Source of the DNA: Spirosoma sp.
GTDB lineage: Bacteria; Bacteroidota; Bacteroidia; Cytophagales; Spirosomataceae
Direction: 5' to 3'
Length of the DNA: 50,406 nt
Assembly: GCA_014377625.1 (NCBI GenBank)
Contig: JACMPG010000139.1
Coordinates: 1 to 50,406 of the forward strand
Shown here: piece by piece, positions 1-50,406 of the stretch
How positions within the stretch are numbered: position 1 is the stretch's first letter
Layout: each line of letters begins with the position of its first letter
The notes under the pieces: model-generated
Seen by the model: only the letters and a program-made list of their open reading frames with translations
Told to the model about the DNA's origin: nothing
Databases searched by the model: none
Position numbers and translations under genes: made by a program

Positions 1-639
1 CAACGGCCGGATCATGATGTCTTTGAAATAGACTATGCTTTTAGGGTCATGCCCCTGAAGAGCTATGGTACCGCTGCTGAGCTTTTTGCCACCGGCCGAT
101 TGACTCACGCTGTCGGGTTCGGTATATTCGTTGATGATCTTGTCATTGATGCGGATGGTTACCTTATTGCCCTGCACGGTAATCTGTTCAGTATACCATT
201 CATCATCCTTCACGAAGGTTTCTTTTACGTCCTGCATTCCATATACGCTGCCGGTTTTGCGCCAGTCGGTATGGGTCTGATTTACCTGAATTTCGTAACC
301 CTTGCCGGGCCAGCCCGTATTCTGATAGGTGGTATGAATAAACATGCCGGAGTTGGCACCGGGCATAGTTTTTACGGTGGCTTTCCAGTCGAAATTTTTG
401 AAGTCGTGGTTGTTCACCGGTCCGTCGTAGAACAGGTGCGCCCGTGGGCCATGTACCATAATGGCCCCGTCCTGTATGCTGAACGTAGCCGGGTTTTCGG
501 CGACCCGCCAGCCGTTCAGGGTTTTACCGTCGAAGAGACTCGTCCAGCCTTCTTTGGTGCTAACCTGATTAGTTGATTTGGTACTGTTACAACTAAGCAT
601 GAGCAGGGCTGCAGCAAGGAGTAGTGTAGTGTTTTTCAT
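1..639 (-). CDS. DUF1080 (3-keto-disaccharide hydrolase-like) lipoprotein, 3' end outside window
   Basis: Reading leftwards from the ATG at 639, 213 codons stay open to base 1 with no stop, so the gene is cut by the window edge; the last visible residues (..DIMIRPL) look like a family C-terminus, so only a few codons should be missing. The start MKNTTLLLAAALLMLSC is a lipoprotein signal peptide with the lipobox Cys at residue 17. Family marks are GWTSLFDGKTLNGW (about 36-49), FDWKATVKT and ANSGMFIHT, then a GYEIQV strand. DUF1080 proteins are beta-sandwich (LamG-like) proteins linked to sugar or glycoside processing, some acting on 3-keto-disaccharides. It probably sits on the periplasmic or surface face of the envelope. 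The substrate cannot be read from sequence. Confidence 0.85.
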   Translation of the reverse strand, partial: MKNTTLLLAAALLMLSCNSTKSTNQVSTKEGWTSLFDGKTLNGWRVAENPATFSIQDGAIMVHGPRAHLFYDGPVNNHDFKNFDWKATVKTMPGANSGMFIHTTYQNTGWPGKGYEIQVNQTHTDWRKTGSVYGMQDVKETFVKDDEWYTEQITVQGNKVTIRINDKIINEYTEPDSVSQSAGGKKLSSGTIALQGHDPKSIVYFKDIMIRPL

Positions 640-738
640 GGAGATGTTTTTTAGGGAAAGGCCGTACGTACCGAAAGCTACCGACTGGCAGTAGTTTTTC
701 GGGGTTCTATACGCTGCTATACCGTTCGCTAAACGAAG

Positions 739-759
739 AAACCGTTTAATCGACGGTTT
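739..759. other. Short inverted repeat upstream of the small lipoprotein gene
   Basis: Arms AAACCGT (739-745) and ACGGTTT (753-759) form a 7-bp stem with a 7-nt loop in the 170-base spacer between two divergent genes. There is no T-run, so it is more likely an operator-like or incidental dyad than a terminator. No full TAnnTTTG promoter was found in this spacer. Confidence 0.25.
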
Positions 760-809
760 ACTGTGGCAAGATGGTTTAGTCAGAACTTTCGGGCATACAT
801 CCACAAAAC

Positions 810-1112
810 ATGTCATTTACCATGAAAAGCACTTCTGTTTACACCGTTCTGCTCGGCCTTGTGCTACTGGGTGGAAGTTGCAAGAAAAGCCAGGATACCG
901 TTGCTCCGGCTACCTGCACCAACGTCGATAAACTGGCAGAAGCCTATTCCAATAGCCTAAAGGCTTATGTAGTCAGTCAGACCAAGGCCAACTGTGATGC
1001 ATTCAAAAAAGCGGGTAACGACTATATTACCGCAGCGAGTAGCTGCCCCGGAGTTACTGTGGCCTCTATCAATGATGCCCGTGAGTCGCTTAAAAGCATC
1101 GTTTGTCAGTAG
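810..1112 (+). CDS. Small secreted lipoprotein, function unknown
   Basis: A 100-residue protein, or 96 residues if translation starts at the second ATG (822). The N-terminus MKSTSVYTVLLGLVLLGGSC is a typical lipoprotein signal with lipobox LGGSC; the mature part is about 76 residues. It carries three further cysteines (in TCTN, ANCDAF and SSCPG) plus a terminal VCQ, so disulfides are likely. The spacing CDAFKKAGNDYITAASSC resembles small helical lipoproteins common in Cytophagales, but no named family was recognised. It stands alone, divergent from the DUF1080 gene, and its 3' end slightly overlaps the HicB remnant on the other strand. Confidence 0.6.
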   Translation: MSFTMKSTSVYTVLLGLVLLGGSCKKSQDTVAPATCTNVDKLAEAYSNSLKAYVVSQTKANCDAFKKAGNDYITAASSCPGVTVASINDARESLKSIVCQ

Positions 1113-1274
1113 GATAGCGTTACATCAACTGATAAACAGCCTTCCACAGCTTCATCTATATTTTGAAGCAGATCATCGACGGGTTCGCCCTGCGTCATAC
1201 CGCCCGGAATGGCAGGAACCTCAGCCCAGTAGCCTCCTTCTTCGGCTTCGTGAACAACTCTACCTGAGCTTCAT
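1107..1274 (-). pseudogene. HicB-family antitoxin remnant (frameshifted)
   Basis: On the minus strand the frame ending at TGA 1107-1109 encodes VVHEAEEGGYWAEVPAIPGG followed by MTQGEPVDDLLQNIDEAVEG, the core of a HicB/UPF0150 antitoxin fold. No start codon is in frame: a stop lies just upstream, and ATG AAG CTC AGG (1274 to 1263) is one base out of register. Removing one T after AGG would join MKLR to the conserved core, as in intact HicB proteins. The reading ends after about 54 codons and no HicA toxin is seen on either side. I infer a decayed solo antitoxin gene just downstream of accC. It is too short and too broken to call functional. Confidence 0.65.
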
Positions 1275-1319
1275 GGCGAGTTCTTCCGTGATTTACTCAA
1301 CGATACGGCCTTTTATCAG

Positions 1320-2825
1320 TTAGTTTGTTCGGTTGGCTTTCCAGCGGCTTTGGGCAGTTGTTGGCAGTGTATTGCCCGCTGCTGCGCCGGTGGCGGGTTT
1401 CGTGTTTTCCAACAGGTAAGCCGCCAGTATAGCCGCCAGATCGGTTTCATCGGTGCTGGGGGTGGGCGTTAGTTTATCCGGGCTGAAATACTTGCTTACG
1501 AAACCAGTGTCGAACTGACCGCTACGGAAGGCGTCGTGTTCCATCACGAAACGCCCAAACGGAAGCGTAGTCTGTACGCCCGAAATCTGATATTCGTCAA
1601 TGGCCCGGATCATTTTCTGGATGGCCTGCTCGCGGGTATCGGCATAGGTTACGAGCTTGGCAATCATGGGGTCGTAATAGATCGGGATGGCCATACCCTG
1701 CTCAAACCCATCGTCAACCCGAACGCCGTTGCCCTGCGGCCTGACGTAGGTATCGAGCGTACCAACATCGGGCAGGAAGTTGTTGGCGGGGTCTTCGGCG
1801 TAAACACGCAGTTCAATAGCGTGGCCTGTCATGGTCAGGTCCTCCTGCCGGAAACTGAGCGGCTTGCCTTCGGCGATGTATATCATCTCGCGTACCAGAT
1901 CAACGCCCGTAATCAATTCCGTAACGGGGTGTTCGACCTGGAGCCGGGTGTTCATCTCCAGAAAATAGAAGTCGAGTGCGTCGTTCACGATAAACTCTAC
2001 GGTCCCGGCCCCGTAGTAGCCGCAGGCGCGGGCTACGTTCACAGCGGCTTTGCCCATGGCCTCCCGGATTTCGGGCGTCAGAATGGCTGACGGAGCTTCT
2101 TCTACTACTTTCTGATGGCGTCGCTGCACGGAACACTCGCGCTCAAACAGGTGCACAATGTTGCCGTGCTGATCGCCCAGAACCTGAATCTCTACGTGCC
2201 GGGGCGAGGTAACGTACTTCTCGATAAATACCGACCCATCGCCAAAGGATGAGATGGCTTCGCTCACGGCGCGGTCCATCTGCTCGTCAAATTCGGCATC
2301 ATTTTCTACCACCCGCATCCCTTTGCCGCCCCCCCCCGCCGATGCTTTGATGAGGATGGGGTAGCCAATCTGTGCCGAAATGCGTTTGGCTTCGGCCCGG
2401 TCCGTTACGGCATCGGGTGTGCCGGGTACCATTGGGATATCGTAGTTGGAGACGGCGGCTTTGGCGGCTAATTTACTGCCCATCACCTCGATGCTTTCTG
2501 GCGAGGGGCCAACAAAAATCAGCCCGGCCTGCCGTATTGCTCTGGCAAAACCTGCGTTCTCGCTCAGAAACCCATAGCCGGGGTGGATGGCATCCACACC
2601 AAGTCGTTTACAGACATCGATGATCGTGTCGATTTTGAGGTACGACGCTGCCGACGGGGCCGGACCCACACACACGGCTTCGTCGGCAAAGCGAACGTGC
2701 AGGGCGTTGCGGTCGGCTTCTGAAAAGATGGCTACCGTTTTGATACCCATCTCGCGGGCCGTCCGCATAATGCGCAGGGCAATCTCGCCCCGGTTGGCAA
2801 CTAAGAGTTTGTTGATGGCTGGCAT
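1320..2825 (-). CDS. accC: Biotin carboxylase subunit of an acyl-CoA carboxylase
   Basis: ATP-dependent biotin carboxylase; it carboxylates biotin on a carrier protein for acetyl- or propionyl-CoA carboxylase. From the start: INKLLVANRGEIALRI (N-terminal domain), HPGYGFLSEN, ATP-grasp glycine-rich loop KASAGGGGKGM, the FERECSVQRRHQK stretch, and the catalytic FLEMNTRLQVEHPVTE motif. The first ATG in frame at 2846 would add MLYYCLN, which does not fit the family, so the ATG at 2825 is chosen. About 501 residues, with a roughly 45-residue Thr/Ala-rich C-terminal tail and no biotinyl (MKM) domain, so a separate carrier is needed. Carrier and carboxyltransferase genes are not in the window. It is divergent from the serine palmitoyltransferase gene. 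Confidence 0.93.
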   Translation of the reverse strand: MPAINKLLVANRGEIALRIMRTAREMGIKTVAIFSEADRNALHVRFADEAVCVGPAPSAASYLKIDTIIDVCKRLGVDAIHPGYGFLSENAGFARAIRQAGLIFVGPSPESIEVMGSKLAAKAAVSNYDIPMVPGTPDAVTDRAEAKRISAQIGYPILIKASAGGGGKGMRVVENDAEFDEQMDRAVSEAISSFGDGSVFIEKYVTSPRHVEIQVLGDQHGNIVHLFERECSVQRRHQKVVEEAPSAILTPEIREAMGKAAVNVARACGYYGAGTVEFIVNDALDFYFLEMNTRLQVEHPVTELITGVDLVREMIYIAEGKPLSFRQEDLTMTGHAIELRVYAEDPANNFLPDVGTLDTYVRPQGNGVRVDDGFEQGMAIPIYYDPMIAKLVTYADTREQAIQKMIRAIDEYQISGVQTTLPFGRFVMEHDAFRSGQFDTGFVSKYFSPDKLTPTPSTDETDLAAILAAYLLENTKPATGAAAGNTLPTTAQSRWKANRTN

Positions 2826-2876
2826 ATTGAGGCAATAATACAACACAATCCCGGTCCTGAATTTACGAGACGCAAT

Positions 2877-2907
2877 TTTGTCGGGCGGAGAGATAACCGT
2901 ACTTTTG
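2877..2907 (+). promoter_or_regulatory. Bacteroidota sigma-A type promoter for the SPT gene
   Basis: TTTG at 2877-2880, then exactly 19 bases, then TACTTTTG at 2900-2907. This matches the Bacteroidota consensus TTTG-N19-TAnnTTTG with no mismatch. The predicted start point lies near 2914, leaving a leader of about 45 bases before the GTG start at 2958. Confidence 0.75.
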
Positions 2908-2957
2908 TACTTATAGCTTTAAGAACAGGGTCTTAGCCCGTTAAATGGTACTGTAAA

Positions 2958-4262
2958 GTGGATTTATTTGAGAAACTACGCCAGAACTTAGGCCCCATTG
3001 GTGGGCAGGCACGTGACTTCAACGGCCATCATTATTTTGCTTTTCCGAAGCTTGAAGGGGAACTCGGTCCCCGCATGCAGTTTCGGGGTAAAGAGGTGCT
3101 GAACTGGAGTTTGAACAACTACCTAGGCCTGGCAAACCATCCTGAAATCCGGCAGGTCGACGCCGAAGCCGCTGAACAGTGGGGCCTGGCTTACCCAATG
3201 GGTGCCCGTATGATGTCGGGTAATTCAGACCTGCACGAGCAGCTTGAGAAAGAACTGGCGGAGTTTGTTTCTAAAGAAGATGCCTTCCTTCTTAACTACG
3301 GCTATCAGGGCGTCATGTCGGCCATTGAAGCCGTAGTGGATCACCGCGATGTCATTGTATACGATGCCGAAAGCCACGCCTGCCTGATCGACGGTATCCG
3401 GCTGCACAAAGCCAAAATGGGCGACTATTACAAGTTCAACCATAACGATATGGCCAGCCTGGAGAAGAATCTTCAGCGGGCTACACGCCGGGTGGCCGAA
3501 ACCGGTGGCAGCATTCTGGTCATTACCGAAGGCGTCTTCGGCATGTCGGGTAAGGTGGGCAGCTTAGACGAAATCGTGGCCCTGAAAGATAGATATGAAT
3601 TCCGGTTGCTGGTTGATGACGCGCACGGCTTCGGCACCATGGGCGAGACCGGCGCGGGCGTGGGTGAGATGCTCGGTTGCCAGGATGGTATCGATCTTTA
3701 TTTCTCTACGTTTGCCAAGTCAATGGCCGCCATTGGTGCGTTCATTGCCGGCGATCATGATATTATCATGTACCTCAAGTACAACATGCGGTCGCAGACC
3801 TACGCCAAAGCCCTGCCCATGCCGTATGTAGTGGGTGGCCTGAAGCGGTTGGAGATGGTTCGGCGGTCGTCGGAGCTGCGCGATAAACTCTGGGAGAACG
3901 TACATGCGCTGCAAAGCGGGCTGCGCGAGCGCGGTTTCAATATTGGCGAAACTACTTCGCCGGTAACGCCGGTATTTTTGCAGAATATTGAGGGTGGTGT
4001 GGCCGAAGTGGCCGCACTAACTATCGACCTGCGCGAGAACATGGGCGTATTTTGCTCGATTGTAGTGTATCCGGTTGTTCCTAAAGGCACGATTATGCTG
4101 CGGATCATTCCAACGGCTTCGCACAGCCTGGACGACGTAGCGTACACGCTGGATGCGTTCTCGAAAATGGGCGAAAAACTGGCAAAAGGCTTCTATCGTC
4201 AGAAATCGACTATTATTGACCCAAGAACGCTCGAAGTATCGGCCGAAGCGGCCACGGAATAA
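2958..4262 (+). CDS. Serine palmitoyltransferase (alpha-oxoamine synthase family)
   Basis: PLP enzyme that condenses L-serine with a fatty acyl-CoA/ACP to 3-ketosphinganine, the first step of the sphingolipids typical of Bacteroidota. Key positions: His140 in YDAESHACLIDG (stacks on PLP), Asp220/Asp221 and His223 in LLVDDAHGFG, and the Schiff-base Lys254 in STFAKSMAAIGAF. Length 434 is slightly longer than the usual 395-420, through an N-terminal extension. The start is GTG at 2958; the nearby ATG at 2945 runs into a stop after two codons. The TFAKSM.. active-site form fits SPT better than BioF or Kbl, but related ketone synthases cannot be fully excluded. Strong own promoter; the gene stands alone. 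Confidence 0.85.
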   Translation: MDLFEKLRQNLGPIGGQARDFNGHHYFAFPKLEGELGPRMQFRGKEVLNWSLNNYLGLANHPEIRQVDAEAAEQWGLAYPMGARMMSGNSDLHEQLEKELAEFVSKEDAFLLNYGYQGVMSAIEAVVDHRDVIVYDAESHACLIDGIRLHKAKMGDYYKFNHNDMASLEKNLQRATRRVAETGGSILVITEGVFGMSGKVGSLDEIVALKDRYEFRLLVDDAHGFGTMGETGAGVGEMLGCQDGIDLYFSTFAKSMAAIGAFIAGDHDIIMYLKYNMRSQTYAKALPMPYVVGGLKRLEMVRRSSELRDKLWENVHALQSGLRERGFNIGETTSPVTPVFLQNIEGGVAEVAALTIDLRENMGVFCSIVVYPVVPKGTIMLRIIPTASHSLDDVAYTLDAFSKMGEKLAKGFYRQKSTIIDPRTLEVSAEAATE

Positions 4263-4348
4263 GGTTTTGGGGAGAAAAGTTGCACTTTTCAGCTAAAAAT
4301 TTGGCTCAGCTATTGCGCTGTATTGCAGAATGACTAAATTTCAGCCGA

Positions 4349-4369
4349 AAACCGCGTTTTTAGCGGTTT
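4349..4369 (+). terminator. Hairpin downstream of the SPT gene
   Basis: AAACCGC (4349-4355) and GCGGTTT (4363-4369) give a 7-bp perfect stem with a 7-nt loop, followed by a weak T-rich stretch (ATTTTTC at about 4377). It could end SPT transcription or shape the leader of the histone-like gene 40 bases downstream. Confidence 0.4.
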
Positions 4370-4408
4370 GAAGGCCATTTTTCACCCTAATAAACCCCTA
4401 TGTAAATT

Positions 4409-4594
4409 ATGGGACGCTTCGAAGAAGTAAAGAACTTGATCATGTCGCTGGAAGGAGATTTTGATAAATTCTACGACAAAAACAACCAGGCAGCTGGCAC
4501 CCGTGTTCGTAAGGGTATGCAGGAACTGAAGACCATGGCTCAGGCCATCCGTTCTGAAGTTCAGGACTCCAAGAACAAGGCTGAAAAGGCTTAA
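4409..4594 (+). CDS. Histone H1-like DNA-binding protein
   Basis: A 61-residue helical, charged protein (MGRFEEVKNLIMSLEGDFDKFYDKN...) ending in lysine-rich AEKA. It matches the small histone H1-like (Hc1-like) proteins widespread in Bacteroidota, which probably compact or organise the nucleoid. The conserved part is FEEVKNLI..LEGDFDKFY and a GTRVRKGMQELK segment. Unlike many relatives it lacks a long Lys/Ala-repeat tail. It is monocistronic, closed by a strong terminator 40 bases after the stop. Confidence 0.8.
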   Translation: MGRFEEVKNLIMSLEGDFDKFYDKNNQAAGTRVRKGMQELKTMAQAIRSEVQDSKNKAEKA

Positions 4595-4634
4595 TTGCCT
4601 CTGGCCCGGTCGCTCAGACCGCAGGCACTATTGC

Positions 4635-4666
4635 CCGCCCAACACTCCGTTGGGCGGTTTTTTTTT
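4635..4666 (+). terminator. Rho-independent terminator of the histone-like gene
   Basis: A 9-bp perfect stem CCGCCCAAC / GTTGGGCGG (4635-4643, 4649-4657) with loop ACTCC, followed directly by nine T residues. Confidence 0.9.
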
Positions 4667-4669
4667 GCC

Positions 4670-5074
4670 TCATTGAATGGCTTCCCTGTGCATGAGCCGG
4701 GCCGTACCGCGTATTGTAAGTTTGCCCGTAGCGCGGTCGCGGATCTCGCCCAGGATTTCAGCGGTGTGTTTGGCCGGGTCGAGGGTTTTGACCGTAAACG
4801 TAGCTTCGTAATCGGTATCTACGAACATGGGTCGCAGAAATTCCAGTGTCTGACCGAGATAGACTGAGCCATAACCCGGAAACTCCGTACCCAGCACTTT
4901 GGTAAAGACGCTGGCCGATAGCATTCCGTGAATAATGGGGCGTTTAAAAGGGGTGGTGGCTGCGTAATCCGCGTCAAGATGCAGCGGATTATTGTCGCCC
5001 GTAACGCGGGCAAAATCAATGACATCGGCCTGAGAGAACCGGAATGGGTAGTGGTATTCGTCGTTTAGCTGCAC
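4670..5074 (-). CDS. MaoC-like hotdog (R)-specific enoyl-CoA hydratase
   Basis: A hotdog-fold protein of about 134 residues. The hydratase signature FARVTGDNNPLHLDADYA holds the catalytic Asp and His (D-N-N-P-L-H), followed by PIIHGMLSASVF. This is the arrangement of PhaJ/MaoC enzymes that hydrate trans-2-enoyl-CoA to (R)-3-hydroxyacyl-CoA. The longest frame opens with TTG at 5116 and would add 14 residues encoded inside an AT-rich repeat arm; the GTG at 5074 (VQLNDEYHYPFRFSQ) fits the family better and is chosen. The 3' end abuts the T-run of the neighbouring terminator. A dehydratase role in lipid synthesis is equally possible; no partner gene is adjacent. Confidence 0.8.
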   Translation of the reverse strand: MQLNDEYHYPFRFSQADVIDFARVTGDNNPLHLDADYAATTPFKRPIIHGMLSASVFTKVLGTEFPGYGSVYLGQTLEFLRPMFVDTDYEATFTVKTLDPAKHTAEILGEIRDRATGKLTIRGTARLMHREAIQ

Positions 5075-5081
5075 GTTGTGA

Positions 5082-5167
5082 GTGATGAATGATGAATGAT
5101 TGTGCCTGATCTGCAAAGGTCGGTAGTTTCTGAATCCATAATTAATTCATCATTTATAATTCATCAT
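5082..5167. repeat. AT-rich imperfect inverted repeat between divergent genes
   Basis: The left arm holds tandem GATGAATGAT units (5082-5100). The right arm (about 5138-5167) is the complement type (ATTCATCAT repeated twice). The arms are degenerate, not perfect. The element fills the spacer between the MaoC and acyltransferase genes and contributes bases to the promoter of the latter. Confidence 0.55.
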
Positions 5168-5184
5168 TACCCCGCCTACCTTTG
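5153..5184 (+). promoter_or_regulatory. Candidate promoter for the acyltransferase gene, nearly leaderless
   Basis: TACCTTTG (5177-5184) is a perfect TAnnTTTG element. TTTA at 5153-5156, 20 bases upstream, stands in for TTTG. The ATG at 5193 is only eight bases after the element, so the transcript would have little or no leader. Confidence 0.55.
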
Positions 5185-5192
5185 CGGTCAAT

Positions 5193-6452
5193 ATGCTTTA
5201 TCAACTTTTTTCGCTGGGGGCGTCTGCTAAGCGGGGGTTTGGGCTGGATGTAATGCGGGCGGCTGCTATCCTGATCGTGGTGGATGCCCACGCCACCATT
5301 GCCCTCGGCCAATATTACGACGGCGCGTTCTGGCATTTTCTGCTGCCCGACGGTGTCGAACTGTTTTTTGTGCTGAGCGGATTCCTGATTGGCGGGATTC
5401 TGATTCGGACTTACGAAAAAAACGGACGGTTTGATAGGGGGCTGCTGCTTAACTTTTGGACCCGACGCTGGTTCAGAACCCTGCCTAACTACTATCTGGT
5501 GCTGGGTGGTCTGGTGTTGCTTGCTTTACTGCGGGCCTGGCGCAGCGGTATGCACCATACGCTACCCCCCGCTTTAACCCTGGCCAAGTACGCCCTGTTT
5601 CTGCAAAACTTTGCCACCTATATTCCCGATTTTTTCTCCGAAACCTGGAGTCTGGCCATTGAGGAGTGGTCGTACATTACCCTGCCGCTGGTGCTGCTGA
5701 TTCTGCACGCAGCCCTCGGAAATTACTGGTCGCATCGGCGTATTGTACTGGCTATGATCCTGACCATTATTCTCGGTACCAATCTGATGCGAATTGTTAT
5801 TGCGCTGCAAACACCCATCAGTGCCGGTGAACTCGGTTTTCGGGGCATTGTGCTGACCCGGCTGGATGCCATCTCATACGGGGTACTGGCGGCTTACGTT
5901 AAACAGTATGTTCCGGTTATGTGGGCTAACGCGCGGCTGAACCGTCAATTATTGATTGCCGGTCTCGTTCTGACTGGGCTGGTGGCGTTCTCGTCGTCTA
6001 TCTTCATAATTGGTTATTATTATGAATGGGGGCTTACACCGGCCTACGTGCTGTACAAACGAACCTTATACTTCCCCGCTATTGGGCTGAGTATGGCCCT
6101 GCTTATGCCCTATATGGACAACTGGCGTACGGCTACCGGCCTGTGGGCGCGGTTTGGTATTGCCCGTGCCATTACGCACGTCAGCCTGATTTCGTATTCG
6201 ATGTACCTGCTTAACCTGACGCCCATCATGGTCAACGGCCTGGAGCGCATCCCTACTACGTCGCTGGCAGCAGGCTGGGCAAAGGTGATTGTTTTCTGGG
6301 TGCTGGTGCTGGTGTCTTCTACGTTGCTGTTTAAGTTCTTTGAGCGGCCCGTTACCGCCCTTCGCGAACGCCTGTCCAGTAAAGAGCCAACGCAGCTTAC
6401 CAATGAGCGAATTATGACGGTCCGGCGTTCCGGTGATAGAATGAGTGAATAA
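5193..6452 (+). CDS. Acyltransferase 3 family membrane protein (OafA/YrhL type)
   Basis: A multi-spanning integral membrane protein of 419 residues, about ten hydrophobic segments. Family marks: the first helix with GLDVMRAAAILIVVDAHA (His near 33), then DGVELFFVLSGFLIGGILI, RRWFRTLPNYY, and ETWSLAIEEWSYITLPLV. Such proteins transfer acyl (often acetyl) groups onto surface polysaccharides, LPS or secreted small molecules. There is no SGNH domain. The last residues (..GDRMSE) are encoded by the left arm of a palindromic element, so the native C-terminus may once have been different. It is convergent with the DUF4440 gene. Confidence 0.85.
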   Translation: MLYQLFSLGASAKRGFGLDVMRAAAILIVVDAHATIALGQYYDGAFWHFLLPDGVELFFVLSGFLIGGILIRTYEKNGRFDRGLLLNFWTRRWFRTLPNYYLVLGGLVLLALLRAWRSGMHHTLPPALTLAKYALFLQNFATYIPDFFSETWSLAIEEWSYITLPLVLLILHAALGNYWSHRRIVLAMILTIILGTNLMRIVIALQTPISAGELGFRGIVLTRLDAISYGVLAAYVKQYVPVMWANARLNRQLLIAGLVLTGLVAFSSSIFIIGYYYEWGLTPAYVLYKRTLYFPAIGLSMALLMPYMDNWRTATGLWARFGIARAITHVSLISYSMYLLNLTPIMVNGLERIPTTSLAAGWAKVIVFWVLVLVSSTLLFKFFERPVTALRERLSSKEPTQLTNERIMTVRRSGDRMSE

Positions 6453-6500
6453 GGCTGACGTAGGTAACTTTCGCGTCAGTCCTGTTCATTCATTCTATCA
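6434..6500. terminator. Long palindrome acting as a two-way terminator-like element
   Basis: Arms 6434-6460 and 6474-6500 (27 bases each, 13-base loop) match at 23 of 27 positions; all four differences are transitions, three of which still pair as G-U in RNA read from the plus strand. It lies between convergent genes and overlaps the 3' end of the acyltransferase gene, supplying its last codons and stop. Its outer sequence (TGATAGAATGA) recurs in the element at 12316-12377. Confidence 0.65.
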
Positions 6501-6516
6501 TTCACCCATTCAAAAT

Positions 6517-6963
6517 TCAACTGGTGTGGTCGCTTACAATACGCCAGCGGTTATTGATTTTGCGCCAGACAAGGGTGAAGTGTCCCCCTGCGTCGCCAAC
6601 TTTTGGGCGGGTCAGGTGCCATTTTCCAATGACATACGCCACGTCAGACCCCAGTAAATCGAGTTGCAGGACATCGAATTTGAGCGTACCCATTGAGGCC
6701 CGGTCGGGGTATCGTTTTTTGTAATTGTCGAGGGTGGCGCGGTAGCCGTAGGTTATGCCTGCTTTGCCCACGAACGTCAGCGAATCCGACGGCCAGTACC
6801 CATCCATGAATTTGTCGATGCGCCCAGTATTCCAGTCTTCAGTCTGGCGTTTGAGCGTCTGTAGAATGGCCCGCCGACTGGCCGACGCCGTTTTGGCCAC
6901 CGACTGACTGTGGGCAGGCAGCGTAACGAGCAAAAAGAGCGTCAGGAGGGCGAATTGTTTCAT
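6517..6963 (-). CDS. Secreted DUF4440 / SnoaL-like (NTF2-fold) protein
   Basis: 148 residues with a Sec signal peptide (MKQFALLTLFLLVTLPAHSQ). The mature part is a cone-shaped NTF2-like domain: helix ILQTLKRQTEDWNTGRIDKFMDGYW, then SDSLTFVGKAGITYGYRATLDNYKKRYPD, and terminal strands HFTLVWRKINNRWRIVSDHTS. These are the conserved elements of DUF4440 proteins. Known roles range from ketosteroid-isomerase-like catalysis to simple ligand binding; no specific substrate can be inferred. It is periplasmic, with no lipobox. The gene is single and convergent with the acyltransferase. Confidence 0.8.
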   Translation of the reverse strand: MKQFALLTLFLLVTLPAHSQSVAKTASASRRAILQTLKRQTEDWNTGRIDKFMDGYWPSDSLTFVGKAGITYGYRATLDNYKKRYPDRASMGTLKFDVLQLDLLGSDVAYVIGKWHLTRPKVGDAGGHFTLVWRKINNRWRIVSDHTS

Positions 6964-7032
6964 CAGAGATCAGGTTTTTTGTAAAACTAAGGCATTGCCA
7001 ATAAACGCCCATTTAATCAACGAATTGCACTT

Positions 7033-7704
7033 ATGCGGGGACCCGAACTGGATATGTGGCTGAGCGAAGGCTACTTCCGAATGCGACAGGAGGTATTTAC
7101 CTGTCAGTTTGTTCCTTCCGACGATGGTTATCTGTCTGCTTTCTGGCTTCGCATTGTTTTGTCAGCTGTTCAGTACGGTCCTAAGCAAAACCGGTTGCTG
7201 CGCATCAACGAGCGATTTACATCACTGGCAAAACCGTTTTTGCTCACCCGCGAACTCGAAACGCTTTACGCCACGTACCGCGCCAGTCTGGACTTTGAAA
7301 CGTTTACGTCGGTCGAGGATTGCCTTTTTGGCGGGGCCATACGCAATCGCTTCGACACCCAGCTTATCGAGGTTCGGGATGGTGGGCGGCTCATTGCTGT
7401 TGGTATCTTCGACAATGGCAGTGATAGTATTATGGGTATCCTGAACTTCTACGACCCGCACTACGCCCGGCATAGCCTCGGCAAATACCTGATGCTGCTC
7501 AAAATATACTATGCCCGGCAAACCGGCAGGGCGTTTTATTATCCCGGATACCTGGTGGTGGGCAATACCAAGTTCGATTACAAACTTTTTCCCTGTAAAG
7601 CCGCTACCGAGGTCTATGATGACAATACCGGTCAATGGCTTCCCTTTGTGTGGGACACCGTAAACACCCTCACCACCGACCGGATGCGCGAGTTTGGTCT
7701 TTAG
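7033..7704 (+). CDS. Aminoacyl-tRNA-protein transferase-like (arginyl/leucyl type, GNAT fold)
   Basis: A 223-residue soluble protein. The middle and C-terminal part, with IAVGIFDNGSDSIMGILNFYDPHYARHSLGKYLMLLKIYYARQTGR, then YYPGYLV and a YDYKLFP-like segment, matches the Ate1/Bpt acyltransferase domain, where the FYDP..SLG segment binds the aminoacyl end. Such enzymes attach Arg or Leu to acidic N-termini and mark proteins for the ClpS/ClpAP N-degron route. The N-terminal cysteine cluster of Ate1 is reduced here to a single Cys near residue 24. Bacteroidota carry many of these, poorly characterised. The assignment rests on the C-terminal half. Confidence 0.6.
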   Translation: MRGPELDMWLSEGYFRMRQEVFTCQFVPSDDGYLSAFWLRIVLSAVQYGPKQNRLLRINERFTSLAKPFLLTRELETLYATYRASLDFETFTSVEDCLFGGAIRNRFDTQLIEVRDGGRLIAVGIFDNGSDSIMGILNFYDPHYARHSLGKYLMLLKIYYARQTGRAFYYPGYLVVGNTKFDYKLFPCKAATEVYDDNTGQWLPFVWDTVNTLTTDRMREFGL

Positions 7705-7727
7705 GGCAGTGTATCCGAAAAGCCGTG

Positions 7728-8612
7728 CTATACCGCCAATACTGTTAACAACGCTTCCTGTACCCTGTTTTCGGCCAGTAGCTGTCTGGCGCGAAGGTGC
7801 AGCAGATCGGGCAGGTGCTGGCAACCGTTGCGGGCCTCGGTCCGTAATTCGTCCAGAACGCCTGACCGACGGTAGTGATTGATTTCGTCGGTAGTGGGCA
7901 TTGCCGGAAGGCTGCCGAGTTTGCCGAGGTCGTTGCCCGTCAGGATGTTGCTGTGGCGGATGCCGGCGGGCAGTTGGTCAATGCCAATGCCCATTTGCGG
8001 GCGGGCTACCTCGAAGAGCGCGTCATGACTGGCCCGAACGTACCAGTCGCCACCGAGCCGCCCAATGAGGTCGAGTTTATGCGGGTCGACCATGCCACTT
8101 TCTGCCAGTATGGTTTCGTTTACATGGGCCAGCACAACTTCGCAAACAACCAGTGTACCGGCACCGGGGCCGTCGCCAACGGGCAGCAACTGCCGCACCA
8201 CGCACTCGAACGACACCGGAGATTCCAATACACGTGGTGGCCGGACGCGCTCCGAAGCCACCTCGGTAAACCCGGCTTTAGTGAACTCGTTTACGTTCCG
8301 GTCAAACTCTGCACTGGCCAGCGATATCTGCTCGACTATGTCATAATTGACTATGTTTATCACTACTTCCGGCACTTCTTCGACGTTCAGCAGGGAGTGT
8401 TTTTTGTGGCCATGCCGGTTGCGGCTGGGCGAAAATACCAGAATGGGCGGGTTGAACCCAAACACATTGAAGAAACTGTAGGGAGCCAGGTTGACGTGGC
8501 CATCGGCACTGATGGTACTGACAAACGCAATGGGGCGGGGTGCTACGGCACTGTTCAGCAGGCGGTAAAATTCGTGGGGTTTCAGGTCGGCGGGGTCGAT
8601 AGTCTGGTTCAT
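7728..8612 (-). CDS. Flavin reductase-like FMN-binding split-barrel protein
   Basis: 294 residues. The N-terminal two-thirds is a flavin reductase-like domain: LLNSAVAPRPIAFVSTISADGHVNLAPYSFFNVFGFNPPIL, the typical FMN-phosphate-binding start, then KKHSLLNVEEVPEVVINIV. The C-terminal part is a helical extension. It may reduce flavin with NAD(P)H for a monooxygenase or be a flavoprotein oxidoreductase itself. The start ATG overlaps the stop of the upstream DUF6048-type gene by four bases (ATGA), so it is co-transcribed with that pair and probably with the tyrosine-catabolism genes further upstream, where such reductases are often found in Bacteroidota. Confidence 0.82.
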   Translation of the reverse strand: MNQTIDPADLKPHEFYRLLNSAVAPRPIAFVSTISADGHVNLAPYSFFNVFGFNPPILVFSPSRNRHGHKKHSLLNVEEVPEVVINIVNYDIVEQISLASAEFDRNVNEFTKAGFTEVASERVRPPRVLESPVSFECVVRQLLPVGDGPGAGTLVVCEVVLAHVNETILAESGMVDPHKLDLIGRLGGDWYVRASHDALFEVARPQMGIGIDQLPAGIRHSNILTGNDLGKLGSLPAMPTTDEINHYRRSGVLDELRTEARNGCQHLPDLLHLRARQLLAENRVQEALLTVLAV

Positions 8613-9283
8613 GGTTGAGAAACGGCAACCGGGCGCGGGTTGGTTCGGTAGAACACGTGCAGCCCCAGCCCAAAACCAACCGCAACCGGATCGCCAAGGG
8701 CCACCCCGACACCGGGTACGAACAGGACGGCGGGTTCATTTTTAGACCGCGTGCCGAACAGACCCGCTACGGTAGCCCGGCCCGATACCCGAAAAATGAG
8801 CCGATCCGATAGCGTTTGCTGATAGCCGAAAAAGCCCTCCATACCAACAACCACCCGCTGCCGGTCGAAGGCCGTAACTACGTAATCGCCGAAGGTTGGT
8901 CCGCGATAAGAGTACGTTGCCGTTTCCTGCGTCAGCGCGGTCATGCCGTGCCAGCCGACCAGTAACCCACTGGACATCAATCGTTCGGTGCCAATTTTGA
9001 GGTAAGGTCCGCTGAGTTTCATCCGTATGTTCCGATATATCGTATCGCTGCGTGCCTGCCCGTATCCCGCCACAACCGACAAATACCGGTTTCCGGCGAT
9101 GGGCACTTTTACGGTTACTTCACCCAGCCGAAACGCCGTTCGGTACGGCGAAATAAGCGACAACACCGGCTTGGCTATGTCAACGCCAATCAGGACCGGC
9201 CGCTGCACCGACTGGCGTTTCGTTTGCCCAAACGCGGTTAGGGTGATTAGCCAGACCAGCGCGAACGTAAGCGGGTGTCTCAT
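8609..9283 (-). CDS. DUF6048-type outer-membrane beta-barrel-like protein
   Basis: 224 residues with a signal peptide (MRHPLTFALVWLITLTAFGQ) and alternating hydrophobic strands, ending in a strand-like VFYRTNP segment. Strand-rich segments such as RYLSVVAGYGQARSDTI and LKIGTERLMSSGLLVGWHGM suit a small barrel or periplasmic beta protein. The pairing with a DUF6452-like lipoprotein, joined by an ATGA overlap, matches a gene pair conserved across Bacteroidota, which is the main reason for the DUF6048 call. The function is unknown. Confidence 0.6.
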   Translation of the reverse strand: MRHPLTFALVWLITLTAFGQTKRQSVQRPVLIGVDIAKPVLSLISPYRTAFRLGEVTVKVPIAGNRYLSVVAGYGQARSDTIYRNIRMKLSGPYLKIGTERLMSSGLLVGWHGMTALTQETATYSYRGPTFGDYVVTAFDRQRVVVGMEGFFGYQQTLSDRLIFRVSGRATVAGLFGTRSKNEPAVLFVPGVGVALGDPVAVGFGLGLHVFYRTNPRPVAVSQP

Positions 9284-9753
9284 AGCCGGATGCTGAGGTA
9301 AATACTGGTGTTCTCACTGCTACTGAGAAAGTTGGCGTTCCGATTTGGGAGGTAGCTAACACTTTCTACTTTCCCCCGCGACGTGCGGGCTTTCGGCCCC
9401 CGCTCCGGTTCGTACAGATCCAGTACGTAGCCGCATTTCCGATTTCGGTAGGCCGTTTTGCGCTGGTAAAAAACGGTAACGGTGTCGTACCGACCAGCCA
9501 GGCGATACACATACCGCGTACTGTCGGCGGTGAGGTTAACGGGCAGCCCAGACTGAATGCCGTAGGTCGGAGAGGGCCGGGCGGGCAACGGGTTGCGGCT
9601 GTCAGGCGAGAAGATCGTGTCGGGCCGGGCCTGTGTGCCGGTGTTGATCGACAGGTTCAGCAGCGGCTCAGCCGTTGGGCCGCAGTTTTCGCAGCCTGTC
9701 AGAGCCAGAACAATCAAACTGCCAACGATGGTGAGAAGAGCGGTCAGGCGCAT
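9280..9753 (-). CDS. DUF6452-type lipoprotein
   Basis: From the ATG at 9753: MRLTALLTIVGSLIVLALTGC, a lipoprotein signal with the Cys at 21. A longer start (ATG 9780) would add nine residues before the signal and is less likely. The mature part has CENCGPTAEPLLNLSINTG, then a strand-rich C-terminus with NRKCGYVLDLYE and NTSIYLSI. Conserved Cys and the LNL.. opening agree with DUF6452. It overlaps the DUF6048-type gene by ATGA and starts 39 bases after fahA, so it is part of the same run. The function is unknown, presumably at the envelope. Confidence 0.6.
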   Translation of the reverse strand: MRLTALLTIVGSLIVLALTGCENCGPTAEPLLNLSINTGTQARPDTIFSPDSRNPLPARPSPTYGIQSGLPVNLTADSTRYVYRLAGRYDTVTVFYQRKTAYRNRKCGYVLDLYEPERGPKARTSRGKVESVSYLPNRNANFLSSSENTSIYLSIRL

Positions 9754-9792
9754 AAAGGAGCAGAAAAAGGCGTTTGGCATAAGACCCCTAAG

Positions 9793-10998
9793 CTACGATT
9801 TTGGTTGTAACGCCGGAATTATGTTTCCGTGAACGTCGCCCAGGTCAACACGCAGTCCGTTTGCCACGCCCCAACCCCGCAGCGTTACGGCATCGCCATC
9901 GTTCAGGAACGTGCGTGTATCGCCGTTGGGCAGGTGCAGCGGGCGGGTGCCGTTTTCGCTCAGTTCCAGCAATGAGCCGTAACTGCCCGGCATATCGCCC
10001 GAGATGGTGCCGGTGGCCAGTACATCGCCAATTTGCAGGTTGCAGCCGTTTACGGTATGGTGCGCCACCATCTGCGCAAACGACCAGTATAACTCCCGCG
10101 CGTTGGTACGGCTGATAACCACATCGTCAGCACCGGTGTGCAGCACGATCTCAAGTTCCAGATCAAAATGGCCTGCGGTCCAGCGATCCGGTTTTTTCGA
10201 TTGAAGGTAGGGGAGGGGTTCGGGTTGCTGAATCGGTCCGGCCACCCGGAACGGTTCCAGATCATGCAGCGGCACTACCCAGGCCGACATACTCGACCCG
10301 AAATTCTTGCCCAGAAATGGCCCCAGCGGCTGGTATTCCCACCGCTGAATATCCCGCGCCGACCAGTCATTAAACAGCGTGACGCCAAAAATATGGTCTT
10401 CGGCATCGGCCACCGAAACGGGTTCGCCCAGCGGGTTTTCTTTACCGATGATCAGCCCCAGTTCGAGTTCAATATCCAGCGTTTTCGAGGGCCCAAAGAC
10501 GGGCTGTCCGTTGGGCCCCAGTGTTTGGCCATTTGGCCGGCGAATGGGCGTGCCGGATACCACAATGCTCGACGCCCGCCCGTGATAGGCTACCGGCAAG
10601 TGGCGGTAGTTGGGCAGCAGTGCGTCGCCACCGGGCCGGAACATGCGCCCCACATTTTCGGCGTGATGAATGCCCGCGTAAAAATCGGTGTAGTTGCCAA
10701 TATGTACCGGCAGATAGAGCGTGGCCAGCGACTCATGAATCAGGACCTGATCCCGGATATTAGCCAGAGCGGCTGCATTATGGGCAAGAAGTCGCCGGAT
10801 GCGGGTGCCCACGGCCAGCCAGGCGGGTTTACCCAGTGCAATGAAATCGTTTAGTACTGGGCGGGCAAAGACCCTTCCATCAATGCCAAGGTCACTGAAA
10901 TAGCCAGACAGCCCCACCGCTTCGAGGTCGAGGATATGGTCGCTGTGTTTGTAGCCCACGCGCCGGTCGGCAATATCGTAGTTGAAGATTCCGTACAT
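9793..10998 (-). CDS. fahA: Fumarylacetoacetase
   Basis: Hydrolyses fumarylacetoacetate to fumarate and acetoacetate, the last step of tyrosine breakdown. Family marks: NYTDFYAGIHHAENVGRMFRP (metal and catalytic His region), LPVAYHGRASSIVVSG, LDIELELGLIIGKEN (metal-binding Glu residues), FGVTLFNDWSARDIQRWEYQPLGPFLGKNF, and GTISGD near the C-terminus. The frame extends upstream to a GTG at 11019, but that codon lies inside a perfect palindrome, so the ATG at 10998 (MYGIFNYDIADRR) is chosen; about 401 residues. It is the distal catabolic gene of the operon, after marR. Confidence 0.92.
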   Translation of the reverse strand: MYGIFNYDIADRRVGYKHSDHILDLEAVGLSGYFSDLGIDGRVFARPVLNDFIALGKPAWLAVGTRIRRLLAHNAAALANIRDQVLIHESLATLYLPVHIGNYTDFYAGIHHAENVGRMFRPGGDALLPNYRHLPVAYHGRASSIVVSGTPIRRPNGQTLGPNGQPVFGPSKTLDIELELGLIIGKENPLGEPVSVADAEDHIFGVTLFNDWSARDIQRWEYQPLGPFLGKNFGSSMSAWVVPLHDLEPFRVAGPIQQPEPLPYLQSKKPDRWTAGHFDLELEIVLHTGADDVVISRTNARELYWSFAQMVAHHTVNGCNLQIGDVLATGTISGDMPGSYGSLLELSENGTRPLHLPNGDTRTFLNDGDAVTLRGWGVANGLRVDLGDVHGNIIPALQPKS

Positions 10999-11007
10999 AT
11001 AAGTATC

Positions 11008-11027
11008 CCGGACGTCCACGTCCGGGC
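11008..11027. repeat. Perfect short palindrome in the fahA leader
   Basis: CCCGGACGT and ACGTCCGGG are 9-bp arms around a 2-base centre. It sits between the marR stop and the fahA ATG. It could form a stem in the operon mRNA that separates or protects the fahA message; the reading frame upstream of ATG 10998 passes through it. Confidence 0.7.
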
Positions 11028-11031
11028 TATA

Positions 11032-11469
11032 TTACTCACTCACATTCTGATAAATTGAATCCATGATGCGGACAAAATGCTGGTAGTCGGCTTCGCTGAG
11101 GTCACCCCAGCCCTTGCGTCGCATGGCTGAGACAACGGGCAGTACTTCGTGGTATTTGGCTTCGCCCGCTTCGGTGAGATAGACCAGAAATTTGCGCCGG
11201 TCATTATCGGTCAGGCGCCGTTCGGTCAGTCCTTTCTGCGCCAGCAGGTCAATGATACGCGTAACGGTGGGTGCATCTTTGGTGGTCATGTCGGTCAGCG
11301 TGTTCTGGCTAATGCCGGGATTCCGAAACAGATGGTCGATCACCACCCATTGATCGACGGTCAGGTCAAATCCGGCGTCATTGAACTGCCGCTGTAACGC
11401 CGTTCTGATCTTTTTGATGGTAGTATCGATCTTAAAAAAATAGGCGCGGCTGTCGGAAGGGTGCGTCAT
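11032..11469 (-). CDS. MarR-family transcriptional regulator
   Basis: A 145-residue winged-helix protein: helices FKIDTTIKKIRTALQRQF, then VDQWVVIDHLFRNPGISQNTLTDMTTKDAPTVTRIIDLLAQKG (helix-turn-helix) and the wing LTERRLTDNDRRKFLVYLTEAGE (conserved D..R..R motif). MarR proteins bind dyads as dimers and release on ligand binding. Its place inside the catabolic operon suggests that it controls it, with an aromatic acid intermediate such as homogentisate as a plausible ligand (inference). A candidate operator is the dyad at 14808-14820 in front of hmgA. Confidence 0.9.
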   Translation of the reverse strand: MTHPSDSRAYFFKIDTTIKKIRTALQRQFNDAGFDLTVDQWVVIDHLFRNPGISQNTLTDMTTKDAPTVTRIIDLLAQKGLTERRLTDNDRRKFLVYLTEAGEAKYHEVLPVVSAMRRKGWGDLSEADYQHFVRIMDSIYQNVSE

Positions 11470-11472
11470 TTT

Positions 11473-11586
11473 CAGTGAACAGTTATCAGTGAACAGTTGT
11501 CAGTTCGCCTTTCGAGTAGAGACAGGCAAAGATAGGTACTTCCGCAGTTTACGATCTGATCACTGTTTACTGGTTACTGTTAACTG
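11473..11586. repeat. Imperfect inverted repeat of CAGTGAACAGT units, overlapping the phhA 3' end
   Basis: The left arm (11473-11503) has two tandem CAGTGAACAGT units, and the right arm (11556-11586) is their degenerate inverse, about 24 of 31 positions matching. The right arm encodes the last residues of phenylalanine hydroxylase (QLTVTSKQ) and its stop. The left arm lies just upstream of the marR start. Confidence 0.6.
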
Positions 11587-12297
11587 GTTTTCCAGCACTG
11601 CTTCAATTTCCGGGATGGAGTCAAATAACTGCTCGTAGGAGTCGATGACAAAGTATTTCTCCTGAAAATGATCAATAATATACGGCGTCTGTAGCAGCGT
11701 CTGTACATTGTACGGCAACCGCTGCGGCACGTCGCTTTCCAGCGCGTAAACTGTTTCGCCCGGCGACGATAGGATACCCCCGCCGTAGATCCGTAGTTCG
11801 CCATCTTCCCGAATCAGCCCAAACTCGACCGTGTACCAGTACAGACGGGAAATCATGTCGACCGCTTCGGGATGGTCCACAAACCGCAAAGCAATGCGGC
11901 TCAGCGCGGCCAGAAAATTGCAGAAGGGCTGATTGGTCAGCACCGGTACGTGGCCGAAGGTGTCGTGAAACATATCCGGTTCGGGCAGGTAATCAAGTTG
12001 ATCGCGGGTGCGTAGCCAGGTCGTAGCCGGAAACTGCCGGTTGGCCATCAGCTCAAAAAATTCGTGGTTATCAATCAGCCCCGGCACGGCCACCACCCGC
12101 CAGCCCGTAATGGGCAGCAGACGTGGGTTCAGGTCGCGCTCGAAGTCAGGAATGCGCACATTCGGGAAACCCGTTGTCACAATCCCGTCCATGTACGCCT
12201 GGCTTGCCCGGCCCGGTAACCGATCCATCTGCCGCCGAAACAGTAGTTCCCAAACGGCCTGATCGTCGGGGGTGTAGGTGTCGTATTGTTGAGTCAT
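11560..12297 (-). CDS. phhA: Phenylalanine 4-monooxygenase
   Basis: Converts L-phenylalanine to L-tyrosine with tetrahydropterin and O2 at a non-haem iron. 245 residues, the bacterial catalytic domain alone without the mammalian regulatory part. The iron ligands are visible: two His in MFHDTFGHVPVL and a Glu in LYWYTVEFGLI. Other marks are GWRVVAVPGLI and RTRDQLDYLPEPD. The C-terminal residues QLTVTSKQ come from a palindromic repeat arm and are probably dispensable. It lies between hpd and marR. Ammonia removal from Tyr would need an aminotransferase not found here. Confidence 0.93.
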   Translation of the reverse strand: MTQQYDTYTPDDQAVWELLFRRQMDRLPGRASQAYMDGIVTTGFPNVRIPDFERDLNPRLLPITGWRVVAVPGLIDNHEFFELMANRQFPATTWLRTRDQLDYLPEPDMFHDTFGHVPVLTNQPFCNFLAALSRIALRFVDHPEAVDMISRLYWYTVEFGLIREDGELRIYGGGILSSPGETVYALESDVPQRLPYNVQTLLQTPYIIDHFQEKYFVIDSYEQLFDSIPEIEAVLENQLTVTSKQ

Positions 12298-12315
12298 AAC
12301 TAATTTTCAATAATA

Positions 12316-12377
12316 GAATGAGCGAATGATAGAATACCACTGGTGTGTTAGTAACTCATTCTATCATTTACTCATTC
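12316..12377. repeat. Palindromic element between hpd and phhA
   Basis: Arms 12316-12335 and 12358-12377 are inverse copies of GAATGAG..ATGATAGAAT with 18 of 20 matches and a 22-base loop. It is related to the element at 6434-6500. It sits between two genes on the same strand and may dampen read-through or stabilise the upstream message. Confidence 0.65.
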
Positions 12378-12385
12378 ATAATTGG

Positions 12386-13510
12386 TCAGAGTGTTCCCCG
12401 AACGGCCTGTTCGCGTTCGATGGCTTCGAAGAGGGCTTTGAAATTGCCTTTGCCGAACGAACGGGCCCCTTTGCGCTGGATGATCTCAAAAAATACCGTA
12501 GGGCGTGGGCAAATGGGCTTCGTAAAAATCTGGAGTAGGTACCCTTCATCGTCGCGGTCAACGAGTACGCCCAGTTTTCGCAGCGTCGCCATTTCCTCGT
12601 CAATTTCGCCCACGCGCCCGGCCAGCGTATCGTAGTAGCTGTCTGGTACGGTCAGGAATTCAACGCCCCGGCTTTGCAGTGCCAGTACGGTATCAATAAT
12701 GTTATCGGTAGCCACCGCGATGTGCTGGATGCCCGGCCCGCCGTAAAAATCCAGATACTCCTCGATTTGCGATTTCTTCTTGCCCTCGGCAGGTTCGTTA
12801 ATCGGGAATTTGACGCGGCCATTGCCATTGCTCATCACCTTGCTCATCAGGGCCGTATAGTCGGTCGAGATGTCTTTGTCATCGAAGCTGACAAGCTGCT
12901 GAAAGCCCATCACGTCGGCGTAGAACTGCATCCAGGGGTTCATCTCGTTCCAGCCCACGTTGCCTACAAGGTGGTCAACGTAGCGCAGACCCACGTTGGC
13001 AGGCTGGTAGGCTGGATTCCAGGCTTCGTAGCCGGGCAGAAACAGGCCTTTGTAGTCGTTGCGTTCCACGAAAACGTGTACCGTGTCGCCGTAGGTATGA
13101 ATGCCTGACCGAACCACGTAGCCGGTATCGTCCTGCTCGTGGGTGGGTTCCATGAAGGGTTTGGCGCCCCGCTTCGTTGTTTCGACAAACGCCCGCGTGG
13201 CGTCGTCAACCCACAACGCCACCACCCGAACGCCGTCGCCGTGCTTGTCTATGTGTGTACCCATTTCCGAGTCGCCGTGCAGGGGCGAGGTCAGTACGAG
13301 CCGAATTTTACCCTGTTGTACCACATAAGACTCGCGGTCGCGCAGGCCCGTCGACAGCCCGGCGTGGGCCAGCGGCTGGAAGCCAAACGCAGTCTGAAAA
13401 TAATGTGCCGACTGCCGGGCATTACCTACGTACAGTTCTACGTAGTCTGTGCCGTTGAGCGGCAAAAAGTCCGTTGTTGTTTCGGATTGAGTTAATTCGA
13501 GAGTTTCCAT
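12386..13510 (-). CDS. hpd: 4-hydroxyphenylpyruvate dioxygenase
   Basis: Converts 4-hydroxyphenylpyruvate to homogentisate. 374 residues in two VOC-fold halves: N-terminal DYVELYVGNARQSAHYFQTAFGF and the catalytic C-terminal half. Iron ligands: His in RYVDHLVGNV, His in PGIQHIAVATDN, and Glu in PTVFFEIIQRKGARSFGKGNFKALFEA. The C-terminal GFGKGNF-like helix that gates the active site is intact. It follows hmgA after 44 bases on the same strand. An (S)-mandelate-type synthase is unlikely given the hmgA and fahA partners. Confidence 0.95.
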   Translation of the reverse strand: METLELTQSETTTDFLPLNGTDYVELYVGNARQSAHYFQTAFGFQPLAHAGLSTGLRDRESYVVQQGKIRLVLTSPLHGDSEMGTHIDKHGDGVRVVALWVDDATRAFVETTKRGAKPFMEPTHEQDDTGYVVRSGIHTYGDTVHVFVERNDYKGLFLPGYEAWNPAYQPANVGLRYVDHLVGNVGWNEMNPWMQFYADVMGFQQLVSFDDKDISTDYTALMSKVMSNGNGRVKFPINEPAEGKKKSQIEEYLDFYGGPGIQHIAVATDNIIDTVLALQSRGVEFLTVPDSYYDTLAGRVGEIDEEMATLRKLGVLVDRDDEGYLLQIFTKPICPRPTVFFEIIQRKGARSFGKGNFKALFEAIEREQAVRGTL

Positions 13511-13554
13511 GAGTTATTGACGAATTTTTGGGTATGCCGGGTTTCCTCCGGTGT

Positions 13555-14718
13555 TTAATCAAGCCACGATTTATAATACACCCCGTCGTCAATGCCCATG
13601 GCCTGTTCGGTCAGCATCAGTGGGCGGAACGTATCGACCATGACGGCGTATTCAACGGTTTCTTTTTTGCCGATACTGCGCTCCATCGCCCCCGGTGCGG
13701 GGCCATGCGGAATGCCGCCGGGATGCAGCGTAATGTGGCCCGGTGCAATATCGTTGCGACTCATAAAATCGCCGTCGACGTAGTAGATCACCTCGTCGGA
13801 GTCGATGTTCGAGTGATTGTAGGGAGCGGGAATCGCCAGCGGATGGTAGTCGTACAGGCGCGGGCAGAACGAGCAAACCACGAACGTATCGGTTTGAAAC
13901 GTCTGGTGCACTGTTGGCGGCTGATGCACCCGCCCCGTTATCGGCTCGAAGTTTTGGATATTAAAGGCATACGGATAGTTGTACCCATCCCAACCCACTA
14001 CGTCGAATGGGTGACTGGCATACACGAGCGAGTGCAGCGATCCCTGTTTCTTGATTTTTATCAGAAAATCGCCGGTTTCGTCGTGGGTTTCGAGGTCCTG
14101 CGGTCGGCGGATATCGCGTTCGCAGAAGGGCGCGTGTTCAAGCATCTGCCCGAAATGATTGCGGTACCGTTTCGGCGTATAAATGGGCGAGCGCGATTCT
14201 ACGTACAGCAGCCGCGTTTCGCTGGTGTCGAAGTCAATCTGGTAAATCACCCCGCGCGGAATAACGAGGTAGTCGCCGTGGCCGAACGTAATCTGTCCGA
14301 ACAGCGTGCGCAGCGTTCCCGACCCACGATGCACGAACAGCAACTCGTCAGAATCGGCGTTTTTATAAAAAAAATCGGTCAGGGATTTTTTGGGAGCAGC
14401 CACACCCAGAATCAGATCGGCGTTCATTAGCAGCGGCACCCGGCTTGCCAGAAAATCCTGATTGTCAGTTGACTCGATCTGAAAGCCAATGAGCTTGCGG
14501 GCCAGCATGTTCTTCTCAACGGCCAGCTTCGGTGTTACGTCTATACTGCCCAGCACCTCGCGAACCATGGTGGGGCGATGGGTGTGGTAGAGCAGCGACG
14601 ACATGCCATCAAACCCCACCGTGCCAAACAACTGCTCGTAATACAGAGAGCCGTCCGTTTTGGCGAACTGCGTATGGCGTTTTGGGGGAATTTGACCGAG
14701 TGTGTGATAAAAGGGCAT
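13555..14718 (-). CDS. hmgA: Homogentisate 1,2-dioxygenase
   Basis: Opens the homogentisate ring to maleylacetoacetate. About 387 residues, a cupin-type iron enzyme: MPFYHTLGQIPPKRHTQF start, YEQLFGTVGFDGMSSLLYH, GDYLVIPRGVIYQI, SLVYASHPFDVVGWDGYNYPYAFNI, and the iron-site stretch YNHSNIDSDEVIYYVDGDF with HPGGIPHGP. The open frame reaches a GTG at 14757, but the ATG at 14718 matches the family start, so it is used. First gene of the catabolic run; the leader upstream carries a strong hairpin and a dyad. The next enzyme, maleylacetoacetate isomerase, is not in the window. Confidence 0.95.
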   Translation of the reverse strand: MPFYHTLGQIPPKRHTQFAKTDGSLYYEQLFGTVGFDGMSSLLYHTHRPTMVREVLGSIDVTPKLAVEKNMLARKLIGFQIESTDNQDFLASRVPLLMNADLILGVAAPKKSLTDFFYKNADSDELLFVHRGSGTLRTLFGQITFGHGDYLVIPRGVIYQIDFDTSETRLLYVESRSPIYTPKRYRNHFGQMLEHAPFCERDIRRPQDLETHDETGDFLIKIKKQGSLHSLVYASHPFDVVGWDGYNYPYAFNIQNFEPITGRVHQPPTVHQTFQTDTFVVCSFCPRLYDYHPLAIPAPYNHSNIDSDEVIYYVDGDFMSRNDIAPGHITLHPGGIPHGPAPGAMERSIGKKETVEYAVMVDTFRPLMLTEQAMGIDDGVYYKSWLD

Positions 14719-14738
14719 CGCGGGTAGTGCTGGTATCA

Positions 14739-14769
14739 CCCGGCTGGACAGGTTCACTGACCAGCCGGG
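14739..14769 (-). other. Stable hairpin in the hmgA leader
   Basis: Arms CCCGGCTGG (14739-14747) and CCAGCCGGG (14761-14769) give nine GC-rich pairs over a 13-base loop; flanking bases extend the match with one bulge. It lies between the presumed start point and the ATG at 14718, without a T-run. It may be an mRNA stabiliser or a regulatory leader structure. Confidence 0.6.
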
Positions 14770-14807
14770 TGTACCGGTCTTTTGCTGATGAAGTATTTAC
14801 TTGTTAC

Positions 14808-14833
14808 AACAACTGTTGTTATGCACAAATTTA
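14808..14833 (-). promoter_or_regulatory. hmgA promoter -7 element with adjacent dyad, candidate MarR operator
   Basis: Read on the minus strand, TAAATTTG (14833-14826) is a perfect TAnnTTTG element. Five bases downstream is the dyad AACAAC-T-GTTGTT (14808-14820), which would cover the transcription start point. No TTTG was found at the usual upstream distance, as can happen with regulated promoters. Binding by the operon's own MarR protein is inference. Confidence 0.45.
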
Positions 14834-15028
14834 GATAAACAACTTAATTCGTTTGCATTCTGTTCAGATTAATTTTTGTTAAAGCATGATTTGGACAGGC
14901 GGATCAGGTTAGGTGTACAACCGTCTGTCTTTTCTCTAATTTTGGCCCGGCAAACGGTATCGGGCGAAGTCACACCCAATGCTGCTTGCCGGGCCGGTGC
15001 CCAGACCTGGAAACACACAATCAGATAT

Positions 15029-15940
15029 ATGAAACCTACTCTTTTGATTTTAGCTGCCGGTATGGGCAGCCGCTACGGAGGTGTCAAGCAACTCGACCAG
15101 TTTGGCCCCCACGGCGAAACCATCATTGACTACTCCCTTTTTGACGCCATCCGGGCCGGTTTTGGCAAGGTCGTCTTTATCATCCGCGAAGAACTACGCA
15201 CTGATTTCGAGGAGGTGTTCGGCGAGAAGTTAGCTGGTAAGATTGACGTCGATTACGCTATTCAGGCCCTTGACTCGTTTGTGCCGGAAGAAGTGGGGGC
15301 GGTGCGCCGGACCAAGCCCTGGGGTACGGGGCATGCCACGCTTTGCGCCTGGCACCACGTCAGTACGCCCTTTGCGGTTATCAACGCCGACGATTTCTAT
15401 GGATACGAAGCTTTTCAGCTCATCAGCGATTTCCTGCAAACGGATACCGACCCCGATCTGCACGCTATGGTGGGCTACGAAGTGCAGAAAACCCTGTCAG
15501 AACACGGGTCAGTGTCGCGGGGGGTGTGTGCCGTTGACGCCTATGGACACCTGACGTCGGTGATTGAGCGGACGAAAATTTACGAAGATAAAGCCGACCC
15601 TGCCGACCGGAAAATCGTGTTTGAAGAAGCCGATAGCCTGACGCCCCTTCTGCCCGATACGCCCGTGTCCATGAATTTCTGGGGCTTCAAACCAGACGTG
15701 TTTCCGCTGATTGAGAAGCAGTTCGAGAGTTATGCCATCGCGAACATCGACTCGCCCAAGGCTGAGTTTTATATTCCAACGGTCATGACGACCCTGATCC
15801 AGACCGGTACGGGACGCTGTAAGGTATTTCGCAGCCAGTCGGAGTGGTTTGGCGTCACCTATCCCGAAGATAAACCCATTGTACAAACCGCCTTACAGAC
15901 ACTACACGCCGAAGGCGCGTATCCTGAAAAACTCTGGTAG
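15029..15940 (+). CDS. Sugar-phosphate nucleotidyltransferase (NDP-sugar pyrophosphorylase type)
   Basis: 303 residues from the ATG at 15029. The frame stays open upstream to 14876, but that part has no family similarity and overlaps the hmgA promoter region. The signature ILAAGMGSRYGGVKQLDQFGPHGE is the nucleotide-binding loop, followed by NADDFYG (metal-binding Asp) and VSMNFWGFKPDVF. It resembles GalU/RmlA-type and MurU-like enzymes of Bacteroidota; the usual partner kinase is not adjacent, so the sugar is unknown. A TAATTTTG element at 14937-14944 could serve as its promoter. It is closed by the palindrome at 15976-16021. Confidence 0.8.
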   Translation: MKPTLLILAAGMGSRYGGVKQLDQFGPHGETIIDYSLFDAIRAGFGKVVFIIREELRTDFEEVFGEKLAGKIDVDYAIQALDSFVPEEVGAVRRTKPWGTGHATLCAWHHVSTPFAVINADDFYGYEAFQLISDFLQTDTDPDLHAMVGYEVQKTLSEHGSVSRGVCAVDAYGHLTSVIERTKIYEDKADPADRKIVFEEADSLTPLLPDTPVSMNFWGFKPDVFPLIEKQFESYAIANIDSPKAEFYIPTVMTTLIQTGTGRCKVFRSQSEWFGVTYPEDKPIVQTALQTLHAEGAYPEKLW

Positions 15941-15975
15941 GGTGTTTGGTAGGTAAACTGAACTGGATTATCCCA

Positions 15976-16021
15976 AAAAGGCGAATTTATCATGCTGATC
16001 AGCATGACAAATTCGCCTTTT
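15976..16021. terminator. Bidirectional terminator: 46-base near-perfect palindrome
   Basis: Outer arms AAAAGGCGAATTT (15976-15988) and AAATTCGCCTTTT (16009-16021) flank an 18-base perfect palindrome (15990-16007, TCATGCTGA repeated inversely); only 15989/16008 mismatch. A/T runs at both ends make it a terminator for the convergent genes on each side. Confidence 0.85.
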
Positions 16022-16050
16022 ACTCAAGTGGTTTATATATCAGCCGAAAA

Positions 16051-17442
16051 CTACTTTTTCGTTACCCGAACGGCAATCCGGCGGTTTTGGGCGCGGCCTG
16101 CTTCGGTATCATTAGCGGCTGCCGGAAACTGCTCACCGTACCCCTCGGCTGCTAATCGGGTGGGGTCGATGCCGAGCCGGATCAGTTCGTTCATCACGGT
16201 GCTGGCCCGGTCAGCAGAGAGTTTCTGGTTGGCCTGTGGATTACCGGTGTTGTCGGTATAGCCGCCGAGTTTGATGGCTACATTGGGATACGCTTTCAGA
16301 ATATCGGCGATGTTGCCAAGCTGCTCCTGCGAGGCTGGTTGCAGCGTTGCCTTGCCCGTATCGAACAGCAGCCGGTCGAAGTTAAACCAGGTCGTTTTAT
16401 CGACGGGCTTGCCGGTGTCTTCGATAAACCCAGCGAGCTTATTTTCGATGCCGTTCTCGGGGATACTCAGTTCAATGCCCGATGGCAGCTTCCGCTTGAA
16501 AAAAGCACCGAGGTCAGCCACACCTTCGCTGACGGCTGTTCCCGCTGAGTCAGTACGGGTGCCTATCGTAGCGGTTGCATCCTGTACATTGATCGAGTCC
16601 GTAAGGGACACGCCCGAAGCTCCTGCGTTAGGTGCCTTATCACCCTGACAGGACCGGACAATAAAGAATAAGGCAGCCGCGCCCAACGCCAGCAACAGCC
16701 AGGGTAGCCATTGATTAACCGTATTGGCATTCGCCGTATCCGTATAATCGTTGTACTGACCCTCGGCAACTACCGGAACAGGGCCAGACAGGGGCGAACG
16801 GGGCGTTGCTGCCGGTGAAGGAATATTTTCCATACCCGCCGATTGGATACCCGGTATATCGAGACCGGGTATAAGAGCCAGCAGGGAACTCAGGCCGGTG
16901 GGCATAGCCTGCCGAACTAAGCTGTTTTGGCTGTTTAACAGACCAACCATACCCAGAGGGCCGTCGGCACCGGACGCCATTTTTCGCCCCAATAGACCCA
17001 GCATCACCGTTCCGGCCAGACTCAGCACCGACGAGGCCGATGTGGGTAACAGACCACTATACTTCGCCAGAGCGTCTACCACCCCCCCCAATCTATTACC
17101 TAACAGGCTCGATACGGCGTCTGAACCCATGGAGAGTAGATGTGCGAACGAATTGGTTCCGCCCGCAGCTGCTTCGGTAAGCTGATCCAAAATGCCGCCC
17201 GCTGGTTCGATAACTTCGCCAGCGGCACGGTCGGGAGTGGTAATCCGGGCGGTGAGGTCCATTACGGAACTGATACCCCCCGACTCCGATGCCCGCTGAA
17301 GCAGGCTGCCCAATACCGTTGGCAGGGCACCGTGCATGGCTGTCTGGAGGGCTGACGTATCCGTACCAAACTGACTGGCAAGGTTACTGAGAAAATTGGG
17401 CGTTAGTATGCTGTTGGCTTCGTCAATGAGGTTCGTGTTCAT
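16051..17442 (-). CDS. DUF937 - transmembrane - OmpA-family protein
   Basis: 463 residues. Residues about 1-200 form a glycine/serine-rich helical DUF937 (YidB-like) region (ILTPNFLSNLASQFGTDTSALQTAMHGALPTVLGSLLQRA). A single membrane helix WLPWLLLALGAAALFFIV is near 245-262, and an OmpA domain occupies about 345-463 with the peptidoglycan-binding signature LGGYTDNTGNPQANQKLSADRASTVMNEL and RLAAEGYGEQFPAAAN. It lacks a cleavable signal, so the DUF937 part should be cytoplasmic and the OmpA part periplasmic, tying the inner membrane to the cell wall. The same architecture is common in Cytophagales; its role is unknown. Confidence 0.85.
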   Translation of the reverse strand: MNTNLIDEANSILTPNFLSNLASQFGTDTSALQTAMHGALPTVLGSLLQRASESGGISSVMDLTARITTPDRAAGEVIEPAGGILDQLTEAAAGGTNSFAHLLSMGSDAVSSLLGNRLGGVVDALAKYSGLLPTSASSVLSLAGTVMLGLLGRKMASGADGPLGMVGLLNSQNSLVRQAMPTGLSSLLALIPGLDIPGIQSAGMENIPSPAATPRSPLSGPVPVVAEGQYNDYTDTANANTVNQWLPWLLLALGAAALFFIVRSCQGDKAPNAGASGVSLTDSINVQDATATIGTRTDSAGTAVSEGVADLGAFFKRKLPSGIELSIPENGIENKLAGFIEDTGKPVDKTTWFNFDRLLFDTGKATLQPASQEQLGNIADILKAYPNVAIKLGGYTDNTGNPQANQKLSADRASTVMNELIRLGIDPTRLAAEGYGEQFPAAANDTEAGRAQNRRIAVRVTKK

Positions 17443-17514
17443 GGGCTGACTGTGAAGGCTATTAATGATAGGGGTTAGGATTCACTCACGCGTATTGGCT
17501 GACTAAACCAACAA

Positions 17515-17556
17515 AAATACCGTTGCCGATACAGGTACGTATCGGCAACGGTATTT
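17515..17556 (-). terminator. Rho-independent terminator downstream of the amidase gene
   Basis: An 18-bp perfect stem (17515-17532 with 17539-17556, core ACCGTTGCCGATAC) with a 6-base loop. Read on the minus strand it ends in a run of five T. It is 100 bases after the amidase stop and upstream of the OmpA-type gene. Confidence 0.85.
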
Positions 17557-17655
17557 AAGACTGCACACGCATCAGTGGGTAACACTAACCTTTCTTTCTG
17601 GATCGGTTTTTTAGTGATCGGTTGATGCTGGGAAGTCGGTTTTGTGGCGTAGTGA

Positions 17656-19323
17656 TTACTGCAAGGCCGGATGTTTCTGGTGCCAGTCCGTGGCGTCCTG
17701 ATACGCTTTAGCTACGGCCAGCAGCTTACCCTCTTCGTACAGCTGACCCATAAACGTAATGCTGGTGGGTAACTTTTCTTTGGTGAAGCCATTGGGCAGT
17801 ACCACGCACGGATGGCCTGTTAGGTTGGTCAGTGTCAGGTTGCCGCCCGCGTAGGATGGCGATACATAGACGTCCACATTAGCCGTTTTCAGTACCTGGG
17901 CCATCTCATTGATAAGTCTGGTACGGGCGCGGTTGGCCTGAATGTACTCGACTGCCGGTACCAGCCGCGCCGACCGGAACGAGTTGGGCCATGAGTTTTT
18001 GGTTTGCCGCACCAGCAGATCGTCACGGTCAGAGCGGGTTAGGTCGTCAAAAGCAGCGGCTGCTTCCACGCCCAGTAGAAACGAAATCCGGTTGGCTGGT
18101 ACGCCCGTAGGTAGGTCGATAGGCACCAGGTCGGCACCAAGGCCGCGCAGGGTAGCCAGCGTGATAGAGTCGTTGGCCCGGTTAGGATAACTGCTCTCGA
18201 AGCCCTTGCGAACATATCCAATGCGCATTCCTTTCAGCGACGATACGGGCGCGTACCGGAACGGTGCATTTGCCAGTGTGGTTGGGTCGTTGGCGTCGGG
18301 GCCGTAGATGGCGTTGAATACCAGCGCACAGTCTTCCACGCTCCGGGTAATCGGCCCGATTTTGTCCATGCTCCAGCTCAGGGCCATGGCCCCGTGCCGA
18401 CTCACGCGCCCGAACGTAGGCCGCAGCCCCGTAACCCCACAAACCGTAGCGGGCGAGACGATAGATCCCAGCGTTTCGGTGCCAATAGCAAACGGCAGCA
18501 ACCCCGCCGATACGCCCGATGCCGACCCTGCCGAGGAGCCGCTGCTACCGTTTTTGGTATTCCAGGGGTTGCGTGTCTGGCCCCCAAACCAGTAGTCGCC
18601 CATGGCCAGCGCACCGAGGGTCATCTTGGCGCAGAGTATGGCCCCGGCGTCTTCGAGTTTGCGGATCACGGTGGCGTCTACTTCGATGTTCTGATCTTTG
18701 TAAGGCATGGCCCCCCAGGTGGTTTTATAGCCCTGTTTGGCCAGTAAATCCTTTGCGCCGTACGGTATGCCATGCAGTGGCCCCCGGAATTTGTTTTGGT
18801 TGATTTCGGCGTCGGCCCGGCGGGCTTGTTCCATCGCCAGGTCTTCGGTCAGCGTCACAACGCAGTGAAGCTGAGTGTCGTATTTTTTGAGCCGGTCTAG
18901 GAAAAATCGGGTCAGTTCAACCGAAGTAATCTGCTTCGTTCTCAGTAGTTCGCCGAGTTGCCCAACGGTATAGTATGGTAAATCAGCGCGGTTTAGCATG
19001 AATTTTGTAGGTGCCGACTGCTTAAACGACGACACGCCGGTGGGCATGGCAAAGCCTGCCGGTATCGGGTTGAAATACAGGGCGGGCGCCACGCTGTTAG
19101 GCAGGTCGATCTTACGGAGTTCATCGTAGTCTTTTCGGCGACTTTCCAGATTGTCGAGCATCGAGTCGCGTTCGGCGGGCGAGAATACCAGCCCAATAAC
19201 CCGGCTGGCTACGTCAATCATCTCACTGGTAATGGGTTTTTTCGGGTCGTCGGGGGCGTTAATGAACGCGCCAAGCAGGAAGCTGCCGGCGCAAGCCGAG
19301 ATAACAAGTAACGTCTTTTTCAT
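17656..19323 (-). CDS. Secreted amidase-signature enzyme
   Basis: 555 residues. The N-terminus (MKKTLLVISACAGSFLLGAF) is a signal peptide or membrane anchor, so it acts outside the cytoplasm. The amidase-signature triad is visible: Lys191 in YGAKDLLA, the cis-Ser in GSSGSSAGSASG (about 263), and the nucleophile Ser287 in GTETLGSIVSPA. The domain is preceded by about 110 residues of a helical stretch and linker. It hydrolyses an amide; substrates in the family range from simple amides to peptides and cannot be predicted. GTETLGS differs slightly from the usual GTDTGGS. Strong terminator behind it; no operon partner. Confidence 0.88.
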   Translation of the reverse strand: MKKTLLVISACAGSFLLGAFINAPDDPKKPITSEMIDVASRVIGLVFSPAERDSMLDNLESRRKDYDELRKIDLPNSVAPALYFNPIPAGFAMPTGVSSFKQSAPTKFMLNRADLPYYTVGQLGELLRTKQITSVELTRFFLDRLKKYDTQLHCVVTLTEDLAMEQARRADAEINQNKFRGPLHGIPYGAKDLLAKQGYKTTWGAMPYKDQNIEVDATVIRKLEDAGAILCAKMTLGALAMGDYWFGGQTRNPWNTKNGSSGSSAGSASGVSAGLLPFAIGTETLGSIVSPATVCGVTGLRPTFGRVSRHGAMALSWSMDKIGPITRSVEDCALVFNAIYGPDANDPTTLANAPFRYAPVSSLKGMRIGYVRKGFESSYPNRANDSITLATLRGLGADLVPIDLPTGVPANRISFLLGVEAAAAFDDLTRSDRDDLLVRQTKNSWPNSFRSARLVPAVEYIQANRARTRLINEMAQVLKTANVDVYVSPSYAGGNLTLTNLTGHPCVVLPNGFTKEKLPTSITFMGQLYEEGKLLAVAKAYQDATDWHQKHPALQ

Positions 19324-19373
19324 GCAGATGTATTCAGGATTTTTTGAATCTGAAAGATACGTATCCGTTTCGA

Positions 19374-19976
19374 TTATATCCGCCCCGTAAACGTAGTATG
19401 CAACGCCAGAATCTGCGGTAGCAACAGTTGACTTTCGTCATTCATCAGTACGTAGTCAGCCAGTTTCAGGCGGTCATCGTCACTGATTTGACGATCTATA
19501 ATAGCCTGGATGTCGGCTTCGGAGCGTTGGGGGTCACGCTGCCGGATTCGGGTAATTCGCAGCGCAACGGGCGCGTGAACTACAATGACCTTATCGAGCG
19601 TATTGCCATCGCCAGCGGCCCGCATCAGCGCGGCCTCCTTCACTACATAGGGTGCGTTGGTGTGTTGGCTGATCCAGTCAAGGGTATCGGTCAGGACGCG
19701 GGGGTGAATTACGCCATTGAGTTGGGCCAGCAGAGTCGGATTGGTAAAGACCTGCGATGCCACCCACGCCCGGTTGTAGCGGCCCTGCGCGTCGTAGGCC
19801 AGTGGGCCCAGCACCCGGATAACGTCGGTACGCAGGCTGGGGTCGTGTTCGGTGAGCCATTTCGCCCGTGTGTCGGCTTCATATACCGGTATGCCGAGGG
19901 CTGCAAACACCCGGCATACCACGCTTTTGCCCGACCCGATACCGCCCGTTACGCCTATTTGTAGCAGATGTTCCAT
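19374..19976 (-). CDS. coaE: Dephospho-CoA kinase
   Basis: Last step of coenzyme A synthesis: phosphorylates the 3'-OH of dephospho-CoA with ATP. 200 residues, usual length. Walker A loop GVTGGIGSGKS (about 8-18), the EADTRAKWL and LNGVIHPRV segments, and the lid motif IRQRDPQRSEADIQAIIDRQ. The start ATG at 19976 is 31 bases from the divergent MscS start, so the two promoters overlap. Confidence 0.95.
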   Translation of the reverse strand: MEHLLQIGVTGGIGSGKSVVCRVFAALGIPVYEADTRAKWLTEHDPSLRTDVIRVLGPLAYDAQGRYNRAWVASQVFTNPTLLAQLNGVIHPRVLTDTLDWISQHTNAPYVVKEAALMRAAGDGNTLDKVIVVHAPVALRITRIRQRDPQRSEADIQAIIDRQISDDDRLKLADYVLMNDESQLLLPQILALHTTFTGRI

Positions 19977-19995
19977 CCGGTAAACATACGCACTC

Positions 19996-20003
19996 TATTT
20001 TTG
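19996..20003 (+). promoter_or_regulatory. TAnnTTTG element directly in front of the MscS start
   Basis: TATTTTTG is a perfect match to the Bacteroidota -7 element and lies four bases before the ATG at 20008, so the transcript would start at or near the start codon. No TTTG at the expected upstream distance. Confidence 0.4.
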
Positions 20004-20007
20004 CGGG

Positions 20008-21105
20008 ATGCAACAAGAACTCGATACCTGGATTCGGAGTATGATTCGCTGGGCGGGCTTCGTACCCAACCGCGATCTGTCGGGCTGGGTACTGCTCGTC
20101 ATGGCGGTGCTGCTGGGACTGGCGGTCAACGTTATTATCACGCAGACCGTCCGCTACGTGAACCGACGCCGGCCTTTCGACGCCCTTACGCTGCTGCGGG
20201 TTCATGTGCGGTGGGCATTCTGGATCTTTGTGCCGTCGCTGTTTTTCCTGACGGCCACTAACCTGCAATCGGCCCGCTTCATTCGTCGACACCCCGTAGC
20301 CGACAAAGCCGCCGAAGTGCTGTTTCTGGTTGCGTCGACCTGGTTGATTATCCGATTGTTAAAGTATGGTGAAGTGCTGCTGATTCGGCAATACGACATC
20401 ACGCAGGACGTAAATCTGGCGCAGCGCAAGTTTGTCACGCAGGTGCGGTTTGCACGCCGTGTGCTGGTTAGTGTTATCCTGCTTATTAGCGCGTCGTTGC
20501 TCCTGATTTCGTTTCAGGGTAGTCGGAAAGTAGGGCTGAGCGTTCTGACGTCGGCAGGGGTAGTATCGGTCCTGATTGGTTTTGCGGCTCAGAAAACGCT
20601 GGCCAACCTAATGGCGGGGGTTCAGATTGCCTTCAACCAGCAAATCCGGCTCAATGACGTAGTGGTTGTGCAAAAGGAGTGGGGCCGTGTGGAAGAGATC
20701 AACCTGACAACGGTCATTGTCAGGATCTGGGACCAGCGTCGGCTCATTTTGCCCATTACGTATTTTGTAGAACAGCCGTTCGAGAACTGGACCCGCAATA
20801 ATGCATCCATCACGGGGGCGATAGTTCTGTACCTCGATTATCGCGTACCCGTCGATGCCGTACGGGCCAAAGCGCAGGCTCTTGCCGAAGCCAGCCCGCT
20901 CTGGAACGGCGATGTGTTTGCCGTGCAGATAACGGATACGCAACCCACCTGCCTGGTTATGCGCATAATCGTATCGGCCCACAACGCCCCCGACGCCTTC
21001 GACCTGCGCTGCCAGCTACGTGAGGACATCATTGCCTTCATCCGCGACGAACACCCCGAGGGCCTACCCCAAACCCGGCTGGTATTTGCCGAGTCCGTCC
21101 GCTAA
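20008..21105 (+). CDS. MscS-family mechanosensitive ion channel
   Basis: 365 residues with about four to five membrane helices (near 25-47, 68-92, 105-130, 155-175, 180-205). The pore helix and first beta domain are clear: TSAGVVSVLIGFAAQKTLANLMAGVQIAFNQQIRLNDVVVVQKEWGRVEEINLTTVIVRIWDQRRLILPITYF. It opens on membrane tension and relieves osmotic shock. The C-terminal domain is short and lacks a cyclic-nucleotide module. The stop TAA (21103-21105) lies inside a REP hairpin, so the last residues are repeat-derived. Divergent from coaE. Confidence 0.9.
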   Translation: MQQELDTWIRSMIRWAGFVPNRDLSGWVLLVMAVLLGLAVNVIITQTVRYVNRRRPFDALTLLRVHVRWAFWIFVPSLFFLTATNLQSARFIRRHPVADKAAEVLFLVASTWLIIRLLKYGEVLLIRQYDITQDVNLAQRKFVTQVRFARRVLVSVILLISASLLLISFQGSRKVGLSVLTSAGVVSVLIGFAAQKTLANLMAGVQIAFNQQIRLNDVVVVQKEWGRVEEINLTTVIVRIWDQRRLILPITYFVEQPFENWTRNNASITGAIVLYLDYRVPVDAVRAKAQALAEASPLWNGDVFAVQITDTQPTCLVMRIIVSAHNAPDAFDLRCQLREDIIAFIRDEHPEGLPQTRLVFAESVR

Positions 21106-21227
21106 AGCAGACGGCAAGTAGTGAAAAGTCCCGATGGGACTTTTGGTGTATTGTCTTACATTGTTTCCAATAAAAGTCCCGCAGGGACTTCCCACTACTG
21201 TTCCGTCTACTTTAGCAGACGGAACAG
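21095..21227. repeat. Two inverted REP elements upstream of the RAYT gene (BIME-like pair)
   Basis: First copy: imperfect stem 21095-21114 (CCGTC / GACGG) plus a perfect 9-bp hairpin AAAAGTCCC-GAT-GGGACTTTT (21124-21144). Second copy, opposite order: AAGTCCC-GCA-GGGACTT (about 21174-21190), then an 11-bp perfect stem CTGTTCCGTCT / AGACGGAACAG (21198-21208, 21217-21227). The shared word is GTC(T/C)GCTTTAGC or its complement. The stop of the MscS gene lies in the first stem. Confidence 0.8.
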
Positions 21228-21242
21228 TAAACACCCCGCACC

Positions 21243-21719
21243 ATGTCCTACACCAGAATTGTTGTCCATGCCGTGTTTTCAACAAAGGACCGGGAGCCAA
21301 TGTTATCGAAGGAAATTAAGACGGTCGTCTGCGAGCATATTCGGGAGCAGTGCCAGTTGAAAAGCATTTGGCTCCTCGATATCAATGGCCACTTCGATCA
21401 CCTGCATTGCCTGGTTGGTCTGGGACCGAAACAGTGCATTGCCGACGTAATGCAGGCCATCAAGGGCGAATCGGCGTACTGGTTCAATAACAAAAGCGGT
21501 CTGGCCGACACCGGGCGGTTGATGTGGCAGGACGATTACTTCGCCGTGTCGGTCAGCGAATCGCATCTGGACCGGGTGCAGGCATATATTCAGAACCAGG
21601 AACAGCACCACAAGAGCATGACCTATTATCAGGAAGTAGAGCGGATGGCCGAAAAGTATGGGTTTGACTCAGGTTTATTGGCTTCAAATCTATCAGCTAA
21701 AGCAGATGGCAAAGACTGA
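21243..21719 (+). CDS. REP-associated tyrosine transposase (IS200/IS605-like TnpA, RAYT)
   Basis: 158-residue Y1 transposase of the HUH superfamily. The HUH metal motif is H53-L-H55 in NGHFDHLHCLVGL, and the catalytic Tyr is Tyr114 in RVQAYIQNQEQHHK. RAYTs nick and mobilise or maintain REP palindromes. REP copies lie on both sides: two upstream (21095-21227) and one downstream (21695-21763), with further copies at 23958 and 26586. The last residues (NLSAKADGKD) and the stop are encoded by the downstream REP arm. No TnpB partner and no typical IS ends are seen, as usual for domesticated RAYTs. Confidence 0.9.
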   Translation: MSYTRIVVHAVFSTKDREPMLSKEIKTVVCEHIREQCQLKSIWLLDINGHFDHLHCLVGLGPKQCIADVMQAIKGESAYWFNNKSGLADTGRLMWQDDYFAVSVSESHLDRVQAYIQNQEQHHKSMTYYQEVERMAEKYGFDSGLLASNLSAKADGKD

Positions 21720-21763
21720 AAAGCCCCGCAGGGACTTCAAACTTTTTGCCGTCTGCTTTAGCT
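21695..21763. repeat. REP element overlapping the RAYT 3' end
   Basis: Arms AGCTAAAGCAGATGGCAAAG (21695-21714) and its near-inverse (21742-21763) enclose an inner hairpin AAGCCCC-GCA-GGGACTT. It is the same design as 26586-26657. It supplies the last codons and stop of the RAYT gene. Confidence 0.8.
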
Positions 21764-21787
21764 AACAGGCTCAAAACAACACAATCA

Positions 21788-22480
21788 ATGACCGAATTAG
21801 CGAACGTTATTCAGGCCGACCGGCTGGTAAAATCGAGACAGCGGGTGGCCGACCACGGAGAGGTGTTCACGGCGGAGCGGGAAGTAAATGCTATGCTTGA
21901 TTTAGTAAAGACCGAAACCGACCGTATCGACTCGCGCTTTCTGGAACCCGCCTGCGGTACCGGCAATTTTCTAATTGAGGTATTACAGCGAAAATTAAGT
22001 ATCGTGTCGAGCCGGTACGTTAGTCGTCGCTCCAAGTGGGAGGTGTACGCTGCTCAGGCTGTTTCCAGTATCTACGGAGTCGATATTCAGCAGGATAACG
22101 TGGCTGAATGTCGGCATCGACTCTTTGAACTGGTGGATGCGCAATACACCCGGCTTTTCAGTAAACACAGTACCGACAACTATCGAAATGTACTCCGTTT
22201 TTTGCTGGAGCGGAACATCTTATGGGGCGACGCGCTTAACTTGCGGACACCCGATGAAGCCGCCCACCCTATTGTTTTCTCCGAATGGGGATTTGTGGTC
22301 GGTAATCGCGACAACATGGTGAAACGGCGGGATTTTCGGCTGCATACGCTTCTGGAAGACACGTCTGATATGCCCTTGTTCAGGAACGAGACTAATCCCA
22401 CTGGCATACCCGAACCAATCAACGAGTACCCACTTATTCCGCTTCTTCAGTTGGCCGATGAATCCCATCCCGAATTATAA
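21788..22480 (+). CDS. N6-methyltransferase-like subunit with SAM motif but no NPPY
   Basis: 230 residues from the ATG at 21788 (an upstream ATG at 21746 would start inside the REP). GEVFTAEREVNAMLD precedes motif I FLEPACGTGNFLIEVL (about 51-66), then YGVDIQQDNVAECRHRL (motif II/III) and LWGDALNL, all typical of Eco57I/type I N6-adenine methyltransferases. After WGDALNL, where F-D-x-x-x-x-NPPY should follow, the sequence reads VFSEWGFVVGNRDNMVKR, so the catalytic NPPY is missing. It is about half the usual length. Its 3' end overlaps the next gene by 23 bases. I infer a SAM-binding partner of the protein encoded next. Confidence 0.7.
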   Translation: MTELANVIQADRLVKSRQRVADHGEVFTAEREVNAMLDLVKTETDRIDSRFLEPACGTGNFLIEVLQRKLSIVSSRYVSRRSKWEVYAAQAVSSIYGVDIQQDNVAECRHRLFELVDAQYTRLFSKHSTDNYRNVLRFLLERNILWGDALNLRTPDEAAHPIVFSEWGFVVGNRDNMVKRRDFRLHTLLEDTSDMPLFRNETNPTGIPEPINEYPLIPLLQLADESHPEL

Positions 22481-23954
22481 TCCCGATGTACTGACTTGTC
22501 TGGCTAACCTGAGTAACGACGAAGTATTTACGCCCCCAAGTTTGGCCAATCAACTGCTCGATTTGCTGCCCCAAACCATCTGGCAGGACCCAAATGCCAG
22601 GTTTCTGGACCCGGTCAGTAAGTCGGGTGTGTTTCTGCGCGAGATTGCCAAACGTCTGCTCACTGGTCTGAAAAGTCAGTTTCCTGACCAACAGGAACGT
22701 GTCAACCACATTTATAAAAATCAACTCTTTGGCATTGCCATTACCGAACTGACCGGCTTGCTTTCTCGCCGGAGTGTCTATTGTTCCAAAACTGCCAATG
22801 GTCGGTATTCGGTGTGTAATACGTTTAAGAATGAGCAGGGTAACCTGATCTACACCCGCGTTGAACACACCTGGAAAAACGAAAAGTGTCTCTTTTGTGG
22901 CATCTCACAGCAAGCCCTTGACCGGGGCGACGACTTAGAAACCTACGCCTACCAATTTATTCATACGGAAAATCCAGACGATATTTTTAAGATGAAATTC
23001 GATGTCATCATCGGCAATCCGCCCTACCAATTAAGCGACGGTGGGCCGAGCAAAAGTGCCAGCCCCATTTATAATCTGTTCATTGAACAGGCTAAAAAAC
23101 TGAACCCCCGCTACCTAACCATGATTATTCCGTCTCGCTGGTTTACGGGTGGGAAAGGACTGGATAGCTTCCGGGAAGCGATGCTGAACGACAACCGTCT
23201 GAAAAAAATAGTGGATTTTCCTGATGCGTCCGACGTATTTCCGGGTGTGGACATTGCCGGAGGCATCTGCTACTTTTTGTGGGAACATAACTACGCCGGA
23301 CCGTGCGAGGTGACCAACGTACACAAAGGCGTTTCGCGCAGTTCAACAAGGCCGCTCAATGAATTCAGCAGCTTTATCCGGCACGGAACGGCAGTACCGA
23401 TTATAAAAAAAGTGCAGGCCAAAAAAGAGAAGAATATGAGTGTACAGGTTTCTGCAAGGAAGCCATTTGGCTTAGCGACAAATGTCAGACCTACCAAAAA
23501 AGGTGATTTGATTTTACGCTGGACGGGTGGTGAAGGACCGTTTGATAGTAAACTTGTAACTTCGGGTGGGGTGATAGTGGATAAGTGGAAAGTTATTACG
23601 TCGTATGCCTCATTTGATCATGGCGGACAGCCCGGTTCTGACGGCAAACGGAAAGTCTTCTCTAAAATTGACATACTGCCACCCAATACTATTTGTACTG
23701 AATCATATTTAGTTATCGGTGCGTACGATGACCGAAAACAGGCGGAAAACTTAGTTGGCTACATGAAAACTAAGTTCTTTCGCTTTTTGATTGCCCAAAT
23801 ATCCCTCTCGCAGCATATCACCAAAGACCGGTACGTCTATGTCCCTATCCAGAACGCGGACGAGGAATGGACGGACGAAAAACTTTATACGAAATATGGC
23901 CTGAGCGAGGAGGAAATTGCCTTCATCGACGCCATGATTCGGCCAATGGATTGA
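22458..23954 (+). CDS. Eco57I-like N6-adenine methyltransferase with NPPY but degenerate SAM motif
   Basis: 498 residues. N-terminal NDEVFTPPSLANQLLDLLP leads to a motif I variant, FLDPVSKSGVFLREI (49-63), in which the usual D/E-P-x-C-G-x-G is replaced by DPVSKSG. A four-Cys cluster (C109, C120, and CLFC at 144-147) looks like a zinc ribbon. The catalytic motif IV VIIGNPPYQLSDGG (184-196) is intact. The C-terminal half (SRWFTGGKG.., FPDASDVFPGVDIAGGICYFLW) is an Eco57I-type target-recognition region. It starts 23 bases inside the preceding gene, a sign of translational coupling. Probably the catalytic and specificity subunit of a methyltransferase; the recognised sequence is unknown. Confidence 0.8.
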   Translation: MNPIPNYNPDVLTCLANLSNDEVFTPPSLANQLLDLLPQTIWQDPNARFLDPVSKSGVFLREIAKRLLTGLKSQFPDQQERVNHIYKNQLFGIAITELTGLLSRRSVYCSKTANGRYSVCNTFKNEQGNLIYTRVEHTWKNEKCLFCGISQQALDRGDDLETYAYQFIHTENPDDIFKMKFDVIIGNPPYQLSDGGPSKSASPIYNLFIEQAKKLNPRYLTMIIPSRWFTGGKGLDSFREAMLNDNRLKKIVDFPDASDVFPGVDIAGGICYFLWEHNYAGPCEVTNVHKGVSRSSTRPLNEFSSFIRHGTAVPIIKKVQAKKEKNMSVQVSARKPFGLATNVRPTKKGDLILRWTGGEGPFDSKLVTSGGVIVDKWKVITSYASFDHGGQPGSDGKRKVFSKIDILPPNTICTESYLVIGAYDDRKQAENLVGYMKTKFFRFLIAQISLSQHITKDRYVYVPIQNADEEWTDEKLYTKYGLSEEEIAFIDAMIRPMD

Positions 23955-23957
23955 TTC

Positions 23958-24045
23958 ATTGCCGTTGGCTGAAGCCAGCGGCAATGTAACAAAAGTCCCT
24001 GCGGAACTTCCCATCAGTTGCCATTGGCTTTACCCAACGGAACGG
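23958..24045. repeat. Diverged REP element between methyltransferase and helicase genes
   Basis: Hairpin ATTGCCG..TGGCT / AGCCA..CGGCAAT (23958-23985), then an imperfect AAAGTCCC-TGC-GGAACTT inner hairpin, then a second arm TTGCCATTGGCTTTACC (about 24018-24034). Same layout as the other REPs with changed stem sequence. Confidence 0.65.
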
Positions 24046-24063
24046 AACAAATAGAACCCTTAT

Positions 24064-26016
24064 ATGTCTGAGTTTTTCCCGCCCCGCCCCCCGGCCAACC
24101 CCACTATTTACGCCTACCGCGATACCAACCCGCAATACGCCGGACTGCTCAAAGTTGGGTTTACCAACAGCAACGCCAAAACCCGCGTAGCGCAGCAGTA
24201 CCCCATTCTAAAGCCCGGTGCGTTGCCCTACCGCATCGTGCTGGAGGAACCGGCCATCCGGCCCGACGGGAGTACGTTTGCTGACCACGACGTACACCGT
24301 TACCTGCGCAAAAAGGGCGTTCAAAACCCAACCGGTGAGTGGTTCAGATGCACCACTGTCGATGTAAAGGCAGCTGTGATTGCAATCAAAAACGGCGGCC
24401 AAAACGAAGAAAACCGGACGCTCACCTTTGCCATGCGCCCCGAACAGGCCGAAGCCGTTGCCAAAACGAAGGAGTATTTCAGGAGTTTCCGGGCCGAAAA
24501 TTCCGGTAAAACGCCCCATTTCCTGTGGAATGCCAAGATGCGCTTCGGCAAAACCTTTGCTACGTATCAGTTGGCCAGAGAGATGGGCTGGAAAAAAGTA
24601 CTGGTGCTGACGTTCAAACCCGCCGTGCAAAACGCCTGGGAAGAAGACCTGCAAACCCACGTCGATTTTGCGGGCTGGCAGTTTGTTGCGCGTAACGGTC
24701 TGTCGTTTACCGATGCGGATAAAACGAAACCTGTCGTCTGCTTTGCTTCGTTTCAGGATTTTCTTGGCAAAAATGAAGTTGGGGGTATTAAGATTCGAAA
24801 TGAATGGGCACACGCCACCCATTGGGACTGCGTCGTGATGGATGAGTACCACTACGGAGCCTGGCGCGAAAATGCCCACGAACTGTTTGAGGCCGAAGAC
24901 AAAAAGGAAGCATCGTTTGGGGAGGGCGAAGGCATAGACTACTTCGATGAAGACAATATGCCCATCACGACCAATGCATATCTATACCTGTCGGGCACGC
25001 CGTTCCGGGCCATAGCATCGGGCGAGTTTATTGAAGAGCAGATTTACAACTGGACGTACTCCGACGAGCAACGGGCCAAAGAGCAGTGGATCGGCCCCAA
25101 TAATCCGTACGCGTCGTTGCCCCGGATGGTCATGCTCACGTACCAACTACCCGACTCCATCCGCGAGATTGCGATGGGGGGCGAGTTCAACGAGTTTGAT
25201 CTGAACGTGTTTTTCTCAGCCATTGGTAACGGGGTTCTGGCTCATTTCAACTACGAAAACGACGTGCAGAAATGGCTTGACCTGATTCGTGGGTCTTATT
25301 CGGAGGTTAGTCTCGATAACCTCAAGCTGGGTACGCAGAAACCCCCGATGCCGTTTTCGCATACCAAACTGCTCAACCTGCTCTCGCACACATTTTGGTT
25401 TTTGCCAACCGTAGCGGCCTGTCACGCCATGAAAAACCTGCTGGCGCAAAAGCAGAACCGATTTTACCACGACTACACCGTTGTGGTGGCGGCTGGCATG
25501 AGTGCCGGGCTGGGCGTTGAGGCCCTCAAACCGGTTATGGCCGCCATGGAGAATCCGCTGATAACCAAAACCATCACCCTGTCGTGCGGCAAGCTAACCA
25601 CCGGCGTCTCGGTAAAACCCTGGACGGGTATCTTCATCCTGCGTAATTCATCGAGTCCCGAAACCTATTTTCAGGCCGCTTTCCGGGTACAAACGCCCTG
25701 GGTTATTAAAAACCCGGACAGCGTTTCGCCCAACAAAGAAGACATTGTGAAACAGGAGTGCTACGTATTCGATTTCGCACCCGACCGCGCCCTACGACAA
25801 ATTGCCGACTATAGCTGCCGATTGAACGTAAACGAAAGCAATCCCGAAAAGAAAGTACAGGAATTCGTTCATTTCCTACCGGTACTGGCCTACGACGGCA
25901 GTTCTATGAAACAGGTTGATGCGGCTGGTATTTTGGACATCGCCATGAGCGGCACCACCGCCACCCTACTGGCCCGACGTTGGGAAAGTGCGCTACTGGT
26001 TGGTGAACGTAGATAA
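24064..26016 (+). CDS. GIY-YIG nuclease - SF2 helicase fusion, main part (frame broken near 26000)
   Basis: 650 residues. Residues about 13-105 form a T5orf172/GIY-YIG-type domain (TIYAYRD..YAGLLKVGFTN, conserved K-x-G-x-T form, then GEWFRC). A superfamily 2 helicase follows: Walker A NAKMRFGKTF (156-165), Walker B box VVMDEYHYGAW (258-267), motif III LYLSGTPFRA (308-316), and motifs V/VI in TLSCGKLTTGVSVKPW and ETYFQAAFRVQ (about 535). The frame ends early at ..LLVGERR because of a 4-base duplication; the rest continues in the next entry. Linked to the two methyltransferase genes it should be the restriction/translocation subunit. If the break is real, the activity may be lost or phase-variable. 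Confidence 0.8.
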   Translation: MSEFFPPRPPANPTIYAYRDTNPQYAGLLKVGFTNSNAKTRVAQQYPILKPGALPYRIVLEEPAIRPDGSTFADHDVHRYLRKKGVQNPTGEWFRCTTVDVKAAVIAIKNGGQNEENRTLTFAMRPEQAEAVAKTKEYFRSFRAENSGKTPHFLWNAKMRFGKTFATYQLAREMGWKKVLVLTFKPAVQNAWEEDLQTHVDFAGWQFVARNGLSFTDADKTKPVVCFASFQDFLGKNEVGGIKIRNEWAHATHWDCVVMDEYHYGAWRENAHELFEAEDKKEASFGEGEGIDYFDEDNMPITTNAYLYLSGTPFRAIASGEFIEEQIYNWTYSDEQRAKEQWIGPNNPYASLPRMVMLTYQLPDSIREIAMGGEFNEFDLNVFFSAIGNGVLAHFNYENDVQKWLDLIRGSYSEVSLDNLKLGTQKPPMPFSHTKLLNLLSHTFWFLPTVAACHAMKNLLAQKQNRFYHDYTVVVAAGMSAGLGVEALKPVMAAMENPLITKTITLSCGKLTTGVSVKPWTGIFILRNSSSPETYFQAAFRVQTPWVIKNPDSVSPNKEDIVKQECYVFDFAPDRALRQIADYSCRLNVNESNPEKKVQEFVHFLPVLAYDGSSMKQVDAAGILDIAMSGTTATLLARRWESALLVGERR

Positions 26017-26569
26017 CAACACGCTACAACGGCTGATGAACAACAAAGCGGCTATGGATGCGCTGATGGCCATTGAAGGATTTCGTAATCTGAATCAGGA
26101 CATCGAAACGATTATCAACAAGTCGGAATCGGTTAAAAAGGTCAAAAAAGAAGCGAATGAGCGCGAATTGACGAAGAAAGAGAAGAAAGGACTTACTGAC
26201 GAAGAAAAGGAGTACAAGAATGTTCGGAAACAGATTCAGGAGAAGCTCATCAAGTTTGCCACCCGCGTGCCGGTATTCATGTACCTGACCGACTATCGCG
26301 AACGCAGCTTGAAAGACGTAATCACGCAGCTTGAACCGGGTCTGTTCAAGAAAGTCACGGGCCTTTCAGTAAAAGACTTCGATTTACTGGTCAGCCTCGG
26401 CGTGTTCAACAGTGCGCTGATGAACGACGCCGTCTATAAATTCAAACGCTACGAAGACGCCAGTTTAGAGTACGTAGGTATCAACAAACACGATGGACAG
26501 AACGTCGGCCTGTACGACACTGTATTGAGTGCCAACGACTACGCCCATACGTTTGTCAATGAAGCGTAA
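25988..26569 (+). CDS. C-terminal part of the GIY-YIG helicase, displaced by frameshift
   Basis: This frame reads WLVNVDNNTLQRLMNNKAAMDALMAIEGFRNLNQDIETIINKSESVKK, a natural continuation of the helicase reading ..RRWESALLV. Removing one copy of the tandem TGGT TGGT at 25997-26004 joins the two frames as ALLVNVDNNTLQ. A GTG at 25988 could start it as a separate protein, but nothing suggests an independent gene. It has a highly charged coiled-coil stretch (about 45-90, KKEANERELTKKEKKG) and a helical C-terminus rich in Asp/Tyr. It is treated as the end of the same gene, total about 840 residues. Confidence 0.6.
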   Translation: MRYWLVNVDNNTLQRLMNNKAAMDALMAIEGFRNLNQDIETIINKSESVKKVKKEANERELTKKEKKGLTDEEKEYKNVRKQIQEKLIKFATRVPVFMYLTDYRERSLKDVITQLEPGLFKKVTGLSVKDFDLLVSLGVFNSALMNDAVYKFKRYEDASLEYVGINKHDGQNVGLYDTVLSANDYAHTFVNEA

Positions 26570-26585
26570 TTTACTACTATTCTGT

Positions 26586-26657
26586 CAGCTAAAGCAGATG
26601 GCAAAGAATGGAAAGTCCCATCGGGACTTCTAAAACTATTGCCGTCTGCTTTAGCTG
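26586..26657. repeat. REP element downstream of the helicase gene
   Basis: Arms CAGCTAAAGCAGATGGCAA (26586-26604) and the inverse at 26639-26657 match at 18 of 19 positions (the exception is G-T). The inner hairpin AAGTCCC-ATC-GGGACTT is at 26613-26629. It is the best-preserved copy and closes the island on this side. Confidence 0.8.
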
Positions 26658-26674
26658 ACGGACGCTCGGATACC

Positions 26675-26965
26675 TTATACATTTACCTCCTCCAGTTCTT
26701 CTTCCAGCACGGGCTTGCCAAGAAGGGTAGCAAAGCGGTTTACGTTAAAAGTCGGCTCAAACCAGACCTCGCCCATGACGGGGTGCTTTACCGGTACATC
26801 GGGGTTTTGAATTTCGTTGAGCAGTATCCCCGTGTCACCCGTGGTGTGGTGTTTCACCTGTCGGACCGTGTAAAGCTGGTCGCGTTTGGGCGTTTGGATG
26901 CCGAATTCAGCGTAAAATGCCAGTACCGGGGCCGGGAAGTTGTCATTCGTGCAAATAATTTCCAT
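26675..26965 (-). CDS. Small conserved hypothetical protein
   Basis: 96 residues from the ATG at 26965 (a GTG at 26999-27001 would add 12 residues unlike the rest). It begins MEIICTNDNFPAPVLAFYAEFGIQTPKRDQLYTVRQV and ends with an acidic tail LEEELEEVNV. No signal peptide or membrane segment. The pattern (I/V)ICTNDNFP..LAFYAEFG..P..LYTVR.. with GDTGILLNEI resembles short uncharacterised cytosolic proteins of Bacteroidota and their phages; function unknown. It is just outside the REP-bounded island, on the opposite strand. Confidence 0.55.
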   Translation of the reverse strand: MEIICTNDNFPAPVLAFYAEFGIQTPKRDQLYTVRQVKHHTTGDTGILLNEIQNPDVPVKHPVMGEVWFEPTFNVNRFATLLGKPVLEEELEEVNV

Positions 26966-27032
26966 ACTGAGTTGATTAAGAATCGCTGTATCCACAAACA
27001 CGAATAACGCCGAAGAAATTTCCTTATTGGTA

Positions 27033-27078
27033 GATTAGTGCAGGTCGGTGTGCCGATACGATCCAACCTGCATTAATC
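27033..27078 (-). terminator. Hairpin overlapping the end of the AIM24-family gene
   Basis: GATTAGTGCAGGT (27033-27045) and ACCTGCATTAATC (27066-27078) pair at 12 of 13 positions (one G-T) with a 20-base loop. The stop TAA (27073-27075) of the minus-strand gene lies in one arm. Confidence 0.55.
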
Positions 27079-27849
27079 CAGCAGGCCGCCCAGCTTACCC
27101 AGAACGGAGCCGCTTTCTTTATTGGCTTGTCCGCCGTTGGGCGATAGCCGCTGTACGAGCTTGGAGATCGGCATACTCTGAATCCAGACTTTACCGGAGC
27201 CGCTCAGGGTAGCCAGAAACAGCCCCTCGCCCCCAAACACCATACTTCTCAGACCACCCGCCCGCTGAATGTCGAAGTTGACGCTCGGCTCGAACCCCAC
27301 TACGCAGCCGGTATCTACGCGCAGGATTTCGTTGTTCAGCGTCCGTTCAATTACGACGCCCCCGGCGTGAATGAACGCCATACCGTCGCCCTGTACTTTT
27401 TCGAGAATGAAGCCCTCACCCCCGAAGAAGCCCGCGCCCAGCCGTTGATTGAACTGAATGCTGAGTTTGGTGCCGAGGGCCGCGCACAAAAAGGCGTCTT
27501 TCTGCACGATGAGCGTATTACCGTAAATGTTGGCTAAGTTGATGGGCATGACCGTGCCCGGATACGGAGCCGAAAACGTAACTTTTCGCTTACCCGACCC
27601 CCGGTTGGTGAAGTGCGTCATGAATAACGACTCGCCCATGATAACGCGCGAACCGGCCTGAAGCAGCTTGCCCAGAAATCCCTGGTCGGGCTGCGAGCCG
27701 TCGCCCATCTTGGTTTCGAACTGAATGCCGTCTTCCATGTACAGCATAGACCCGGCCTCGGCAATGACAGTTTCGTTAGGATCCAGTTCTATTTCAACGA
27801 TCTGAATGTCTTCGCCAATGATTTTGTAGTCGATTTCGTGAGAATACAT
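27073..27849 (-). CDS. TIGR00266 / AIM24-family protein
   Basis: 258 residues from the ATG at 27849 ([51 protein letters not shown]). The [40 protein letters not shown] and [13 protein letters not shown] segments are diagnostic of the family, a double-stranded beta-helix found from bacteria to mitochondria (AIM24). Its biochemical function is not established. No signal peptide, so probably cytosolic. The longer frame (27876) adds nine residues without family similarity. The last codons and stop lie in a hairpin arm. Confidence 0.88.
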
Positions 27850-27961
27850 AGTTGTGTTCCTGATTTTTGGGACCAAGATAGGGCCGAATCTCTTCGGAAA
27901 CAGACCGATTTAGTAAGCGGATTGCCGGGCGGGTAAACGGCCTAAACCCATGACAGTCTGT

Positions 27962-30900
27962 TCAGGGCCGGTCGAGTGCGTATTGCAGCACAAGGGCCAG
28001 AGCCTTGTCGTTGGGGGGGTGCATCAGCGTGGCGTGGTCGCCGGGTACGTCGTGCAGGTGTATCTCCGGCACGTAGTCTTTCCAGCCCAGATAGACCTGA
28101 TCTTCTACGAAATACAGCCGGGTCATGGCCCTGAACAGGTCTACAGCACCGGAATAAGGCTTTAGCCCGTAGCTGTAAAAGGCCTCATCGTGGGCTACCA
28201 TAACCGCGTCCATGTACGCCAGTTCGCCATCGGGTTTGGGGGCTTCGCGCAGACCAATAGCCTGTAAAAACTGCTGACATCGGTCGGCAAAGTAAGCCCG
28301 CTGATAATGCAGCGTATCGGCTGGATGCCGCAGTAATGACTGACCAATGAACAGCAGCTTGGGAAACTGCCGTTTGGTTCGCCACAAAAACCGGCTCAGT
28401 TTGGTTCGGTGCGGCACCAGTGCCCGCGCATCGGTGTCAAACATGGCCAGTAGCTTGATCTCTTTGCCCATCGCCGTGAGCTGCTGCGCCATTTCATAGG
28501 CCACGTACCCGCCGAACGAGTAGCCCGCCAGCGCGTAGGGACCAACGGGGTTATTCGTCAAAATCTCGTCGATATAGTGCGCTGCAATGGTCTCCATCCG
28601 GTTCAGGGGTTCTTCAGTTCCGTTGAGACCCTTCGCCTGGAGGCCGTAGATGGGTTGCTCGGGGTCCATGTATTTGACCAGACTGCTGAAATTGAGCAGG
28701 TTCAGGCCCGTTCCGTGAATGATGTAGATGGGTGGTTTGTTGCCTGCTGGTTTAATCGGTATCAGCGATTTCCAGGTCGAGGTGGGTGTGTCGGGCCGGA
28801 GCAGGTGTACCATGCTGCGGATGGTGGGAAACTCGAACAGCGTGGACAGTGGTAACCGCCGACCAGTTTCTTTTTCGAGCCGGGCCATTACCTGTACGGC
28901 CAGCAGCGAGTGACCACCCAACTCAAAGAAATCGTCGTCGGGCTGTACATTGTCAGTGTTAAAGGCGGTGTTCCAGACGCGGGTCAGCAGGGCCATCTCG
29001 CCGGATAATTCTGCTGTTTCTGCGTTAGCTATGGTGGTTGTCTTGCGTTGTCCGGGTTTAGGCAGGGCTTTTTTGTCGAGTTTGCCGTTGGCTGTTACGG
29101 GCAGGCTATCCAGCAATACCACGTTGTTGGGCAGCATGAACTCCGGCAGCACCAGTCGCAACTTCTCGCGCCAGGCCCGAATCAGCGCGGTTTCGTCCGC
29201 TACGTAGCGGTCCGGTACCACATAGGCTACCAGCCGCTGATCGCCGGGGGTATCTTCGCGGGCCATAACCACCGCGTTTTTTACGCCCTCCTGCTTCAGC
29301 AAATGATGTTCAATCTCGGCTACTTCAATCCGATGCCCGCGAATTTTAACCTGCTGGTCAATCCTGCCGAGGTAGTCGATACACCCGTCGGGCAGCTGCC
29401 GGCCCAGGTCGCCGGTGCGGTACAGCCGGGTTTGGGTGCCATCAGACAGGGTAAACGGGACGAATTTCTCGGCGGTCAGGTCGGGCTGATGCAGGTAGCC
29501 CCGCGCCAGCCCATCGCCCACAATGCCGATTTCGCCCGACTGCCCCGGTTCGAGTGGCTGGAGTTTTTCGTCGAGGATAAAAATCTGCGTGTTGTTGATG
29601 GCCCGGCCAATGGTAATGCGCTCGTCGGTAGGGAAAATGGGCGTACCGGTGGCGTAGATGGTCGTTTCGGTGGGGCCGTAGTAATTCCAGAGCGACCGGC
29701 ACGATCCCATCAGTTTCTGCGCGAGGTCCATCGGCAGGGCTTCGGCGCACGAGATAACGGTCAGATCGGGGTTGCCGCGCCAGCCCGCTTCCCAGAGCAT
29801 TCGCCAGGTGGCGGGGGTGGCCTGCATGAACGTAACGCCCGTGCTGGTCAGTAACTCGCTCAGGGCCTGTCCGTTCCGGCTCACCGAACTGTCGATAATG
29901 ACCAGTTCCGCACCCACCAGCAGTGGCAGGTAAATTTCGGTCGTAGCGAGGTCGAAGGTAACGGTGGCCAGCGTGGCAGTCTTATCAGTTGGGCCGAGAC
30001 CGGGTGTTTCCCGCAGGCTGTACAGAACATTGACCACACCCCGGTGGATGGTCTGCACGCCCTTGGGCCGACCTGTGGTACCGGAGGTGTAGAGGACGTA
30101 AAAGGCATCGTCGCCGGACGCGGCCCGGCCGGGGTCGGTATCGGCGAAGTCGCGGAGTTTGGGCCAGACGGTCTCCAGCACCACTTCCCGCAGTGATAGA
30201 CTCAGCCGGTTTTTGTGCGCTGCCGATACCAGTAACACCTGACAGCCCGCATCGGCCAGAATAAACTCAATACGGTCGGTGGGGTGCTGCGGATCAACGG
30301 GTACGTAGGCGGCACCGGTTTTCAGCACGGCCAGCATACTCACGATGAGTTCGGGCGAGCGGTCGGCCATCAGCCCAATGCGGTCGCCGGGTTGTACGCC
30401 CTGTTCCAGCAGCAGCCGCGCCAGTTGATTGGCCTGACTGTTCAGCGTTTCGTAGGTCAGCGTCCGGTCATTGTGGCGTAGGGCAATGTTGTTGGGAAAG
30501 GCCCGCGCCGTTTCGCTCAGCAAATCGTGCAGGGACCGGTCACGGGGGTACCCAACCCCTTCCGCAACGGGGGGGGCCCCCGAGGGGGGGGGGAAAACCC
30601 CCCCCGGCCCACCACCCCCCCCGTGGGGTGCGTCCCCCCGTTGCGGGAGGGGCTGGGGTGGGGTCTCTCGCGGTGGGGTAACGCCCAGTAACACATCCGG
30701 CTGCTCCACAACATCCCGTAATAACTGCTCGAACTGATGATGGAAACCCGTAATCGTCGCTGCCGTGAATAGTTGTGTGTTGTACGACCACTCCAGCGTC
30801 ATCTGCTGCTCGGAACCCATCGCATTGAGCGATAACTCAAAATTCTCGAACAGCCGGGCGTTATAGCGAAGCTGATACGTCAGGCTATGAAACGATACGC

Positions 30901-32050
30901 CGTTGTCTAAGCCCAGATCGACGTTAAAGACAACCGGCACGAGCGGAATCCGCGACGAATTCCGCGCTACCGGCAGCTTTTTGAGCAGACTCCCGAACGT
31001 TAGCCGTTGATGGTCCAGCGCGTCAAGCAGACCGGTTTTGCGCTGTTTCAGGTAGGTTACGAATGGTAAATCGGGCCGGGGTTGACTGTGCAGGGGCAGG
31101 AGATTCACGCAATGCCCTACCAGACCGGGCCGGTTAGTGGCCGACTGCCCGGCGGCTGGCAGACCCAGTACGATGTCGGTCTGTGCGGTAATGCGATGCA
31201 GCAGCACTTCGAACGAGGCCATGAGCGTGGTCACAAAGCTGCACCCGGCCCGAACGCCCATCTGCCGCACGGCCTGCACCAGCGCGGTATCGAGCGGAAA
31301 GTCGAGCCGGTGGCCCGCGTAGGTACGCCGGGCGGGGCGCGGAAAATCGGTGGGTAAGTCCAGAATCGGCACGATGTCGCGGAACTGGTCGAGCCAGAAC
31401 TGTTCGATGGTGCGGTAGTCGGGGCTGGTCAGAAACCGGCTCTCATCGGCGGCATACTGACTGAACGAAGGTGCGGGAGAAAGTGCGGGTTCCTGATCCT
31501 GGGAGAATGCCGAATACAACGCGCTCAAATCCTGCAACATGACGCCCAATGACCAGCCGTCGCAGATGATGTGATGCGCCGTGAGGGTGAAAAAATGGTC
31601 CGTATCGCTGAGTTTGAGCAAGCCCGCTTTGACCAGCGGCCCAAACGTCAGGTCGAATACGTGCTGCATGTCCTGCTGCACATAATCGGCTAAAAACCGC
31701 GCCTGTTCGGTGGTGTCGTGTTCGGTATAATCGGCAAAAGAAAGCGGAATCGTCTGGTCGCTGAATACAAATACCTGCTGTCCGTCGGCACTGAACGCCG
31801 AGCGTAAACTCTCGTGCCGCTCTGCCAATGCAGCCAACGCCCGCTCAAACGCCGGGCGGTTCAACAATCCGCTAAACCGCAGCGACACCGACTCGTTATA
31901 GGCCCGGCTGGCATCGTTGCCGCCCAACTGACTGGCAATCCAGACCTCCAGTTGGGGGGCGGTGGTGGGGGCTACGAATGCAATGGCGGGTCCGGCAAAC
32001 GGGTCGTAGTCAACGGCAGTGGATAGTGGTAACGTAGAGAGTTTGGTCAT
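27962..32050 (-). CDS. Non-ribosomal peptide synthetase, C-A-PCP-TE
   Basis: 1362-residue termination module. Condensation domain about 25-455 with the catalytic HHIICDG (159-165). Adenylation domain about 505-995 with YTSGTTGRPKG (654-664), NYYGPTETT (789-797), YRTGDLG (877-883), KIRGHRIE and the catalytic Lys near 990 (TANGKLDKK). Peptidyl carrier DDFFELGGHSLL, phosphopantetheine Ser near 1048. Thioesterase about 1100-1355 with nucleophile GYSFGG (1176-1181) and a C-terminal GDHATLM His. It joins an amino acid to the chain from the upstream megasynthase and releases the product. Residues about 463-500 are an odd Pro/Gly-rich insert encoded by a palindromic repeat. The gene follows the upstream one after three bases. 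The amino acid is not predicted with confidence. Confidence 0.93.
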   Translation of the reverse strand: MTKLSTLPLSTAVDYDPFAGPAIAFVAPTTAPQLEVWIASQLGGNDASRAYNESVSLRFSGLLNRPAFERALAALAERHESLRSAFSADGQQVFVFSDQTIPLSFADYTEHDTTEQARFLADYVQQDMQHVFDLTFGPLVKAGLLKLSDTDHFFTLTAHHIICDGWSLGVMLQDLSALYSAFSQDQEPALSPAPSFSQYAADESRFLTSPDYRTIEQFWLDQFRDIVPILDLPTDFPRPARRTYAGHRLDFPLDTALVQAVRQMGVRAGCSFVTTLMASFEVLLHRITAQTDIVLGLPAAGQSATNRPGLVGHCVNLLPLHSQPRPDLPFVTYLKQRKTGLLDALDHQRLTFGSLLKKLPVARNSSRIPLVPVVFNVDLGLDNGVSFHSLTYQLRYNARLFENFELSLNAMGSEQQMTLEWSYNTQLFTAATITGFHHQFEQLLRDVVEQPDVLLGVTPPRETPPQPLPQRGDAPHGGGGGPGGVFPPPSGAPPVAEGVGYPRDRSLHDLLSETARAFPNNIALRHNDRTLTYETLNSQANQLARLLLEQGVQPGDRIGLMADRSPELIVSMLAVLKTGAAYVPVDPQHPTDRIEFILADAGCQVLLVSAAHKNRLSLSLREVVLETVWPKLRDFADTDPGRAASGDDAFYVLYTSGTTGRPKGVQTIHRGVVNVLYSLRETPGLGPTDKTATLATVTFDLATTEIYLPLLVGAELVIIDSSVSRNGQALSELLTSTGVTFMQATPATWRMLWEAGWRGNPDLTVISCAEALPMDLAQKLMGSCRSLWNYYGPTETTIYATGTPIFPTDERITIGRAINNTQIFILDEKLQPLEPGQSGEIGIVGDGLARGYLHQPDLTAEKFVPFTLSDGTQTRLYRTGDLGRQLPDGCIDYLGRIDQQVKIRGHRIEVAEIEHHLLKQEGVKNAVVMAREDTPGDQRLVAYVVPDRYVADETALIRAWREKLRLVLPEFMLPNNVVLLDSLPVTANGKLDKKALPKPGQRKTTTIANAETAELSGEMALLTRVWNTAFNTDNVQPDDDFFELGGHSLLAVQVMARLEKETGRRLPLSTLFEFPTIRSMVHLLRPDTPTSTWKSLIPIKPAGNKPPIYIIHGTGLNLLNFSSLVKYMDPEQPIYGLQAKGLNGTEEPLNRMETIAAHYIDEILTNNPVGPYALAGYSFGGYVAYEMAQQLTAMGKEIKLLAMFDTDARALVPHRTKLSRFLWRTKRQFPKLLFIGQSLLRHPADTLHYQRAYFADRCQQFLQAIGLREAPKPDGELAYMDAVMVAHDEAFYSYGLKPYSGAVDLFRAMTRLYFVEDQVYLGWKDYVPEIHLHDVPGDHATLMHPPNDKALALVLQYALDRP
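30551..30657. repeat. GC-rich palindromic repeat inserted in frame inside the NRPS gene
   Basis: Arms CCCAACCCCTTCCGCAACGG.. (30551-30574) and the inverse (30634-30657) match at 22 of 24 positions; the centre contains runs of G and C (about G10, AAAA, C9). It reads in frame as a linker of Pro, Gly and Ala between the condensation and adenylation domains. Confidence 0.75.
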
Positions 32051-32053
32051 GCG

Positions 32054-35000
32054 TCAATCGGTTAACATCACCTGCACGTACTTACCCGGCTGGTCAGGGT
32101 GGGGCAGAAACCAGGCTGGATTCCCCAGCGGGTCGCGGCCCAGGCGGGCGTTGGGTACGGGTGGCGTTTTAACAATCAGCGAAGGTGTCGACAGATTCGG
32201 TACGGTCGGCGCGGCAGACCCACCCAGAAACCCAGCCTGAATCAGTTCATCGGCACTTTCGGTAAAACATCGAATCATCGTGTCAATTTCGGGATCGGTG
32301 TGCGCTTCGGTCATAAAGCACGGAAAACCGTCCCAAATATGGATATTTTTTTCGCGCATCAATGTAAACAGTAACTCGCCATATTGCACGTCTTCGCGCA
32401 TTTTTATCTTCCAGAGTGAGCCGAACTGCGCTACGTAGAGCGGTAACTGCCGCTGTTTGGCCACGGCATTCAGGGCATCGGCCAGTCGCTGCGCTTTTTG
32501 CGTAATGCGCTGTTGCAGAGCCGGTCCGCAGGCTTTCATGTACGTCAGCGAGACTTTGGCCGCAGCGAGGGCCAGCGGATGCCGCACAAACGTACCGGCA
32601 AAATACGTAACGCCCACCTCCGGCACCGAGTCGTCGCCATACTGCCAGAAACCGCCGTCGAGCGCGTCCATGAACGAACGTTTGCCCGCAATGACGCCGA
32701 TGGGAATGCCGCCCCCCACTACTTTGCCGTAGGTAGCCAGATCGGCCCGGATGCCAAACAGGGCCTGCACCCCCCCCGGATGCGTACGGAAACCGGTAAT
32801 GACCTCATCGAAAACCAGGACCGTACCGGACTGTGCCGTGATGCTGCGGATTTCTTTCAGGAAATCGACCGGCACAAATTCGGGTCGGCGGCTTTGCACA
32901 GGTTCTACCAACACGGCGGCCAGTTCGTGCGCCCGTTCGCGAATGATGCGCAGGCTTTCGTCAGTGCCGTAATCCAGAATGAGCATGTTCGCCACCGCTT
33001 CGGGCATGATGCCGGGAGCCGCCGGAAACGACTTCAGTTTTTTAGTGCCGCGCACCAGTACTTCGTCATTGATGCCATGATACGAACCCGTAAACGCCAC
33101 AATCAGCGAGCGGCCCGTTACCGTGCGGGCTACGCGCATGGCACCCAGTACGGCCTCGGATCCGGTGCTGCACAGGGCGGCCCGGTCAGAGCCAGTCAGT
33201 TCGCAGATGAGCTGGGTTACTTCGCCCGCCAGTTCGTGTTGCGGCCCTACTTCAAAGCCATTCTCGATTTGATCGTGCAGGACGGTTTTGATGAGGTCGG
33301 GTTGATAGCCCAATAGGTTGGAGCCGAATCCGTTGAGCGCGTCAATGTACTCGTTGCCGTCAATATCCCACAGCCGACTGCCTTTGGAGCGATTTACCAC
33401 CAGCGGATAAACAATCTCTTTGGTTAGAGGCCGGAAGCCCGTCACCACGCGTGGGTCGGCCATCCGGTCGCGGTGCTGCTGCGCGTACGCTTTGCTTTTG
33501 GCCGTTTTCTGGTTGTATCGTTGAATTAAGCTGGTTAAGAAAACCTGTTGTGCGGGTGTGAGTTCGAGAGCCTGCCGGTCAATCCGGGCAGTGGCTCCGA
33601 ACGGTTTTTTGAGCTCAGCCACTTCCTCCGCCGATACGTCGGCCAGCGGATTGCTCAGCGAAACGGGTGCGGTGCCGTTGGGGTAGTGACCATTGGATTT
33701 GGTTGTACCGTTGGTGCTATGCTGCCCGTTTTCGTACAACGCCGGCGTTCCGTGGCCCTGCTGTGGGGATACCGGGGCCGTTGCGGCTGGCGTTCCCTGT
33801 AACAGAGCGAGTTGTTTCGTGAGCAGTGCAAGTTGCTGGGCAATCAGACCGAGGGCCGTATCATTGGGGGCGATGCCCGTTGATACGGCGGGCATAACGT
33901 TCTGCAAGGGTGGCATGGGAATCGAAGCAACCGGCGCGACAGGTACGGGGTCTGGGGGGAGGGCCTGGTTGAGGTAGGCCACCAGCCGGGCGGGCGAGTC
34001 GAGGTCGCCGGTGAGTTGCCGGAAGGTGAGCGGTACGTTAAATTCTTTCTTCAGGTTCAGGGCCACCTGAGTCAGCAACAGCGAATCAAAACCGATTTCG
34101 AGGAAACTCGTTTCAGACGGAACGCCAAGGACCTCCAGGCCGGAGGCATCTTCGAGTAGTGTACCTACGCGGTGTAGCAGCGTTTCGGTACGGGATGGTT
34201 GAGCAGCCATAATTTGTGTGTATGGGTCAGGTTGGGGCGCTGAATCAGGTTGAACCGCCGTGACGGACGCGCTGGTGTAAGACAGTGTCGGTACGAGTAG
34301 CGGTGGATCAATCCAGCAGCGTTTTTTGTCGAAAGCGTAGGTAGGCAGTAACACTTTTTGGCGCGACTTTTTGGCGTAAAATGCGTTCCAGTCAACAGAA
34401 AAGCCCATTTGCCACAGATTGCCGAGCGTGGTCAGGAGTTGCCGATAGGCAGCTGCATCGTCGGGTTGTTGGGTCATGCCGCCCAGTACGGGAATCGTTT
34501 TATCCGTCAGTGTTTGCCGGGCAAAGGTCGAGGTCGCGTTGCCGGGTCCTATATCGAGCAGGACTGGATTGTCGAGCGATTGTATTGTGATAACGGCCTC
34601 GGCAAAGCGGACGGTTTCGCGCAGATGGCGGGTCCAGTAGTGCGGGTCGGTGGCGTTGGCGTCGGTCAGGTAGGTACCGGTTCGGGTCGAGACAATCGGT
34701 TTCTGAGGACGGTGCAGCGTAACAGCCGCGACGGTTTTGGCAAAGTCATCCAGAACCGGCTCCATCATGGCCGAATGAAACGCATGACTCGTAGCCAAAA
34801 GCTTGTGGGCAATACCGCGTTCGTCAAGCATTTTGCCGAAGTCAGCAATGGCATCGTCGGCACCGGCCACCACGCTTAGTTTTGGGCTGTTGACAGCCGC
34901 CAACGACAGCGTTTTGGGCAACAGTGGTGCTAATTCTGACTCGGCCAGCCGCACCGACAGCATACTGCCGTGCGGCAACCCGCTCATCAACCGGCCCCGC

Positions 35001-38000
35001 GTGGCAATCAGCGTCAGCGCATCGGATAGTGAGAACACCCCCGCCAGATGAGCCGCCACGAACTCGCCGATGCTGTGGCCGCACAAAACGGTGGGCGCAA
35101 TTCCCCAACTCATCCAGAGTCTGGCCAGCGCGTATTCCGTCACGAACAGGGCGGGTTGGGTAACCCGCGTATCGTTCAGTTTCGCTTTGGCAACAGCGTC
35201 AGGCGTTTCGGACGTATCCACGCCGGGATACATCACCAGTCGGATGTCTTCATCGAGCGCATTCAGCAATACCTCTGCGCACTCGTCAACTGCCTGCCGG
35301 AATACGGGTTCGCATTCGTAAAATGCCCGGCCCATGTTCAGAAACTGCGCTCCCTGACCGGGAAATATGAACACAACTTCATCCGGGATACGCTCAATCG
35401 GTTTTGCTTCGGCTTTTTCATCCCGCAACGCGGTAACGGCTTCGGCACCGTCGGCGGCCACAACAAACCGCCGATGGGTATAATCGGGACGGGTGGTGGC
35501 CAGCGTATAGCCCACGTCGGCAAGGCCGGGCGCGTCGGGCTGACCCAGTGCATCGGCTAATTTGTGTCCGTAGTGAGTCAGACTAACTGGTTTCTTTGCC
35601 GACCAGGTAAGCAATTGAGTGGGGCGACTTATTGCTGAATCAATGACTTTGTGGGTTATGGCAGGTCCCTCTTCCAGCACTACGTGAACGTTGGTGCCGC
35701 CCACGCCGAATGAACTTACGCCCGCCCGCCGGACCGCATCGGATTGCCAGTTGGACAGGGTATCGTTCACGAAAAATGGACTGTTGGCGAAGTCGATAGT
35801 GGGGTTGGGCGCGGTGAAATGCAGCGATGCAGGCAGTTGCCGGTGGTGCATGGCCAGCACAGTTTTGATGAGTCCTGCCACACCCGATGCCGCCGTGAGG
35901 TGGCCCATATTGCTCTTGACCGAGCCAATGGCGCACGACTGCCGACGTACTGTGTCGCCAAAGGCCATCGTCAGCCCGTCGATTTCGATGGGATCGCCAA
36001 TGGGCGTGGCGGTGCCGTGGGCTTCTACGTAGCTGATGCTGTCGGGCGAGACCTGTGCGTCGGTGAGGGCCGCGCGGATGGCCCCAGCCTGACCCATTGC
36101 ACTTGGTGCCGTGAAGCCACCTTTGCCGTTTCCATCGTTGTTCACGCCCACGCCTTTGACAACGCCCCAGATGGCATCGCCGTCGCGCTGTGCGTTTGTG
36201 AGAGGTTTAAGCAGCACGATACCGGCTCCGTCGCTGAAAACCGTACCCTGCGCATCGGCACTGAACGAACGGCAGTGTCCGTCGCGGCTGAGCATACCTC
36301 CTTCCTGATACAGATAGCCGCTGTTGATGGGCGTGGTCAGGCTGACGCCCCCCGCCAGAGCCACGTCGCACTGACCGCTGCGCAAACTTTGTACGGCTTG
36401 TGCAATGGCTAACAGCGAGGTAGAACAGGCCGAAAAAACGCTTACGGCGGGGCCAGTCAGGTTCAACTGGTAAGCTGTGCGGGTGGCGATGTAATCCTTC
36501 TCGTTCAGGGTCATCGCCTGAAACGGGCCAACGGCATCTACTGCCTGCGGATTGGTCAGGACGTTGTTCTGGTAATACGAGTTGTTGTGGCAACCCGCAA
36601 ATACGCCCACCCGCCCGGCATAGCGTTGGGAACTGTAGCCCGTTTGTTCAAGCGTTTCGGCGGCTATCTCCAGAAAGATTCGCTGCTGCGGGTCCATGAC
36701 CTGCGCTACGGTAGGCGGCAACCCAAAATAATGCGCGTCGAACTGGTCGGCGTCGTTCAGAATACCCCGCGCCTTTACGTAGTTCGGGTCATGGCGCAGG
36801 TTGTCGGGAATAGTAACGTCGAGTTCGGCATCCGTAAAAAAGCGCGTCGTTTCACGACCTTCTACCAGCACCTGCCAGAAATCGACGATGGTTGGCGCAC
36901 CGGGGAAGCGTCCGTTCAGCCCGATGATGGCGATGTCCTGACCATCGGTAGTGCCATTGTTCAGGTTAGCTGCACGTTCTGGTTTCGCTCCGGCAATATT
37001 CTCCACTAAACTCGCTACCGTTGGGAACTGGTATAGCTTGGTAACGGGAACCGGCATGCCGGTTTCGGCCAGTAATGCTGCCGTGCGCTGGGCGAGGAGG
37101 GAGTTGCCGCCCATCTCGAAGAAGTTATCATCCAGCCCGATTTTGTCGATTTGCAATGCCTCGCTCCAGATGCTGGCGATGCTGCGCTCGGTATCGGTGC
37201 GGGGTTTCCGATAGGTGGTGTCGAGGTCGGGGCGGGTACGTTCTGGAGTGGGCAGGCGTTTTCGATCGATTTTTCCGCTGCTGGTTTGCGGGAAACTATC
37301 CAGCCAAACGAATGCCGATGGCATCATGTAATCGGGTAACGTACTGGCCAGCGTCTGTCGTACCGACGCCCGGTCGGTCAGGGTATCGTCGGCAATCAGA
37401 TACGCCACCACCTGCTTTTCTCCCACACCCTCGCGGGCCACGACCGCTGCCTGCCGGACGCCCGGTGTCTGGTTCAGCACTACTTCAATTTCGCCCAGTT
37501 CGACCCGATGGCCGCGAATCTTGACCTGATCGTCGCGTCGCCCCAGAAACTCGATGGTGCCATCGGGCAAAAAACGGCCCAGGTCGCCGGTGCGGTAGGC
37601 ACGTTCGGTTTGTCCGTCTGATAGGGTCAGCGTGATGAACTTTTCGGCAGTCAGGTCGGGCTGATTCAGGTAGCCATCGGCCAGACAGGCTCCAGTCAGG
37701 CAGAGTTCGCCGGTTTCGCCGGGGGGCAGGATGGTCAGGGACTCATCCACAAACCAGACCTGTACATGGCTGATGGGCTGGCCAATACCGGGCAGGGGGG
37801 GCCAGGTAGCGGGGTTGCCGGTGAGGGTCAGCTGCGTGACTACGTGGCACTCGGTGGGGCCATATTGATTGAACAGAACGCAGTTGGGCAGATTCGCGAA
37901 GAATTCGGCCACCTGTGGGGTAATCTTCAACTGCTCGCCCGCTGTCATCACCTCGCGCAGACTGGTCGGAAACAAACCTGCCCGGCCAGCGGCTTCGCTT

Positions 38001-38761
38001 AGGTATTGCAGGGCAACAAACGGCAGAAACAACCGCTCGATACGCTGTTCGTCAATCAGCCCGAGCAGCGCGTTCAGGTCCAGCCGGGTGGCTTCGTCGA
38101 CCAGAACAAGGGTGCCGCCGGTGCCGAGGGTTGCAAAAATCTCCTGAAACGATACGTCGAAACTCAGTGGAGCCAGTTGCAGCGTTCGCGTGTTCAGACC
38201 AGCTATCGACTGTCCGGCCTGCCACTGTAACAGGTTCAGCAACGGCGCGTGACCCATACAAACGCCCTTTGGGGTACCCGTCGAACCTGATGTGTACAGT
38301 ATGTATGCTAAACTGCCGGATGGCTGCGGTGGTGCAGCGCCTGCCGTAGAAATAAGCTGATTGTCAATGACCTGTACACCAAGTTCGGCGAATAAAGCCG
38401 CATAAGGGCCGGTAGCCACTACGGTACGAAGTCCCGAATTGTCGATAATTTCCCAGAGCCGCTGGGTAGGGTAGGCAGGGTCGAGGGGGAGGTAGGCACG
38501 GCCACTTTTCAGGATGCCCAGTACGCCCACAATCATGTTCAACCCCCGCGTGGTGCTAATGCCGATATACGGATTGGGCGTATCGGCCCGGTTTAACGCA
38601 TCCGCTAGGGCGTCGGCCTGTTGGTTGAGTTGCTGGTAGGTCAGTGACTCGCTACCGAAAATGACTGCTACGGCATCGGGCTGCGCACGGGCTAAGTCCC
38701 AAACCAACCGATGAACAGACATCGGCCCAAAGGCATCATTATCGTCGGCGGAGGGTATCAT
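32054..38761 (-). CDS. Hybrid NRPS-PKS megasynthase, A-PCP-KS-AT-ACP-aminotransferase
   Basis: About 2235 residues from the ATG at 38761 (the frame extends to a TTG at 38773). Domains: adenylation about 10-510 (YTSGSTGTPKG, QYGPTECH, YRTGDLG, SSGKIDRK); carrier DDNFFEMGGNSLL (Ser about 554); ketosynthase about 608-1035 with Cys779 in FSACSTSLL and His in EAHGTATPIGDP and SNMGHLTAASG; acyltransferase with GHSIGE (Ser1230) and HAFH, the malonyl-type motif; acyl carrier EIGFDSLL (Ser about 1560); an Ala/Pro/Gln linker; and a class III PLP aminotransferase about 1725-2165 with FDEVITGFR and Lys2013 in TYGKVVGGGIPIG. It starts without a condensation domain, hence loads the first amino acid. No ketoreductase. 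The aminotransferase resembles those of mycosubtilin and microcystin synthases, which aminate a beta-ketoacyl chain. Confidence 0.92.
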   Translation of the reverse strand: MIPSADDNDAFGPMSVHRLVWDLARAQPDAVAVIFGSESLTYQQLNQQADALADALNRADTPNPYIGISTTRGLNMIVGVLGILKSGRAYLPLDPAYPTQRLWEIIDNSGLRTVVATGPYAALFAELGVQVIDNQLISTAGAAPPQPSGSLAYILYTSGSTGTPKGVCMGHAPLLNLLQWQAGQSIAGLNTRTLQLAPLSFDVSFQEIFATLGTGGTLVLVDEATRLDLNALLGLIDEQRIERLFLPFVALQYLSEAAGRAGLFPTSLREVMTAGEQLKITPQVAEFFANLPNCVLFNQYGPTECHVVTQLTLTGNPATWPPLPGIGQPISHVQVWFVDESLTILPPGETGELCLTGACLADGYLNQPDLTAEKFITLTLSDGQTERAYRTGDLGRFLPDGTIEFLGRRDDQVKIRGHRVELGEIEVVLNQTPGVRQAAVVAREGVGEKQVVAYLIADDTLTDRASVRQTLASTLPDYMMPSAFVWLDSFPQTSSGKIDRKRLPTPERTRPDLDTTYRKPRTDTERSIASIWSEALQIDKIGLDDNFFEMGGNSLLAQRTAALLAETGMPVPVTKLYQFPTVASLVENIAGAKPERAANLNNGTTDGQDIAIIGLNGRFPGAPTIVDFWQVLVEGRETTRFFTDAELDVTIPDNLRHDPNYVKARGILNDADQFDAHYFGLPPTVAQVMDPQQRIFLEIAAETLEQTGYSSQRYAGRVGVFAGCHNNSYYQNNVLTNPQAVDAVGPFQAMTLNEKDYIATRTAYQLNLTGPAVSVFSACSTSLLAIAQAVQSLRSGQCDVALAGGVSLTTPINSGYLYQEGGMLSRDGHCRSFSADAQGTVFSDGAGIVLLKPLTNAQRDGDAIWGVVKGVGVNNDGNGKGGFTAPSAMGQAGAIRAALTDAQVSPDSISYVEAHGTATPIGDPIEIDGLTMAFGDTVRRQSCAIGSVKSNMGHLTAASGVAGLIKTVLAMHHRQLPASLHFTAPNPTIDFANSPFFVNDTLSNWQSDAVRRAGVSSFGVGGTNVHVVLEEGPAITHKVIDSAISRPTQLLTWSAKKPVSLTHYGHKLADALGQPDAPGLADVGYTLATTRPDYTHRRFVVAADGAEAVTALRDEKAEAKPIERIPDEVVFIFPGQGAQFLNMGRAFYECEPVFRQAVDECAEVLLNALDEDIRLVMYPGVDTSETPDAVAKAKLNDTRVTQPALFVTEYALARLWMSWGIAPTVLCGHSIGEFVAAHLAGVFSLSDALTLIATRGRLMSGLPHGSMLSVRLAESELAPLLPKTLSLAAVNSPKLSVVAGADDAIADFGKMLDERGIAHKLLATSHAFHSAMMEPVLDDFAKTVAAVTLHRPQKPIVSTRTGTYLTDANATDPHYWTRHLRETVRFAEAVITIQSLDNPVLLDIGPGNATSTFARQTLTDKTIPVLGGMTQQPDDAAAYRQLLTTLGNLWQMGFSVDWNAFYAKKSRQKVLLPTYAFDKKRCWIDPPLLVPTLSYTSASVTAVQPDSAPQPDPYTQIMAAQPSRTETLLHRVGTLLEDASGLEVLGVPSETSFLEIGFDSLLLTQVALNLKKEFNVPLTFRQLTGDLDSPARLVAYLNQALPPDPVPVAPVASIPMPPLQNVMPAVSTGIAPNDTALGLIAQQLALLTKQLALLQGTPAATAPVSPQQGHGTPALYENGQHSTNGTTKSNGHYPNGTAPVSLSNPLADVSAEEVAELKKPFGATARIDRQALELTPAQQVFLTSLIQRYNQKTAKSKAYAQQHRDRMADPRVVTGFRPLTKEIVYPLVVNRSKGSRLWDIDGNEYIDALNGFGSNLLGYQPDLIKTVLHDQIENGFEVGPQHELAGEVTQLICELTGSDRAALCSTGSEAVLGAMRVARTVTGRSLIVAFTGSYHGINDEVLVRGTKKLKSFPAAPGIMPEAVANMLILDYGTDESLRIIRERAHELAAVLVEPVQSRRPEFVPVDFLKEIRSITAQSGTVLVFDEVITGFRTHPGGVQALFGIRADLATYGKVVGGGIPIGVIAGKRSFMDALDGGFWQYGDDSVPEVGVTYFAGTFVRHPLALAAAKVSLTYMKACGPALQQRITQKAQRLADALNAVAKQRQLPLYVAQFGSLWKIKMREDVQYGELLFTLMREKNIHIWDGFPCFMTEAHTDPEIDTMIRCFTESADELIQAGFLGGSAAPTVPNLSTPSLIVKTPPVPNARLGRDPLGNPAWFLPHPDQPGKYVQVMLTD

Positions 38762-38769
38762 AGGAGGGG

Positions 38770-40959
38770 TCAAATGATGTTACGCTGGGTCTGTAAGGAT
38801 TGCGCGGTGGCTAAGGGAGAATTTTTGGTTTCGTTACGGCCCGGCGTATCCATATAGTCACCCCCTACGTGGTTCAGCACCAGTAGGGTAGGCTGGTTGG
38901 TGACGCGGGAATACAGGCTCAGAAGCTGCTTTTCGGCGCGGGTCCAGGCCGAGTTAGCGTCGATAATCAGCAGCGATAGGGCCGACCGTTTCAGCAGAAA
39001 TACCGGAATCTGGTGGTCAATAAGTGACGGCAGTTCGAGCAGAATCCGGTCGAACTTCGTGGCGTCGAACCCGTACTGATGGTCGATGAGGTACTCAATG
39101 CCGGTCACGTTCATGAAATCGGGCCGAATTGTGTACGGATAGTACGTTATACCGTTTCGCCGTTCGGGCTGCTCATGGCCTTTTTCGCGCGGGAAGCAAT
39201 ACGCTACCTGCTGATCGGCTTCGGCGTAGAGTTTGGCCAGGCCCTCGGCCACCCACGTTTTACCCTGCCGGGGGCGGATGCCAAACAGCGTAATGACGGG
39301 GGGGTAGGGCATACTGGTAGCCTGCGTAATTTCGATGTGAATGGCGTTGAACAGCCGCTCAAACATGCTGCGGCTGGCCCAGGTAACTTTCGAGAATACA
39401 TTGGGCTTTTTCACCGTTGGGAACACCGCCGTTACGGGCATACCCACCATTTGTTCGGCCTGTTCGGGCGAGTGAATTTTCTTATCGAACACAAACCGAA
39501 GGGCCGTCAGCATCAGGGCCAGAAACAGGCCCACGCCAAAGCCAATGATAATCAACTGCGTTCGTTTGGCAGCTTCGGGCAGAAGCGGGAAGCTGGGTGC
39601 GTCCAGCACTTCGAGCGTACCGCCAATTTTGACGTCCTGTCGGCGTGTCTGCGAGGCATCTACGTTCTGGAGCAGGTCGAGGTATTCGCGTTCGGCAATG
39701 GTCATGTCGCGCTGCAACTGCCGCAACTGCGTACCCAGTGGGCTGTATTCGTTTAATTTTGCCTGTTGCTCGCCAATGCGTTTTTTGTAGGTTTCCAAGC
39801 GGGCCGTGGCTTCCTCATACTCCAGGATTTTGTTCATCCGGTCGTTGGCCATTGTCTGGGCGGGCAGGGCGTCGGGTGCGCTGGCGGCAGCGTCGTATTT
39901 CTGGGCACTGGTTTTCAGCTCTTCGCTGGCATTGGCAACGGTAGCCTGGAGCCGGGCAATGGCTGAGCGGGGCTGGTTGTAGGCGCGGGCGTTGGCCAGC
40001 TGCGTTTCGGCCTCGGCCAGTTTCTTCTGTTTGCTACTCAGGTCGCTATTGGCCGTGCGGATGCTGCCCTGCTGCCCCATGCGTTTGTCCAGCATGTCGA
40101 TAGACGCTTTAGCGGCATCCCGGCGCATCTGTTCCTGACTGTACTCGCGGCTGAGGGCCTCCTGCGAAGCCGCTACGTTCTTCGATTCGGTATCAAAGTC
40201 CAGTACGTTGTGCCGCACGTTGAAGGCTTTCAGGCTGGCTTCGGCCTGATCGAGTTTCTGTTTGGCAGCCGCCAGTTTTCCTTCGTAATAGCCTACAACC
40301 GAGTTGGTTTCGGATGTTTTAAAAAGCGAATACCGCTGGTTCAGTACACTGATGGCGTACCGTAGTGTGTTTTGGGCCACTGCCGGATCATCGGCGGTGT
40401 ACTCCATCAGCAGAATGTCATTGGTAGCTTTGCGGGCGGTCCCTTTCAGAGTTTCGGTAAGGTGACGCACCGAATAATACGTTCCGGAGGTGAGCAGCAG
40501 GTCTTTAACGGAATTGTTTGTCTGTGACTTGGACAGGCTGTCCAGCGCGGCCCGCAGCGTCTCTATATCACCTTCGATGGGGAGCTGATAGCGCAGACTG
40601 ATAGGAATTTCGGTCTGTAACTTTTTGAAACCTACCGCCCCCAGCACCAGACTGTCGGGTTGCTGTAGCCGCAGATGGTCGGCCAATAGATTAACGCCCA
40701 CCTTTAGCATGGTTTCTTTGGAATAGAGCGTAGTGAGCAGGTTATCGAACGCACTGGCCGACCGGTCGCCGAAGGCGGCCTGCTTGTCGGAGGTGAGCGA
40801 ATAGCCCGACGCCAGTCCGGTGTACAGCGTCGATTCAGACTTGAATACCTTTGGCTCGTTACGGGTAGTAAACCAGGCTGTTGCTGCGGTTAGAATCGGC
40901 AGCAGAATCAGCAGGGGCAGGTGTTGCCGTAACAGCCGGAGAAATGCGTTGATGTTCAT
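38770..40959 (-). CDS. Wzc/GumC-like chain-length determinant with BY-kinase-type domain
   Basis: 729 residues. Helix LLILLPILTAATAWFTT at the N-terminus, long periplasmic coiled coil (about 200-440), second helix LIIIGFGVGLFLALMLTALRF near 465-490, then a cytosolic P-loop domain with Walker A FGIRPRQGKTWV, spaced as in Wzc. The second Walker (A') Asp is not seen (VAYCFPREKG), the B motif reads ILLELPS, and the C-terminal tyrosine cluster is absent (..LQTQRNII). It is therefore a co-polymerase-type inner-membrane protein with a degenerate kinase domain. It sits between the TolC-like and megasynthase genes; 4-base gap upstream, 8-base gap downstream to the chosen start. Confidence 0.8.
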   Translation of the reverse strand: MNINAFLRLLRQHLPLLILLPILTAATAWFTTRNEPKVFKSESTLYTGLASGYSLTSDKQAAFGDRSASAFDNLLTTLYSKETMLKVGVNLLADHLRLQQPDSLVLGAVGFKKLQTEIPISLRYQLPIEGDIETLRAALDSLSKSQTNNSVKDLLLTSGTYYSVRHLTETLKGTARKATNDILLMEYTADDPAVAQNTLRYAISVLNQRYSLFKTSETNSVVGYYEGKLAAAKQKLDQAEASLKAFNVRHNVLDFDTESKNVAASQEALSREYSQEQMRRDAAKASIDMLDKRMGQQGSIRTANSDLSSKQKKLAEAETQLANARAYNQPRSAIARLQATVANASEELKTSAQKYDAAASAPDALPAQTMANDRMNKILEYEEATARLETYKKRIGEQQAKLNEYSPLGTQLRQLQRDMTIAEREYLDLLQNVDASQTRRQDVKIGGTLEVLDAPSFPLLPEAAKRTQLIIIGFGVGLFLALMLTALRFVFDKKIHSPEQAEQMVGMPVTAVFPTVKKPNVFSKVTWASRSMFERLFNAIHIEITQATSMPYPPVITLFGIRPRQGKTWVAEGLAKLYAEADQQVAYCFPREKGHEQPERRNGITYYPYTIRPDFMNVTGIEYLIDHQYGFDATKFDRILLELPSLIDHQIPVFLLKRSALSLLIIDANSAWTRAEKQLLSLYSRVTNQPTLLVLNHVGGDYMDTPGRNETKNSPLATAQSLQTQRNII

Positions 40960-40963
40960 GCCG

Positions 40964-41797
40964 TCAGTACCGTTTCAGTTGTTGGATAGAGACGCCCATC
41001 AGCGACTCGAAGAGGTGTACATTACGCAAAAAGGCACCTTTACTTTCTTCCACGACCGACCGGGCCTGTACGTAGGCGGTCGTGTTGCCAGCCAGTTCAC
41101 GGGCCGTAATTTTTCCTTTCTGTATTTCCGATTCGGCGATGCGCATGGCGGCCAGGGTAGCCTGCTCGTCGAGTAGCCGCGCCTTCAGAATTTGCTGGCT
41201 GGTAATCATGTCCTGATAAATGATGATGAGCTGTTGCCGAAGCTGAAGCGCGATGATGTCTTTCTGCACCAGAGCCGCCTTGTGGTTGGCGTCGGCCTGC
41301 CGGATAAGGTGCTTCCGTCCAAACACGTCGAACAGCGACACGCGCACATCAACACCCACCCGGTAGCCATTGAGCAGTTGATTGTTACGCGCATCCGGTT
41401 GGATATTAGGCGAGGTCGTACCCCCTGGAGCTATAGTACCCGTCTGAAAGTTGGTGATGTTAAGAGACTGATTGCCGCCTGAGTAGTTGGCAAAGCCGCT
41501 TATGTTCTGTAGAATCTGTGAGCGTGTTATGCTGCGGGCTTCGTCGAGCGAGTTGGCCACGGCGTCCTGATACCGGAGCGAGGGTGAATAGGCCGTCGCA
41601 ATTTTCACCATGTCATCGAACGGCATCAATTGTACGGCAATATCCTGATTGGGGTCCAGAAACAGCGTATCGTTGGCCAGACCCGACGAGGCACCAAATG
41701 ATACCAGCCCACGCCCGCCCCGGTTCTGGGCAAACGCTACAGAACTGACGAGGCAGCCCACGAGAATCAAAAAACAGAATCGATAAACAGCAGCCAT
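40964..41797 (-). CDS. Short TolC-family outer-membrane efflux-like protein
   Basis: 277 residues from the ATG at 41797 (signal peptide MAAVYRFCFLILVGCLVSSVAFAQ; an alternative ATG at 41824 adds nine residues in front). The rest is a helical TolC-type body: MVKIATAYSPSLRYQDAVANSLDEARSITRSQILQNISGFANYSGG, strands around GYRVGVDVRVSLFDVFGRKH, and a long coiled coil QADANHKAALVQKDIIALQLRQQLIIIYQDMITSQQIL..EIQKGKITARELAGNTTAYVQARSVVEESKGAF. TolC proteins are usually 400-480 residues with two such repeats; this one looks like a single repeat. It could be a homo-oligomeric export channel or a truncated partner. Function in export of the product is inferred from position. Confidence 0.75.
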   Translation of the reverse strand: MAAVYRFCFLILVGCLVSSVAFAQNRGGRGLVSFGASSGLANDTLFLDPNQDIAVQLMPFDDMVKIATAYSPSLRYQDAVANSLDEARSITRSQILQNISGFANYSGGNQSLNITNFQTGTIAPGGTTSPNIQPDARNNQLLNGYRVGVDVRVSLFDVFGRKHLIRQADANHKAALVQKDIIALQLRQQLIIIYQDMITSQQILKARLLDEQATLAAMRIAESEIQKGKITARELAGNTTAYVQARSVVEESKGAFLRNVHLFESLMGVSIQQLKRY

Positions 41798-41906
41798 TCG
41801 ATGCTCACAAACGTGACAAGTCATTCTAAACTATATTAGCCGATGTATTCACGTCTTTAAGAAAAAGGCCTTGATACATCGAAAATAAATCTAAGTTAAT
41901 TTTTAT

Positions 41907-41930
41907 CAATGTTCGGAACATTGAAATTTA
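41907..41930 (-). promoter_or_regulatory. Dyad with near-promoter element upstream of the TolC-like gene
   Basis: Perfect dyad CAATGTTC-G-GAACATTG (41907-41923). Immediately upstream on the minus strand is TAAATTTC (41930-41923), one base from TAnnTTTG. It is about 110 bases before the TolC-like gene and suits a start point covered by an operator. No upstream TTTG was found. Confidence 0.4.
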
Positions 41931-42046
41931 CTGCTTGGTGGTTCGGTGATCCAGGCTGCGCTAGAAAACCACCTTATTTTATAGGAATAGGTGCGTTGTT
42001 CTGACGACCTTCTGGAAGTTCTGTCACTCCGCAAAGACAGTATAGT

Positions 42047-43285
42047 TTAGCGCACTGCTGAACTGGAATGGGGCGTGTGCAGAAACCGGTTGAACGCCTT
42101 ACGCATATTCAGCACTGCCCGCCCAAAACTCAGCATCAGACCCGGAATGAGCATCAGCTCGCGCATGGTTACCCGCCTGCGGAGGTAGGCGGGTACTGAT
42201 ATAACTAAGGTCAGACACAAAGTCAGCAGCAGACCCAGCGGTAATTCCCACAGCAGCGCATTGCCAGTGAAAAAAGCCAGCAGCGTAGTTAATCCCAGCA
42301 CACCGAGCAGTAACACACGCGGCAACACTACCGCCCGCAGCATACCGAGGGCGGTCTGGAACCGGCCCTGTCGCAGTTCGCTCAGGCCAACGGGGTAGTA
42401 CGTCTGCAAAAACTGCACCTGCGCGGCAATCCAGCGGGTGCGCTGATTCTCGAACACAGCCCGCAACGCCACTTTCTCGTCGTAGATGTAGGCGTTTTCG
42501 AGGTAACCGATGGTGTAGCCGTCGCGCACGATTTTCATCTCCAGTTCCTTGTCATAACCGCCCATCGTTTTCAAATCCAGCATGGCGGTTCGCATCAGCG
42601 TAAAATCAAACGCCAAGCCCGACCCAATCACCGGCGACGACAGGCCGAGGGCGCGGCTACCTCTGCGAAAAATATGGTTGTTTATTTCTTCGCTGATGGC
42701 GTCCAGCAGGGCCACGCTGGTATTGGTATTTTTAGCAACCCGGTGCCCCTGTATGACCCGCCAGCCCCGGTTGAAGGCGTCATTGATGCGTTCCAGAAAA
42801 TCGGTAGCCATAATGTTGTCGGCATCGGATACCACCAGAATGTCGTATTCATTTTTCTGAAATTTCGCCAGAGCCGCCCCAATAGCGTTGGAAACGGTAG
42901 ATATGGGAAACGACACCTCGATGACGCGGACGGGTAGCTGGGCCAGCCGGGCCAGCGTGGCGGGCTGCATGGAATCGGCAATGACGATTAACTCGAAAGC
43001 GGTGGCTGGGTACTGCTGCCGGAGATTGGCCTGCACCGATTCAACAATAACGGCATCTTCTTTGTAGGCGGGTATCAGAACGCCAATCCGGTGCAGGCGG
43101 CCCGGCGTGGACTCGCCCGGCGCGGGTGCGGCTGGTGCCGGATGGGGTGAGCGATTGTCGTCGGCCCGGCCCAGTTTACCCGCTACGGCAAACAGCAGGA
43201 GATACAGAACGGTAAGTCCCAGAAAACTTATAAAAAGTAAATACAGTACAAAGAGGAGTTGCATCAGTCCGGTAAAAAGAGACAT
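42047..43285 (-). CDS. Family 2 glycosyltransferase, membrane-bound (processive type)
   Basis: About 412 residues. N-terminal membrane helix (LLFVLYLLFISFLGLTVLYLLLF), then a GT-A domain: IGVLIPAYKEDAVIVESV, the VSDADNIMATDFLE motif (D-x-D), GGYDKELEMKIVRDGYTIGYLENAYIYDE, and ENQRTRWIAAQVQFLQ, a Q-R-x-R-W-like product-binding motif as in cellulose and hyaluronan synthases. C-terminal membrane helices follow (about 310-370). It probably makes or extends a cell-surface polysaccharide. A 222-base gap with its own dyad separates it from the TolC-like gene, so it may be a separate transcript on the same strand. The start is ATG 43285 rather than TTG 43288. Confidence 0.85.
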   Translation of the reverse strand: MSLFTGLMQLLFVLYLLFISFLGLTVLYLLLFAVAGKLGRADDNRSPHPAPAAPAPGESTPGRLHRIGVLIPAYKEDAVIVESVQANLRQQYPATAFELIVIADSMQPATLARLAQLPVRVIEVSFPISTVSNAIGAALAKFQKNEYDILVVSDADNIMATDFLERINDAFNRGWRVIQGHRVAKNTNTSVALLDAISEEINNHIFRRGSRALGLSSPVIGSGLAFDFTLMRTAMLDLKTMGGYDKELEMKIVRDGYTIGYLENAYIYDEKVALRAVFENQRTRWIAAQVQFLQTYYPVGLSELRQGRFQTALGMLRAVVLPRVLLLGVLGLTTLLAFFTGNALLWELPLGLLLTLCLTLVISVPAYLRRRVTMRELMLIPGLMLSFGRAVLNMRKAFNRFLHTPHSSSAVR

Positions 43286-43288
43286 CAA

Positions 43289-43569
43289 TATGTTTGAGAC
43301 GCTGAAATGGTAAATCCGTTACGTTAGAATGAGATGAACATGCCAAAAGATCTATTGGGCGGTTGGTGGATAAATGAAGTACTAAAAATTCTCTGCCCGC
43401 TCTCATTTGGCAAACATTTAGATAGTCGCTCAACGTTATACCACTATACCAAGGTAGCCTCGACAAGTTTAGAGTCTGTTGAAAAGCCGATTTGTCATGC
43501 TGACGAAGGAACCTGAACATTTTAATGAACTGAATGAGCTAAATACCCCTTACCGACACGCATAATAAC
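43289..43569. other. Divergent spacer with a dispersed repeat fragment
   Basis: 281 bases between the glycosyltransferase and the protease gene. I found no full TAnnTTTG promoter. At 43482-43503 it carries AAAAGCCGATTTGTCATGC.., nearly identical to half of the terminator palindrome at 15976-16021. A 60-codon frame (43334-43516) looks non-coding. Confidence 0.5.
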
Positions 43570-45255
43570 ATGAATAAGAAACCTGACATCAATAACGATA
43601 AAACTACCGTGCGGCTGCCCATGTTGCTTGGCATTACGCTGGCGGGTGGTATGCTCATTGGAGCCACGTTTTTTGGTGGTGCCCAGAGCCTGAACACCAT
43701 TGGCCGGGGCTACACCAAATACCGCGAAGTGCTGCAGCTAATTGAAAACAACTATGTCGATTCGGTGAACGTTGATGAGCTGGTCGATTATTCCATCGAG
43801 CAGATGCTGCATAAACTCGACCCGCACACGGCCTACATGAACCCGGTTGATGCGGTGGCCGCCCGCTCGCAGCTCGAAGGCGGTTTCGACGGCATCGGCG
43901 TGGAGTTCAACGTGTATAAAGACACTGTTTACGTCGTGACGCCCCTGGCTGGTGGACCCTCTGAAGCCGCCGGTATTATGAGTGGCGATAAAATTGTTGG
44001 CGTCAATGACAAACCGCTGGCCGACGCCAAGGGTAAAGTTGATAACAGCGCGGTATATAAAGCCCTGCGCGGTAAGCGTGGTACGGATGTTAAGCTCACG
44101 ATTCTGCGTCGGGGCAGTGCTGAACCGAAGCAATTCAATATTACCCGCGACCGGATTTCTACTTACTCCGTCGATGCTGCCTACATGATCGATAACAAAA
44201 CGGGTTATCTGAAAATCAACCGCTTCTCTGAATCGACCTACGACGAGTTCAGAACCGCACTGGCATCGCTGAAAGTCAAAGGCATGACGCAGTTGCTGCT
44301 CGATTTGCGCAACAATCCCGGCGGCTATATGGACCGGGCCACTAACATTGCCGACGAGTTTATTTCGGGCGACAAACTGCTGGTTTATACCGACGGTAAA
44401 GACAACCGCTACGACCGAAAAACAACCGCCCACATTGCCGGGCAGTTTGAAGACGGTGCGCTGGTGGTGCTCATTGACGAGGGTAGCGCGTCGGCGTCGG
44501 AGATTGTGGCGGGCGCGTTGCAGGACCACGACCGCGCCCTGATTGCCGGTCGACGGTCGTTTGGCAAGGGGCTGGTGCAGATGCCGGTAACGCTCACCGA
44601 TGGCTCGGAACTGCGGCTGACTATTTCGCGCTACTATACGCCGAGTGGCCGGAGTATCCAGAAACCTTATGTACTGGGGCAGGAAGGCGACTACGAAAAA
44701 GACTTCGAACTACGCTCGAAACGGGGCGAATACTACGTGGCCGACTCGATTAAAAATGATTCTAAACTCAAGTTCAAGACCGACGGAGGCCGAACCGTCT
44801 ATGGCGGGGGCGGCATTACGCCTGACTATTTCATCCCGCGCGATTCGAGTTTCCAGACCCCGTACCTGATTCAGTTGTACGGCAAGAACATCGTCCGCGA
44901 GTTTGCCATGGAATACACCAACGACAACCGGAAGAAGCTGGAGAAGATGCCCTTTGCCGAGTTTGACAAAACTGTGAACGTGACCGACGAGCAGTTGAAA
45001 AAGCTAATCAAGGACGCGACCGACGAGGGTATCAAGTTTAACGGGGAGGAGTATGGCCGCTCCAAAAGCTTTATCAAGACGCAGATCAAGGCGTTGGTGG
45101 CGCGGAGCATTTACCAGAAGAACAACAAAGCCGGTTTGAACAATGAGTTTTTCAAGGTCGTCGGCGAGTCTGACGAAACCTACCAGCAGGCCCTTAAACT
45201 CTTCGACCGTGCCAGCCAGCTCGCCCACGGCGAAATGACGTACCATCAGAAGTAG
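43570..45255 (+). CDS. C-terminal processing peptidase, S41 family
   Basis: 561 residues. N-terminal membrane anchor or uncleaved signal (about 17-38), then a helical N-domain, a PDZ domain (about 105-190, GGFDGIGVEF..YVVTPLAGGPSEAAGIMSGDKIVGVN), and the S41 catalytic core: LLLDLRNNPGGYMDRA, IDEGSASASEIVAG (nucleophile loop at 302-314) and Lys333 in SFGKGLVQ, the Ser-Lys dyad. It degrades or trims proteins in the periplasm. The C-terminal extension of about 150 residues is usual for Bacteroidota members. Its stop codon TAG (45253-45255) lies in the first arm of a palindromic element. Confidence 0.93.
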   Translation: MNKKPDINNDKTTVRLPMLLGITLAGGMLIGATFFGGAQSLNTIGRGYTKYREVLQLIENNYVDSVNVDELVDYSIEQMLHKLDPHTAYMNPVDAVAARSQLEGGFDGIGVEFNVYKDTVYVVTPLAGGPSEAAGIMSGDKIVGVNDKPLADAKGKVDNSAVYKALRGKRGTDVKLTILRRGSAEPKQFNITRDRISTYSVDAAYMIDNKTGYLKINRFSESTYDEFRTALASLKVKGMTQLLLDLRNNPGGYMDRATNIADEFISGDKLLVYTDGKDNRYDRKTTAHIAGQFEDGALVVLIDEGSASASEIVAGALQDHDRALIAGRRSFGKGLVQMPVTLTDGSELRLTISRYYTPSGRSIQKPYVLGQEGDYEKDFELRSKRGEYYVADSIKNDSKLKFKTDGGRTVYGGGGITPDYFIPRDSSFQTPYLIQLYGKNIVREFAMEYTNDNRKKLEKMPFAEFDKTVNVTDEQLKKLIKDATDEGIKFNGEEYGRSKSFIKTQIKALVARSIYQKNNKAGLNNEFFKVVGESDETYQQALKLFDRASQLAHGEMTYHQK

Positions 45256-45377
45256 GTTGCACACTCCTGTGCGACCAGCCCGGTACGGGCTAACGATACG
45301 AGTTGAAGCTAAGATGCTGCGATGCTGGTACACTGTTAGCCGCTTCGCGGCTGGTCGGACAGGAGTGTCCGACCTAC
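45252..45377. repeat. Inverted pair of double-hairpin repeats between convergent genes
   Basis: Two 43-base arms (45252-45294 and 45335-45377). Each arm is two hairpins: an 8-bp stem (GTTGCACA/TGTGCGAC in one arm, GTCGGACA/TGTCCGAC in the other), then a 6-bp stem (AGCCCG/CGGGCT against AGCCGC/GCGGCT). Arm differences keep the stems paired. The outermost GTAGG of each arm supplies the TAG stop of the neighbouring gene. Probably doubles as a two-way terminator. Confidence 0.8.
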
Positions 45378-45814
45378 CTCCTTTTCTGAAACTGATATAC
45401 CAGCCCCAGAAACGACTGCAAATTGCCGGTTTTGAAGTCCTTGCGGGAATAGGGAGCCAGCTCGAACGCCACGCGCAATGGCGGCACAAACGGTACCTGC
45501 GCCCGAACGCCCACGTGCAGCGAGTAGCCTTCCAGCGCACTCCGGTTGTCCAGCCCGTTCAGGAAATTGAACCGAACGCCCAGCCCCGTGTAGTAGTTGA
45601 CCTGCGTTTTGCGAACTACGTTGACCATAGGGCAAAGGGTGGTGCTGAGCGACCCAAACACCGTATTGGTCTGGAGCCGGGCGTCGAGCCAAGCAACCCG
45701 GTTGGGATTCGTACTGACCGTAACGATGTTGTTGAACGGATAATAGGCCACCGAAGCCTGACCCAGTGCCGACAGGGTGACGCTGAGCAGCAGCGCGGTT
45801 AGAATATGTTTCAT
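45374..45814 (-). CDS. Small outer-membrane beta-barrel-like protein
   Basis: 146 residues from the ATG at 45814 (the frame runs to 45865, but MKHILTALLLSVTLSALGQ is a clear signal peptide). Alternating strands such as VAYYPFNNIVTVSTN, NYYTGLGVRFNFLNGL, YSLHVGVRAQVPF, LRVAFELAPYSRKDF and FLGLVYQFQKRR suggest a small barrel of about eight strands ending in an aromatic-containing strand. No conserved catalytic residues. Resembles uncharacterised secreted proteins of Cytophagales. The stop lies in the arm of the adjacent repeat. Likely outer-membrane or periplasmic; function unknown. Confidence 0.6.
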   Translation of the reverse strand: MKHILTALLLSVTLSALGQASVAYYPFNNIVTVSTNPNRVAWLDARLQTNTVFGSLSTTLCPMVNVVRKTQVNYYTGLGVRFNFLNGLDNRSALEGYSLHVGVRAQVPFVPPLRVAFELAPYSRKDFKTGNLQSFLGLVYQFQKRR

Positions 45815-45890
45815 AGCCGCAAAGCAACGAGTTTCCCGGCATAAAAAAACACAGTGTACCGGCACAATGGCTGTTTGACAGTGGCGGGCG

Positions 45891-46451
45891 TTACTCTAGG
45901 TTGACTCCGGATGCCAGTTTTATATACAGCTTTCTGGCCCGGTCGCGGGCGCGTTTGAGTCGCATCTTGGCCGCACTCGGGGTGAGCTGTTGCTGGTGGG
46001 CAATGTCCTTGATTTCCACGCCCTGTTCGTACTTGGTCCGCAGCAAAACCTGTTGCTCTACCGGGAGCCGGTTCAGTAACTGATCGAGTACGGCAAGCGC
46101 ACGGTCTGATATGGGTTCCGACTCATCGGTGCCGCCCAAAAACGTAACGGTGTATTGTTCGTACTGGAGTCGGAGGTGTTGCTGTTTGCGGAGTTGGTCG
46201 ATACAGTGGTTGTGGGTTACCCGGTGCAGCCAGGTACTAAACCGGGCCTCGCCCTTATAGGTCTCCAGGCGACGCGCCACCCGAATAAAAACGTCCTGGG
46301 TCAAATCCTCGGCTTCGTCAGGGTCTTTGCACATAATCAGGCATTGTTGGTAGACCAGATACCGATAGCGGTCGTAGAGTTGCTCAAAGGAGCGTTCATT
46401 ACGGGTGGTCAGGTAGTGGGCAATCAAGTCCTGATCGGTAAAGTGGGTCAT
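45891..46451 (-). CDS. ECF-type RNA polymerase sigma factor
   Basis: 186 residues from the ATG at 46451 (MTHFTDQDLIAHYLTTRNERSFEQLYDRYRYLVYQQC). Region 2 is intact, with DEAEDLTQDVFIRVARRLETYKGEARFSTWLHRVTHN binding the -10 element. Region 4 is LLNRLPVEQQVLLRTKYEQGVEIKDIAHQQQLTPSAAKMRLKRARDRA, the helix-turn-helix for the upstream element. No anti-sigma gene sits next to it, so its control cannot be inferred. The upstream frame to 46490 adds 13 residues without similarity. Confidence 0.9.
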   Translation of the reverse strand: MTHFTDQDLIAHYLTTRNERSFEQLYDRYRYLVYQQCLIMCKDPDEAEDLTQDVFIRVARRLETYKGEARFSTWLHRVTHNHCIDQLRKQQHLRLQYEQYTVTFLGGTDESEPISDRALAVLDQLLNRLPVEQQVLLRTKYEQGVEIKDIAHQQQLTPSAAKMRLKRARDRARKLYIKLASGVNLE

Positions 46452-46515
46452 AATGAAAACATAGGTAATTGGATAAACCCTATCAGCCAACGGCCGGATA
46501 CGTATGGGACTGGCT

Positions 46516-46877
46516 CTAAAGTATCAACCCTGACAGCTGCGCCCGCACCGATACCCACCGCCGGCGCGAGATCGGCAATCGCTCGCCCGTCGTCAGACAC
46601 GCCACGGCCCCGGCATTGGGTCCCGCTCCACACCCCCGACCCAATGCCGGTGGAAGGCGTACTGCCGGTGTAGCCGCACAAAATCACTGTCGGGCAGCCG
46701 GGCCAGCATGTAGCCCAACGAACGCGCTAACAGCAGTCGCTCGCCCGTATCCCACACCAGCCAGGTGTAGTTCATCTCCGACTGGAGGTAGCGCAACTGC
46801 GCCAGCGAACGGCGTTCACGACCACGACCCAGATAAAGCGGAATCGATAAGCTGGCCGAACCAGTAGTAGACTACAT
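46516..46877 (-). pseudogene. LytTR DNA-binding domain protein, decayed
   Basis: The frame after the ATG at 46877 meets TAG at the second codon, then stays open: LSIPLYLGRGRERR, then LQSEMNYTWLVWDTGERLLLARSLGYMLARLPDSDFVRLHRQYAFHRHWV, the LytTR domain core (a DNA-binding beta fold). Near 46620 the frame must shift by one base to read CLTTGERLPISRRRW, the conserved LytTR end. So two lesions are needed: nonsense near the start and a -1 shift in a G-rich spot. A TTG at 46796 could start a short product, but it would still lack the C-terminal motif. Relatives are stand-alone LytTR regulators. Sequencing error cannot be excluded. Confidence 0.7.
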
Positions 46878-46965
46878 GATCAGGTTGTGAAGAAAATGAG
46901 TAGTAAAAAAATGGATAAGCCAGTAGGCCGGGGCTGGTCGGTTTGGCCTGCCCCGGCCTGCTGGC

Positions 46966-49767
46966 TTACGGATGAATGACTTTGACGACCAGCCCCTGTT
47001 GGTCGGTGCTGGCCCGCAGCAGGTACAGCCCCGCCGGATGCTGGCTGATGTCCCAGCTCACGGCCTGAGCCGCTTCGGCCGAGGGCCAGTTTTGCTGGCC
47101 AAGTACCTGCCCTTTCAGGTCCGTCAGGCTCACGCGCAGGGGCTGACCTTCGGCACCGGTGACGACGGCCCGTAGCAGACCAGCCTCGACCGGGTTGGGA
47201 GCCAAAACGACCTGCAACCCCGTTTCTGGCTCGCCCGTGCCCACCGAAGCGGCCGCCTGCCTTGCTCCCGGTGCCACGCAACTATAGTCGATAGTCACCG
47301 TAAAGGGCCCCGACCATTGGAAGCTGCCCGTTGCATCAAACACCTTGCAGTAGTATTTGGCGGTGGTCTGGATGCTGACCAGGGTCAGGCTGGCGGTGGC
47401 GGTTCCTTTCTGAATGCTGGCAATCTCGGTGAGTTTGAAGGGCGCACTCTGGCCGTTTTTGTACCACTCGTAACGGGTGCCCAGCGCGTTGGCCGTCAGC
47501 ACGATGCTGCTGCTGCGGCAACTGGTCTGGTTGTCGGGCGTGGAGAGCAACACCGTCAGGCTGAAGGGTGTGGGCAAACTCTGACACTGGCTGGCGTTGG
47601 TTTGGGTGGCCGAAAAGCTTTGTACGCCAGCCGTGCTGACATCAACATTGGGCGGATTCAGTTCAGCACCGCCCGCAGCGAAGAAGCGAATCGGGTTGCC
47701 TGTCAGGCTGATGAAAGGCGTGAGCGAAAGGGGCGTACTGCTGCTGAACACGGTACGGCTGGTGGCCGTGAGCGTGGGCGCGTCGGGCCGGGGCAGGAGC
47801 GTTACCGTGATGGTGGTAGTGCTGGTGCAGCCGTTGGCACTGGCCACCGTAACGGTATAGGTGCCCCCCGCCGTGACGGTGGCGGTATTACCCGTACTGC
47901 CCCCAATCTGGCTGGCTCCTGCACTGAAGGTGTAGGAACCCGACCCATCGGACTGTCCCCCCCCCGCCGTGAGCGTGGCACTGGTACCGGCGCAGAAACT
48001 CAGTGACGACGCGGTGAGCGTAGCGGTGGGGGCCACCGTGTTGCTCACTACCGTAGTGGTAGTGGTGCTCCGACAACCGCTGGCGTTGGCTACCGTAACG
48101 GTATAGGTGCCCCCCGCCGTGACGGTGGCGGTATTCCCCGTACTGCCCCCAATCTGGCTGGCTCCCGCGCTGAAGTTGTACGAACTACCACCCGTGGCCG
48201 TCAGCGTCACGCTGGGCCGGGCGCAGGTGAGCGGGCCGTTACTGGTGAGGCTCACGTTGGTGGGCAGGGCGTTGACCGTTAGGCTGAAGGCATTGCTGGT
48301 GACGCTGTTATTGGCTCCGGTGACGACGACCGAATAACTGCCCGCATCGCCCGCCTGCGCATTGGTCAGCGAAAGGGTAGCCGAAGTCTGGGCCGGATTC
48401 AGCGGTGTACCGTCTTTGAACCACTGGTAGCCCGTGACCGTACCCGTTACGCTCACACTGGCCGTCACGCTACTCCCCGCGCAGACGACCGACCCGGCTT
48501 CGGGCTGAGTGGTAATAGCCAGGGGGAAGTTGGGTGTATTCTGAAACTCATAGGCACCCATGTCAATGCGCCCCCCCGATATGCGGGGATTCCCGCCTAA
48601 GTCTGTTGCCCCGACGGTAGCAGTGGTAGAGGCCGGGTCGCCGACGTTATTCGCTGGGGAATTAGCCGGTAATCGCGTGTCCGTAGTGCTCGGAAAGGGC
48701 GAACTGGCAACCTTCAGGTTACCCGGCCCGTCTGTGTAGTAAATACTATTGATTCTGGAATCGAAAAGACTGTACCGGACGGTAAACACAGACGCACCAG
48801 ATATCCTCAAGGTGTTGCCCCCGCTGGCATCCCATAGCACGCAGTTAGTCAGGGTAGGCCCTGTATTAGCGGTACTACCATCGTTAAAAATGGTATAGCC
48901 CAGATTCTTAGCCCGATTGGCTTGAAACGAACAGTTGGTCAGGCTGGCTCTGGCGTTACCTGAATTACAATTGTTGTAGATGGCCCCGCCCTCTCCATTT
49001 ATAGCTCTGTTGGATAGAAACGAACAGTTAGTCAGGCTGAAATTGGCATTTCCCCCGTTACCGTTGTTGTAGATGGCCCCGCCCCCGCCCGTGCCGATAG
49101 CCAGGGCATGAAAAGCAAGGTTGCGCTCAAACAAACAGTTTGCCAGCAGCGGGCTACTGTTGCCGCCTGATGAACCATCATTATACATGGCCCCGCCGTT
49201 TTCGGCACCGTTGACTAGAAACAGGCAGTTGCGAACCAATGGGCTACAGCTATTGCCCGCCCCTCTGCCGTTGTTAAACATACCTCCGCCCGAATTGTCG
49301 GGAAAACTAGCCGTGGCGGCAGTGGCATTACCCCCGGTGATCACAAAGCCATCCAGCACGGCAGTGTTGGTCAGGCCCACGGGGTTGCGAACAACATGGT
49401 AGTTGTTGTTATTACCCGTTAGTGTGGTATTGGCTGGATAGGTCAGCACCCGTTGGCTGAGGGACGTTTCGCTACCGGCAAAACCGCCGTAGATCGCCAC
49501 GCCGTTTTTCATTGCAAAGCTATCGCCCCGGTTAGGGCCGGGTGAATAAACGCCGGTGGCTACCCAAATCTGAGTGGGCGCAATGTTGATCATGGCTTGT
49601 AAATTGCCACTGGCGTTGTCCCAGCTAATGCCCGTTCCCGTGCCGCTGGCAGTGGGTTTCACATATCGGATAGTTTGGGCTAAGCCGGGCCGACTGCTCA
49701 CCAGCAGCAGTAATAGTAGGGGACAATACAAGGTCCACCGCACGGATTTAATAGAAATTAAGCGCAT
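46966..49767 (-). CDS. Large secreted beta-helix / Ig-like protein with C-terminal sorting domain
   Basis: About 933 residues from the ATG at 49767 (an earlier ATG at 49794 adds nine residues); signal peptide MRLISIKSVRWTLYCPLLLLLLVSS. Residues about 90-390 are a right-handed beta-helix with repeated GGAIYNNGNG..LTNCSFL turns, ending in the choice-of-anchor motif RIDMGAYEFQ. Next come Ig-like and PKD-like modules with Cys, including two near-identical FSAGASQIGGSTGNTATVTAGG units. The C-terminus (LAPNPVEAGLLRAVV..VSLTDLKGQVLGQQ..GLYLLRA..VVKVIHP) fits a type IX secretion (T9SS) sorting domain. It is likely a surface or secreted adhesin-like protein. The target is unknown. Confidence 0.85.
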   Translation of the reverse strand: MRLISIKSVRWTLYCPLLLLLLVSSRPGLAQTIRYVKPTASGTGTGISWDNASGNLQAMINIAPTQIWVATGVYSPGPNRGDSFAMKNGVAIYGGFAGSETSLSQRVLTYPANTTLTGNNNNYHVVRNPVGLTNTAVLDGFVITGGNATAATASFPDNSGGGMFNNGRGAGNSCSPLVRNCLFLVNGAENGGAMYNDGSSGGNSSPLLANCLFERNLAFHALAIGTGGGGAIYNNGNGGNANFSLTNCSFLSNRAINGEGGAIYNNCNSGNARASLTNCSFQANRAKNLGYTIFNDGSTANTGPTLTNCVLWDASGGNTLRISGASVFTVRYSLFDSRINSIYYTDGPGNLKVASSPFPSTTDTRLPANSPANNVGDPASTTATVGATDLGGNPRISGGRIDMGAYEFQNTPNFPLAITTQPEAGSVVCAGSSVTASVSVTGTVTGYQWFKDGTPLNPAQTSATLSLTNAQAGDAGSYSVVVTGANNSVTSNAFSLTVNALPTNVSLTSNGPLTCARPSVTLTATGGSSYNFSAGASQIGGSTGNTATVTAGGTYTVTVANASGCRSTTTTTVVSNTVAPTATLTASSLSFCAGTSATLTAGGGQSDGSGSYTFSAGASQIGGSTGNTATVTAGGTYTVTVASANGCTSTTTITVTLLPRPDAPTLTATSRTVFSSSTPLSLTPFISLTGNPIRFFAAGGAELNPPNVDVSTAGVQSFSATQTNASQCQSLPTPFSLTVLLSTPDNQTSCRSSSIVLTANALGTRYEWYKNGQSAPFKLTEIASIQKGTATASLTLVSIQTTAKYYCKVFDATGSFQWSGPFTVTIDYSCVAPGARQAAASVGTGEPETGLQVVLAPNPVEAGLLRAVVTGAEGQPLRVSLTDLKGQVLGQQNWPSAEAAQAVSWDISQHPAGLYLLRASTDQQGLVVKVIHP
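47847..48182. repeat. Near-identical direct repeat inside the secreted-protein gene
   Basis: About 90 bases at 47847-47936 recur almost unchanged at 48093-48182, 246 bases (82 codons) apart; only a few third-base changes separate them. The repeat encodes the FSAGASQIGGSTGNTATV module. Such DNA is open to recombination that changes module number. Confidence 0.8.
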
Positions 49768-49794
49768 AAACGAAGCAGGAAAAAGGTTGAACAT

Positions 49795-50406
49795 CAGGGT
49801 AAAAAAAGTTGAAGGTTTGACGGCATTTAATCCCGGATTATTCTCCCCAATCGAGGGATAAAAGAGGGGCGCTTTCCGGTCCTGAATACCTATGCAAGTT
49901 TAGCCCAAGGCCGTCAGACCCATGTGCAGATTTCACCCAAATAGGTGCAGATTCGGTGTCTCATAACAAAAAAATGCAAATAATTAATTGATTAATTTAA
50001 TTTTTGACCAAACAAAGTGAAGAACCAGTGTCGAGTTCACGAGCGGAAGCGCGCGTCCGATAACGTATCGGCCAGGGGCAGTGAACCTACTCTTTCTCGG
50101 TAGGCCGGTGAGTCGGCAGGGGGGGGCATGGCTTCGGGGTAAAAGCGGTATCGGTATGCATGAAGCTATCGAATGAGCGGGAGTAGGAATTAACAACAGC
50201 TACTTTTTAGCGAGTAATGTAGCACAAAAATTTACTTTGCCAAATAAAAATATAGTGAACGGTAGCTTAGCTTGACTTTAGCCCTACGCGGCCCAAGCTA
50301 ACGCATTCTGCCAGAGCTGGTATTGGTGTTGGCTCATTTTTACGCGTATAGTCTTTGAAGCGGATGTGCAAAAATTCGTTTCCCGCCATAAATACATTCG
50401 TACACA
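49795..50406. other. AT-rich stretch with no recognisable gene
   Basis: 612 bases. Minus-strand frames of about 70 and 40 codons (49984-50196 and about 50264-50389) have no family features. I found no CAAAnnTA (the minus-strand form of TAnnTTTG) for the secreted-protein gene here. A short dyad CCGATA..TATCGG is present at about 50057-50071. Confidence 0.5.

Follow-up and report, generated by a model that had tools for sequence, protein, structure and literature searches.

A conserved Spirosoma operon joining an NRPS-PKS line with Wzc-like and TolC-like genes, and its linkage to Wzx/Wzy-type polysaccharide genes

In Spirosoma and related bacteria, genes for a hybrid NRPS-PKS line and genes of polysaccharide type are joined in one operon, conserved in three genera or more. 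A synthase of this type is also found by Wzx/Wzy genes in a second family, which belongs to another taxonomic order. NRPS-PKS genes are normally taken for natural-product clusters and polysaccharide genes for envelope clusters. The coupling of the synthase line with a polysaccharide locus is well supported. The favoured reading, which we hold at slightly under an even chance, is an exopolysaccharide locus of Wzx/Wzy type equipped with its own NRPS-PKS line, whose product is a building block or substituent. All parts would then act in a single pathway, in which covalent attachment of the product to the polysaccharide is the least certain step. Among titles and abstract openings, a coverage that leaves out most subscription journals, none appears to describe a Bacteroidota Wzx/Wzy locus that contains NRPS genes; a Burkholderia genome paper, PMC3102044, reportedly mentions 'nonribosomal peptide', Wzy, Wzc and a flippase.

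The five-gene line and its products

The window, the whole 50,406 bp stretch of Spirosoma sp. DNA that was analysed, contains a five-gene line on one strand (Table 1). The first-pass annotation had assigned the domains of these genes, and the open reading frames, a Pfam scan of 24 window proteins and intact motifs confirm them. It had also described the last four genes as packed, as indeed they are. The gaps are 222 bp between GT2 and the TolC-like gene, 4 bp between the latter and the Wzc-like gene, -4 bp before synthase 1 from its TTG start (or 8 bp with the ATG at residue 5), and 3 bp between the synthases. No Wzx, Wzy or phosphopantetheinyl transferase (PPTase) gene in the window adjoins the operon. 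The AIM24-family gene lies outside the conserved locus, and in the nearest relative, G079, its position is taken by Wzx. The divergent S41 peptidase is not a member of the system; among the loci examined it is shared with G079 / S. lacussanchae and S. sordidisoli.

Table 1. Features of the operon and its flanks in the window
Feature	Position	Strand	Length	Remark
AIM24-family gene	27073..27876	-		85 bp downstream of synthase 2
Synthase 2	27962..32050	-	1362 aa	C-A-PCP-TE
Synthase 1	32054..38773	-	2239 aa	A-PCP-KS-AT-ACP-AMT
Wzc-like	38770..40959	-	729 aa
TolC-like (OEP)	40964..41824	-	286 aa	Half-size
GT2	42047..43288	-	413 aa
S41 C-terminal processing peptidase	43570..45255	+		Divergent flank
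ECF-type sigma factor	45891-46490			Outside operon

Synthase 1 has the organisation of a hybrid NRPS-PKS with a beta-aminotransferase (AMT), its KS, malonyl-type AT, ACP and class III AMT all being present with their active-site residues (Pfam and motifs). All catalytic motifs looked for in the operon synthases are intact, namely PCP GGNSL, KS ACSTS, AT GHSIG and HAFH, ACP FDSLL and AMT KVVGGG in synthase 1, and C HHIICDG, PCP GGHSL and TE GYSFG in synthase 2, for which Pfam gives the same domains. The nearest PDB relative of the AMT domain is the AMT of MycA from the mycosubtilin system (6kfu, 1.7e-129; 6kfm, 1.9e-123), and residues 31-1355 of synthase 2 match 4zxh (ABBFA_003403) at 1.8e-157. 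Several relatives carry a methyltransferase-like insert within the A domain of synthase 2, named by eye without a profile. The A-domain codes read DVQVMAQVVK (A1) and DLTAICYIYK (A2), at GrsA-based positions placed by eye. Seven of the 10 A1 positions agree with a proline code, and the A2 codes of several relatives look glycine-like. With positions placed in this way, the codes give no firm call of the product. They differ among the polysaccharide-linked loci.

The Wzc-like protein has only a GNVR match in Pfam, at 22 bits and below the cut-off. A profile of its orthologues matches PslE (7.5e-11) and Wzc (5.5e-8) in the PDB, and its AlphaFold model (pLDDT 73.5) matches Wzc in Foldseek at an E value of 2.1e-18. 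The model has the Wzc / PCP-2a build, with two transmembrane helices (taken from model helices 14-31 and 465-490), a periplasmic coiled-coil and a cytosolic P-loop domain. GxxPxxGKT is retained, Walker A' reads like VAYCYPR and lacks the Asp of an active BY-kinase, Walker B is LELP, and the C-terminal tyrosine cluster is absent, all 31 sequences compared having 0 to 2 Tyr among their final 40 residues. These three departures are common to the NRPS-free relatives read, and loss of the kinase as a consequence of NRPS linkage was therefore rejected. Membership of the exosortase A (XrtA) system was also rejected, as TIGR03007 scored 75 bits against a cut-off of 278.85.

The TolC-like protein contains one PF02321 (OEP) stretch in its 286 aa (60 bits, 3.4e-16), a single repeat in place of the two per chain of a TolC outer-membrane factor. 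Its model (pLDDT 72) has helices at 81-116, 156-235 and 241-276. TolC, OprM and OprN rank first in Foldseek, with a best E value of only 0.025 and none under 0.001, and the sequence profile gives no PDB match. No Wza-family gene lies less than 27 kb from Wzc on the same contig in any of 22 genomes; in 9 of these the contig carries no Wza-family gene at all. GT2 is a membrane glycosyltransferase with a TTG start, a Glyco_tranf_2_3 match and a QRTRW (QxxRW-type) motif, and has no PDB sequence relative at E 0.001. It is directly upstream of the OEP-Wzc pair in 18 of 23 genomes.

Conservation and linkage to Wzx/Wzy genes

In the home family 150 genomes, the source genome among them, were searched for Wzc orthologues, defined by at least 59% identity. 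All 23 genomes with an orthologue have the TolC-like gene before Wzc and a synthetase gene directly after it, and the order of the trio is also kept in all 21 loci from a named collection that overlaps this set. This recurrence, for which the first-pass annotation had proposed a neighbourhood check, rejects chance adjacency. The same annotation had named, as an outcome that would count against coupling, an OEP/Wzc pair found mainly with other loci. Among orthologues the pair is always with the synthetase gene; for more distant pairs (44-51% identity) the description partly holds, with NRPS genes in none of the 9 regions read. The synthase thus seems to have been added to a pre-existing polysaccharide module formed by the pair, and the NRPS-free regions share several neighbouring gene families with the orthologous loci. 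Five of the 8 genomes with such a region read (G058, G100, G108, G048 and G031) keep the synthase elsewhere, so it can function away from this Wzc. Synthase 2 adjoins Wzc while synthase 1 lies elsewhere in five Fibrella-group genomes. These synthase 1 copies cluster with free-standing ones in a tree of 48 synthases, and so each may be another copy and not a relocated gene.

Genes of a fuller pathway lie nearby in the relatives. Of 22 readable home-family loci, 16 have a Wzx flippase within 14 kb, 15 have an Sfp-type PPTase and 12 a Wzy-like protein, assigned by similarity. Orthologous loci also contain several glycosyltransferases. A PF04932 match of Wzy type is present in G079. In the source genome the block of Wzx, CHU_C, PPTase and glycosyltransferase genes is on a separate contig, C218, which ends before the expected place of Wzy. 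The earlier remark that the locus lacks a PPTase is therefore true of the window and not of the system. A search of the genome for the ACPS family gave three matches, all away from the window's contig, and the position of the polysaccharide block on C218 explains the apparent lack. The proposed coupling of a peptide-polyketide with a polysaccharide is in part upheld by the conserved linkage, with the correction that Wzx, Wzy-like and glycosyltransferase genes belong to it too; export through, or attachment to, a polysaccharide route is plausible.

In the second family the synthase was detected in 42 of 201 genomes (43 loci). A PF13440 flippase lies within 30 kb of 24 of the 43, against about 1.2 expected from flippase density, and this linkage is seen in 6 of 7 genera. 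The pair of synthases, Wzx, Wzy-like protein, Wzc, short OEP and glycosyltransferases occur all together in G248 and G695. Of the 43 loci here 19 have no PF13440 flippase within 30 kb, as do 36 of the 53 home-family loci; contig ends and other flippase families, missed by PF13440 at E 1e-15, hide some linked cases in these counts. A second synthase copy in G004, counted as unlinked, has a flippase-looking gene and glycosyltransferases upstream, as judged by eye. In the tree of 48 synthases, ten rows of which were chosen for linkage, the polysaccharide-linked label must have changed at least 5 times. Linkage was thus not one founder event, and a single origin is unsupported. In a thin control, a condensation-domain search at E 1e-30 that covered 29 of the 42 synthase carriers, 19 of the 29 genomes have only one such domain, by the synthase. 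Condensation-domain loci away from the synthase (G640, G645, G662, G725) are on contigs with no listed PF13440 flippase, those of G662 being at the very ends or starts of possibly short contigs.

Proposed pathway and alternatives

Synthase 1 would load an amino acid and extend it by one malonyl unit, and transamination of the beta-ketone to a beta-amine would be expected to give a beta,gamma-diamino acyl chain. Synthase 2 would join a second amino acid and its TE would free the product, the carriers having been activated by the Sfp-type PPTase of the polysaccharide block. The product may then become a building block or substituent of a repeat unit assembled by glycosyltransferases, flipped by Wzx and polymerised by Wzy together with the Wzc-like protein as co-polymerase. 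The polysaccharide may leave via the half-size TolC-like channel standing in for Wza. Among the neighbours scanned, no acyltransferase stood out as a candidate for transferring the product to a sugar. This counts against the favoured reading, as do the synthase loci with no nearby flippase or at a distance from this Wzc, the possibly separate Fibrella synthase 1 copies, the variation of A-domain codes among linked loci and the absence of an adjacent Wzx, Wzy or PPTase gene in the window. A Bacteroidota surface polysaccharide class is tentatively proposed, in which repeat units would carry an NRPS-PKS beta-amino (vicinal diamine) dipeptide and export would use Wzc and a half-TolC. The arrangement points to a slime in which a custom non-ribosomal building block is either carried or produced alongside. 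Decoration of the polysaccharide by the product would, if real, explain why many of these genomes keep a single small NRPS line, and would extend what is known of bacterial slime chemistry to amino-rich peptide-like groups.

The strongest competitor, somewhat doubtful but to be taken seriously, is that the released beta-amino dipeptide is a free small molecule (a signal, chelator or antibiotic), merely co-regulated with slime and leaving by another route. The ordinary TE of synthase 2, in a 4zxh architecture, could simply release it, and in G408, G525, G362, G510, G031, G063 and G048 a PPTase-like gene accompanies the pair with no PF13440 flippase within 30 kb. The excess of flippase linkage in the second family and the retention of Fibrella synthase 2 by Wzc argue against it. 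Moreover, the window's open reading frames and gaps leave the packed genes with no intervening gene and hence no transporter among them. It is improbable that a single insertion placed the synthase pair downstream of wzc, where it persisted, functionally uncoupled, through linkage and operon expression. The synthase 1 proteins of Spirosoma and Rudanella do form one clade (16 rows of the tree), and one event may therefore underlie most of the 23 cases. However, with at least 5 label changes and in two taxonomic orders, linkage to Wzx/Wzy arose or was kept several times; Fibrella synthase 2 adjoins wzc though synthase 1 does not, and the G248 locus leans toward a second, independent insertion next to an unrelated Wzc. 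Least probable is an unusual trans-envelope exporter of the peptide-polyketide itself, formed by Wzc and OEP with no part for polysaccharide. The window operon, with only GT2, OEP, Wzc and two synthases, would fit it, but Wzc proteins are co-polymerases, not pumps, and both the Wzx, Wzy-like and glycosyltransferase genes of orthologous loci and the gene families common to NRPS-free regions point to polysaccharide.

Comparison with known systems

The Wzc-like protein resembles Wzc and PslE in its profile and model matches but differs from them in its tyrosine, Walker A' and Walker B features. The TolC-like protein resembles TolC-type channels in its OEP family and its TolC/OprM-like matches, and departs from them in having one repeat, a Wzc partner instead of an efflux pump and no Wza nearby. 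A parallel for carrier-protein chemistry inside a Bacteroidota Wzx/Wzy locus is the Flavobacterium psychrophilum O-polysaccharide. The prediction in PMC6519341 is that its acyl group is built on a dedicated ACP and then placed on an amino sugar. The R-group genes there encode ACP, two KS and KR of a type II fatty-acid-like system, along with a PglD-like transferase. In the Spirosoma locus the synthase is a modular NRPS-PKS that includes AMT and TE, and the neighbours scanned yielded no transferase. Synthase 2 shares the C-A-PCP-TE organisation of 4zxh, a comparison by sequence alone. Synthase 1 resembles MycA of the mycosubtilin/iturin type, its AMT, nearest to that of MycA, following a KS-AT-ACP module. 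MycA starts with a fatty-acid-activating domain, whereas the Spirosoma line starts with an amino-acid-type A-PCP, has one further module only and sits in a polysaccharide operon.

The five-gene operon and its surroundings

The source genome of the window is a 5.3 Mb draft of 378 contigs, 85% complete; judged from its named relatives, the genus is probably Spirosoma. The last four genes of the operon are packed as tightly as the first-pass annotation had described, with gaps of 4, -4 (or 8, according to which start codon is used) and 3 bases. All synthase active-site motifs checked are intact. The AT domain of synthase 1 includes HAFH, a mark of malonyl-specific AT domains.

Features of the window, from ORF calls and domain profiles for the five-gene line
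Feature	Position	Strand
Five-gene line, GT2 to synthase 2	43288 down to 27962	-
GT2, membrane glycosyltransferase	first gene of line	-
TolC-like protein, 286 aa	second gene of line	-
Wzc-like protein, 729 aa	third gene of line	-
Synthase 1, A-PCP-KS-AT-ACP-AMT	fourth gene of line	-
Synthase 2, C-A-PCP-TE	fifth gene of line	-
Restriction-modification-like genes	21746-26016	+
MTase_II-like	21746-22480	+
Eco57I-type methylase	22458-23954	+
T5orf172 + ResIII protein	24064-26016	+
Clustered tyrosine breakdown genes (FAA hydrolase, glyoxalase/HPPD-like, homogentisate dioxygenase-like)	9793-14757	-
942-aa protein, Ig-like domains, type IX secretion tail (below cut-off)	46966-49794	-
ECF-type sigma factor, beside the 942-aa protein	45891-46490	

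The Eco57I-type methylase and the T5orf172/ResIII protein match separate portions of a single type IIG profile, as though a IIG-like system had been split. A second, truncated NRPS (A-T-C-C) lies on another contig of this genome (C347, 2-7115; L155), followed by genes that appear by eye to be transporter-like and thioesterase-like, and by its own ACPS-family PPTase.

Recurrence of the arrangement

With the Wzc-like protein as query, some relative was found in 107 of 150 genomes of the home family, and an orthologue (at least 59% identity) in 23, the source genome included. All 23 have a TolC-like gene upstream and a synthetase gene directly downstream of wzc, and GT2 is immediately upstream in 18. 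The gene following wzc is synthase 1 in 18 genomes (once cut by a contig end, once in two pieces); in the other five, all from the Fibrella group, it is synthase 2. A named collection, which largely overlaps the family set and is not an independent count, gave the same arrangement in 21/21 loci found, from Spirosoma, Rudanella, Fibrella, Fibrivirga, a Cytophagales MAG and a Flavobacterium sp. SUN052 record. Recurrence of the trio in kept order, proposed in the first-pass annotation as support for a coupled system, is thus borne out. The synthase is present in 22/23 orthologue genomes, the exception (G067) being cut by a contig end, versus 19/127 other family genomes. Nine regions were read around OEP-Wzc pairs of lower identity (44-51%), eight spanning 40 kb and one 20 kb, and none has an NRPS gene; five of the eight genomes concerned hold the synthase elsewhere.

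In the Fibrella group, synthase 1 is inverted and 5-12 kb upstream in two genomes (G069, G080), more distant on the same contig in a third (G008), and on a separate contig in the remaining two (G056, G040). It may be a different copy from the Spirosoma type, since the three Fibrella copies included in the tree cluster with free-standing copies from two genomes, G071 and G108, and not with Spirosoma copies.

The Flavobacterium sp. SUN052 locus (L099) is of Spirosoma type with a 62% identical Wzc, and may reflect a wrong name or a transferred locus. The S. telluris operon (L114) reads as several pieces in broken frames, and Wzc and synthase 1 of genome G131 (L063/L064) are each in two pieces, through decay or sequencing errors.

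Probable export proteins and the Wzx/PPTase block

A profile of the Wzc-like protein recovered PslE and Wzc in the PDB, and its predicted model shows the layout of a co-polymerase, including a P-loop domain in the cytosol. GxxPxxGK(S/T) is retained, but there is neither a C-terminal tyrosine cluster nor an aspartate in Walker A'. The NRPS-free relatives read are alike in this, which rules it out as a mark of the NRPS link. The TolC-like protein carries a single OEP repeat instead of two, and a structural search with its model ranked TolC/OprM-type channels at the top, as weak matches (best E 0.025). No Wza-family gene was found within 27 kb of the operon wzc on the same contig in 22 genomes searched, the closest being 27.4 kb away edge to edge (29.6 kb from the far end) in G131; in nine genomes the contig bearing wzc has none, and all 22 have wza elsewhere. 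The TolC-like protein is therefore the likeliest outer-membrane exit.

Beyond the synthases, and for the most part on the other strand, many relatives have genes for a Wzx flippase (PF13440), a CHU_C protein, an Sfp-type PPTase, glycosyltransferases and a Wzy-like protein (PF04932). By similarity to labelled proteins, 16 of 22 loci have Wzx no more than 14 kb from synthase 2, 15 have a PPTase there and 12 a Wzy-like protein. The first-pass annotation had called a PPTase absent, and none adjoins the operon in the window, where AIM24 follows synthase 2. However, the equivalent block (Wzx, CHU_C, PPTase, GT4 and others) is on contig C218 of the same genome, and both halves are joined in its nearest relative, G079; the absence thus stems from the locus being split in this genome, or from faulty assembly.

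Wider distribution and proposed product

Across the phylum, an ACP-AMT query matched 18/395 genomes (E 1e-70 or better). A second family, from another order, carries the synthase in 42/201 genomes (43 loci, E 1e-150), and 24 of the 43 loci have a PF13440 flippase no more than 30 kb away, with about 1.2 expected from flippase density; the nominal Poisson probability of 5e-23 ignores relatedness and is not to be taken at face value. By genus, 11/14, 7/8, 3/14, 1/3, 1/1, 1/1 and 0/2 loci are linked. Some also have Wzy-like, Wzc or short OEP genes, GT4 genes and a related GT2, the ten loci fetched having been chosen for a nearby flippase. Home-family linkage is 17/53 (16 of the Spirosoma/Rudanella/Fibrella locus, plus genome G017), some of the 36 unlinked loci being owed to short contigs or a split block as in the window genome. 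In a quick-method tree of 48 synthase 1 proteins, of which 33 carry the linked label, six label changes are needed, at least five of them forced by well-supported branches. As linkage is partial and a PPTase-like gene lies within 14 kb in 18/30 loci read outside the Wzc set, the two synthases form their own unit, in many cases accompanied by a PPTase, that is often but not always in polysaccharide loci.

Cupin_8-like proteins, possible tailoring hydroxylases, occur near the pair in 7/52 loci across both families, and Pfam confirmed two of them. Those at L043 (7199-8092) and L152 (12328-13188) adjoin AMT synthases from two separate orders. In a more distant phylum member (G401, contig C88; L154), P-loop (AAA_31), bacterial sugar transferase and DegT aminotransferase genes precede an AMT-type NRPS-PKS.

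From established domain knowledge, A1-PCP of synthase 1 would load an amino acid, KS-AT-ACP would add a malonyl unit and AMT would convert the beta-ketone to an amine; synthase 2 would then join a second amino acid and its TE free the product. A methyltransferase-like insert in A2 of several relatives, named by eye, suggests N-methylation of their second residue. A1 and A2 codes differ from locus to locus, which makes it probable that the products across the family are several related compounds. Synthase 1 codes differ even between close relatives sharing the operon (L059/L061/L069 and others; e.g. DVQVMAQVVK, DAQVIGVVVK, DVQVTGVIVK), and the first amino acid may therefore have been swapped several times.

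The components are of known kinds, and the nearest solved relative of the AMT domain is that of mycosubtilin synthase, while 4zxh, a C-A-PCP-TE protein, matches synthase 2 over nearly its full length. Neither the conserved combination nor a description of this coupling was found in the literature searched, which is no proof of absence; the main text of a survey of gene clusters across the Bacteroidetes phylum (PMC9248904) has no word starting Spirosoma, saccharide or aminotransferase, and polysaccharide once. A free compound synthesised in parallel with the slime is a strong rival. The most likely use of the product is in the polysaccharide, as a building block or as a putatively attached substituent, by analogy with the O-polysaccharide of F. 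psychrophilum, whose acyl groups are predicted to be made on a carrier protein (PMC6519341).
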